This document shows, one piece after another, positions 1-36,755 of a stretch of 36,755 nt of DNA (position 1 is the stretch's first letter; each line of letters starts with the position of its first letter). The position numbers and the translations under genes were made by a program. The notes beneath the pieces were generated by a model. The model worked only from the letters and a program-made list of their open reading frames with translations. It searched no databases and was not told where the DNA came from. The stretch is from Deltaproteobacteria bacterium (lineage in GTDB: Bacteria; Desulfobacterota; WTBG01; CAIYCZ01; CAIRTM01). The stretch lies in the NCBI GenBank assembly GCA_024276465.1, contig JAJRXD010000003.1, positions 1 through 36,755 of the forward strand, written 5' to 3'.

Positions 1-5
1 AAAAA

Positions 6-140
6 TTCGATGGCAAAGTAAAAAGCTTCAAATTCAAGGCGCGCAAATCCTCCAGGATGAGGCGTACTTACTGTATCCCGATTAATATCGGGAAAGGATG
101 CCGCGCAACGCCGAAGTTGGACTTTTTACGAAGCCATCAA
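6..140. repeat. Imperfect palindromic (MITE-like) element
   Basis: The two ends are inverted copies of each other: TTCGATGGC-AAAGTAAAAAG at 6-25 pairs with CTTTTTACGAAGCCATCAA at 122-140. Inside lie a second imperfect inverted pair (GCGCAAATCCT near 41-51 against AGGATGCCGCGC near 96-107) and a perfect CCCGAT/ATCGGG hairpin near 76-91. There is no coding sense on either strand. It looks like a small non-autonomous palindromic element. That it is dispersed in the genome is inference. Confidence 0.5.
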
Positions 141-402
141 CCTTGATTGTTCAAAGTCCTTTGCCTGATGATTTTTTTTACACCTGTCTTCATGCTTTTT
201 AAGTAATTTTCTTTTTGTAATCGCATGCTGTCTGCCTTGATATATAAAGTAATGATAAACTTTTTATTTTGAAGAGTCAAATCGTGGTTTGCAATATTTT
301 TTATAATTTTCACAGGACTTGGGGGAGCTGCATTAAAAAACGCTTGGATGTTTGTAAATTGCTGGCTAAAATTGCAATTTGCAAACATATCGGCATAGAT
401 AA

Positions 403-707
403 ATCCAACCTGATATTAAAGAATGCCTGCTTGATTTTCCGGTAGTGGCTATTCTTGGACCGCGTCAGTGCGGCAAATCAACTCTGGCCCATCATATTGT
501 TAAAGCATACAAAAAGGCAAACATCGCTTTGCAATCAAGTGCAAAGCATCTTCATCTCCAAAGGTTTCCAGGGGATTCAGACTGACGCTTCAAGAACTCG
601 AAACAGACAAAACATGGATAATATCACCCGTTGATACAGCGTATCCAATCAGCAGGAATATTACTGTATCACCCCTTAAGGATTTTCTTGAAACCTTTAC
701 AGATTAA
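403..707 (+). pseudogene. Relic of an AAA_14/DUF4143 ATPase, internally deleted
   Basis: One frame from 412 gives a typical start of this ATPase family, with a Walker A motif (VAILGPRQCGKST). It runs to a stop near 583. A second frame from about 558 to the stop at 705-707 gives the family's usual C-terminal end (tryptophan, then SPVDTAYPI and the VSPLKDFLE motif). The roughly 300 residues normally between them are missing, and the two parts are in different frames. This is an inactivated, internally deleted gene. An intact but divergent member of the same family lies at 3912-5102. Confidence 0.75.
658..700 (+). repeat. 43-nt direct repeat, left copy
   Basis: This segment encodes the C-terminal VSPLKDFLETF part of the ATPase relic. 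It recurs at 1394-1436 with two mismatches. The HicBA genes and a palindromic element sit between the copies. Confidence 0.85.
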
Positions 708-777
708 CTCCGATTCTATCTCTTCCGGAATTAGCACTTGACGTAAGCAGCTTATGATTTTATCATTTTAGTAAACA

Positions 778-917
778 GTGGCTGAACGGAAACTATAAAA
801 AGCTGTCATTTCGAGGAGCCCCGATAAACCGGGGGCAGGCTGTGGCGAGAAATCTTATTCAAAAACAAACAGTTAAAGAGTTATCCCGATTCTGTTCAGT
901 CGGGAGTCGAAATGACA
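778..917. repeat. Palindromic element with 11-bp perfect ends
   Basis: TGTCATTTCGA at 804-814 is the perfect inverse of TCGAAATGACA at 907-917, with CCCGATAAACCGGG and ATCCCGATT...AGTCGGGA sub-hairpins between. The left half, with its 26-nt upstream flank, is repeated at 25469-25525 next to the second HicAB locus. This is a MITE-like palindrome with no ORF. Confidence 0.65.
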
Positions 918-963
918 AAAAACAGGTTTTTCGCTCAGACACTTAAATAGTCAAAGGGAGAAT

Positions 964-1164
964 ATGATGAAATATAAAGTAGTTTTGGAAAAGTCTGAGG
1001 AAGGCTTTGCCGTATCAGTGCCTGGATTGCCGGGGTGCCATTCCCAGGGCACAACTGAGAAAGAAGCCCTTGAGAATATTGCGGATGCCATTTCAGAGTA
1101 TTTGAATGTAGTAGAGGAACTATCCAAAAACAAAACATTTCGTGAAATTGATGTTAGTGTATAA
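964..1164 (+). CDS. hicB: HicB-family antitoxin
   Basis: A 66-residue protein with the HicB fold signature: a beta-strand start (MKYKVVLEKSEEGFAVSVPGLPGC), the short G-C-HSQG turn, and then the amphipathic helix TEKEALENIADAISEYL. HicB antitoxins neutralise HicA by direct binding and normally repress their own operon. This one has only the RNase-H-like HicB core and lacks a separate C-terminal DNA-binding domain. GGGAG at 956-960 precedes two adjacent ATGs; the second (967) is better spaced. It is followed 2 nt later by hicA, so the pair is translationally coupled. The gene order is antitoxin first, opposite to the second Hic locus at 24932. Confidence 0.9.
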   Translation: MMKYKVVLEKSEEGFAVSVPGLPGCHSQGTTEKEALENIADAISEYLNVVEELSKNKTFREIDVSV

Positions 1165-1166
1165 CC

Positions 1167-1379
1167 ATGCCAAAATTGCCTGGAGTTAATCACCTTGATG
1201 CTGTTCGCGCATTGGAAAAAACAGGATTTTGGACTGGCCGGCAAGGCAAGCATATCGTTATGACTAATGGAAGTCGGATCATAACGATTCCAAGGCACAA
1301 TCCAGTCAACGCAATTACAATGGGTAAGATAGTTCAGGATGCAGGATTAACCAACAAAAAATTCCGAAACTTATTGTAA
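1167..1379 (+). CDS. hicA: HicA-family mRNA interferase toxin
   Basis: A 70-residue double-stranded-RNA-binding-fold toxin. It shows the family pattern: an N-terminal helix with VRALEKTGFW, the catalytic-histidine segment (QGKHIVM, His near residue 28), then ITIPRHNPVNAITMGKIVQDAGL. HicA cleaves mRNA when not bound by HicB. The histidine and all secondary-structure blocks are present, so it should be active. It starts 2 nt after the hicB stop. The operon is bracketed by two copies of a 43-nt ATPase-relic fragment, which suggests arrival by insertion or recombination. Confidence 0.9.
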   Translation: MPKLPGVNHLDAVRALEKTGFWTGRQGKHIVMTNGSRIITIPRHNPVNAITMGKIVQDAGLTNKKFRNLL

Positions 1380-1393
1380 GGCAAACAGACAAC

Positions 1394-1436
1394 ATATTAC
1401 AGTATCACCCCTTAAGGATTTTCTTCAAACCTTTAC
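1394..1436 (+). repeat. 43-nt direct repeat, right copy
   Basis: Matches 658-700 at 41 of 43 positions. It is a second, orphan piece of the DUF4143 ATPase 3' end, just downstream of the hicA stop. Confidence 0.85.
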
Positions 1437-1522
1437 TCCTGGCTGCAGCTTTAAAGGAGCGGGTAAGTCACCCGCGCCTTTGTCTGCATATGTCTGCGGT
1501 TAATAAAAAAACATATAATGCC

Positions 1523-1867
1523 TTACTTTACCGCATATCCCCGTACTATTGTTGTGTATTCTGCCCAGATGCCGAGAATGCCCCTGCTGTGATGGTCAAC
1601 AATAACATTGGTAAGGCGTTTGGTGCCGGGCGCCCTTGAAAGCGCGTCCTTCACTGCAGCATCATAACTGCAGTCTCCGGTTACAATGCCTATAACACCC
1701 GTTGCAGTGGCTTTGCCCTCAACAAGTCTGCCTTTTGTGTTGCCTGGTGCTATATCCACCGGGCCCTTAATATCAGAGAAAAGCATTCCCTGGATGGGGG
1801 CTCCAGCCATTGTGCACGCAGACATGGCAAACACTATTAGAATTAAAACAGGTAACAGTTTTTTCAT
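1523..1867 (-). CDS. TRL-like family small lipoprotein
   Basis: A 114-residue exported lipoprotein. The N-terminus is a lipoprotein signal (MKKLLPVLILIVFAMSAC) with Cys18 as the probable lipidated residue. The body matches the TRL-like family pattern (PIQGMLFSDIKGP, GKATATGVIGIVTGDCSYDAAVKDAL and the terminal AEYTTIVRGYAVK). The family's biochemical function is unknown. AGGAGG lies 7 nt upstream of the ATG and a good sigma-70 promoter lies further upstream (1928-1955). The ending AEYT-x2-V-x3-AVK is shared with the divergent neighbour at 2332-2739, so the two are probably distant paralogues. Confidence 0.8.
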   Translation of the reverse strand: MKKLLPVLILIVFAMSACTMAGAPIQGMLFSDIKGPVDIAPGNTKGRLVEGKATATGVIGIVTGDCSYDAAVKDALSRAPGTKRLTNVIVDHHSRGILGIWAEYTTIVRGYAVK

Positions 1868-1927
1868 CTTTGACCTCCTTATATAGTTAAAAATACCAGA
1901 ACATTACATATAGGTGAAAACCTTACA

Positions 1928-1955
1928 TATATATAACCATCTGAGATTCTGTCAA
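1928..1955 (-). promoter_or_regulatory. Sigma-70-type promoter for the TRL-like gene
   Basis: Read on the minus strand, a consensus TTGACA (1950-1955) is followed after 16 nt by TATATA (1928-1933). The gene starts about 60 nt further on, behind an AGGAGG site. Confidence 0.6.
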
Positions 1956-2331
1956 GAAATTTTCAGGTAATTTCTAATTGAATTCAAAATGGCAATTGCA
2001 GCAAATTGAAAAAACTTCTGACCATAAACATAAAGACAAAAAACCCCGGGCATGTAACAAAAAGGGGATATTTTGTCTGTGTTTTATTTAATTGTCAGCA
2101 ATAAAAAAACTTGACATTATCAGGTCAAGTTTTATATTTGAATTCCGAAAGGGAAAAATTGAATTAAATTCTCTTTTTAATACAATATGGCAATTACGTT
2201 GCATTAAAATCTACTAACAAAGTAAATAATTTATTGGGGAGGGGGTGGTCACCAGCAGAAAAAGCGATAAAGAACAGGCATAGCTAATAAGAACTCAACT
2301 TGAAATCTAAACGTTAGGAAAGGGTACCAAT
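1956..2331. other. Divergent intergenic region
   Basis: There is no coding sense in this 376-nt stretch between the divergent lipoprotein genes. It is AT-rich. Its supportable content is the promoter and hairpin at 2106-2138. A purine-rich run at 2233-2247 has no assigned role. Confidence 0.5.
2106..2138 (+). promoter_or_regulatory. Promoter with overlapping inverted repeat
   Basis: TTGACA (2111-2116) is separated by 16 nt from TATATT (2133-2138), a good sigma-70 promoter facing the lipoprotein gene at 2332. The -35 box lies inside a 10-bp inverted repeat (AAACTTGAC 2107-2115 / GTCAAGTTT 2124-2132), the layout of an operator. The leader would be about 190 nt. The hairpin could instead act as a terminator-like structure. 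Confidence 0.5.
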
Positions 2332-2739
2332 ATGAAAAAAATCAGTTTGTTACTTGCAGCAGTAGTGCTTATGGCTTGGGGATGTACCCACAGTTATAAC
2401 TCTATGATGACCTCAGGCGTTGGCATAGACCTTAAGGGTAATGCCAAATATGAAATTTTAGGAGATACTGAAGGAACCGCAACCGTTAAAAAGATTTTAA
2501 TGTTCTATCTTGGCGATGATGCTAAACTGTCAGGCAGTTTTCCTGTAACTCTTGGTCCATTGGGCGGTGCAAAGGTTGTATGTGAGCAGGCTGCTGCTTA
2601 CAAAGCAATCCAGAATTTTGAAGGTGCAGATCAGATTATTTGTCCCCGCTTCAAAACCGAACTGGTCTTCGGGCTTGGTCCTATCTATGCTGAATATACT
2701 TCAACAGTCAAAGCTAAAGCTGTTAAAATTAAAAGATAA
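2332..2739 (+). CDS. Small lipoprotein, distant TRL-like relative
   Basis: A 135-residue protein with a clear lipoprotein signal (MKKISLLLAAVVLMAWGC, Cys18). The mature part has a GTATVKKILMFYLGD segment, then LGPLGG...AAAYKAIQNFEGADQIICPRF, ending in YAEYTSTVKAKAVKIKR. The final motif and the helix-then-strand layout match the TRL-like lipoprotein encoded divergently at 1523-1867. I therefore read it as a diverged member of that group; this rests on motif comparison only. AGGAAAGG precedes the ATG by 8 nt. A strong terminator follows 24 nt after the stop, so it is transcribed alone. Confidence 0.7.
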   Translation: MKKISLLLAAVVLMAWGCTHSYNSMMTSGVGIDLKGNAKYEILGDTEGTATVKKILMFYLGDDAKLSGSFPVTLGPLGGAKVVCEQAAAYKAIQNFEGADQIICPRFKTELVFGLGPIYAEYTSTVKAKAVKIKR

Positions 2740-2762
2740 AACAACTGCAAAACAGATGATGT

Positions 2763-2807
2763 AAAAAGGCTCTGCCATAGTCCTTTAAACCTGGCAGAGC
2801 CTTTTTT
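2763..2807 (+). terminator. Strong intrinsic terminator
   Basis: A perfect 15-bp stem (2763-2777 with 2792-2806, core AAGGCTCTGCCA/TGGCAGAGCCTT) has a 14-nt loop and ends in a T run (2802-2807). It terminates the lipoprotein gene at 2332-2739. Confidence 0.9.
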
Positions 2808-2844
2808 ATTGTTCCGGTTTTTACTGCAAATTCCAGGATTATTA

Positions 2845-2873
2845 TTGAAAAGCAACAATGGATATGTTATGAC
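2845..2873 (+). promoter_or_regulatory. Putative promoter of the SUMF1-domain gene
   Basis: TTGAAA (2845-2850), a 17-nt spacer, then TATGAC (2868-2873). Predicted transcription start is about 2880. This leaves a leader of about 38 nt to the ATG at 2918 and almost none to the upstream ATG at 2882. Confidence 0.4.
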
Positions 2874-2917
2874 CCCTACCCATGTACACTTATAAGTTTA
2901 TGATATCTTCAGCAGAC

Positions 2918-3730
2918 ATGAAAAAAATATATCTGATTATTCTACTGCTTCTGACAGGATGTGCTTCCGGCATTCAGGTGCAAATAAAATCCCCAAATCC
3001 TGACGATGGGTTCCCGCCTTCTTATACCGACAAGTACACAGGCATAGAATTTATACTTCTTCCTTCCGGAAGCTTTACAATGGGATCACCCGACACTGAA
3101 AAAGGCAGGGACGGTGATGAGGGGCCGACACATACCGTCACTTTAGATTCCTTCTATATAAGCAAATATGAGATAACACAGGCTCAGTGGGAAAAAGTAG
3201 TGGGTAATAATCCGTCGCATTTTAAGGGATACCCAGGTTTGCCGGTTGAAAACATATCCTGGGATAATGTTCAGGAATTTTTAAAACGCTTAAATAAAAA
3301 AACAGGCCTCAAATACTGTCTCCCGACTGAAGCGCAGTGGGAGTATGCCTGCCGTTCCGGAACACAAACGCCTTTTTGTTGTGGAAGCGACAACAAGACA
3401 CTTAATGAATATGCCTGGTTCAGCATTAATTCCGGGGGGGAGACCCACCCTGTTGGGTTAAGGAGGCCAAACAGATGGGGTATTTATGACATGCATGGAA
3501 ATGTAAACGAGTGGATTGGAGATGGAAGGCGCGGCTATCTGTCACGAGAAGAACATAACCCCAGGGGCGTCCACAGCTCTGTTAAAGCTCTTTACAGGGG
3601 GGGCTGCTGGCTTTATCCCGCTTACTTGTGCCGGTCTGCAAACCGCATGACAGTTGAAAAAAAATTCAAATCTCACATAATAGGCTTTCGCCTCGCAATT
3701 GCAAAAGATGCAATTTTTCCCAACCCGTGA
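2918..3730 (+). CDS. SUMF1/FGE-domain lipoprotein
   Basis: The ATG at 2918 is chosen because it gives a clean lipoprotein signal (MKKIYLIILLLLTGC, Cys15). An in-frame ATG at 2882 would add 12 non-signal residues. The rest is one formylglycine-generating-enzyme-like domain: FILLPSGSFTMGS, FYISKYEITQAQW, PVENISWDNVQEF, CLPTEAQWEYACRSG, the WGIYDMHGNVNEW core, and a terminal RGGCW...CRSANR...GFRLA. Lipidated SUMF1-domain proteins are usually not sulfatase activators but ligand-binding or oxygenase-like envelope proteins, so enzyme activity is uncertain. A small hairpin (GTGATCTG/CAGATCAC, 3727-3744) overlaps the stop. Confidence 0.85.
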   Translation: MKKIYLIILLLLTGCASGIQVQIKSPNPDDGFPPSYTDKYTGIEFILLPSGSFTMGSPDTEKGRDGDEGPTHTVTLDSFYISKYEITQAQWEKVVGNNPSHFKGYPGLPVENISWDNVQEFLKRLNKKTGLKYCLPTEAQWEYACRSGTQTPFCCGSDNKTLNEYAWFSINSGGETHPVGLRRPNRWGIYDMHGNVNEWIGDGRRGYLSREEHNPRGVHSSVKALYRGGCWLYPAYLCRSANRMTVEKKFKSHIIGFRLAIAKDAIFPNP

Positions 3731-3911
3731 TCTGAACAGATCACAGGGGGGCTGTTCAAACACACCCTCAGGCTCTTTGTTTTTTATCCACAGAACATAT
3801 GAACAGAAATTGCTCTCCTATCAATTTTCAACTAAAATACAAAAGAGGGGGGGGAACTGAACTTGAAAATTGTTGACTTATTTGACCCCATAGGTTAATA
3901 AAGTCAATGTT

Positions 3912-5102
3912 ATGATAAAACGTAGTATTTTCAATAAATTACGAGAAGAAATTTCCAACCCTGAAGTGCTTATCCTTCTCGGTGCACGGCAAGTCGGCAA
4001 AACAACTCTTTTAAAAGCTCTTGAAAAAGAATGCCGGCGAATGAATATTACAACAAAATTTTATGATCTTGAACAACCTCACCTGTTAGGCCAGTTCAAT
4101 CGACCGGAAGAGGAAATTCAGAGAAAAATAACAACAGCAGGAAAAGTTGTTTTTATTGATGAATTTCAATATATTGCAAACGCTTCAAAAATTTTCAAGT
4201 CAATTTTTGATTCTGCAAAACATGTTAAAATTATCTGTTCAGGCTCATCATCATTGGAAATACATAAACATTTGCAAGAAAGCCTTGCGGGTAGGCGTTT
4301 TCTGTATCGAATATTTCCACTTGCGTTTTTTGAGTTGAATTCCCAAACAGGAATGAACTTAAAAACCTATCTAAAGTATGGAGGAATGCCGGGGTTAACC
4401 AAAACCAATTCAGATGAGCGTAAGCAGCAAATTTTATCTGAACTATTAAGCAGTTATATTCTAAAAGATGTTAAATCTCTGGTAAAAGAGGAAAATCTAC
4501 GGGCATTCAACCATTTTCTATATCTCCTCGCAGAGAACCAGGGGTCTGTAATTTCAATTCATTCAATCGCAAATCAAGTCAAAATGAGTTCCAAAGCAGT
4601 CAACCGCTATCTGGATATACTTGAGGGAACATATGTCAATTTTCGAATATTCAGCTATTCACGAAATCTGGGCAATGAACTGAAGAAATCATGCAAGACA
4701 TATCTTTACGATATAGGCATCCGCAATGCACTTCTCAGGGACTTTTCATCCGTAAATCAACGACACGATAAAGGGATTCTTTTTGAGACTTTTGTTTTTC
4801 TTAGTCTCCAATCCAGATTAAAGCCCAATATGGAACTGAAATTCTGGAGAACAAAAGATGGTTATGAGGTAGATTTTATCCTGATCAAAAACCGCAAACC
4901 GTTTCCCATAGAGGTAAAAAGTCAGCTAACCTCCATACAGATTCCGAAAGGGTTAAAGCATTTTTTAAAACGTTACCCTGAAACAACAAAGGCTTTTGTT
5001 ATCAATGAAAAGCTTACCGAAACCCTTATGAGTGCAAATACTGAGATTCTGTTTCTCACTTTTAAAAATTTTGACAGCGATAATTTTTTCAAAATGATTT
5101 AA
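3912..5102 (+). CDS. AAA_14/DUF4143 ATPase
   Basis: A 396-residue P-loop ATPase. Walker A is LLGARQVGKTT (about residues 22-32) and Walker B is VVFIDEFQY (about 78-86). A winged-helix-like stretch follows (SIHSIANQVKMSSKAVNRYLDIL, about 218-240). The C-terminal DUF4143 domain carries the nuclease-like pattern FWRTKDGYEVDFIL...FPIEVKS (about 316-340), with the Asp and Glu-x-Lys of PD-(D/E)xK folds. Members are common in accessory regions, but their physiological role is not settled. No convincing ribosome site precedes the ATG. The relic at 403-707 belongs to the same family but differs in sequence, so it is not a recent copy. Confidence 0.85.
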   Translation: MIKRSIFNKLREEISNPEVLILLGARQVGKTTLLKALEKECRRMNITTKFYDLEQPHLLGQFNRPEEEIQRKITTAGKVVFIDEFQYIANASKIFKSIFDSAKHVKIICSGSSSLEIHKHLQESLAGRRFLYRIFPLAFFELNSQTGMNLKTYLKYGGMPGLTKTNSDERKQQILSELLSSYILKDVKSLVKEENLRAFNHFLYLLAENQGSVISIHSIANQVKMSSKAVNRYLDILEGTYVNFRIFSYSRNLGNELKKSCKTYLYDIGIRNALLRDFSSVNQRHDKGILFETFVFLSLQSRLKPNMELKFWRTKDGYEVDFILIKNRKPFPIEVKSQLTSIQIPKGLKHFLKRYPETTKAFVINEKLTETLMSANTEILFLTFKNFDSDNFFKMI

Positions 5103-5282
5103 GTGTTAATGAACTGGGCAAACTCTTTTTTTTGTCTTCTGGATTTATGGGAACAGGGTTTAACATGATAGTCCGTATACGTTTGCGGCTAAAACTTGTT
5201 TTTTATGTTTTCAGGGTGATACTGCGCATCATGAGAACTGCGGTCGATTAAAATAAATTTTGATGACCAAGTATTCGTTCCG

Positions 5283-6254
5283 ATGATAAAAACAACAGAT
5301 GAAACCTCAGATTATGATATCATCAACCTTTGCATTCAGGGAGATGGCTGCGCCTGGAGGAGCCTCTTTGAACGCTATAATGACTTCATAGACCATCAGA
5401 TAGTAAGAACCTTCCACCTGGACTATTATCCATACACAGAAGAAGATTTCGAGCAGGTAAAAGATAATATTATCGATATTCTTCTTGCCCCTGGAAATCT
5501 GAAAAAAATTGACACACCCAACAGGTTTAAACAGTGGCTTGCCCGCGTTTCCAGAAACAAAACCCATGATTTTGTGCGTGCAAAAAAAGCAATAAAAAAC
5601 TCTGTGGAAGAAGAAGCAGGGAAGTCTTCCCTGTCCCTCCAGAATCCCGTTGGTGCTGAGGGTGACTGTACACTTGAGGAGATGATAGGAGGTGGGAACC
5701 CCTATGCTGACAGACCAACAGATGATATTGCTGAAAAAACAAGAGAGTTTATCTCTTCTGTTGAATGGATTTACCAGATACCCCTTAAGCTTTACCTTAT
5801 ATTCTGTGATGATCTTCTTGTGTCTGAAGATATTAGAAAAATTGCCCGGGAAAGGGATGTAACTCTGACTATTGTTAAACAGGGGATAAACAGTATGCTT
5901 GAAAATCTTGTAAAGAAACATGAGAAAAACATTTGTCTCGAAGGTGAGATCAGAGTCACTGCTTCTTATCTGAATCGTTTGAAAGCACGGCTTGATTTTT
6001 TAAATCAAGCTGGCACAGGGAATAATGAAAGCATTAATAACATTAAACTAAACATACAACAGAGAGAATCACGCCTTGCAGACCTGATACAAAAAAACCC
6101 GAAGCCTGTGGTGCCCTCGAACCGGGAGATTGGTGAGGTGCTTGGCGTTAAGGAAGAAACCGTGGCAACAAGGCTTTTCAGGGTGAAAAAGATGATAAGA
6201 GAGCGTTGGAACAGGGACAAAGATAACCAGGAACAGAGTTGCAAAGGCACATAG
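5283..6254 (+). CDS. Sigma-70-family factor with two region-4-like HTHs
   Basis: A 323-residue sigma-like protein, far longer than a usual ECF sigma factor. Residues 12-103 look like region 2 (IINLCIQGDGCAWRSLFERY, then FKQWLARVSRNKTHDFVR). A first region-4-like HTH is at about 162-212 (IPLKLYLIFCDDLLVSEDI...VTLTIVKQGI). A helical linker (220-272) leads to a second HTH at about 279-310 (REIGEVLGVKEETVATRLFRVKKMIRERW). It is the first gene of the envelope cluster and is followed by an anti-sigma-like protease, so it probably directs transcription of the cluster. The last residues (QSCKGT) and the stop come from a repeat module also found at the end of the gene at 14253. No good Shine-Dalgarno precedes the ATG. 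Confidence 0.75.
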   Translation: MIKTTDETSDYDIINLCIQGDGCAWRSLFERYNDFIDHQIVRTFHLDYYPYTEEDFEQVKDNIIDILLAPGNLKKIDTPNRFKQWLARVSRNKTHDFVRAKKAIKNSVEEEAGKSSLSLQNPVGAEGDCTLEEMIGGGNPYADRPTDDIAEKTREFISSVEWIYQIPLKLYLIFCDDLLVSEDIRKIARERDVTLTIVKQGINSMLENLVKKHEKNICLEGEIRVTASYLNRLKARLDFLNQAGTGNNESINNIKLNIQQRESRLADLIQKNPKPVVPSNREIGEVLGVKEETVATRLFRVKKMIRERWNRDKDNQEQSCKGT

Positions 6255-6565
6255 GAACAGAGGATTAAAGCAAAAGAGGGGTAGGAGCGCATTCATGCGC
6301 GAAAGGATTTGGACAAGGGTACAGGAGCATAGGAAACAGGCACATAGGCACAAAGTTTAAAAATATCAAACAACAAGACACACAGCCAATGGGCATAAAA
6401 ATAAAAGGCTGACGCCTGAAATCCTGGGCTTACGCCTTAACTCCGGGAGAGATAAAACGGGTTTTTGGATTTTGGACTTTGACATTATTTTCTATGGCAT
6501 TTGTATTTTGAAATTTATTTCTGTTTTTTTTCGTCTAACATATATGGAAAACGGGAATTCTGAAA
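6255..6565 (+). repeat. Composite repeat spacer 1
   Basis: This 311-nt spacer holds no gene. In order it contains AGGCACATAGG/AACAGAGGATT units, a REP-like palindrome (6281-6313), more AGGCACATAGG units, two hairpin arms of the AAGGC-N4-GCCTT type (6404-6438), and the AAAACGGGTTTTT plus TTTGACATT leader (6455-6488). The same parts recur in the same order in the later spacers of the cluster. Confidence 0.8.
6281..6313 (+). repeat. REP-like palindrome 1
   Basis: GTAG foot, GA, then GCGCAT (6287-6292) and ATGCGC (6295-6300), followed by GAAAGGATTTGG. It resembles REP elements mobilised by RAYT transposases, whose hairpins carry a 5' GTAG foot. No RAYT gene is in the window. Confidence 0.75.
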
Positions 6566-8134
6566 ATGAATAAAAACAACTGTAGTGATGAGAAAGATTT
6601 GGAGATATTAAAACAGCTTTACAATCACTCTCTCAACAGAAGGCTTAATATGGCTGCCGCCCGCACAGGCACATCCTGTACAAAATATGGGGAAGACATG
6701 TGTGCTGACTACCTTGATCTTCTTCTTTCTGATGATAAAATAAAAGAATTTGAGCAGCATTTCACAAATTGTCATGCCTGTCTTACGACACTCATCAATT
6801 TAATAGAGGCAGATGAACGGGCAGCCAATGACTTTATCTCTACAGATATTAGTAAAAAAAAATCACTTAACAATGTTCTTGAAAGACTTTCAGAAAGAAA
6901 AAAACTCACACCTGAGACTGCTGAACCAATGCTTCTTGCCGCTTCCCCGGAAAGAAAAAAGTATGTAAGCTGTGCTTTCGGCATTGGGATCAATCTCCAG
7001 TCAGGGCAGGGTCAGGTGCTTGGATGCGTTGCGCACATATTTGAAGAAAACAAAAGAGGGGCTGGCCTTAACATTATTGGCAGCCAGGTTGAAGAACGGG
7101 AGATAGGAGGAAAACGCGTCAAAGTCACCCCTCCCCTTCTCATGGTTCAGGATCTGCTTGCAGTGGTTTTTAAAACCCAGCAATTCTTTAAAGCATATTG
7201 CTGCGAATCCCGCAGCATAACCATTCAAATTTCCCAGCAGCAGGAAGGGTTTTTAAGTGAAGGGCTGAGCCTCTCACTTGCAGCAGCAGTGGCAGTATAT
7301 TGTGCTCTGACCAGACGAAAGCTGCCCGGCAATATGGTTTTTTCAGGCAATCTTGAAATAACCGGCAGGCTCAATAAAATCAGCCACCTGCGGCTGAAAG
7401 CAAAGGTTGCCCTTGAAAACGGCAAAACCGTAATGGTCCTTCCAAAGTCAAATGAAAACGACCTTATTGATTTTACTGCAGAGGAAAAAAGATCTCTTGA
7501 ATTCTGTCTTTTTTCGACCCTTGAAGAGGTCTTTGAATACCTTGATACCATAACAGCTCAAAACACTGCGCGGGCTGTGACCAATTGCAACAGAAGAGGA
7601 TGGTGGAAACATATCCCCTTGCCCTGCTTCAGAAAAAATCGGGCTGGGAATTTCGCAAAATACGTTTTTTTGTTAACCGGCCTCTTTTTTCTTTTTGTTG
7701 TTTCTCTGTTTGTGACTGCCCCCTATTTTTATGATGAGGTCGAAATATATAACAAGACCAGATGCATTGTTAAAAACCCTCTGATTGGCAGTCTGTTTTC
7801 AAGTGTGCCAAACTACCCCCTTGTCAGCTTCAAACAGCAGATGGAAAAAATGGACCCTGAGGGGGCTTTTCGAAGTGCGATGAGAGTAGAGGATTTAAAA
7901 GATTATATCAGAGATGTCTACATGCCCCTTACAGGACTTTTTGAACAGGAGCAGTATGAAAACAGGCAGGCACTGACAGAAAGCACCCTGCGTTTTCTCA
8001 AGGGTGTGGACAAATACTCTCAGGATCCTGCAATGACAAGAAAAATACAGCGTGGCCTCCAGGCAGCAGCATGGATTGCAGAAAAATATGGAAATGAAGC
8101 GCTAATAAAAGAGGTTGAGAAAAGGCGCAAATAA
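6566..8134 (+). CDS. Anti-sigma-like membrane protein with Lon-type protease domain
   Basis: A 522-residue protein of three parts. (1) The cytoplasmic N-terminus has a zinc-binding anti-sigma motif: Cys46 and then His65-x3-Cys69-x2-Cys72, as in zf-HC2 proteins. (2) Residues 135-330 resemble the Lon proteolytic domain. The Lon DGPSAG loop corresponds to GFLSEG with Ser231, the NMVFSGNLEITGRLNKI strand pair follows, and the catalytic lysine position aligns with Lys278 in LRLKAKVALENG; VLPKSNENDL closes the domain. Both dyad residues are kept, so activity is plausible. (3) One membrane span (about 366-386) and a periplasmic tail of about 135 residues. Coming just after the sigma gene, it would hold the factor at the membrane and may destroy a regulator on signal. 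No ATPase domain is present. Confidence 0.7.
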   Translation: MNKNNCSDEKDLEILKQLYNHSLNRRLNMAAARTGTSCTKYGEDMCADYLDLLLSDDKIKEFEQHFTNCHACLTTLINLIEADERAANDFISTDISKKKSLNNVLERLSERKKLTPETAEPMLLAASPERKKYVSCAFGIGINLQSGQGQVLGCVAHIFEENKRGAGLNIIGSQVEEREIGGKRVKVTPPLLMVQDLLAVVFKTQQFFKAYCCESRSITIQISQQQEGFLSEGLSLSLAAAVAVYCALTRRKLPGNMVFSGNLEITGRLNKISHLRLKAKVALENGKTVMVLPKSNENDLIDFTAEEKRSLEFCLFSTLEEVFEYLDTITAQNTARAVTNCNRRGWWKHIPLPCFRKNRAGNFAKYVFLLTGLFFLFVVSLFVTAPYFYDEVEIYNKTRCIVKNPLIGSLFSSVPNYPLVSFKQQMEKMDPEGAFRSAMRVEDLKDYIRDVYMPLTGLFEQEQYENRQALTESTLRFLKGVDKYSQDPAMTRKIQRGLQAAAWIAEKYGNEALIKEVEKRRK

Positions 8135-8265
8135 AAAATAAATGTCAAAAGGACAGGGACAAAGGAATGTCAAAACTCAAATGATAAAACAGTGAGAAAA
8201 CAGCCAATGGGCAATGGCCAGTAAGCCACTGGAGTCAAGGCGTGAGCCTTTTAAAATCAACCAGA

Positions 8266-8311
8266 GGAGTTTACCTGTAAAGGTTTTATAAAAGGCTTAC
8301 GCCTTAACTCC
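8266..8311 (+). ncRNA. Three-way-junction repeat module, copy 1
   Basis: GGAGTT...AACTCC closing stem. Arm A is ACCT-GTAA-AGGT, with a GNRA-type loop. Arm B is AAGGC-TTAC-GCCTT (8292-8305). Structured-RNA status is inferred from pairing; this could also be a DNA palindrome. Confidence 0.5.
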
Positions 8312-8322
8312 CGGAAGAGATA

Positions 8323-8390
8323 GGAGTTAATCTGTAAAGGTTTTGGAATTAATCCGTAAGGATTTCATAAAAGGCTTACGCCTTAACTCC
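8323..8390 (+). ncRNA. Three-way-junction repeat module, copy 2 with doubled arm A
   Basis: Closing stem GGAGTTAA (8323-8330) with TTAACTCC (8383-8390). It contains two A arms, AATCT-GTAA-AGGTT with a G-U pair and AATCC-GTAA-GGATT (8351-8364), and one B arm AAGGC-TTAC-GCCTT. The different A stems keep pairing through compensating changes. Confidence 0.55.
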
Positions 8391-8441
8391 GGAAGAGATA
8401 AAACGGGTTTTTTTGACATTTTCTTTTTTGAGCTTCCCAGA

Positions 8442-8492
8442 GGAGTTAATCTGTAAAGATTTCATAAAATAAAAGGCTCACGCCTTAATTCC
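8442..8492 (+). ncRNA. Three-way-junction repeat module, copy 3
   Basis: GGAGTTAA (8442-8449) pairs with TTAATTCC (8485-8492) through one G-U wobble. Arm A is AATCT-GTAA-AGATT (8448-8461) and arm B is AAGGC-TCAC-GCCTT. The ribosome site of the next gene follows within 15 nt. Confidence 0.55.
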
Positions 8493-8506
8493 ATTAAGAG
8501 GTAAAT

Positions 8507-9646
8507 ATGAAACAAAAAACTGTTTTTTCAGCAGCCATGTTTTTTTTGATCCTGGCCTCATTTTCTAAAGCTGCAGACATAAGCACAGAGCCGTACTTTC
8601 GCATCCGCATGGATATTAAGGCAGAGAATGCTGACGCCCGTGAGGTTATCAACCAGCTTCAGAACATCCTTGTGAAAAGGGGAATTGTAATAACCAGAAA
8701 CAAACGCGACCCCAAGATAGAGGGAAATGTGGTGGTGTCGGACCATGAAGAAAAAAAGGTTAATCCGTACGATACCGGGGAGCTTACCATTCATGAAATT
8801 TCATTGTCACTCAAAGGACTGAAAATCAAAGATATCACGGGCAGCGTCCTTGCTTCCTATAAAACTTTTACCGGCTTTGAAAGCCATGAAATAAAAGACC
8901 TGGCATTTTCCGATGCAGCCAGGCAGATAATAGCACAGATATTGGAAACAGATTTTCTGCACCAGGTTTTAAATTCAGCACGCAGGCAGGATCTTATCAT
9001 TGCAACATCAGCTCAGGAGAATGAAGACATCCTGAGGCAGAAGATATTTGAGGTCCTCAATGACTACATGAGCCCCATAACAGAGGAGTTGAAGGTAACA
9101 GGAAAAGAGCTTAAATCAGCAATCAGGAAACTGGCAGAAGAGATGGCAAAACAGAAGAAAAGCACACCAGAAAAAATTCATGTTAACAGCGCGGAGTTGC
9201 AGAAAATCATTGCCGCATATGCTTCACAGCCAGTCCCAGAGCAGGATATGCTGTGCGAACTGAAATCTGAAGCTATTACATTGGATGGTTCAAGTAAAAA
9301 CATTACAGGTATCATTGTTAAAGCATCTGACCTGAACAATTTCAGGAGAATGCGTTTGCAGAGAATTTACACTGAAGACGGCTGTCTCGTTTTCGGAGGA
9401 AGGCGCAATCCTGATTTAAACCCTCTTATCTATTTTGACTCGCACGATTCCCTTATCCATTCTGATTTCAAGGTGGAGGTGCAAAAGCCTTTGATGGTAA
9501 AAGCACTGGGCCTTACAAAAAAAGGACATATTATTATTTCCAGCACTGATGCTGACAGGATACTTCTTGCAGACCATCAGTTACAGGGGAAAATCTTTTC
9601 CGAGGGAAGAATATTTGTTCTGACAGGGAAAAAGAAACAGAAATGA
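8507..9646 (+). CDS. Exported protein of unknown function
   Basis: A 379-residue protein with a signal peptide (MKQKTVFSAAMFFLILASFSKA, probable cut after residue 22). The first 170 residues alternate strands and helices (YFRIRMDIKAENADAREVINQLQ, LTIHEISLSLKGLKIKDITGSVLASYKTF, FSDAARQIIAQIL). This is reminiscent of the LPP20/FlgO/CsgG-type domains found elsewhere in the cluster, but I cannot assign it to them. A charged, probably coiled-coil middle (about 180-240) and a beta-rich C-terminus follow. AAGAGGT sits 6 nt before the ATG. It is the first of a series of periplasmic components after the sigma/anti-sigma pair. Confidence 0.75.
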   Translation: MKQKTVFSAAMFFLILASFSKAADISTEPYFRIRMDIKAENADAREVINQLQNILVKRGIVITRNKRDPKIEGNVVVSDHEEKKVNPYDTGELTIHEISLSLKGLKIKDITGSVLASYKTFTGFESHEIKDLAFSDAARQIIAQILETDFLHQVLNSARRQDLIIATSAQENEDILRQKIFEVLNDYMSPITEELKVTGKELKSAIRKLAEEMAKQKKSTPEKIHVNSAELQKIIAAYASQPVPEQDMLCELKSEAITLDGSSKNITGIIVKASDLNNFRRMRLQRIYTEDGCLVFGGRRNPDLNPLIYFDSHDSLIHSDFKVEVQKPLMVKALGLTKKGHIIISSTDADRILLADHQLQGKIFSEGRIFVLTGKKKQK

Positions 9647-9847
9647 TGCTCCCCTGACACATCGCAGTACAATCCAGTCAAGAATCTATCGATTCCCCTT
9701 TTTATATTCACACAAGTGAAATGAAAGATTGTTTTTTTGCGTCTTAATACTTTAAGACCTCTTATTGCCTTTATGGCCATCACTTCGAAATAGAATAGGG
9801 GCTTAAGCAAAGCTCTCTTTTAAAACACAATGTAAGGAGGAGAAAGC

Positions 9848-10375
9848 ATGGGTAAAAAGAATATTTTAACAGGAGGGTTTTTAATTTTATTATTTTCAAT
9901 TTTTACAGCAGGAGGATGCAGGTCAGCCCCGCAGCCTTCCCGGCCTGTAAGGCTTTCATGTGAGGAACAGTTGGGACAGTCCATATCCGATTTAAAACCC
10001 ATGGAAATCAGTATGTTTCTGGATCAGGCCCAAGAAAACGGAACAATCGAAAACTGCTGGATACCCATGATTAAAAAATGTCTTGACCTCCGCAGGGAGA
10101 TTCCTCACACGCACGTAAGATCTGCTGTTAAGACATTCAATCAGGTTCAGCACAAAGAATATTTTCACAAAGCTGTTTCCCGGTACTTTAATGACATGAT
10201 TTTCAGCATTGAAGATGAAAATGTCCGTTACCGGAAACAGGACCGGGGTTTTCTCACAGCTTATCTAAGGTATCTCCTGAGGGAATGCACAAGCAGAAAC
10301 TGCCCTGAATTGACAACTGCGAGGCAGGTGTGCAGCAGGCTTGATCCGGATCTTTACAGTAAGTTTTTTGATTAA
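9848..10375 (+). CDS. Lipoprotein of unknown function
   Basis: A 175-residue protein with a lipoprotein signal (ILFSIF-TAGGC, Cys24) and a strong AAGGAGG ribosome site. The mature part is mostly helical and rich in Cys (conserved-looking pairs at WIPMIKKC and LLRECTSRNC...VCSRL), which suggests disulfides in the periplasm. I recognise no family. The spacer before it (9647-9847) is one of two within the cluster that lack the repeat modules; it holds only a GTCTTAA/TTAAGAC hairpin at 9741-9758. The next gene starts 24 nt after its stop, so these two are co-transcribed. Confidence 0.75.
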   Translation: MGKKNILTGGFLILLFSIFTAGGCRSAPQPSRPVRLSCEEQLGQSISDLKPMEISMFLDQAQENGTIENCWIPMIKKCLDLRREIPHTHVRSAVKTFNQVQHKEYFHKAVSRYFNDMIFSIEDENVRYRKQDRGFLTAYLRYLLRECTSRNCPELTTARQVCSRLDPDLYSKFFD

Positions 10376-10399
10376 ATATCAGCAAGGGAGAGAAAAATC

Positions 10400-11446
10400 A
10401 TGTTTCATAAAATAAAAACAAATAAAAAGTTATTTTTATGGATTGTCAGCAGTTTTGCCGTGCTTTTTATGGCCCTGGCTGCCCACGCACAAATACCCCC
10501 CGGTGACCGTGCCGTGGAGATAAGCAAAAGGGCTCGTGAGAGTGTAAACCGAAGCGGCAAACAGCTTGTGTCCTCAAGCAAGGCTTTTTTTCAGGCCTTT
10601 GCAGCCAATACTTCAAAATTGCAGGAGATTATAGATACTAAAAAAGCTTTGAAAAATTCCGGTATGCTTGACAGCAACGAGGCTATTGAACCGAACCTGA
10701 ATGCACGCTTCATGGTTGCCGTGGGAGAATTAAAGGAAGCCTGTGACAAACATATCCTTGAGCTTAAACGTTCTCTTGAAATATTTGAGGAGAGCATTGC
10801 AAAGGCTATTGTTAATACCCAGGATGTAAAATCCATCAACTCGAACTATGAGCTGGCGCTGAAAGAATTTAAAAAACATGAACAAAAGAAGTATGACAAG
10901 GCAGAAAAAAAGGCAATGGGCGTGCTTGAGGCCTGTAATCAGGGTGACAAGCATGCGTGCAACAGGTACAGAAGCATGAAAGGAAAGCTCATGTCCATAA
11001 GCCAGCAGGTACGGTTGTACCAGACCAAGGTCAAAATTGCCCAGATGAACCAGAGGCTTGGCGCTGCCATGCGCAACAAAATAAAAAATGACGGTCCGGA
11101 AATAGCTTACAAAATGAGAAATGTTCTTACCCATCTTTATGCGTCATTTCATAAGATTGCAGACATAATGGAAGTAGGTGGCCCTGACTTGAAAAGAGCC
11201 ATAACACACGGGATTTGGGGGGGATTAAGCACAGATGAGCTTAATGAAAATCTTGACCTTGCAATCGAGTCCATAGAAAAACTAAATTCAACAATAGATA
11301 CAATGGTAGATTCCATTCTGGCTGATCTTGACGGGGTTCAGTCTCCAACAGAAGGTATCAGTTCCGGGCTTTCAGGAGCGCAGGTAAATGCAGAAGAAGA
11401 ACTTGAATCTTTAAGCAGGCTGAGACAGAGCACGTTTGGGGGATAA
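10400..11446 (+). CDS. Exported helical protein of unknown function
   Basis: A 348-residue protein with a signal peptide (KLFLWIVSSFAVLFMALAAHA, cut near residue 30) and a good GGGAGAG ribosome site. The mature chain is almost wholly predicted helix with heptad character (AVEISKRARESVNRSGKQLVSSSKAFFQAF and SISQQVRLYQTKVKIAQMNQRL), interrupted by a Cys pair (LEACNQGDKHACNRY). It is probably an elongated periplasmic helical-bundle or scaffold component. It lies 24 nt after the lipoprotein gene, and repeat modules resume right after its stop. Confidence 0.75.
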   Translation: MFHKIKTNKKLFLWIVSSFAVLFMALAAHAQIPPGDRAVEISKRARESVNRSGKQLVSSSKAFFQAFAANTSKLQEIIDTKKALKNSGMLDSNEAIEPNLNARFMVAVGELKEACDKHILELKRSLEIFEESIAKAIVNTQDVKSINSNYELALKEFKKHEQKKYDKAEKKAMGVLEACNQGDKHACNRYRSMKGKLMSISQQVRLYQTKVKIAQMNQRLGAAMRNKIKNDGPEIAYKMRNVLTHLYASFHKIADIMEVGGPDLKRAITHGIWGGLSTDELNENLDLAIESIEKLNSTIDTMVDSILADLDGVQSPTEGISSGLSGAQVNAEEELESLSRLRQSTFGG

Positions 11447-11514
11447 GCATAAATGTCGAAGATAACATCCAGGCACATAGGATTAGAGGATTGAAGGATT
11501 AAAGCAAAACAGAT

Positions 11515-11568
11515 GCAGGAGCGCATTCCCCGCAAGCGGGATCGTTCGACATGCGCGAAAGGATTTGG
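11515..11568 (+). repeat. REP-like palindrome 2, long form
   Basis: GCGCAT (11521-11526) pairs with ATGCGC (11551-11556). The loop contains a second hairpin, CCCGC-AA-GCGGG (11529-11540). The GTAG foot is changed to GCAG here. Confidence 0.75.
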
Positions 11569-11633
11569 ATAAAGGAAACAGGCACATAGGAACAAAGGCA
11601 CAAAGTTTAAAAATATCAAATGGCATTAAAATA

Positions 11634-11677
11634 AAAGGCTGACGCCTTAACTCCTGGAATTAATCCGTAAGGATTTC
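11634..11677 (+). repeat. Partial junction module (arm B then arm A)
   Basis: AAGGC-TGAC-GCCTT followed by AACTCC and then AATCC-GTAA-GGATT (11662-11675). The arms occur in reverse order compared with the complete modules, so they cannot form the closed junction. The actual ribosome site of the next gene (AAAGGGAT) lies further down. Confidence 0.6.
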
Positions 11678-11707
11678 AATAAACTTTTAAACGAAAGGGA
11701 TTAAACC

Positions 11708-12436
11708 ATGATAAGGTTAATATTTACAAAGCGTTTTCTAATTATACTGATCTGTTTTGCTGCAGCTGGTTTTTATCATGTCCGTACGCTCTTTGCACAG
11801 GACACTGGCACAACTTCCCTTCTGGAATATTATAACACAACAGACAGGGACACGCTTGACAGAAGTACTGAGGAGATGACAGGTAAGCTGAAGGGGATAT
11901 TTAACAAGAAAAAAATCGAGCAAACCGAAGCTGAACTTGATTTCAGTAAATACCATACCAGCTTCAAGAACCTTTTCCTCTATATAAACAAGATTGCCGG
12001 TTATACTGACTATGAAGAAAATATAAAATTCGGACGGGATAAGGAAATCTACAAATTGCTTCCTCTTGAAGGTGAAATAAAACCTGATAAAAAAGCGGTT
12101 GTAGATGAAAAATACAAACGCCTTGAAGAAATTACCAGAGAGGAAATCTTCACCTGTCAGGAGATGATTGAGAGCTCTTTTGATGCCTGTGAACTCTATA
12201 CAGAAACGCTTTTCTGGGGAGAAAAGTTTTTCAGCAATCCAGGTTCTAAGGAGACAATGATGGATTTTTTTGAAAGCGACCTGTTCAGAAAATATCAGGA
12301 AGAAAACAGAGCACTTGTTATGAAAGCATATCCTGAGTATGTCAGCCGTATCGACCGTCTTGTTTTTCTTTGGAAAGAAAAACCTTTGAAACCGACATCA
12401 CCTCTGATCGATCCTGATATTGTGGAAAATCTGTAA
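11708..12436 (+). CDS. Exported protein of unknown function
   Basis: A 242-residue protein starting with a signal peptide or N-terminal anchor (KRFLIILICFAAAGFYHVRTLFAQ, possible cut near residue 30). The mature part is acidic and largely helical (DTLDRSTEEMTGKLKGIF, EEITREEIFTCQEMIESSFDACELY), with one Cys pair. No family was recognised. AAAGGGAT lies 7 nt before the ATG. Its size and helical composition recall the gene product at 10400, but I see no clear sequence similarity. Confidence 0.7.
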   Translation: MIRLIFTKRFLIILICFAAAGFYHVRTLFAQDTGTTSLLEYYNTTDRDTLDRSTEEMTGKLKGIFNKKKIEQTEAELDFSKYHTSFKNLFLYINKIAGYTDYEENIKFGRDKEIYKLLPLEGEIKPDKKAVVDEKYKRLEEITREEIFTCQEMIESSFDACELYTETLFWGEKFFSNPGSKETMMDFFESDLFRKYQEENRALVMKAYPEYVSRIDRLVFLWKEKPLKPTSPLIDPDIVENL

Positions 12437-12534
12437 GAAAAGGTCAAAGATAACATCCAGGGGCAGAGGATTGAAGGATTAGAGGACAGGGATCCTCCTT
12501 CGCTCTGCGAGCTTCGGCAGGACAGGCAAGAGAG

Positions 12535-12567
12535 GTAGGAGCGCATTTATGCGCGAATGGATTGGGG
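12535..12567 (+). repeat. REP-like palindrome 3
   Basis: GTAG foot, GCGCAT-TT-ATGCGC core (12541-12554), then GAATGGATTGG. Just upstream (12490-12530) is another palindromic piece, CCTTCGCTCTGCGAGCTTCGG. Confidence 0.75.
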
Positions 12568-12592
12568 AAAAGCCAATGGACAATAAGCCACT

Positions 12593-12627
12593 GGAGTTAA
12601 CCCGGAATTAATCCGTAAGGATTTTTT
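12593..12627 (+). promoter_or_regulatory. Hairpin containing the ribosome-binding site of the next gene
   Basis: This is an arm-A hairpin, AATCC-GTAA-GGATT (12610-12623), in which AAGGA (12617-12621) stands 6 nt before the ATG at 12628 and is the only ribosome site available. The site is therefore partly in the loop and partly in the stem of the repeat hairpin. That could limit ribosome access. Confidence 0.6.
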
Positions 12628-14070
12628 ATGTTCTTCTATAATAAAAAAGGCCGTCGTACTTTGTCAGGAAAAATTTTTTTTGACAGTGATGGTAATTTAA
12701 AGGCAGGCACTGTTGGCGTGTCTGCTGTTATAGCTTTTATCCTCCTGATTGCCATGGCAGTCCAGATTAAAAAACCTGCTGAACAGGCTGTTGTCAAGGT
12801 AACACATCTGTTTAAAGCTGACCCCCGGGTAAACAATAAACAGGATGGGGCTGAAAAACAAAAATCTGATCAGAACATAGGCAAACAGCCTGAAAAATCA
12901 GAAAAGCAGGAAGAAACAAAAAAGGCACAGGAAGTCCTTCCCCGCGGGCATGAAGAAGAAAAAGAACTTATGGCTGTAAAAGAGGAAATCCGGAAGATGA
13001 AGGAAGAGACAGCGGGGATAAAAGCAGAAGCGGAAGAAACGCTTGAAGAAGCACGGAAGATAAAAGATGAAGCACAAAAGATGAAGGAGTATGTGAGGAG
13101 TAAACTTGCGCGAAAAGACAAAAAAACAGAGAAACTTAAAAATAAGCTTGCAATGCAGGGAGCATCCTTAAAACAGGCAGAGAGAAAAAACACCACGCAG
13201 CAGGAAAAACTTGCCAGGGAAGAAGAAAAGTTGCCGAAAGCTGAAACAAAGATGCATGAACCTGATAAGTCAGTGGAGGTAAAGGAAAAGGCAGATTTTA
13301 CACTGAAAAAGAGCGTGGAGGTAAAAGACGAAACTGTTAAATTCAGTCAGACTTCTAACAAGGTTAAAGAAAAAACTCGAAAACCTGGCAAAAGCCTTAC
13401 AGCCATTACAGACGCCAGAGCCTTTTCGTCTTCAGACAGACGGATGGACTCCATTAAACTGCTCCCTGAAAACTATACAAAGATTTACAGGGCACGATTT
13501 GCAAGCAGTAAAAAAAAACCTGCTCTGCTTTACCGCTGGCGTATTTCAAACCAGTACAGATTGAAACTTAAAGACTGTTACAGCCTTTTTGACATGAAGG
13601 CCGTGGCTGTCACAAAAAACGGGCAATACTATGATTTGAGCGACAATACTCAGATCACAGAAGACTACCTTGACCGGAATTATTCAAGCACAGTGATAAT
13701 CTGTGAAAATCCTGAATTTGATTTTGGAGATCAGATTGAAAAGACAGGTATCAGGACAGAGGGCTTAAAAGTCAGATATTACATGTACAATCATACAAAA
13801 AACTATTTTTACAACCGGGTGGAACAGGCTGTATCCTGCTGCCAGGCTGCTGGCAAACTTCCGTCAGGCGAGGAGATAAAGGAACTTATAGATGTTGTTG
13901 GCACAGTATTTAAACTGAAAAAAACCGGGGGTGCATTCGGGGTATTTGTCCCAACATCAGTTTATTATAAAAAACCAGGATCAGGTTCTGCAGAAGAAAT
14001 AAGTGTACCTGCAGAATGCTTTGAGGAAGAGATGGATGTTAAGCTGCTTAAAGCAAAAGGTTTGTTGTAA
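12628..14070 (+). CDS. TolA-like membrane-anchored coiled-coil protein
   Basis: A 480-residue protein with the plan of TolA/TonB-type transducers. It has a short cytoplasmic N-terminus, a single membrane span (about residues 27-47, GTVGVSAVIAFILLIAMAVQI), and a very long Lys/Glu-rich helical region (about 65-260, with repeated EEIRKMKEETAGIKAEAEE and VEVKEKADF/VEVKDETVKF units). A globular periplasmic C-terminal domain of about 210 residues follows (YRWRISNQYRLKLKDCY... to the end) with several Cys. The sequence is not recognisably TolA. The role is inferred from shape and from the TolQ/ExbB- and TolR/ExbD-like genes directly downstream. Its ribosome site lies in a repeat hairpin. Confidence 0.65.
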   Translation: MFFYNKKGRRTLSGKIFFDSDGNLKAGTVGVSAVIAFILLIAMAVQIKKPAEQAVVKVTHLFKADPRVNNKQDGAEKQKSDQNIGKQPEKSEKQEETKKAQEVLPRGHEEEKELMAVKEEIRKMKEETAGIKAEAEETLEEARKIKDEAQKMKEYVRSKLARKDKKTEKLKNKLAMQGASLKQAERKNTTQQEKLAREEEKLPKAETKMHEPDKSVEVKEKADFTLKKSVEVKDETVKFSQTSNKVKEKTRKPGKSLTAITDARAFSSSDRRMDSIKLLPENYTKIYRARFASSKKKPALLYRWRISNQYRLKLKDCYSLFDMKAVAVTKNGQYYDLSDNTQITEDYLDRNYSSTVIICENPEFDFGDQIEKTGIRTEGLKVRYYMYNHTKNYFYNRVEQAVSCCQAAGKLPSGEEIKELIDVVGTVFKLKKTGGAFGVFVPTSVYYKKPGSGSAEEISVPAECFEEEMDVKLLKAKGLL

Positions 14071-14130
14071 TGAAATTATATCCGGAGGTTATTATAAAAA
14101 TTGGAGTTAATATATCGGAGTTAATCTGTC

Positions 14131-14184
14131 GGAGTTAATCTGTAAAGATTTTATTAAAATAAAAGGCTGACGCCTTAAATCCGG
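14131..14184 (+). ncRNA. Three-way-junction repeat module, copy 4
   Basis: GGAGTTAA with TTAAATCC (one mismatch) closes arm A, AATCT-GTAA-AGATT (14137-14150), and arm B, AAGGC-TGAC-GCCTT. Two further partial GGAGTTAAT starts lie in tandem just upstream (14103 and 14118), a sign of local unit duplication. Confidence 0.5.
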
Positions 14185-14252
14185 GAAAGACTAAAACCTT
14201 AAATGATCGGTGTTTTGGCATTTAAGCTTCCTTGTTTCCAGGAGTATAAACA

Positions 14253-14882
14253 ATGAACATTCTTTTTGTTGAATTTCTGGTCAAAAATTTAGGAATAATA
14301 TTCACCCTCATCTTCCTTGTTTATCTGTGCCTTATGGCTATAAGAATAGTAAAAATTCATAATGTGCTCAGGTACACAGCAACAGATAAAAACAAACAAC
14401 TTATCCCCCTCTCACTTCCATTTTTAAAGACTCAGTTTGAAATGCTGCAAAATGCATGCAAATCTGAAAACAGCATACTTATTGAAAACCGCATTGAGCA
14501 GCTATGGATCAAGTATGAACATATGGTTCAGACCCATTTTGCCGCAATAAACGGTTACATTTACTCCCTCATGCTGTGGGGATTTACAGGCACCATCTGG
14601 GGTACAATCAAGGCTTTCAGCAGGATGGGTGAAACGCTCTTTGAAAAAGACATACAGGCAGCTGAAGCACTTTCATCAGCACTTCAGGGGGGCTTGAACA
14701 TTGCTCTTTATACTTCTCTGGTTGCAGCAACCATCGGGGCTGTTATGGTAACATATATCTATTCAAAACAGATGTATGAAAAATCCAAACTCATGGAAGC
14801 AGCAATAAATAACGAGATTTACAGGGTTGTTGAAAAGGCAGGGACACAGGTGGAGCAGGCACAGAGTTGCAAAGGGGCATAG
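14253..14882 (+). CDS. MotA/TolQ/ExbB-family proton-channel protein
   Basis: A 209-residue inner-membrane protein. Membrane spans are at about 8-31, 100-122 and 148-172. The conserved family core is present: GFTGTIWGTIKAF, then SSALQGGLNIALYTSLVAATIGAVMVTYIY, corresponding to the LGLLGTVxG and ALxxTxxGLxxAIP segments of ExbB/TolQ. Family members form a pentameric stator around an ExbD/TolR dimer and convert proton flow into movement. The partner is the gene at 15155 and the likely transducer is the gene at 12628. The C-terminal residues QSCKGA and the stop are supplied by a repeat unit, as in the sigma gene. AGGAG lies upstream of the start. Confidence 0.85.
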   Translation: MNILFVEFLVKNLGIIFTLIFLVYLCLMAIRIVKIHNVLRYTATDKNKQLIPLSLPFLKTQFEMLQNACKSENSILIENRIEQLWIKYEHMVQTHFAAINGYIYSLMLWGFTGTIWGTIKAFSRMGETLFEKDIQAAEALSSALQGGLNIALYTSLVAATIGAVMVTYIYSKQMYEKSKLMEAAINNEIYRVVEKAGTQVEQAQSCKGA

Positions 14883-14915
14883 GCACAGAGGATTGAAGGA
14901 TTAGAGTAAAACAGA

Positions 14916-14948
14916 TGTAGGAGCGCATTTATGCGCGAATGGATTGGG
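14916..14948 (+). repeat. REP-like palindrome 4
   Basis: TGTAG foot, GCGCAT-TT-ATGCGC core, GAATGGATTGG tail. It is identical in core to copy 3 and lies in the same orientation. Confidence 0.75.
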
Positions 14949-15004
14949 GTAAAGAACATAATATAAATATCAAATGATAAAAGAATAAAACCACTGAACT
15001 ACTC

Positions 15005-15126
15005 ATGAGTTTTTTGACATTTTTGTTTTTGAACTTCATTTGGCATTTGGATTTTGAACTTTGACATTTTATTATAAAAGGCTCACGCCTGAATTCCGAG
15101 CTTAACAGGAGTTAACCCTTAAGGAA
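15005..15126 (+). repeat. TTTGACATT-rich leader and partial junction module
   Basis: It begins with GAGTTTTTTGACATTTTTG, then ATTTGGCATTTGGATTTTG and AACTTTGACATT. An AAGGC-TCAC-GCC arm and GGAGTTAACCCTTAAGGAAC follow. This is the common leader block of the cluster, here placed before the partial junction module rather than after it. Confidence 0.65.
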
Positions 15127-15154
15127 CTTTTTTACACAAACAACGAGTAACCAA

Positions 15155-15628
15155 ATGATTTTTCGCGGACGAAAACATCGGGGCGGTGATTTATTTTCCC
15201 AGGTACAGGATCCTGGCAAGGATCTGTTTGCCTATCTTTTTCTTGTAATGTTGATATTTTCCTTTATTATTCTTCTTACGTATGAACAGAAGGTGCGACG
15301 GGAAGCAGTCCAGCAAAGCCCCACTGAGATATCACAGGGAAGCAGCTCCCTGATCACTCTGAATACAGGACAGATCGGCAGGCTCGTAAAACGCGAAGAA
15401 AAGGTTTGTCTGCTGTTTGGAGAAAAGACATACTTTCCTGACACGGACATTGCTGTTATGGAAAAAGATGGTATTATAAAACAGGTTTCCCGTAATGGCA
15501 GGAAGGCAAAAGTTCTATATTTAAAAGAAGATCCCCGCAGCAGCATATACCTGAAGGAATACCTGGAAACCTTTTCTGCACTGAGCCAGCACGGAATTGA
15601 TATAGCTTTCGCCCGGCAAATGAAGTAA
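15155..15628 (+). CDS. TolR/ExbD-like membrane protein
   Basis: A 157-residue protein with one N-terminal membrane span (about 23-43, DLFAYLFLVMLIFSFIILL). It is preceded by the Asp at the mouth of the span that is essential in ExbD/TolR (PGKD-LFAYLF, Asp23). A periplasmic domain of about 110 residues follows (ITLNTGQIGRLVKREEKVCLLFGEKTYF... KVLYLKEDPRSS). The overall size and Asp placement fit ExbD/TolR, but the periplasmic part is divergent. Its position directly after the TolQ/ExbB-like gene supports a stator pair. Only a weak CGAG site precedes the ATG. Confidence 0.7.
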   Translation: MIFRGRKHRGGDLFSQVQDPGKDLFAYLFLVMLIFSFIILLTYEQKVRREAVQQSPTEISQGSSSLITLNTGQIGRLVKREEKVCLLFGEKTYFPDTDIAVMEKDGIIKQVSRNGRKAKVLYLKEDPRSSIYLKEYLETFSALSQHGIDIAFARQMK

Positions 15629-15700
15629 GTTGAAAGAAATGTCAAATGTAAAAAACAATGAGAAAAACAGCCAATGGGCAATAGCCAATAAGCATAAAAA

Positions 15701-15809
15701 TAAAAGGCTCACGCCTTAAATCCGGAAGAGATAAAACGGGTTTTTTTGGCATTATTTCATTTGGCATTTGGATTTTGAACTTTGACATTTTCCCTTTTAG
15801 GTTTCATTT
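15701..15809 (+). repeat. Composite repeat leader
   Basis: An AAGGC-TCAC-GCCTT arm, then ATCCGGAAGAGATAAAACGGG with a T run, then TTTGGCATTTGGATTTTG, AACTTTGACATTTT and CCCTTTTAGGTTT. The final AGG is the only ribosome site for the caspase gene. The gene at 17301 uses the same CCTTTTAGGTTT leader. Confidence 0.7.
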
Positions 15810-16922
15810 ATGAAAAAAATATCATTGTTTTTTACCATTCTAATATTAGCAGTTCCCTGCTTTTCCCATGCAACTGTTTCCGAACACCGCATTGCCCTGG
15901 TCATCGGTAACGGCAGTTACAAATTCTCACCTCTTGCAAACCCTGTTAATGATGCAAACGATATTGCCCGGGCACTGTCCAGATGCGGGTTTGAGGTGAC
16001 AAAAAAAACAGACTGCACCCGTAAAGAGATGCGCAGCGCTATCAGAAACTTTGGTGACAAAATCAAAAAAGGAGGGGTCGGGCTTTTTTACTATGCCGGA
16101 CATGGCATACAGGTTAAAGGAGAGAATTATCTGGTACCGGTGGGAACAACTGTTGACAGGGAGTATGAAGTAATAGATGAATGCATAAGTGCATCAAGCG
16201 TACTTCGATCAATGGACTATGCAGGCAACCGGTTAAACATTATTATTCTTGATGCATGCCGTGATAACCCCTTTAAGAGAAGCTTCAGGTCATCCTCTCT
16301 GGGACTTGCACGGATGGACGCGCCAACAGGTTCATTTCTCGCATATGCAACTTCTCCCGGAGCAGTTGCCATAGATGGAACCGGCAGAAATGGTTTGTAC
16401 ACTGCAAAGCTCTTAAAACACATGGAAACTCCCAACCTGCCAATTGAAGAAGTATTTAAAAGGGTGCGTGTTGATGTGGTCAGCGAAACAAACAAACAGC
16501 AGGTACCCTGGGAGTCATCCTCACTGATGGGCAAATTTTTTTTTGCAGGTGCAGAAAGAGGAATAACTGTCAGGGAAAAAACAATATTAGAAGATACTGT
16601 AAAAACAGGAACTGTTTTCATTTCAGGAAGCCCTGAAGAAGCCAAGGTATATCTTGACGGGTATTATGAGGGAACAATGCCTTGCAGAATAACTAACATA
16701 GAATCCGGCAGCCATAAGGTCAAAGTAAAGAAGCAGGGATATAAAGACTGGGAGAAAAAGATAAGAGTCACAAAGGGGCATACAGTTGATGTTACAGTAA
16801 ATTTGGAAAGGCAGCCAGTACTGTCTGAAAAGAATTTTATTAATTCCATAATTGAGATGCTGACTCGCAGGCATCATATGGATGGCAAGAGCAGAAGGGG
16901 TGGTGGGCCATCCTGTAAATGA
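15810..16922 (+). CDS. Periplasmic caspase-family protease with PEGA domain
   Basis: A 370-residue protein with a signal peptide (MKKISLFFTILILAVPCFSHA). Residues 26-248 form a peptidase C14 (p20-type) domain: RIALVIGNGSY, NPVNDANDIARALSRCGFEV, catalytic His98 in FYYAGHGIQ, catalytic Cys150 in LDACRDNP, then SFLAYATSPG. Both dyad residues are present. Residues 266-331 are a PEGA domain (GTVFISGSPEEAKVYLDG, ITNIESGSHKVKVKKQGY), a surface-binding module. It would act in the periplasm on an unknown substrate. In this cluster candidates are the coiled-coil transducer or cell-envelope proteins. It is likely co-expressed with the TolQ/R-like genes upstream and the lytic transglycosylase downstream. 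Confidence 0.9.
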   Translation: MKKISLFFTILILAVPCFSHATVSEHRIALVIGNGSYKFSPLANPVNDANDIARALSRCGFEVTKKTDCTRKEMRSAIRNFGDKIKKGGVGLFYYAGHGIQVKGENYLVPVGTTVDREYEVIDECISASSVLRSMDYAGNRLNIIILDACRDNPFKRSFRSSSLGLARMDAPTGSFLAYATSPGAVAIDGTGRNGLYTAKLLKHMETPNLPIEEVFKRVRVDVVSETNKQQVPWESSSLMGKFFFAGAERGITVREKTILEDTVKTGTVFISGSPEEAKVYLDGYYEGTMPCRITNIESGSHKVKVKKQGYKDWEKKIRVTKGHTVDVTVNLERQPVLSEKNFINSIIEMLTRRHHMDGKSRRGGGPSCK

Positions 16923-17020
16923 CAAAGAGATAACACACAGGCACAGAGGGACATAGGCACCAGGCACAAAGTTGCAAAGGCACAGAGGGACAAAGGATTA
17001 GAGGATTGAAGCAAAACAGA

Positions 17021-17073
17021 TGTAGGAGCGCATTCCCCGCAAGCGGGATCTTCGACATGCGCGAAAGGATTTG
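17021..17073 (+). repeat. REP-like palindrome 5, long form
   Basis: TGTAG foot. GCGCAT pairs with ATGCGC across a loop holding CCCGC-AA-GCGGG. The tail is GAAAGGATTTGG. Confidence 0.75.
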
Positions 17074-17142
17074 GGAATAGGGAATAGCCAATAGGCAATG
17101 GGCAATGGGCAATGGGCAATGGGTAATAGCCAATGGACAATA
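17073..17142 (+). repeat. Tandem heptamer array, 10 units
   Basis: Ten consecutive 7-nt units on the pattern GGCAATG/GGCAATA, with variants GGGAATA, GCCAATA, GGTAATA and GACAATA. Four central units are identical (GGCAATG, 17094-17121). Confidence 0.9.
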
Positions 17143-17149
17143 AACTACA

Positions 17150-17208
17150 GGAGTTAATCCGGAATTAACCTGTAAAGGTTTCATAAAAGGCTTACGCCTT
17201 AACTCCGG
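17150..17208 (+). ncRNA. Three-way-junction repeat module, copy 5
   Basis: GGAGTTAA (17150-17157) pairs perfectly with TTAACTCC (17199-17206). An alternative outer stem is CCGGAATTAA (17159-17168) with TTAACTCCGG (17199-17208), one mismatch. Arm A is AACCT-GTAA-AGGTT (17167-17180). Arm B is AAGGC-TTAC-GCCTT. Confidence 0.55.
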
Positions 17209-17300
17209 GAGAGATAAAACAGAGTTTTTTGACATTATTGTTTTTGGATTTCATTTGACATTTGAATTTTGAACTTTGACATTATCCTTTTAGGTTTTTC

Positions 17301-18047
17301 ATGAAAACAATACAAAATCTGATTTTAATCCTCTTTTTAATGGCGCTTTCAGGGAAGGACCAGGCACAGTCCAATCCATGGAAACAGCTCCAGGAAGTGT
17401 TTCCTGAAGAAGATAAAAAGACTGAAGAAACAGAACAGTATGACCCATGGGCTGAGATGAGAAAGGTTTTTCTGCCCTTTACAGCAACAGAGGAAGAAGA
17501 AGCGCTTACAGACAGTAAAAAAGCAGCATCCTTTTCTAATAAGATCATCAAGCCTCTTAAGCCATATCTGAATCTGATAAAAGAATGTTCGAAAATATTT
17601 GATGTGCCACAGGAAATAATCGGTGCTGTAGTGCTTGTTGAGTCTGGAGGGAACCCAAAAGCTTCAGCCAGCACAAGCAGTGCAAAAGGACTTATGCAGA
17701 CAATAAAAAGCACCTTTAGAGACGCATATGCATCACTAAAAGCGCAGGGAATAAAGATTAAAAATGATCCGTTTAATCCCCGTGCATCTCTTTATGCAGG
17801 CACCTGGTATCTTAACCATGTCTTTGGCAGAGTGCAAAAGGATAATCCATCCCAAGCCATTTCCCGCTTTGAGATTGAGGACTGGTGCACACCTGCAAAA
17901 TACTATTATGCAGGGCCTGGCTGGGGCGCACAGAAAGAGGAAATAATTATCACCTATATTGACGGAAAAAAACTTGTGGTTGACAAACAGACATACTGCA
18001 GGAAAGTTATGCAATATGCAAGGCTGCTTAGAAATGTGATGGAATGA
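17301..18047 (+). CDS. SLT-family lytic transglycosylase
   Basis: A 248-residue exported enzyme (signal peptide in MKTIQNLILILFLMALSG...). Residues 88-215 form a lysozyme-like SLT domain: YLNLIKECSKIFDVPQEIIGAVVLVESGG with catalytic Glu114, then NPKASASTSSAKGLMQ, and NPRASLYAGTWYLNHVF. Such enzymes cleave the MurNAc-GlcNAc bond of peptidoglycan, often to open gaps for envelope machines. Before the domain sits a short internal duplication, NPWKQLQEVF (25-34) and DPWAEMRKVF (48-57), possibly two docking motifs. The leader CCTTTTAGGTTT is shared with the caspase gene. Confidence 0.88.
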   Translation: MKTIQNLILILFLMALSGKDQAQSNPWKQLQEVFPEEDKKTEETEQYDPWAEMRKVFLPFTATEEEEALTDSKKAASFSNKIIKPLKPYLNLIKECSKIFDVPQEIIGAVVLVESGGNPKASASTSSAKGLMQTIKSTFRDAYASLKAQGIKIKNDPFNPRASLYAGTWYLNHVFGRVQKDNPSQAISRFEIEDWCTPAKYYYAGPGWGAQKEEIIITYIDGKKLVVDKQTYCRKVMQYARLLRNVME

Positions 18048-18294
18048 AGCAGGGATGACAAATGACAAAACCCCTGGGAAACAATGTCAAATATCAAACC
18101 CCAAAGTTCAAATCAATGACAAATGCCAAAGATCAAAGTTCAAAGGAATGTCAAATCACAAAGCTCAAATTACAAGGAATTTGATTCAGGTTTTTTTGGC
18201 ATTGTTTTTTTTTGAAATTCATTTGGCATTTGGATTTTGACATTTGACATTAAACCCTTTGGCCTTAACCCATTCGGCATTTCAATGGATAACT
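18048..18294 (+). repeat. Long imperfect inverted repeat spacer
   Basis: The left half (18058-18150) consists of AATGTCAAAT, AATGACAAATGCCAAA and CAAAGTTCAAA units. The right half (18194-18251) is their inverse, ATTTGGCATTTGGATTTTG and ACATTTGACATT. The transcript could fold into a long stem. No REP or junction module is present. AATGGATAACT supplies a GGA ribosome site for the ATG at 18295. Confidence 0.65.
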
Positions 18295-18951
18295 ATGAAA
18301 CACACAATTATTTTACCGTTAATGGCCTTTCTTTTGCTTCTGCCGTTTAATACCAGTTATGGAGAAGACAATACTTCTGCTTTAAATAGCTGTGCTCCAG
18401 ATCCAGTGCTTTTAGAGCTTGAAAAACAGTTGCAAGGAGCCATGCTGGAATATGGTTTTCCCGATACTTTGACCAGAAGTTTCAGCCTCCGGGGAAACCT
18501 GAAGATTGGCGTACCGAAAGAAATTGCAAAATCAGCGCAATTCCTCTCACAGAAATATTCATGCAATGTGATTTGTGATATTGTTGTGCAGGATGCTGTA
18601 TCAAAAGCCATCCTTTTCAGTGTTACAGAGACTTTTACGGATATCGGCCGAACTTCAGAAAGTACGCGAAAGTATGCCCTCGGTAAAGTTGTCCGGCATC
18701 TTTTTAATAAAATAAAGGAATCAAAAATAGATGCCCTTGGCTTTTCAGACACCAATATGGTCTTTAAAGACCTTGAAGAACAGGAAAAAATCCTGGGCAG
18801 ACATACAGCTGTTTTGTCAGATTTTGTTGATGACATTATTGATAATGCTTATGATAAAACAGCAGGGCAGACACACAGGATCAAAGGCACAAAGGAGTTA
18901 AGACGTGAGCCTTTTAAAACAGAAAAAGGAATGACACGTTCTGTAAAATGA
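18295..18951 (+). CDS. Exported protein of unknown function
   Basis: A 218-residue protein. The ATG at 18295 is chosen because a signal peptide follows (MKHTIILPLMAFLLLLPFNTSYG); an in-frame TTG at 18244 lies in repeat DNA. The mature part has a helix-strand pattern (LLELEKQLQGAMLEYGF, SCNVICDIVVQDAVSKAILFSVTETF, YALGKVVRHLFNKI) loosely like the FlgO/CsgG-type domains of the next gene; no firm family. The last 20 or so residues (KGTKELRREPFKT...) are encoded by an inverted repeat-module arm, so the C-terminus has been remade by repeat DNA. Confidence 0.7.
   Translation: MKHTIILPLMAFLLLLPFNTSYGEDNTSALNSCAPDPVLLELEKQLQGAMLEYGFPDTLTRSFSLRGNLKIGVPKEIAKSAQFLSQKYSCNVICDIVVQDAVSKAILFSVTETFTDIGRTSESTRKYALGKVVRHLFNKIKESKIDALGFSDTNMVFKDLEEQEKILGRHTAVLSDFVDDIIDNAYDKTAGQTHRIKGTKELRREPFKTEKGMTRSVK
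18896..18922 (-). repeat. Inverted junction-module arm B inside a coding region
   Basis: GGAGTTAAGACGTGAGCCTTTTAAAA is the reverse complement of the usual AAAAGGCTCACGCCTTAACTCC end, here with one change. It encodes the C-terminal tail of the gene at 18295. Confidence 0.7.
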
Positions 18952-19061
18952 AAAGAATTTAAATGTTTTTACGTCTGATAATAGCATAATTAAGGAGCAG
19001 AATTTTTCAAATCAATGTCAAATGACTAAAGGCCAGGGACAAAGAATTAAAGCAAAACAGA

Positions 19062-19113
19062 TGTAGGAGCGCATTCCCCGCAAGTGGGATCTTCGACATG
19101 CGCGAATGGATTG
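19062..19113 (+). repeat. REP-like palindrome 6, long form
   Basis: TGTAG foot and GCGCAT/ATGCGC stem. The inner hairpin is CCCGC-AA-GTGGG, where the single change from the other long forms keeps a G-U pair. Confidence 0.75.
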
Positions 19114-19169
19114 GGGAATAGGCAATAGGGAATAGGCAATAGGCAATGGGTAATAGCCAATGGACAATA
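19114..19169 (+). repeat. Tandem heptamer array, 8 units
   Basis: GGGAATA, GGCAATA, GGGAATA, GGCAATA, GGCAATG, GGTAATA, GCCAATG, GACAATA. The last three units equal the last three of the 17073-17142 array, while the number of middle units differs. Confidence 0.9.
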
Positions 19170-19176
19170 AACTACA

Positions 19177-19235
19177 GGAGTTAATCCGGAATTAACCTGT
19201 AAAGGTTTCATAAAAGGCTTACGCCTTAACTCCGG
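19177..19235 (+). ncRNA. Three-way-junction repeat module, copy 6
   Basis: Same sequence as copy 5: GGAGTTAA (19177-19184) with TTAACTCC (19226-19233), arm A AACCT-GTAA-AGGTT (19194-19207), arm B AAGGC-TTAC-GCCTT. Confidence 0.55.
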
Positions 19236-19341
19236 TAATTTTGCGGAGTTACCTGTGAAGGTTTTATGAAAATCCGGAAGAGACGAAATGGAATTTTTGA
19301 CATTATTAAAAAGGCTCTTGCCTTGTTTTGGGAGGAAAGCA

Positions 19342-21435
19342 ATGAAACAATGGAAAATATGCTGCATGACTTATCTCTTCTTTCTGTTTTACTGTTTTGG
19401 CTGTGCTTCACATCAGGTAAAATCTGGAACTGAACAGGAAGATGATATCGAAGAGAGAATAGAGGTGCTTTCAGCCAAACTGGCAGAAACACTAAGGAAC
19501 AGAGACTTTGCCACTGCAAACCTTGCCATCATAGAAGAGTCTTCAATTGGAAAGAGAACTGTCAGCCAGTTCGGAACTTTTGTAACAGACAGACTCAGAC
19601 AGCAGCTTACCCGAAAAAATTTCAGTATAGTAGATATAAAAGGTGCACACTGGATGAAGATCCTGAATAACAAGCCAATAGAAACACCTGAGACAGACTG
19701 TGAGAGAAAAGAGTCTCCTGACGTTATTCTGCTGTTGAATGTTAAAGATTATGGCCCAAGCAGCAAAAATATTTATGTCAGCGTTACAGGGAAACAAACC
19801 GATTCAAACCGATTCATTGAAGGGTTGATGGTTGAAGAACAGTTTTACCGCTCAGGAAGAATCGTTTCATGGTTAAAAGACACAAAACCAGTAACACTGC
19901 CCCTTGGGACTGAGAGCAACCCCTTTAAAATCGTGGATAACGGTGCTGAGTATCTTGCAAACACGGTCTGCTGTCCATACAGAGAAGTAGTGAGAAAATG
20001 GGAGAGAGGCGAGCTGGGTTTGCAAAATATTAATCCTGAAGATATTACCCTGGTGGTTATGGCAGTAAATTCCAGAACCCGAAAAATGGGCAGGTTTGAA
20101 CAGCTTATAATGCAGAAAATAAAAAGTTATCTTATAAAAAATTGCAGGATAGAGAATGCGGTTGATTTTTCAGATTATGGCCTTATTGACAGACAGCTTT
20201 CATTTTATGAAAAGGAAGGAACTTTCAAACTTGATTTTACAGCAAGCAACAGGGAACGGTTCAAACCCGGCACAGTCCTGCTGATTGCCGAAACATTTTA
20301 CAGGGACAATTCAAAAGTTGATGTTATGGTCCGTGCGTCCTGGATGAAAGGCAGGGCTGAAACCGTGGCTGGTGACAGGCGGAGCGTTGGCGGAACCTAC
20401 CTGCCGGGATTTGCTTCAAATGCCTGTTTTAACTGGGCCCATGACAAAAGCAACAACACAGCTTCTGAAACAGCAGCCCGGTTCAACGACAAAGTCTGGT
20501 CCATTACCATGCAGATGGTTAAAGGCTATAAACCGAAAACACTATCAAGGATAGCCGTTGCTGACTTGTCAACCCTTGACGGTAAACCCTGCCTTCTTGG
20601 CGAACTGATTGCCGAAAAGATTACCACTTATCTTCAGCAATCAGGGGATTTTACACTGGTTGAAAGGAATCACCTGAAAAGAGTAATGGATGAGAACAAT
20701 ATTGCACGCTCAAAACTTTTTGACAAGGAGACTTCAAACAGGATCGGGAAGCTCCTGGGAGCAGAAGCAATTGTTATCGGGACGGTTACGGATATGGGTG
20801 GATTTGTTGATGCAAATACCAGGCTTATTAATTGTGAAAATGGTGAAATACTAAGCACTGCCAGCACCATTATAGAAAAAACAAAATCAATAGCTTCCAT
20901 GATAGAGCCAGCAGTTAATCTCCCTGCTCCCCCGCCTGCCGGGGAGTATCGTGTGGTTTTTGAAGAACTCACGGTTCTTGAGCAGCCAGTTCCTCAGGTT
21001 GATCCGGATTTTAACATAGACATCTGGACTGATCGCGTAAAATACCGGATGGGTGATAAAATCAGCTTCTACTGCAGGGCAAACAGGGACTGCTATCTTA
21101 CACTGATTGATATTGGCTCTGGTGGAAACATAACAATCCTGTTTCCCAACAGGTATGTGCAGACAAATATGATAAGGGCAAACACAATTTACAGAATTCC
21201 GTCAGATAATTATGATAATTTCGAATTTGTTGTAGAGGGGCCCACTGGTTTGGAGAGGATCAAAGCAATTGCGAGTTTAACACCTCTTGAGATACAACAC
21301 TATCAGTTTCAGAAGTATGCGTTTCGATCCATAACGCCAAAGGATACAGGAGGCACAAGGGATATTGGAGTATATGTTAAGGAACTGAAAAAATCAGTCT
21401 GGGTTGAAGACAGCCTGACGATACTGATTAAATAG
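19342..21435 (+). CDS. FlgO/CsgG-like lipoprotein with DUF4384 domain
   Basis: A 697-residue protein. The ATG at 19342 is used because GGGAGGA lies upstream and a lipoprotein-like signal follows (LFFLFYCFGC, Cys21). Two FlgO-like stretches come first (about 40-105 and 235-350). A clear CsgG/FlgO-type domain follows at about 398-515: KTLSRIAVADLS, LGELIAEKITTYLQQSGDFTLVER, KLLGAEAIVIGTV. The C-terminal third is a DUF4384 domain (about 560-650: KYRMGDKISFYCRANRDCYL, then ITILFPNRY). CsgG relatives act at the outer membrane, and DUF4384 often accompanies bacterial caspases and serine/threonine kinases. It is the last gene of the run and probably the outer-membrane partner of the caspase and TolQ/R/A-like proteins. 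Confidence 0.82.
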   Translation: MKQWKICCMTYLFFLFYCFGCASHQVKSGTEQEDDIEERIEVLSAKLAETLRNRDFATANLAIIEESSIGKRTVSQFGTFVTDRLRQQLTRKNFSIVDIKGAHWMKILNNKPIETPETDCERKESPDVILLLNVKDYGPSSKNIYVSVTGKQTDSNRFIEGLMVEEQFYRSGRIVSWLKDTKPVTLPLGTESNPFKIVDNGAEYLANTVCCPYREVVRKWERGELGLQNINPEDITLVVMAVNSRTRKMGRFEQLIMQKIKSYLIKNCRIENAVDFSDYGLIDRQLSFYEKEGTFKLDFTASNRERFKPGTVLLIAETFYRDNSKVDVMVRASWMKGRAETVAGDRRSVGGTYLPGFASNACFNWAHDKSNNTASETAARFNDKVWSITMQMVKGYKPKTLSRIAVADLSTLDGKPCLLGELIAEKITTYLQQSGDFTLVERNHLKRVMDENNIARSKLFDKETSNRIGKLLGAEAIVIGTVTDMGGFVDANTRLINCENGEILSTASTIIEKTKSIASMIEPAVNLPAPPPAGEYRVVFEELTVLEQPVPQVDPDFNIDIWTDRVKYRMGDKISFYCRANRDCYLTLIDIGSGGNITILFPNRYVQTNMIRANTIYRIPSDNYDNFEFVVEGPTGLERIKAIASLTPLEIQHYQFQKYAFRSITPKDTGGTRDIGVYVKELKKSVWVEDSLTILIK

Positions 21436-21498
21436 CAGTTGAAAATGTCAAAGATAACAACCAGGCACATAGGATTAGAGGATTGAAGCAAAACAGAT

Positions 21499-21531
21499 GT
21501 AGGAGCGCATTCATGCGCGAATGGATTGGAT
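21499..21531 (+). repeat. REP-like palindrome 7
   Basis: TGTAG foot, GCGCAT-TC-ATGCGC core, GAATGGATTGG tail. It is the last copy; no further copies occur after the cluster. The spacer 21436-21698 also has AGGCACATAGG units and a truncated AAAAGGCTTGG arm. Confidence 0.75.
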
Positions 21532-21662
21532 AAGGGCAATAGGGAATAGGCACATAGGAACAAAGTTTAAAAATGCCAAATGCCAAAACAATGAGAAAAA
21601 CAGCCAGTGGGCAACAGCCAATAAGCATAAAAATAAAAGGCTTGGATTTTTGTTTTTTTTGC

Positions 21663-21691
21663 TTGGCATATGCAACCCAATAGGTTACACT
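21663..21691 (+). promoter_or_regulatory. Promoter with small operator for higBA
   Basis: TTGGCA (21663-21668), 17 nt, then TACACT (21686-21691). The spacer contains the inverted repeat AACC-CAATA-GGTT, a plausible HigA operator. The ATG at 21699 lies where transcription should start, so the mRNA may be leaderless. No ribosome site is visible. Confidence 0.5.
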
Positions 21692-21698
21692 TCAGTAT

Positions 21699-21977
21699 AT
21701 GATTAAGAGCTTCGTCCATAAGGGACTTGAGAAGTTTTATCGCACTGGCAGCAAAGCAGCTATTCAAGCGAGCCATAGTTCCAAATTGCGAAAAGTTCTT
21801 ACTGTTTTGGATCAGGCGGCTAACCCTGCTCAGTGTAATTTCCCTGGTTTCCGACTTCATGAATTGAGGGGTGCGCGGAAAGGCATCTGGGCAATTACCG
21901 TTCAGTCCAACTGGCGAGTGACTTTCCGGTTTACAGGTGAAGACGTAGAGATTGTAAACTACGAGGATTATCATTAA
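21699..21977 (+). CDS. higB: HigB-family toxin
   Basis: A 92-residue RelE/HigB-type ribosome-dependent mRNA interferase. The signature is complete: IKSFVHKGLEKFYRTGSKAAI, LRKVLTVLDQAANP, FPGFRLHELRGARKGIWAITV, NWRVTFRF, and the closing VEIVNYEDYH. Toxin-before-antitoxin order is typical of HigBA. The antitoxin gene begins 13 nt after its stop. Confidence 0.93.
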   Translation: MIKSFVHKGLEKFYRTGSKAAIQASHSSKLRKVLTVLDQAANPAQCNFPGFRLHELRGARKGIWAITVQSNWRVTFRFTGEDVEIVNYEDYH

Positions 21978-21989
21978 GGAGGTCTCAAT

Positions 21990-22283
21990 ATGGCAATGTA
22001 CAATCCAGCCCACCCGGGAGAGCTGATCAGGGAAGAAATCCTGGCTCCCCTTGACCTTTCGGTTGCTGAAACAGCCAGGAGGCTTGGTGTGAGCCGCAAA
22101 ACCCTTTCCAAAGTGTTAAACTGTCGAGGAGCAGTGACTCCGGAAATGGCCATACGCCTGGAAATGCTTTTCGGGCAATCTGCCGAGCTGTGGGTTAAAA
22201 TACAGGCAGCTTACGACCTGTTTCAAGCAAGGAAAAAGGCAAAAGAGTTTCATGTTTCTCCTATCAAATCTCATGCTCAGTAA
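21990..22283 (+). CDS. higA: HigA-family antitoxin
   Basis: A 97-residue antitoxin with the HigA start PAHPGELIREEILAPLDLSVAETARRLGVSRKTLSKVLN (helix-turn-helix, about 25-55), then TPEMAIRLEMLFGQSAELWVKIQAAYDL. It binds HigB and represses the operon through the HTH. A strong AAGGAGG ribosome site overlaps the end of the toxin spacer and should favour antitoxin excess. Confidence 0.93.
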   Translation: MAMYNPAHPGELIREEILAPLDLSVAETARRLGVSRKTLSKVLNCRGAVTPEMAIRLEMLFGQSAELWVKIQAAYDLFQARKKAKEFHVSPIKSHAQ

Positions 22284-22320
22284 TGCTTCCGGCATAGTTT
22301 GTTGTATGCCAATTCCGGAG

Positions 22321-22351
22321 AGGGTTAACGAGGGACATCACCCTTTTTTTT
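22321..22351 (+). terminator. Probable terminator after higBA
   Basis: AGGGT (22321-22325) pairs with ACCCT (22340-22344), followed by a run of eight T (22344-22351). The stem is short and the loop 14 nt. A second small hairpin, GGCATA/TATGCC (22291-22310), lies just before it. Confidence 0.4.
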
Positions 22352-22532
22352 GCAAATAAGTACTTGTGTCAGATTAAAACCTTTAAGTGCAAAGAAACTG
22401 AAAAGATATTCATGCTTCAGTTCTCACATAAGCTGCCTCAGAATATACAGCAGGGGACTGTACGCAGATTAAGTTATCTTCATGCGCCCGAAACTTGCAT
22501 TTTCATATTTTAAGGTTTTCAGGGAGGAGAAT

Positions 22533-23063
22533 ATGAAAACATTACCATTAGTTATCACTATCTTATTAATGTCATATGCATCATCATTTGCAGAAGATGA
22601 CAGCCTGGTTACAGCTGATGAGCTTATCAATAAGCTGGGCGGTGAATCTGCTGTTGAAGAGGTTAAGATAAGAACAAGGGGTATCCGGGGATCAAGGAAA
22701 ATAATTGTAAAACCAAAGGAAGTAACCATTAAAATTAATTTCAAGTATGACTCAACAGAACTGGCTGACCAGAGATCACACCTTCAGCTTGCAGAGGCTG
22801 GCAAAGCACTTTCCTCCGGTGCCCTGGCCCACATCAAGGTGGAAATAGCAGGTCATACAGACAGCACCGGTTCCAGCCAATATAACCTTAGCCTTTCACA
22901 GAAACGAGCAGAAAAGATTAAAAATGATCTGAGGACTTTTTATAACATTTCTTCTTCAAAGCTTGAGTCCCGGGGATATGGTGAAGATTATCCTGTTGCT
23001 TCAAATTATGATGCAGAAGGAAGGGCAGAAAACAGGCGGGTTGTTATAAAGAGGCTTGAGTAA
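22533..23063 (+). CDS. Exported OmpA-domain protein
   Basis: A 176-residue protein. The ATG at 22533 is chosen because AGGGAGGAG stands just upstream and a signal peptide follows (MKTLPLVITILLMSYASSFA). Residues 62-176 are an OmpA C-terminal, peptidoglycan-binding domain: INFKYDSTEL, the VEIAGHTDSTGSSQYNLSLSQKRA core with the two residues (Asp, Arg) that hold diaminopimelate, and SRGYGEDYPVASN...ENRRVVI. It lacks a lipobox, so it is a periplasmic wall-binding protein, not a Pal lipoprotein. It may belong functionally with the upstream envelope cluster, although HigBA separates them and it lacks the repeat spacers. Confidence 0.9.
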   Translation: MKTLPLVITILLMSYASSFAEDDSLVTADELINKLGGESAVEEVKIRTRGIRGSRKIIVKPKEVTIKINFKYDSTELADQRSHLQLAEAGKALSSGALAHIKVEIAGHTDSTGSSQYNLSLSQKRAEKIKNDLRTFYNISSSKLESRGYGEDYPVASNYDAEGRAENRRVVIKRLE

Positions 23064-23140
23064 GCATTTGTCAGTGTCTGTTTTACGGTTTCAAAAAACA
23101 GATTAACCGCTGGCATACAGAAGAATGCCGGGAAAGACAA

Positions 23141-23178
23141 TATTTCTTTTATTCCGGTGTGTCGGAACAAAAGAAATA
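23141..23178. other. Long AT-rich hairpin
   Basis: TATTTCTTTT (23141-23150) and TTCCG (23152-23156) pair with CGGAA (23163-23167) and AAAAGAAATA (23169-23178). That is 15 base pairs with one A-C mismatch and a 6-nt loop. A smaller hairpin, GGCAT/ATGCC (23112-23129), precedes it. No T run follows, so a plain terminator is unlikely. It lies between the OmpA-domain and DUF4203 genes. Confidence 0.6.
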
Positions 23179-23286
23179 CTCCCTGCTGCTTTGCTTGTCT
23201 GTGCAAATCTGTATGTGTCTGCGGCTAAAATTTACATTTTAAAGTTGTAAGGTTAATACTTTGCATAGTGATGACTGGGATTAATA

Positions 23287-23907
23287 ATGGACATTTCACA
23301 GACATATAAGTTTATTGAACCTTTGATTGCAAAACTGATTGGGATTTTTGACAGAATAAATTTTTCTCTCATCGATTCCTGGTGGCTGACCATTCTGATT
23401 GGGGTACTGCTCTGTTTCTTTGGTGTCAAAATATTCAGTGTTTCTGTTTTCTGGTTTGGTGCATTTATAGGAGGCTCCATCGGCTATGGAATAGGCAGCA
23501 GCTTTTTTGATGTCATCGGAGGAGTTGTATGCGCCATACTGCTGGGTATTATCTGCGGATTTATTCTGCGTGCAGTGATTCGTATAGGGTTTTTCCTTGG
23601 AGGTCTCCTGGCAGGAGGACTTATAGGCACAAGCATCCTGGGAAACAGCCCGTGGGTAATAGGCATAATTATTATTTCCGGCATACTCAGCGTAGTTTTT
23701 TTTAAATATTTCATTATTACGGCAACTTCAATGTGGGGAGCAATCCTTTTAACAGGCAGCCTGTCTCTTTTTACCCCTCCTTCATTCAGTCAAAATCCCT
23801 GCTTTTTCATGGCCATAGAAGGCATATTGTTTATAAGCGGACTTTTATATCAGGCTGTTCATTTGAGGAGATTGGGTAAAAGTGAGGGGGTTAATGCAGG
23901 GAAATGA
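23287..23907 (+). CDS. DUF4203/TMEM198-like membrane protein
   Basis: A 206-residue polytopic protein with about seven hydrophobic helices. Gly-rich spans are characteristic (FWFGAFIGGSIGYGIGSS, IRIGFFLGGLLAGGLIGTS), and the N-terminus LTILIGVLLCFFGVKIF and overall plan match the TM7S3/TMEM198-like (DUF4203) group. The function is unknown. No clear ribosome site precedes the ATG. Part of its 3' region (23755-23797) recurs as a fragment at 25691-25733. Confidence 0.7.
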   Translation: MDISQTYKFIEPLIAKLIGIFDRINFSLIDSWWLTILIGVLLCFFGVKIFSVSVFWFGAFIGGSIGYGIGSSFFDVIGGVVCAILLGIICGFILRAVIRIGFFLGGLLAGGLIGTSILGNSPWVIGIIIISGILSVVFFKYFIITATSMWGAILLTGSLSLFTPPSFSQNPCFFMAIEGILFISGLLYQAVHLRRLGKSEGVNAGK

Positions 23908-23929
23908 AAAAGCCATTTCGTTTATGGGG

Positions 23930-23963
23930 TTGATTTTTGGCATTTGGCATGCTATATTGCCAA
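23930..23963 (+). promoter_or_regulatory. Promoter and operator of the AbrB/PIN toxin-antitoxin pair
   Basis: TTGATT (23930-23935), 17 nt, then TATATT (23953-23958). An inverted repeat TTGGCA (23944-23949) / TGCCAA (23958-23963) encloses the -10 box. This is the arrangement expected for autorepression by the antitoxin. Confidence 0.6.
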
Positions 23964-23984
23964 TAAAGCATACAGGGATATTAT

Positions 23985-24248
23985 ATGGAGACAAATTTAG
24001 ACAAATTTGGAAGAGTTGTAATACCAAAACAAATTCGAGATGATCTGGGACTGGAGCCTGGAGAACCATTAAATATTGAAAAACGTGAACATGAAATTAT
24101 TTTAAAACCTTCGCGCATGGAATCCCACATACTATCAAAGGATGGCGTGCTGGTTTTTTCAGGAACCGCAACAGGTGACATCATGAAAGCTGTCAATACT
24201 CATCGTAATAAACGGTTGAAAGATATTTCGCTTCAGAAAAAGAGATGA
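23985..24248 (+). CDS. vapB: AbrB/MazE-type antitoxin
   Basis: An 87-residue protein with an N-terminal SpoVT/AbrB swapped-hairpin DNA-binding domain (NLDKFGRVVIPKQIRDDLGLEPGEPLNIEKREHEIILKP). A C-terminal toxin-wrapping tail follows. It overlaps the PIN-domain gene by 4 nt (ATGA), so the two are coupled. An inverted repeat in the promoter is the likely binding site. The vapB symbol is used by context with the PIN toxin. Confidence 0.88.
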   Translation: METNLDKFGRVVIPKQIRDDLGLEPGEPLNIEKREHEIILKPSRMESHILSKDGVLVFSGTATGDIMKAVNTHRNKRLKDISLQKKR

Positions 24249-24679
24249 AGGTTTTATTTGATACTTCTGTCCTTGTGGCTGCAATTGTTGAGCCTCATCC
24301 CATGCACAGCCGTGCTTTCCCATGGCTAAGAAAAGCCAAAGCTGGTGAATTTGATTTAATTGTTGCCAGTCATACAGTAGCTGAACTGTATGCTGTCTTA
24401 ACTGCCCTTCCAGTTAAACCAAATATTTTGCCGGGACCTGCCTTGCGTCTTATTAATGAAAATGTAATTACTTTGGCTAAAGTTGTATCTATTTCTTCAG
24501 CAGATTATATTTCAACAATTAAAAACATGGCTGAACTGAGTTTAAGCGGTGGGATTATTTACGATGCCCTTATTGTCAAAGTTGCGCGTAAGTTATCCGT
24601 AGATCGCCTGTTGACCTTTAATGCAAATGACTTCAAACGTGTGTGGCCGGACAGTGAAACAACAATTTACATTCCATAG
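24245..24679 (+). CDS. vapC: PIN-domain ribonuclease toxin (VapC type)
   Basis: A 144-residue PIN-domain protein. The expected acidic residues are visible: Asp6 in VLFDTSVLVAA, Glu47 in VAELYAVL, Asp109 in GGIIYDALIVKVARK, and the late Asp in TFNANDFKRVWP. VapC toxins are metal-dependent RNases that cut tRNA or rRNA. The set appears complete, so it is likely active and held by the AbrB-type partner encoded upstream. Confidence 0.9.
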   Translation: MKVLFDTSVLVAAIVEPHPMHSRAFPWLRKAKAGEFDLIVASHTVAELYAVLTALPVKPNILPGPALRLINENVITLAKVVSISSADYISTIKNMAELSLSGGIIYDALIVKVARKLSVDRLLTFNANDFKRVWPDSETTIYIP

Positions 24680-24931
24680 ACTAAAAGTTGCCAACCACGG
24701 CAATGAATAAACCCACTCGTACACATAAACAGACCCGCCAAAGAAGTTACCGGTTTCAAAAAACATCTATTAAGAAAAACAGCTAACAGACCCATCCATC
24801 CTGATAAAGTTGCGGGGAAGATAGCAGTTGGCTTGGTCCGACCCCTGAATTGATAATTGATCAATGGGGATGTGATAAAAAACCGCAAATAAAAATATTG
24901 TCATGTGATATCAAAATGATAGCATTTATAT

Positions 24932-25129
24932 ATGCCCCGGAAAATTAAACTGCTTATTAAAGAACTGGAATCTGCAGGATTTCAAAACAAGGGAGGCAAA
25001 GGAAGTCATCGAAACTATTTTCACAAGAATTGTCCTTTAATTGGTACTATTTCCGGCAAACAGAGTGATGATGCCCTTCCCTGTCAGGAGAAAGCTGTTA
25101 AACAGGCATTACAGGAGCTAAGGAAATGA
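24932..25129 (+). CDS. hicA: HicA-family toxin, second locus
   Basis: A 65-residue HicA-like protein: a KLLIKELESAGFQNKGGKGSH start with the catalytic His at about residue 26, then RNYFHKNCPLIGTISGKQSDDALPCQEKAVKQAL. The gene order is toxin first. It overlaps the antitoxin start by 4 nt (ATGA, 25126-25129). No ribosome site is visible before the ATG. The antitoxin downstream is frameshifted, so survival of this toxin would need reduced activity, cross-protection or an error in the sequence. Confidence 0.85.
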   Translation: MPRKIKLLIKELESAGFQNKGGKGSHRNYFHKNCPLIGTISGKQSDDALPCQEKAVKQALQELRK

Positions 25130-25466
25130 GTAAAAAACTTACAGACAAATATTTAAAAATTGTCGAATGGTCTGTGGAAGATAACTGTTACATAGGCATC
25201 GCACCGGCAGTCTGATAATCGGGGGAGTCCACGGGAAAAATGAAACCAAGGTCTTCGCACAGTTATGTGAAGTCGTTGAAGAAGCGGTAAAGTTGTTAAA
25301 AAAAGAAGGCCGACCATTGCCTTCACCAACAGCAAACAAAAAATACTCCGGTAAAATTTCCTTAAGAATTCCCACAGACTTGCATAAGGCGCTCGCAATT
25401 AAAGCCCTGCAAAATGGTGAAAGCGTTAATAAGTTGATACAGCACAAACTGGAAAACGTTTTATAA
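25126..25466 (+). pseudogene. hicB: Frameshifted HicB-family antitoxin
   Basis: Frame one gives MSKKLTDKYLKIVEWSVEDN-CYIG and then stops near 25198. Shifted by one missing base near 25190-25196, the frame continues RTGSLIIGGVHGKNETKVF, QLCEVVEEAVKLLKKEGRPLP, and a ribbon-helix-helix tail (KISLRIPTDLHKALAIKAL...ESVNKLIQHKL) to the stop at 25464-25466. All HicB blocks are present, so this is a single-base deletion in an otherwise well-kept gene. A sequencing or assembly error is possible. Unlike the first HicB, this one has its own DNA-binding domain. Confidence 0.8.
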
Positions 25467-25468
25467 TT

Positions 25469-25525
25469 AGTGGCCGAACGAAAACTATAAAAATCTGTCA
25501 TTTCGAGAAACCCCGATAAATCGGG
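25469..25525. repeat. Second, truncated copy of the 778-917 palindromic element
   Basis: Matches 778-832 over about 56 nt (GTGGC-GAACG-AAACTATAAAAA, CTGTCATTTCGAG, CCCCGATAAATCGGG) but lacks the right end. It begins 3 nt after the hicB relic stop. Confidence 0.7.
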
Positions 25526-25531
25526 ATAAAC

Positions 25532-25672
25532 TCTGTGACATCCCTGCTTTATTTCAAGCAGCGGCTCAACATTCCTTTTACATATCAGGTGGTGAATGCT
25601 TCCGGCGTTGACCATCTGCGCCATGACGTTCGCATAATGTCAGCAGATAAGTTTCTTGCAAGCCTCATCTGA
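25532..25672 (+). pseudogene. 3' relic of an unrecognised gene
   Basis: One frame reads SVTSLLYFKQRLNIPFTYQV, then VNASGVDHLRHDVRIMSADK and FLASLI to a stop at 25670-25672. The composition and strand-helix pattern look coding, but there is no start codon and the upstream side is repeat DNA. I cannot name the family. It seems to be the 3' end of a gene cut off by the repeat at 25469-25525. Confidence 0.45.
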
Positions 25673-25690
25673 TGATGCGCATACCCGTTC

Positions 25691-25733
25691 GGCAGCCTGT
25701 CTCTTTTTGTCCTTCCTTCATTCAGTCTAAATA
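25691..25733 (+). repeat. Duplicated fragment of the DUF4203 gene
   Basis: GGCAGCCTGTCTCTTTTT at 25691-25708 is identical to 23755-23772, and the similarity continues through CCTTCATTCAGTC to 25733. The fragment runs into the last codons and stop of the minus-strand gene at 25722. Confidence 0.7.
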
Positions 25734-27425
25734 CCCCAGGCTTTTAAGCCGCGCAGCCACTTTCTTTTCCTGCTCTTCAGTATAAGGCACAAATTCACTG
25801 TTTTTCTCATCACAAACATCAGGTCCAGAGGGGTGGTTCTTCCCGCCTCCAAAAATGTTTAATTGCTGGCCGTCCATATCTCTGTCAACAGGTATTCCAA
25901 AAAACGATAATATGGTTGGAGTGATATCCTGAATAGCTGTCTTTCCGGAAAGTTTACCACCCAGCGACAATGAATCGCCGGAACAGAGAAAGACCCCTTC
26001 CTGCCTGTGTGACCCGCTCATACTCAAAAGACGTGCACCGGAAAGTTCATCTTTGGGAAACCTTTTAAACACCTCATCTGACGAAAAGCATCTGTGGGGA
26101 AGGCAAAAGTATGAGTAACCCCTGTCAGTGTTAAAATCAAGAATTATATCTGGTGCAAGATGCACATAATCTCCTTTATACACATCTTCCCGTTTCCATG
26201 CAGAGCTTACAATTGAACTGCCTGTCTCAGGATCCTGCCACTGTGATATCTTCTCAATTATTTTCTCCCTTATTCTGTCATACTCTTTTGCCCCGGATAC
26301 TGTTCCCTCAGGCTCCCTTCCCTTCAAGTTAACATGAATACTCGGACAATGGCCAAGGTCCTCTGAAAATGCTGCTGTTTTATCCCATTCAATACTCCTG
26401 AAACGGGAACTTGATTCCATCTTCTGGGCAAAATATCTTAATCGTGATCTGAAAACTTTTTCCTGAAACCTGTGGGGAAGGTATTTTAACCCTGCCCTTC
26501 TTAAAAATTCCAGACTACCCTCAAGCAATGTGGGGCAACTGTTCAGGTGGAGAAATCCTTCCTGCTGAAGCCATTTATTAATTGAGACAGCTTTGTCGGA
26601 AACTCCTCCTGAACCATGGTCAGACACAATGAGGATGGTTGTATCATCCCACAGATTCTCCATAAATTCACTTACAACACCATCCAGCTTTTTATAAATA
26701 TCAGGAATTACATTAGACAGGAGATCATCGGTTGTTTCGTGCCGTGGGGATAAGTTGTCATAAAACTTCCAGAAGTGATGAGAGGCAGTATCAGACTCGC
26801 CAAACAAAACCATAAAACAGTCCCACGGTTCCCTGCGGTAAAGATAAAGGGCTGCACGGGTCTTCATTTCAAGGGAACTTGATAATTTCCTGCGGGCACT
26901 GTAATACCACTGTTCTCCATTCATGAAATTTTCAAGAAGGTCTGAAATACTGTACTCACCAACATTGTTTATTATTTCATGATAAAGTTCCGGGGGCTTA
27001 ATAAACGAATGGTCAATATTTTTTGAAACAGGCGAGTCAAATCCACTTATCATAAATCCATTAATATCCTCGGGGGGATATGTAACTGGAACACCCATAA
27101 CACCAACTCTTAAGCCGGAACGGCTTAATATCTGCCACAGGCTTTTTGATTTGCAATAAGTTGAGTTCAGAAAACGGACATTATATGTGCCGTGTATCCT
27201 TTCCGTAAAATCAAAAATCCCGTGTTTGCCGGGATTCTTACCTGTCATAAATGTTGACCATGCCGGAAAGGTGGCTGGTGGGATGGTGGAATCCAGCTGG
27301 CTCCTGACTCCATTTTCAACAAGGCAACTGAAGGCTGGAAGGTGTCCATTCCTGCAAAGCGGCTCAATCACATCCCAGGTAGCCCCGTCCATCCCGATAA
27401 TAAGAAGTTTTTTTTTAGTCGACAT
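25722..27425 (-). CDS. Alkaline-phosphatase-superfamily phosphodiesterase
   Basis: A 567-residue protein of the type I phosphodiesterase/nucleotide pyrophosphatase group. It shows the first metal Asp in LLIIGMDGATWDV (Asp13), the nucleophile segment PPATFPAWSTFMTG with Thr52 as the likely nucleophile, LFGESDTASHHFW (Asp and His ligands), VSDHGSGG, and a late GSHRQEGVF histidine segment. There is no signal peptide, so it appears cytoplasmic or peripheral. It overlaps the end of the upstream gene (27415-30375) by 11 nt, so the two form an operon. Both end in a LK-[SA]-LGY-[LV]-D tail. Substrate unknown; by context, a nucleotide-sugar or lipid-phosphate. Confidence 0.82.
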   Translation of the reverse strand: MSTKKKLLIIGMDGATWDVIEPLCRNGHLPAFSCLVENGVRSQLDSTIPPATFPAWSTFMTGKNPGKHGIFDFTERIHGTYNVRFLNSTYCKSKSLWQILSRSGLRVGVMGVPVTYPPEDINGFMISGFDSPVSKNIDHSFIKPPELYHEIINNVGEYSISDLLENFMNGEQWYYSARRKLSSSLEMKTRAALYLYRREPWDCFMVLFGESDTASHHFWKFYDNLSPRHETTDDLLSNVIPDIYKKLDGVVSEFMENLWDDTTILIVSDHGSGGVSDKAVSINKWLQQEGFLHLNSCPTLLEGSLEFLRRAGLKYLPHRFQEKVFRSRLRYFAQKMESSSRFRSIEWDKTAAFSEDLGHCPSIHVNLKGREPEGTVSGAKEYDRIREKIIEKISQWQDPETGSSIVSSAWKREDVYKGDYVHLAPDIILDFNTDRGYSYFCLPHRCFSSDEVFKRFPKDELSGARLLSMSGSHRQEGVFLCSGDSLSLGGKLSGKTAIQDITPTILSFFGIPVDRDMDGQQLNIFGGGKNHPSGPDVCDEKNSEFVPYTEEQEKKVAARLKSLGYLD

Positions 27426-30375
27426 ATCCCAATGCTTTCAACCTGTCCCTGGTTGATTCATCCATTTTTCCCTCTTGTGCCTTGTATGCGCCCGCACTTA
27501 TTGTGTCTGTTATTTCCTCAATTTTTTCATTCAAACTTTTTATTATGTCAGGATAGGAGGCAGCCAGATTATTTTTCTCTTCAGGATCATTTTGAATATC
27601 AAAAAGCATAACTGGGGCATACATTCTCGGGCTTGTCTCCTCTGTTAAAATAAGTTTCCACTTTTCAGTCCTGAGTGACTTGATGACATTGTGTTCATGG
27701 TCTTCTTCCGAAAAAACAATCCTGCTGGTTTTGTCTGCTTCCTTCAAAAGGCTTTTGCCCTGCATAGCCTCAGGTATGGTTCCACCGGCTGCATCAATAA
27801 TGGTGGGAGAAATATCAAGAGTCCTGACCAGTCTGTTGTCAATACTCCCCGCCCTTTTTTTATCAGGCAGTTTGATAATAAGGGGAATGTGGATCTGTTC
27901 CTCAAACAAAGTTGTCCCGTGCCACCATCCCCCATGGTCAAAAAATTCTTCGCCATGATCTGCAGTAAAAATTATCATGCAGTTATCATATATGCCGGTA
28001 TCCTTCAAAAATTTTAATAATTTTCCAACATGCTCATCCATATAGGAAATGTCACTGTCATACAAATTGCGCATCTTTTCAGCTTTTTCAGCACGAGGGT
28101 TTGGCTCACTCACCCGTGCCACACATTCCCCGTTATAAGGGTGGTGGAAATAGGGGTCATGGGGATCCATGTAGTGGAGGAAAAGAAAAAAAGCTGAGTC
28201 TTTTGCCTTTTCAAGCCATTCAAAAGCTTTTCCGTTTACAACATCTGCATTCTGATAGTAGTTATAAACATATTTTTTCTTGCTGAGAAACCTCTCTCTC
28301 ACTAAGCGAAGAAAGCTGTAGAGACACAGCTTGGATGAAGATTCGCTGGCATAAAAAAAGTAATCCGGGGCCAGATAGCAGTAATAGTCAAATCCCTGAT
28401 GAAAATTAAAGATGGGCGACAGGTTTATATTGGAAACGATACCTCCTGTCCTGTATCCTGTCTTTTTCATAACTTCAGCAAGGGTCTCTATTTTACCAGG
28501 AAGCACCTGAGGTTTTAAATATGTATTATGAGTGGACGGGTAAAGGGATGTAAGCAGGGTGGCTGCCTGTGGTTTCGTCCATGATGACTGGCCAAAGCAG
28601 TTATCAAAAAGAATTCCATTCTCAGCCAGACTGTCTATGTTAGGTGTTCTGTTTTCCTTATAACCATATGCTGAAATGTGTCCGGCACGCAGGGCATCCG
28701 CCATAATTAAAATAATATTTGGTGTTGGGTCAAAGGGAGATTGCTGCCAGTTGTCTCCGGATTGTTTTTCAAAATAAAGATTGACTTGATTAAAACCAAA
28801 GGAAAAAAGAAAAAAAAGAACCCAGAGAACAGGCGCTCCATATCCCCTGAAAATAAACCTGAAAACATTGTTTTTTAATAGTTTCATTAAAGCCCAGTAT
28901 AAGATCACAAACAACAGGGCAAACAGGGCAAAAATCGCCAGGTTCTCAACAGGCGCAAGCTGCCGTTCATGAAGAACATCCCTGACAATACGGAATCTTG
29001 TTATAACAAATGCAAATGGGATGAGGACTGAAACAAAACTTATTGACCACAGTTTTTCAGGAATATACCTTTCAAGATTAAAAAAAGTATACCCACAGGT
29101 GACAATGCTGAACCCAAGTCCTAAAAATCCTCCAAGAACAGAATAGATTAATGGCCCCCAGTAAAGAACAGTTTGTTCAGACAAATTGGAAAAGGAGAAA
29201 ATAGTTACCAATGCTTCAATGAGACCAACAATAAATCCAGCCCATAGCCCCATAAAAACACCTGCAGTTACTGCCTCCCTTAAGTTTGTTTTAACTGTTT
29301 TTAACTCTTCAGGGGTCACCCACTGTCTGGAAATCTCTTCTCTGGAAGTCTGCAATACTTCCCTGATTTCTTCTGACTTTGGTTTGTACTCTGCAGGCCT
29401 GATGAGATAGATTATGCCTCCGGCAAGACTCAATATTTCACCCACCCAGAAACCAAGATGGGCAAAAAGCACGGCCTTGACAGCCCCGGCTTTAGCCCCT
29501 AATATCAGCGCAAACACAATTTCCCTTATACCTTCCCCCCCAATCGACGGTCCTAACACGGTTCCATATATCATCAGGGGGCTTGTGAAAAGTATGTCCA
29601 GGATATCTACATTTGTTGTTTTAATGGCCATGGCAGTGGCAAAATACATAAGAGCTGTACAAAGGTGAACGGAAAAACCAAGCACCAGGGCTTTGGCAAG
29701 AAGTATTTTCTGGCCGCTGTAGGCAGAAACAGCACGGGCAATTTTGTCAAGTTTTCCCTGAAATTTTTTTCGTCCTGGCAGGGGAAAAACAGCTATAAGT
29801 ATCTGTATTATTCTTGGATTAAAGAGCAGTATGAATGAAAACAGTATGAATACAGCTAACATGAGAAGGATAATCCCAAGGATAAGGGGCTTGATTGGCA
29901 GGAATCTTAACCCCAGGGGCAGGGTTAAGAAGACCAGAAATGTCAGAGCAATAAAACCAATAAGTTTTTCGATTAAGATTACAGTTGTTGATTCGACAAC
30001 CTTGCCCGTATGCCTGGCCACATCAAAAAGCCTGTAGCCATCAAGCCCAATTGTGCTTGGCAGAAACATGCCAAAAAATCTCCCCACCAGAAATGTTCCT
30101 GCTAAATGGCGGAAGGGGAGTTTGATTGCCTGACCTTTGAGAAGAAGATTCCAGCGAAACATGCTTGAAAGCATGCCCAGCGCCTTTATCAGCATTGCCA
30201 CAAGTATCCATGTAACAAAGAAAGATAAATCAATGCCTGTAATTTCCTGCCACAACCCCTCGAGGGTTACAGGAATAAACTGCTTGTGAATTCCCAAAAA
30301 ACCGGGATTAAATATAAGAATAAAAAGTGCTATTGTAAAAGCTAGTTTTATAAGCCATTTGAGTTTCTTTTTCAT
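27415..30375 (-). CDS. Flippase-like membrane domain fused to a sulfatase-fold domain
   Basis: The ATG at 30375 is used because GGAGAGG precedes it; this gives 986 residues. Residues 1-320 are a LPG-synthase-TM/flippase-like (UPF0104) membrane domain (FRWNLLLKGQ, GRFFGMFLPSTIGLDGYRLF, VILIEKLIGFIAL). Residues 370-545 contain further membrane spans. Residues 560-985 form a periplasmic sulfatase-fold domain: NIILIMADALRAGH, RTPNIDSLAENGILF, FTADHGEEFFDHGGWWHG. Where sulfatases have the C/S-x-P-x-R formylglycine motif this protein has T-K-P-Q-A, so it is more likely a phosphotransferase or phosphodiesterase with a Thr nucleophile. It is co-transcribed with the phosphodiesterase downstream, and a GT2 gene stands divergently upstream. 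It probably modifies an envelope glycolipid. Confidence 0.82.
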   Translation of the reverse strand: MKKKLKWLIKLAFTIALFILIFNPGFLGIHKQFIPVTLEGLWQEITGIDLSFFVTWILVAMLIKALGMLSSMFRWNLLLKGQAIKLPFRHLAGTFLVGRFFGMFLPSTIGLDGYRLFDVARHTGKVVESTTVILIEKLIGFIALTFLVFLTLPLGLRFLPIKPLILGIILLMLAVFILFSFILLFNPRIIQILIAVFPLPGRKKFQGKLDKIARAVSAYSGQKILLAKALVLGFSVHLCTALMYFATAMAIKTTNVDILDILFTSPLMIYGTVLGPSIGGEGIREIVFALILGAKAGAVKAVLFAHLGFWVGEILSLAGGIIYLIRPAEYKPKSEEIREVLQTSREEISRQWVTPEELKTVKTNLREAVTAGVFMGLWAGFIVGLIEALVTIFSFSNLSEQTVLYWGPLIYSVLGGFLGLGFSIVTCGYTFFNLERYIPEKLWSISFVSVLIPFAFVITRFRIVRDVLHERQLAPVENLAIFALFALLFVILYWALMKLLKNNVFRFIFRGYGAPVLWVLFFLFSFGFNQVNLYFEKQSGDNWQQSPFDPTPNIILIMADALRAGHISAYGYKENRTPNIDSLAENGILFDNCFGQSSWTKPQAATLLTSLYPSTHNTYLKPQVLPGKIETLAEVMKKTGYRTGGIVSNINLSPIFNFHQGFDYYCYLAPDYFFYASESSSKLCLYSFLRLVRERFLSKKKYVYNYYQNADVVNGKAFEWLEKAKDSAFFLFLHYMDPHDPYFHHPYNGECVARVSEPNPRAEKAEKMRNLYDSDISYMDEHVGKLLKFLKDTGIYDNCMIIFTADHGEEFFDHGGWWHGTTLFEEQIHIPLIIKLPDKKRAGSIDNRLVRTLDISPTIIDAAGGTIPEAMQGKSLLKEADKTSRIVFSEEDHEHNVIKSLRTEKWKLILTEETSPRMYAPVMLFDIQNDPEEKNNLAASYPDIIKSLNEKIEEITDTISAGAYKAQEGKMDESTRDRLKALGYVD

Positions 30376-30439
30376 CTCAACCTCTCCATATATAATTCCT
30401 GAATTTCGCTGAAGTTCCTGCAGCACAATCCGGGATTGA

Positions 30440-30552
30440 TTGACAATATGGGCTGTTTATTATCCATCATAATAATGATTTGACAACCCAGGTTTGTTCC
30501 TGAAAAAACAATGTTTTGAAAAATTGACAACTTAGTTTATAAATAAATTAAT
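30440..30552 (+). promoter_or_regulatory. Promoter region of the GT2 gene with three TTGACAA boxes
   Basis: TTGACAA occurs at 30440, 30480 and 30524 on the same strand, 40 and 44 nt apart. The last (30524-30529) has ATTAAT at 30547-30552 after 17 nt and is the best promoter. The other two could be extra promoters or binding sites. Confidence 0.4.
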
Positions 30553-30663
30553 CAGACAAATCAATCATTTCTTGTAACAGAAAGTTTGTACGATAACTGT
30601 TTACATTTAGAATAATTTATTTTACGTTTAAAAAAGATATTTACATGAGAGGGTTAATCAGCA

Positions 30664-31359
30664 ATGAAATTATCTGTTATTATACCTGTTTTTAATGAAA
30701 AAGATACAATACTTGAAGTCATCAGCCGTGTACAAAAAGTCCATCTTGATAAAGAGATAATAATAATAGATGACTGTTCATCAGATGGCACACAGGATGC
30801 TTTAAAGAACATGCCGAGCGATGATGATGTCATAAGAATTTTTTTTCATGAAAAAAACCAGGGTAAAGGTGCTGCCCTCAGGACAGGGTTTAAGCACGCC
30901 AGGGGCGATATAATAATCATACAGGATGCGGACCTGGAATATGACCCGATCGAATATCCCCGGATTATTGGTCCTATTCTGGATGGAAGAGCTGACGTTG
31001 TTTATGGCTCGCGGTTTTCTGGGAGCCCCCAGCGTGTTCTGTTCTACTGGCACTATGTTGGAAACAGGGTGCTCACCACCTTTTCAAATATGCTCACTAA
31101 TATTAATTTAACAGACATGGAAACATGCTATAAGGCTTTTAAAGCTTCCCTGTTACCAAAATTTACAATTAAGTCAAAACGCTTCGGTGTTGAACCGGAG
31201 ATAACAGCTAAATTTGTTAAACTTAAATGCAGAATATATGAAGTGCCTATTTCATATAGTGGAAGAGACTATTCTGAAGGAAAAAAAATAGGATGGAAAG
31301 ACGGGTTAGCCGCAATTTTCTGGATTCTTTATTACAACTTAAGAAAAAGCCTCCATTAA
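30664..31359 (+). CDS. Family 2 glycosyltransferase (polyprenyl-phosphate type)
   Basis: A 231-residue GT2 enzyme of the dolichol-phosphate-mannose-synthase type. The nucleotide-binding start is LSVIIPVFNEKDTILEVI, followed by IIIIDDCSSDGTQDAL, NQGKGAALRTGFKHARGD, the DxD-type motif in IQDADLEYDP, VVYGSRFSG, and ETCYKAF. It lacks the C-terminal membrane spans of some relatives. It transfers a sugar from a nucleotide donor to a lipid carrier at the cytoplasmic face. This fits the flippase/sulfatase-fold gene divergently encoded next to it. AGAGGG lies upstream of the ATG. It converges with the bio operon downstream. Confidence 0.88.
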   Translation: MKLSVIIPVFNEKDTILEVISRVQKVHLDKEIIIIDDCSSDGTQDALKNMPSDDDVIRIFFHEKNQGKGAALRTGFKHARGDIIIIQDADLEYDPIEYPRIIGPILDGRADVVYGSRFSGSPQRVLFYWHYVGNRVLTTFSNMLTNINLTDMETCYKAFKASLLPKFTIKSKRFGVEPEITAKFVKLKCRIYEVPISYSGRDYSEGKKIGWKDGLAAIFWILYYNLRKSLH

Positions 31360-31410
31360 AACAGGATAACAGGGCAAGACACATAAATCAATATCTCAAC
31401 AACCCGCTAC

Positions 31411-32229
31411 TTACCTGCCTTTTTTACCTCTGCCCATAATTATTTCAAAGGTGGCCGGGATTTTATTCTGTACCCCAAAATCCTGTTCATATATCTCAAC
31501 CATTTTTTTCCATACTTTTCTTACACCCGGAGTTTTGTTCCTTCGTTCAGAGGCATTTCTTGCTCCCATGCCCTTTATGGACCTTACAACCTCATTTACA
31601 CCAGGATAGGTTTCAACAGTTATACGTGTCTGTGTGAATGGATCTGTGAAGCCACAGGATGAAATATTCTGCCTGATTTTTTCCTCTGTCAGTGCGATCT
31701 CAAACGCCTCACCCTTTTTGTAACCAGCAGCCATGCATGCTTTTTTATAAGATCTCCTGAGTTCAAAGAAAGTCCTCCCCCCAAATACGGAAAAGACAAA
31801 GATGCCCCCTGGTTTAAGAGCCCTTGCAGCTTCCTCTAACGCCCTGTCCCATTCTCCAAGCCACTGGTAAGTAAAACTTGATGCTATCAGATCAAAAGTA
31901 CTGTCTTTGTACGGAAGAAACTCGGTGTCTGCTGTTAAAAAAAGATGGCTGTTTGCCTGTAGAAAAAGTTTGTCCCTTGCCTGAAGAACCATACTGAGAG
32001 CAAGGTCACACCCATGCACACTTGCCGCTGGAAATTTTTCCTTAAGCCCTGCAGTAAAATTACCGGTCCCCATTCCCACATCAAGGATTTTCGAAACACC
32101 TGTGCAGCCATGATCCAACAGTGCCAAAAGCTGTTTCACCATTCGCTTTTGGAGACCTGCGTGATTATCATAGGTGTAAGCACTTGAATTGAACGAATTT
32201 TTAACAAAGTTTTTATCTATAATACTCAT
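31411..32229 (-). CDS. bioC: Malonyl-ACP O-methyltransferase BioC
   Basis: An approximately 272-residue SAM-dependent methyltransferase. The N-terminus VKNSFNSSAYTYDNHAGLQKRM is the BioC hallmark. The SAM site is ILDVGMGTGNFT, then HGCDLALSMVLQAR, LTADTEFLPYKDSTFDLIASSFTYQWL and ALKPGGIFVFSVFG. It caps malonyl-ACP as a methyl ester so that the fatty-acid machinery can build pimeloyl-ACP for biotin. A TTG at 32232 or the ATG at 32229 is the start. It is the last gene of the bioF-bioH-bioC run, 50 nt after bioH. Confidence 0.88.
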   Translation of the reverse strand: MSIIDKNFVKNSFNSSAYTYDNHAGLQKRMVKQLLALLDHGCTGVSKILDVGMGTGNFTAGLKEKFPAASVHGCDLALSMVLQARDKLFLQANSHLFLTADTEFLPYKDSTFDLIASSFTYQWLGEWDRALEEAARALKPGGIFVFSVFGGRTFFELRRSYKKACMAAGYKKGEAFEIALTEEKIRQNISSCGFTDPFTQTRITVETYPGVNEVVRSIKGMGARNASERRNKTPGVRKVWKKMVEIYEQDFGVQNKIPATFEIIMGRGKKGR

Positions 32230-32279
32230 CAAAGTTTATGAATTCCCCTGCAAAAACAGAGAGCCTTTCAAAAAATGAA

Positions 32280-33068
32280 TCAATTCCTGCTGCGCATATT
32301 AAGAAATCCCTTAACTGCACCGGAAACTTCGTGCTTTCTTGTAATAAAAGGCAGATGGCCTGTCTGTTCAAGAAAAAACAGTTTTGCACTGCCAATCCTT
32401 TCATGCATGTAATGTGATGCCTCAGGGTTGCAGATCTTATCCTCACTGCCATGGATAATCAACGTTGGCACACATATATTATCAAGAGACGGCCTGAGGT
32501 CTTCAGTTTGCAGGCATTTCAATGACTCCAGAGCAGCATTTTTTAAAGGAAGACAATTTTTATCCACAACCAGAGAATATTTGCTGGTCTTTTGCAGCAC
32601 ATCAAGTTCCTCAGAAGTAAAAAGGAGGTCGTAGAAGCTTTGCAACCCTCTTGTGTAATCCCTCTCAATTTGTCTGCAAAGCCTTTTTACTGTAACTCCA
32701 GGAATTCCCCTGTCATATCCCTGTCTGCTCACAAGAGACGGATTGCCACTTATAAGCACAAGGGAATCAACAAAAGGAAGTGATCGGACAAACATTTTCA
32801 ATATTATTGAGACACCCATTGACCATCCGATGAGAGTAACATCTTTAAGCTTGAGTTTGCAAATCATGCTGGATATGTCCTCAGCAAATTTTGCAAAATT
32901 GTATGGCCCATCCATGGAAACAGATTTTCCATGCCCCCTCAGGTCAACAGCGACAGTCAGATATCCTTCCGTAAAACCTTCGGCGAAATCAGCCCATACC
33001 CCTGAATGCATTGCCCATCCATGTATCAGAATAACAGGCTTTCCATCTCCTTTAATAGTATAGTGCAT
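32280..33068 (-). CDS. bioH: Pimeloyl-ACP methyl ester carboxylesterase BioH (alpha/beta hydrolase)
   Basis: A 262-residue alpha/beta hydrolase. The oxyanion-side motif is VILIHGWAMHSGVW, the nucleophile elbow is LIGWSMG (Ser near 84), the acid is in IIHGSEDKICNP, and the catalytic His is in LEQTGHLPF. BioH removes the methyl ester placed by BioC, ending pimelate synthesis. The family alone would be ambiguous; placement between bioF and bioC makes BioH the best call. Confidence 0.83.
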   Translation of the reverse strand: MHYTIKGDGKPVILIHGWAMHSGVWADFAEGFTEGYLTVAVDLRGHGKSVSMDGPYNFAKFAEDISSMICKLKLKDVTLIGWSMGVSIILKMFVRSLPFVDSLVLISGNPSLVSRQGYDRGIPGVTVKRLCRQIERDYTRGLQSFYDLLFTSEELDVLQKTSKYSLVVDKNCLPLKNAALESLKCLQTEDLRPSLDNICVPTLIIHGSEDKICNPEASHYMHERIGSAKLFFLEQTGHLPFITRKHEVSGAVKGFLNMRSRN

Positions 33069-33131
33069 TCTGTCAGTCTTTCTTTAATCTGAATTGAGCG
33101 ATTCTAAAAAAATATGATCTCACAAATCCTG

Positions 33132-33252
33132 CTGTTACACTAATGTTGTGTCAAATCTGTAACAGCGTAACAAAGATAGTCATTGCGAGGCCGAAGGCCG
33201 CGGCAATCTTTTTGGCAAAAAGCACAAGATTGCTTCGCTAAGCTCGCAATGA
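33132..33252. repeat. Palindromic intergenic element between bioF and bioH
   Basis: TCATTGCGAG (33180-33189) is the perfect inverse of CTCGCAATGA (33243-33252), with CAATCT/AGATTG inside and a separate CTGTTAC/GTAACAG hairpin at 33132-33165. Similar GTGTCAA ends occur further out (33147-33154 and inverse at 33269-33276). This is a MITE-like element inserted in the operon spacer. Confidence 0.65.
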
Positions 33253-33317
33253 TATGCGACTTTATATTGTTGACACGACACTAACCGTAGTTATCTGAAA
33301 TATCGCTCAGCTCAGGT

Positions 33318-34487
33318 TTAAATAATCCGGAACCGTTTGCCGGCTTTTTCAAGAATCGCAAGTGCCTGCTTGATATCTTCCATTGTGTGTGTTGCCATAA
33401 CAGTTAATCTCAATCTTGCTGAGCCCTCCGGGACTGCTGGGGGCCGGATAGCCTGAATAAAAAGACCCTTATCAAACAGGTGTCTTGCAAAATCAAGTGC
33501 TGTTACTGAAGAACCCATCATAATGGGTATAATCTGGGTCTCACTTTCAAGGGTATTAAATCCAAGTTCATTAAGAGCTTTTCTGAAAAAAGAATAATTG
33601 TCCCTGAGTCGTTGTCTTCTTTCCGGCTCTTTTTTAATGATTTGAAGTGCTTCCAGCGCAGATGCCAAAACAGAGGGCGGAAGGGCTGTGGTAAAAATAA
33701 AACTTCTGGAACAGTTGACGAGAAATTTTTTAAGATCTCTGCCTCCTGCTATAAAAGCACCAAAACACCCCATTGCCTTGCCCATAGTCCCCATGATAAC
33801 TGTATCGGTTGTCCCGCACAGATGAAAATGCTCTAATGTCCCTCTGCCTCTTTCTCCTAAAACACCTGTAGCATGGGCATCATCAACTATAAGAATGGCT
33901 TCATGCCTTTGGGTAAGATCAACCAGGGCAGGCACAGGTGCAATATCTCCATCCATACTGAAAACACCATCGGTTACAATAATCCTTTTTCCGTATTTCT
34001 TCCCTTTCTTGAGCAGTGATTCAAGCGCAGCCATGTCCCTGTGACGGTAAATCTCAACTCTTGCCCGGCTCAAACGGCAGCCGTCAATAATACTTGCATG
34101 ATTCAGCTCGTCACTGTAAATAACATCCTCTCCCCCCCCCAAAGCAGAAAGTATCCCTGCATTTGCCATGTAACCCGTGCTGTAAACAAGTGCATCTTCA
34201 GTTGCTTTAAAACTTGCCAGCTTTTTTTCAAGATCAGAAAAAAGACTCATATTTCCACTAATGAGCCTTGCTGAACCTGCACCTGTGCCCCACTTTTTTA
34301 AAGCCTGTTGTGCCATTTTTTTCATCCTGGAATGAAAGCACAGCCCAAGATAGTCGTTGGAAGCCATCATGAGCATCTCTCTGCCATCAACGACTGTTTT
34401 GGGAGCAGATTGAGAGTGTATTGTAAGCAGATCCCTGTAAAGCCCGGCTTGCTTTATCTGTATTAGATCTTTCTTGAAATCATACAT
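33318..34487 (-). CDS. bioF: 8-amino-7-oxononanoate synthase BioF
   Basis: A 389-residue PLP enzyme of the alpha-oxoamine synthase family, which condenses pimeloyl-ACP with alanine in biotin synthesis. The ATG at 34487 gives the normal family length; the longer frame to 34637 overlaps radC and adds unrelated residues. Motifs: MASNDYLGLCFH, GTGAGSARLISGN, YSDELNHASIIDG, TDGVFSMDGDIAP, VDDAHATGVLGERGRG, and the PLP-binding lysine in GTMGKAMG. The start has only a weak ribosome site. BioH and BioC follow, but no bioA, bioD or bioB is in the window. Confidence 0.92.
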   Translation of the reverse strand: MYDFKKDLIQIKQAGLYRDLLTIHSQSAPKTVVDGREMLMMASNDYLGLCFHSRMKKMAQQALKKWGTGAGSARLISGNMSLFSDLEKKLASFKATEDALVYSTGYMANAGILSALGGGEDVIYSDELNHASIIDGCRLSRARVEIYRHRDMAALESLLKKGKKYGKRIIVTDGVFSMDGDIAPVPALVDLTQRHEAILIVDDAHATGVLGERGRGTLEHFHLCGTTDTVIMGTMGKAMGCFGAFIAGGRDLKKFLVNCSRSFIFTTALPPSVLASALEALQIIKKEPERRQRLRDNYSFFRKALNELGFNTLESETQIIPIMMGSSVTALDFARHLFDKGLFIQAIRPPAVPEGSARLRLTVMATHTMEDIKQALAILEKAGKRFRII

Positions 34488-34629
34488 TACTGAACAATAG
34501 CCAAGCAAAATATAATTGTCAACTGTGTTCAAATGTCTGGTTAATCTGGTTAAGAATGACTGGTGTTGGGTCGTGAATGGGGAGTTTATAGTTCTTTCGG
34601 TTAGATCGGTTCCATGAAGCCAGTGCCAA

Positions 34630-35292
34630 TTACTCAATCAGTCCTTTTTTTTTGAACGATAGATAACCCTTCTTTGTAATAATCAGGTGATCCAGCACGG
34701 ATATTCCAAGTATCCTGCCTGCCTCAACTATCTGCTTTGTCATAGACAGGTCTTCCGGGCTTGGTTTTAGTATGCCGGACGGGTGGTTATGGACAAGAAT
34801 AACAGATGCTGCCCGGTCAGAAATAACATCAGCAAACACCTCCCGTGGATGAACCTGGGTTGAATTTAGAAGACCTACTGTAACCACCCTGTTCCCAATA
34901 ACCTCATTGGCACCATTCAGGGATATGCAGACAAAGTTCTCCTGCTTTTTGTCGGCAATATGTGAAACAAGCGGCAAAATATCCTTTGGCCTTTGAACTG
35001 TAACCGAATCCCTGAACAACCTGCGCCGTGCAAATTCAAATGCTGCCACAATCAGGCAGGCTTTGGCAACCCCCACACCTTCAATTGTTTCAAGGTTTTT
35101 TACATTCAGTTTTTCCCTGTGTCTGTCAATCCTTCTCACAATACTGTGGGCTATTTGAAACACATTTTTACCTTTTACCCCACTTCCTAATAATATTGCA
35201 AGAAGTTCTGTGTCTGAAAGAACTTCTGCCCCTTGAGCAATAAGTTTTTCCCGTGGACGGTTAAAAAGGGGGATGTCCTTGATATTTTGCAT
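34630..35292 (-). CDS. radC: RadC-family JAB-domain protein
   Basis: A 220-residue protein. The N-terminal helix-hairpin-helix region (LGSGVKGKNVFQIAHSIV, LETIEGVGVAKACLIVAAFEFARR) is followed by a RadC/JAB1-MPN metal-binding domain with HPREVF and the JAMM motif HNHPSGILKPSPEDL. All metal ligands are present (His, His, Asp). The molecular role is unsettled despite the historic DNA-repair name. It lies between the Xre gene and bioF on the same strand. Confidence 0.92.
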   Translation of the reverse strand: MQNIKDIPLFNRPREKLIAQGAEVLSDTELLAILLGSGVKGKNVFQIAHSIVRRIDRHREKLNVKNLETIEGVGVAKACLIVAAFEFARRRLFRDSVTVQRPKDILPLVSHIADKKQENFVCISLNGANEVIGNRVVTVGLLNSTQVHPREVFADVISDRAASVILVHNHPSGILKPSPEDLSMTKQIVEAGRILGISVLDHLIITKKGYLSFKKKGLIE

Positions 35293-35308
35293 GGGTATTT
35301 ATGAATGT

Positions 35309-35722
35309 TTAACGCCTGACTAACTGTTTCCTTTCCAGTTTAACAATCTCTTTCAACTGTTTCAAAAAACCTTGTCTTAATTTGCTGTTACTGAGCTTTC
35401 TATAGTACTTCAGGCAAGCGATTTCTTCCTTGTCCAGGGGTGGAAAAGTTTCCGGAACAGCCTTTTCTGAACTGTATTCCAATACAGGCCCTGAAACCTT
35501 GAAAATTTGTTCCTCCTCTTCAAAAAAAGTGTTGATGTGCACACCCAGAGCATCAGAAATCTGATTAAGACGGAATACTGACATGGTGGTAAATCCCTTC
35601 TCATATTTCTGGACCTGTTGAAAAGACAGTCCTATCTTTTCAGCCAGCTCAATTTGAGACAGCCCCCAGCTTTTCCTTAATTTTCTGATTTTTCGACCTA
35701 TTTTTTTATCGATCTCAGCCAA
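35309..35722 (-). CDS. Xre-family transcriptional regulator
   Basis: A 137-residue protein with an N-terminal Cro/C1 helix-turn-helix (IGRKIRKLRKSWGLSQIELAEKIGLSFQQVQKYEKGFTTMSVFRLNQISDALGV split over residues 8-62). A charged C-terminal region (KYYRKLSNSKLRQGFLKQLKEIVKLERKQ) may dimerise. It starts divergently from the substrate-binding protein gene at 35931, whose shared promoter region it might control. It is also 16 nt upstream of radC and may be the first gene of that transcript. Confidence 0.88.
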   Translation of the reverse strand: MAEIDKKIGRKIRKLRKSWGLSQIELAEKIGLSFQQVQKYEKGFTTMSVFRLNQISDALGVHINTFFEEEEQIFKVSGPVLEYSSEKAVPETFPPLDKEEIACLKYYRKLSNSKLRQGFLKQLKEIVKLERKQLVRR

Positions 35723-35856
35723 TTCTCAAACTCAACTTCTATAAAACTGTGTCTTTTCGGGATTGCTGTTTTTTGACACTGTTCTCTGTTATCCATTTTC
35801 TTTAATATCATAGATAAATAATAAAATGTCTAACACCCTATGGTTGTATTTATCTG

Positions 35857-35884
35857 TTGACTTTTTTCTTATATCGGTTGTATT
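35857..35884 (+). promoter_or_regulatory. Putative promoter of the substrate-binding protein gene
   Basis: TTGACT (35857-35862), 16 nt, then TGTATT (35879-35884), about 46 nt before the ATG. The repeated CTATGG/CCATAG and CTATAGA words nearby (35838-35843, 35889-35894, 35905-35911) could be sites for the divergent Xre regulator. Confidence 0.4.
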
Positions 35885-35930
35885 TTCACCATAGAACTTC
35901 ACCATCTATAGAAAAACGAAGAAGAATAGA

Positions 35931-36755
35931 ATGAAAACACTCTCCTCAAACTATTTATATTTTGAATTCTGGATTTTATTTTTTTTTATTTTCTTTACTG
36001 GCGCTGCTATCGCAGGCCAGGAGATAGTGGCAGTACAGAGCAGCAGGATCAAACCATATGAACAGGCGCTTAAAGGGTTTAAAAGTATCTGTCCCGGGAA
36101 GATCAAAAGGATTGTTGTATCGGAACTGGGTGGAAAAGACCTTATAGAAAAGATCAGCATGATCAGGCCTGAGATGATTATTGCAATTGGAAGGGACGCA
36201 CTTTTGAGTGTAAAAGGGATTAAAAACATACCAATTGTTTATCTCATGGTGCTTAATCCCCGGACCATCCTTTCAGGGGAAAGAAACATAACCGGTGTGA
36301 GTTTAAATATACCGCCTGAAAAGCAGTTGCTTTCACTGTCTCTTGCCCTGCCTGAAATGAAAACCATGGGGCTGTTATATGATCCTGAAAGGACAGGCCA
36401 TATGGTTAAAAGGGCACAGGATGCTGCAGGCAGGCTTGGGCTGAGACTTATTGCCCGGCAGATTCACAGGCCAGGGGAGGTTCCCGGTGCCCTGATGGGC
36501 ATGAAGGAAAAGATCGATGTTTTCTGGATGCTGCCGGATATAACAGTGGTTACCCCTGAGACAGTAGAATTTCTTTTTCTGTTCTCCATGGAACACAGAA
36601 TACCTGTAATCGCGTTTTCAGAAAAGTATGTGGAAACAGGTGCATTAATGTCCATTGGGATTGATGCATTTGATGTGGGCATTCAGGCCGGGGAGATGGC
36701 CCGGAAGATACTTTCCGGAAGGGATGTAAACAATGTTCAGCAGGTTGACGCAAGG
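35931..36755 (+). CDS. ABC-type substrate-binding protein, incomplete at window edge
   Basis: The open frame runs 275 codons from the ATG to the last base without a stop. A signal peptide (ILFFFIFFTGAAIA) is followed by a periplasmic-binding fold of the ABC_sub_bind (PF04392) group: ICPGKIKRIVVSELGGKDL, IIAIGRDALLSVKGIKNIPIV, LNIPPEKQLLSLSLALPEMK, GLLYDPERTGHMVKRAQ, DVFWMLPDITVVTPETVEF, and PVIAFSEKYVETGALMSIGID. It probably delivers a small ligand to an ABC transporter or sensor encoded beyond the right edge. The ribosome site is weak. Confidence 0.85.
   Translation, partial: MKTLSSNYLYFEFWILFFFIFFTGAAIAGQEIVAVQSSRIKPYEQALKGFKSICPGKIKRIVVSELGGKDLIEKISMIRPEMIIAIGRDALLSVKGIKNIPIVYLMVLNPRTILSGERNITGVSLNIPPEKQLLSLSLALPEMKTMGLLYDPERTGHMVKRAQDAAGRLGLRLIARQIHRPGEVPGALMGMKEKIDVFWMLPDITVVTPETVEFLFLFSMEHRIPVIAFSEKYVETGALMSIGIDAFDVGIQAGEMARKILSGRDVNNVQQVDAR

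Follow-up and report, generated by a model that had tools for sequence, protein, structure and literature searches.

Can a membrane-bound anti-sigma factor carry the very protease that sets its sigma factor free? Anti-sigma factors of the RseA, RsiW and RskA type are released by separate proteases. The question was raised by one gene in the window, i.e., the whole stretch of 36,755 nucleotides of a Deltaproteobacteria genome that was analysed. The open reading frame at 6566-8134 encodes a product of 522 aa, here called ZAS-Lon; this gene and all features described in it are on the plus strand. Four parts follow each other in the chain: a zinc anti-sigma (ZAS) domain of residues ~38-90 (6677-6835) with C38, H65, C69 and C72, a Lon-type P domain of residues ~130-331 (6953-7558) with profile and fold matches, a transmembrane helix of residues 367-385 (7664-7720) and a C-terminal tail of residues 386-522 (7721-8131). 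A sequence-only reading of the DNA had proposed this union of anti-sigma domain, Lon domain, membrane span and tail, and the layout was supported by the present analysis. The same holds for the missing ATPase, as an AAA+ domain gave no match in Pfam at E values up to 1. A misread piece of a canonical Lon was ruled out by the 522-aa frame without ATPase and by its retention in two other Deltaproteobacteria MAGs, with 46 % identity over the ZAS-Lon part in G008 (VGSH01000033) and 26 % in G075 (JAJRXV010000171). On the best reading of sequence and models, the product is a predicted membrane-anchored class I (ZAS) anti-sigma factor with a built-in ATP-independent Lon-type (S16) protease domain in its cytoplasmic half.

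The Lon domain was recognised on two levels, by profile and by fold. The profile Lon_C (PF05362), proposed in the sequence-only reading as a check, scored 33.7 bits (E 3.6e-8) over residues 232-325, the Pfam cut-off being 21.1 bits, while the match to ChlI, a related fold, stayed just under its cut-off. The best matches in NCBIfam were two LonB models (E 3.8e-8 and 1.0e-7). For the homologue in G075 Pfam gave no Lon_C match, yet NCBIfam matched LonB across the whole domain (E 6.7e-7). The AlphaFold2 model of the full-length protein, based on a three-row alignment, had a low mean pLDDT of 50.5, and only the Lon core, with a pLDDT mostly of ~45-83, and the helices were used, among them a helix at 363-397 around the membrane span. 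In the structure comparison, residues 130-331 of the model superimposed on E. coli Lon (3wu6) with a Z score of 16.8 over 180 residues at 3.0 A, and BrxL (8emc) was matched with a Z score of 16.9. The G075 homologue, folded as its own query, reached a mean pLDDT of 65.7 and matched ComM (Z 20.6), LonBA (Z 19.6) and E. coli Lon (Z 19.5); the two models are not fully independent, because both were built from the same three rows. The Lon P-domain fold characteristic of peptidase family S16 was thus present in both models. Lon-fold domains of RadA, ComM and BrxL were among the best structural matches, with ComM and RadA equal to Lon. The fold by itself is therefore no proof of protease activity, and these matches count in favour of another explanation, namely a degenerate, non-catalytic Lon domain that, like those of RadA and ComM, would help the protein to oligomerise or to sense a ligand; ZAS-Lon would then be an ordinary anti-sigma factor that other proteases release. 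With an ambiguous fold, the case for a protease rests on the active-site residues that have been kept.

In a gapless alignment the motif S-E-G-L-S of ZAS-Lon was placed opposite K-D-G-P-S of solved Lons, which makes Ser235 (7268-7270) the Lon serine and Lys278 (7397-7399) the Lon lysine. Their spacing of 43 residues, as expected for the Ser-Lys dyad of family S16, equals that of S679 and K722 in E. coli Lon. Ser260 (7343-7345) occupied the position of the conserved active-site threonine of Lon (T704 in E. coli). In an alignment with nine Lons from related genomes, Ser235 and Lys278 fell on the invariant dyad and Ser260 on the conserved threonine, and the placement was the same against LonA, LonB and RadA of the three genomes with a ZAS-Lon gene. 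By this equivalence with solved Lons, Ser235, as proposed nucleophile, and Lys278, as proposed general base, would form the active site. The sequence-only reading had also argued for a protease, and the Lon fold and the conservation of Ser235, Ser260 and Lys278 speak for that claim, but the serine it had named, Ser231, was the wrong one: it aligns with a lysine in LonA (K-D-G-P-S-A-G) and a valine in LonB and was ruled out as nucleophile. Homologues lacking Ser231 and Lys278 had been named there as grounds to drop the protease; both homologues keep Ser231, Ser235 and Lys278.

These residues also weigh against a dead Lon domain. Ser235, Ser260 and Lys278 are invariant in all three ZAS-Lon proteins at 22-46 % identity, as are S231, E232, C38, H65, C69 and C72, with 44 invariant columns among 271 (16 %) in the three-protein alignment; since three homologues are known in total, conservation rests on few sequences. 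At the three active-site positions the true LonA and LonB proteins of the same genomes carry S/T/K, whereas their RadA proteins have lost the whole set (G or A, C or I, and R, respectively). The motif G-P-S-A-G, the LonA form, was not found: ZAS-Lon of the window and of G008 has G-L-S-L-S, that of G075 V-S-S-L-T. This deviation, and the loss of the glycine before the serine in G075, favour a non-catalytic domain and may mean an altered oxyanion site. However, LonB, also a member of S16, shows G-D-S-A-S rather than G-P-S-A-G, and the G-x-S-x-S of ZAS-Lon is closer to E-G-D-S-A-S in the LonB of this genome than to the LonA motif. Purified YlbL without its membrane helix gave no protease activity (PMC6051672), a point against the reading as an anti-sigma factor with its own protease. 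Taking both sides together, we regard a dead Lon domain as rather unlikely.

The anti-sigma domain was examined in the same way. The sequence-only reading had relied on a zf-HC2-like motif. The zf-HC2 score of 13.7 bits was under the Pfam cut-off of 22.2 bits, a gathering score that is a library threshold and not essential to class I membership, but the residues C38, H65, C69 and C72 were invariant in the three homologues and anti-sigma factors ranked at the top of a PDB search, so that the call was upheld apart from its score. The zinc motif is absent from many class I anti-sigma domains; where present, it has been described across helices 2 and 3 (PMC7406223). In both models the H-x3-C-x2-C motif (H65, C69, C72) spans the second and third helix, at residues 56-68 and 70-91 in the window protein. 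A profile of ~57 residues of the ZAS region, made from the three homologues and searched against 177,635 PDB sequences, ranked RsrA (E 0.0024), DdvA (E 0.18) and 3hug_B (E 0.56) first. RsrA and DdvA carry anti-sigma factor names in the result table, and 3hug_B is an anti-sigma factor as well. The RsrA model TIGR03988 also matched ZAS-Lon (E 0.0028). Motif, resemblance to known anti-sigma factors and an adjoining ECF gene at all three loci, three marks of class I (ZAS), were found together.

The proposed client is the product of the gene directly upstream (5283-6254, plus strand), an ECF-like sigma factor of 323 aa. It matched TIGR02937 (sigma70-ECF) with 43.0 bits at a cut-off of 42.9 bits and SigW in the PDB with E 3.5e-4. 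Homologues with ~40 % and ~25 % identity in the aligned part stand at the same place at the other two loci, with weaker TIGR02937 matches (20.9 and 40.1 bits). In all three sigma proteins, regions 2 and 4 are set unusually far apart by a stretch of poor conservation. The sigma gene lies directly upstream of the ZAS-Lon gene at three of three loci, and separate searches with a sigma profile and with the ZAS-Lon protein found both families in exactly the same three of 395 genomes of the phylum. Adjacency and identical distribution are good evidence for a joint function of the two proteins, and they support the anti-sigma role beside the sigma gene that had been suggested from the sequence. An operon is not assured, because the two genes are separated by a gap of 311 bp (6255-6565) full of short repeats that are common throughout the genome. 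Related short repeats fill the intergenic gaps of the cluster from 6203 to 21613. Their core, TAGGAGCGCATTYATGCGCGA, had 48 copies in the genome at up to one mismatch and none in the reversed control, which ruled the repeats out as sigma-specific sites.

Within the phylum the family is small. In the 395 genomes only three members covering the anti-sigma part were obtained with the protein and the three-row profile; the remaining matches covered the catalytic half only, most of them in frames of ordinary Lon length. A scan of genome contigs with two short patterns, which is not exhaustive, returned the same two homologues, and no ZAS-Lon homologue was present in viral contigs or in plasmids. 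Separate from this family, a frame of 162 aa at G000:C169:22218-22682 (L073) consists of a Lon-type P domain alone, with glycine in place of the catalytic serine and the lysine kept.

The hydrophobicity of the chain revealed a single strong hydrophobic helix at 367-385, with a net charge of +4 on its N-terminal side and of -1 on its C-terminal side. From this charge bias the ZAS and Lon domains are predicted in the cytoplasm and the tail outside, in the periplasm. The homologues have three (G008) and one (G075) hydrophobic helices, an odd count in each. The C-terminal tails of the homologues show no mutual resemblance. In G075 the last 66-70 residues of ZAS-Lon share 74-77 % identity with the C-terminal end of the protein encoded next, which looks secreted; this fits a sensing role for the tail. 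The tail copies at this locus, L039:2508-2720 and L039:3566-3778, point to a shared tail domain.

The whole is best explained, with a probability of about 0.5, by a membrane ZAS anti-sigma factor with its own Lon-type protease, whose self-cleavage frees the sigma factor. The ZAS domain would tether the sigma factor to the membrane until the periplasmic tail senses a signal. This signal, perhaps together with assembly of a Lon-like ring, would activate the Lon domain, which would then cut a flexible cytoplasmic segment of ZAS-Lon, either within the same chain or in a neighbouring copy; the linker at ~91-130 or at 332-365 is the most likely site. The cut would free the sigma factor, and one chain would do the work of both the protease CalpL and the anti-sigma factor CalpT. 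By analogy to the action of CalpL on CalpT in trans, cleavage in a linker would be the cleavage most easily explained (PMC11417357, PMC12751052). More tentatively, the protein may be a complete single-protein switch, in which the tail senses a periplasmic signal, the own Lon domain cuts the chain and the sigma factor is freed, the first cut needing no site-1, site-2 or AAA+ protease.

With an active protease the main competing explanation is destruction of the sigma factor: once bound to the ZAS domain, the sigma factor (or a different regulator in the cytoplasm) would be passed on to the tethered Lon domain and degraded there, and proteolysis would be part of the inhibition. ZAS and Lon are directly joined and both predicted on the cytoplasmic side, the long and little conserved part that separates sigma regions 2 and 4 could serve as substrate, and LonC degrades unstructured substrates without ATP (PMC3391209). 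A folded sigma factor would, however, resist a protease without unfoldase, LonC being poor on well-folded proteins (PMC3391209), and in the known precedents it is the anti-sigma factor that is cut, not the sigma factor. We consider such a device unlikely. Very improbable is a membrane protease that controls how much of another protein is present and uses the ZAS-like part as a substrate- or zinc-binding module: the zf-HC2 score under the curated cut-off and membrane Lon-domain proteins with other adaptors, e.g., YlbL with its PDZ domain (PMC6051672), would allow it, but the adjoining sigma genes, the identical genome distribution and the anti-sigma factors in the first three places of the PDB ranking speak against it.

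Self-cleavage of a membrane anti-sigma factor by its own Lon domain can be set against several known systems. The closest is CalpL/CalpT/CalpS, a CRISPR-associated Lon-SAVED protease with its anti-sigma substrate and the corresponding ECF sigma factor (PMC11417357, PMC12751052). Both systems comprise an ATPase-free Lon-type domain, an anti-sigma factor and an ECF sigma factor, which form one switch there and are proposed to do so here. In Calp, Lon and anti-sigma factor are separate proteins and a SAVED domain is the sensor for cA4, whereas in ZAS-Lon the two are fused and the tail is probably periplasmic. PADLOC models matched with the Lon part only (residues 233-330; CRISPR-Lon E 1.6e-6, SAVED-Lon-TM E 2.2e-6), Pfam gave no match to a SAVED or CARF sensor domain in the protein, and among the annotation names of the neighbouring genes none was cas-like. 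YlbL of B. subtilis likewise has a Lon domain anchored in the membrane, a Ser-Lys dyad (S234/K279) and no ATPase, but it has a PDZ domain and probably acts extracellularly on YneA (PMC6051672), whereas ZAS-Lon has a ZAS domain and a Lon domain predicted in the cytoplasm. Pfam gave no PDZ match in ZAS-Lon, and its Lon domain is N-terminal to the sole membrane helix. LonC of Meiothermus taiwanensis is a Lon protease domain that works without ATP (PMC3391209); its large N-terminal part may include an AAA-like domain that is non-functional, whereas ZAS-Lon has no such part and is membrane-bound. LonA and LonB differ by the AAA+ ATPase in the same chain. With anti-sigma factors of the RseA, RsiW and RskA type ZAS-Lon shares the N-terminal anti-sigma domain, one helix, a periplasmic tail and an adjoining ECF gene (PMC7406223), but it carries a protease domain between the anti-sigma domain and the membrane. 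Anti-sigma factors that cut their own chain are known from the FoxR/FecR type and RsgI (PMC11637429, PMC12203970). FoxR cuts itself by a non-enzymatic N-O acyl shift in a periplasmic domain, with no protease domain taking part (PMC11637429), so that cleavage by such a domain would follow another path. Each component has a precedent: ZAS anti-sigma factors, ATP-independent Lon domains, membrane Lon proteins and the control of a sigma factor by Lon are all known. No publication on a Lon domain and an anti-sigma domain in one protein was found in an incomplete literature search; as far as this search shows, the union of both domains in one chain appears to be new.

The genes downstream look envelope-related: a MotA/TolQ/ExbB-like protein (14253), a caspase-PEGA protein (15810), an SLT transglycosylase (17301), a FlgO/CsgG/DUF4384 protein (19288) and an OmpA protein (22482). 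This neighbourhood suggests an envelope-related control and is no proof of a regulon. The MotA/TolQ/ExbB-type channel protein is followed, within 14253-15628, by a small one-helix membrane protein, at a guess an ExbD/TolR-like partner. In two distant genomes an apparently secreted caspase-type protein (Peptidase_C14) shares the cluster with the sigma/ZAS-Lon pair, at 15810-16919 in the window and, downstream of the pair, at L039:3850-5751 in G075. Upstream, an AAA_14/DUF4143 ATPase (3912-5102) matched the PADLOC candidate defence model PDC-S01 with E 7e-94.

As a rule, several separate proteases act one after another to remove a membrane anti-sigma factor. If the proposed self-cleavage is true, a regulator that brings along its own protease would greatly shorten the path between envelope signal and transcription. 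It would also connect ordinary envelope signalling with the CRISPR Calp system, in which Lon and anti-sigma factor are separate proteins. One molecule, its active-site residues apparently intact as judged from the alignment, may hold its own switch locked and also cut it.
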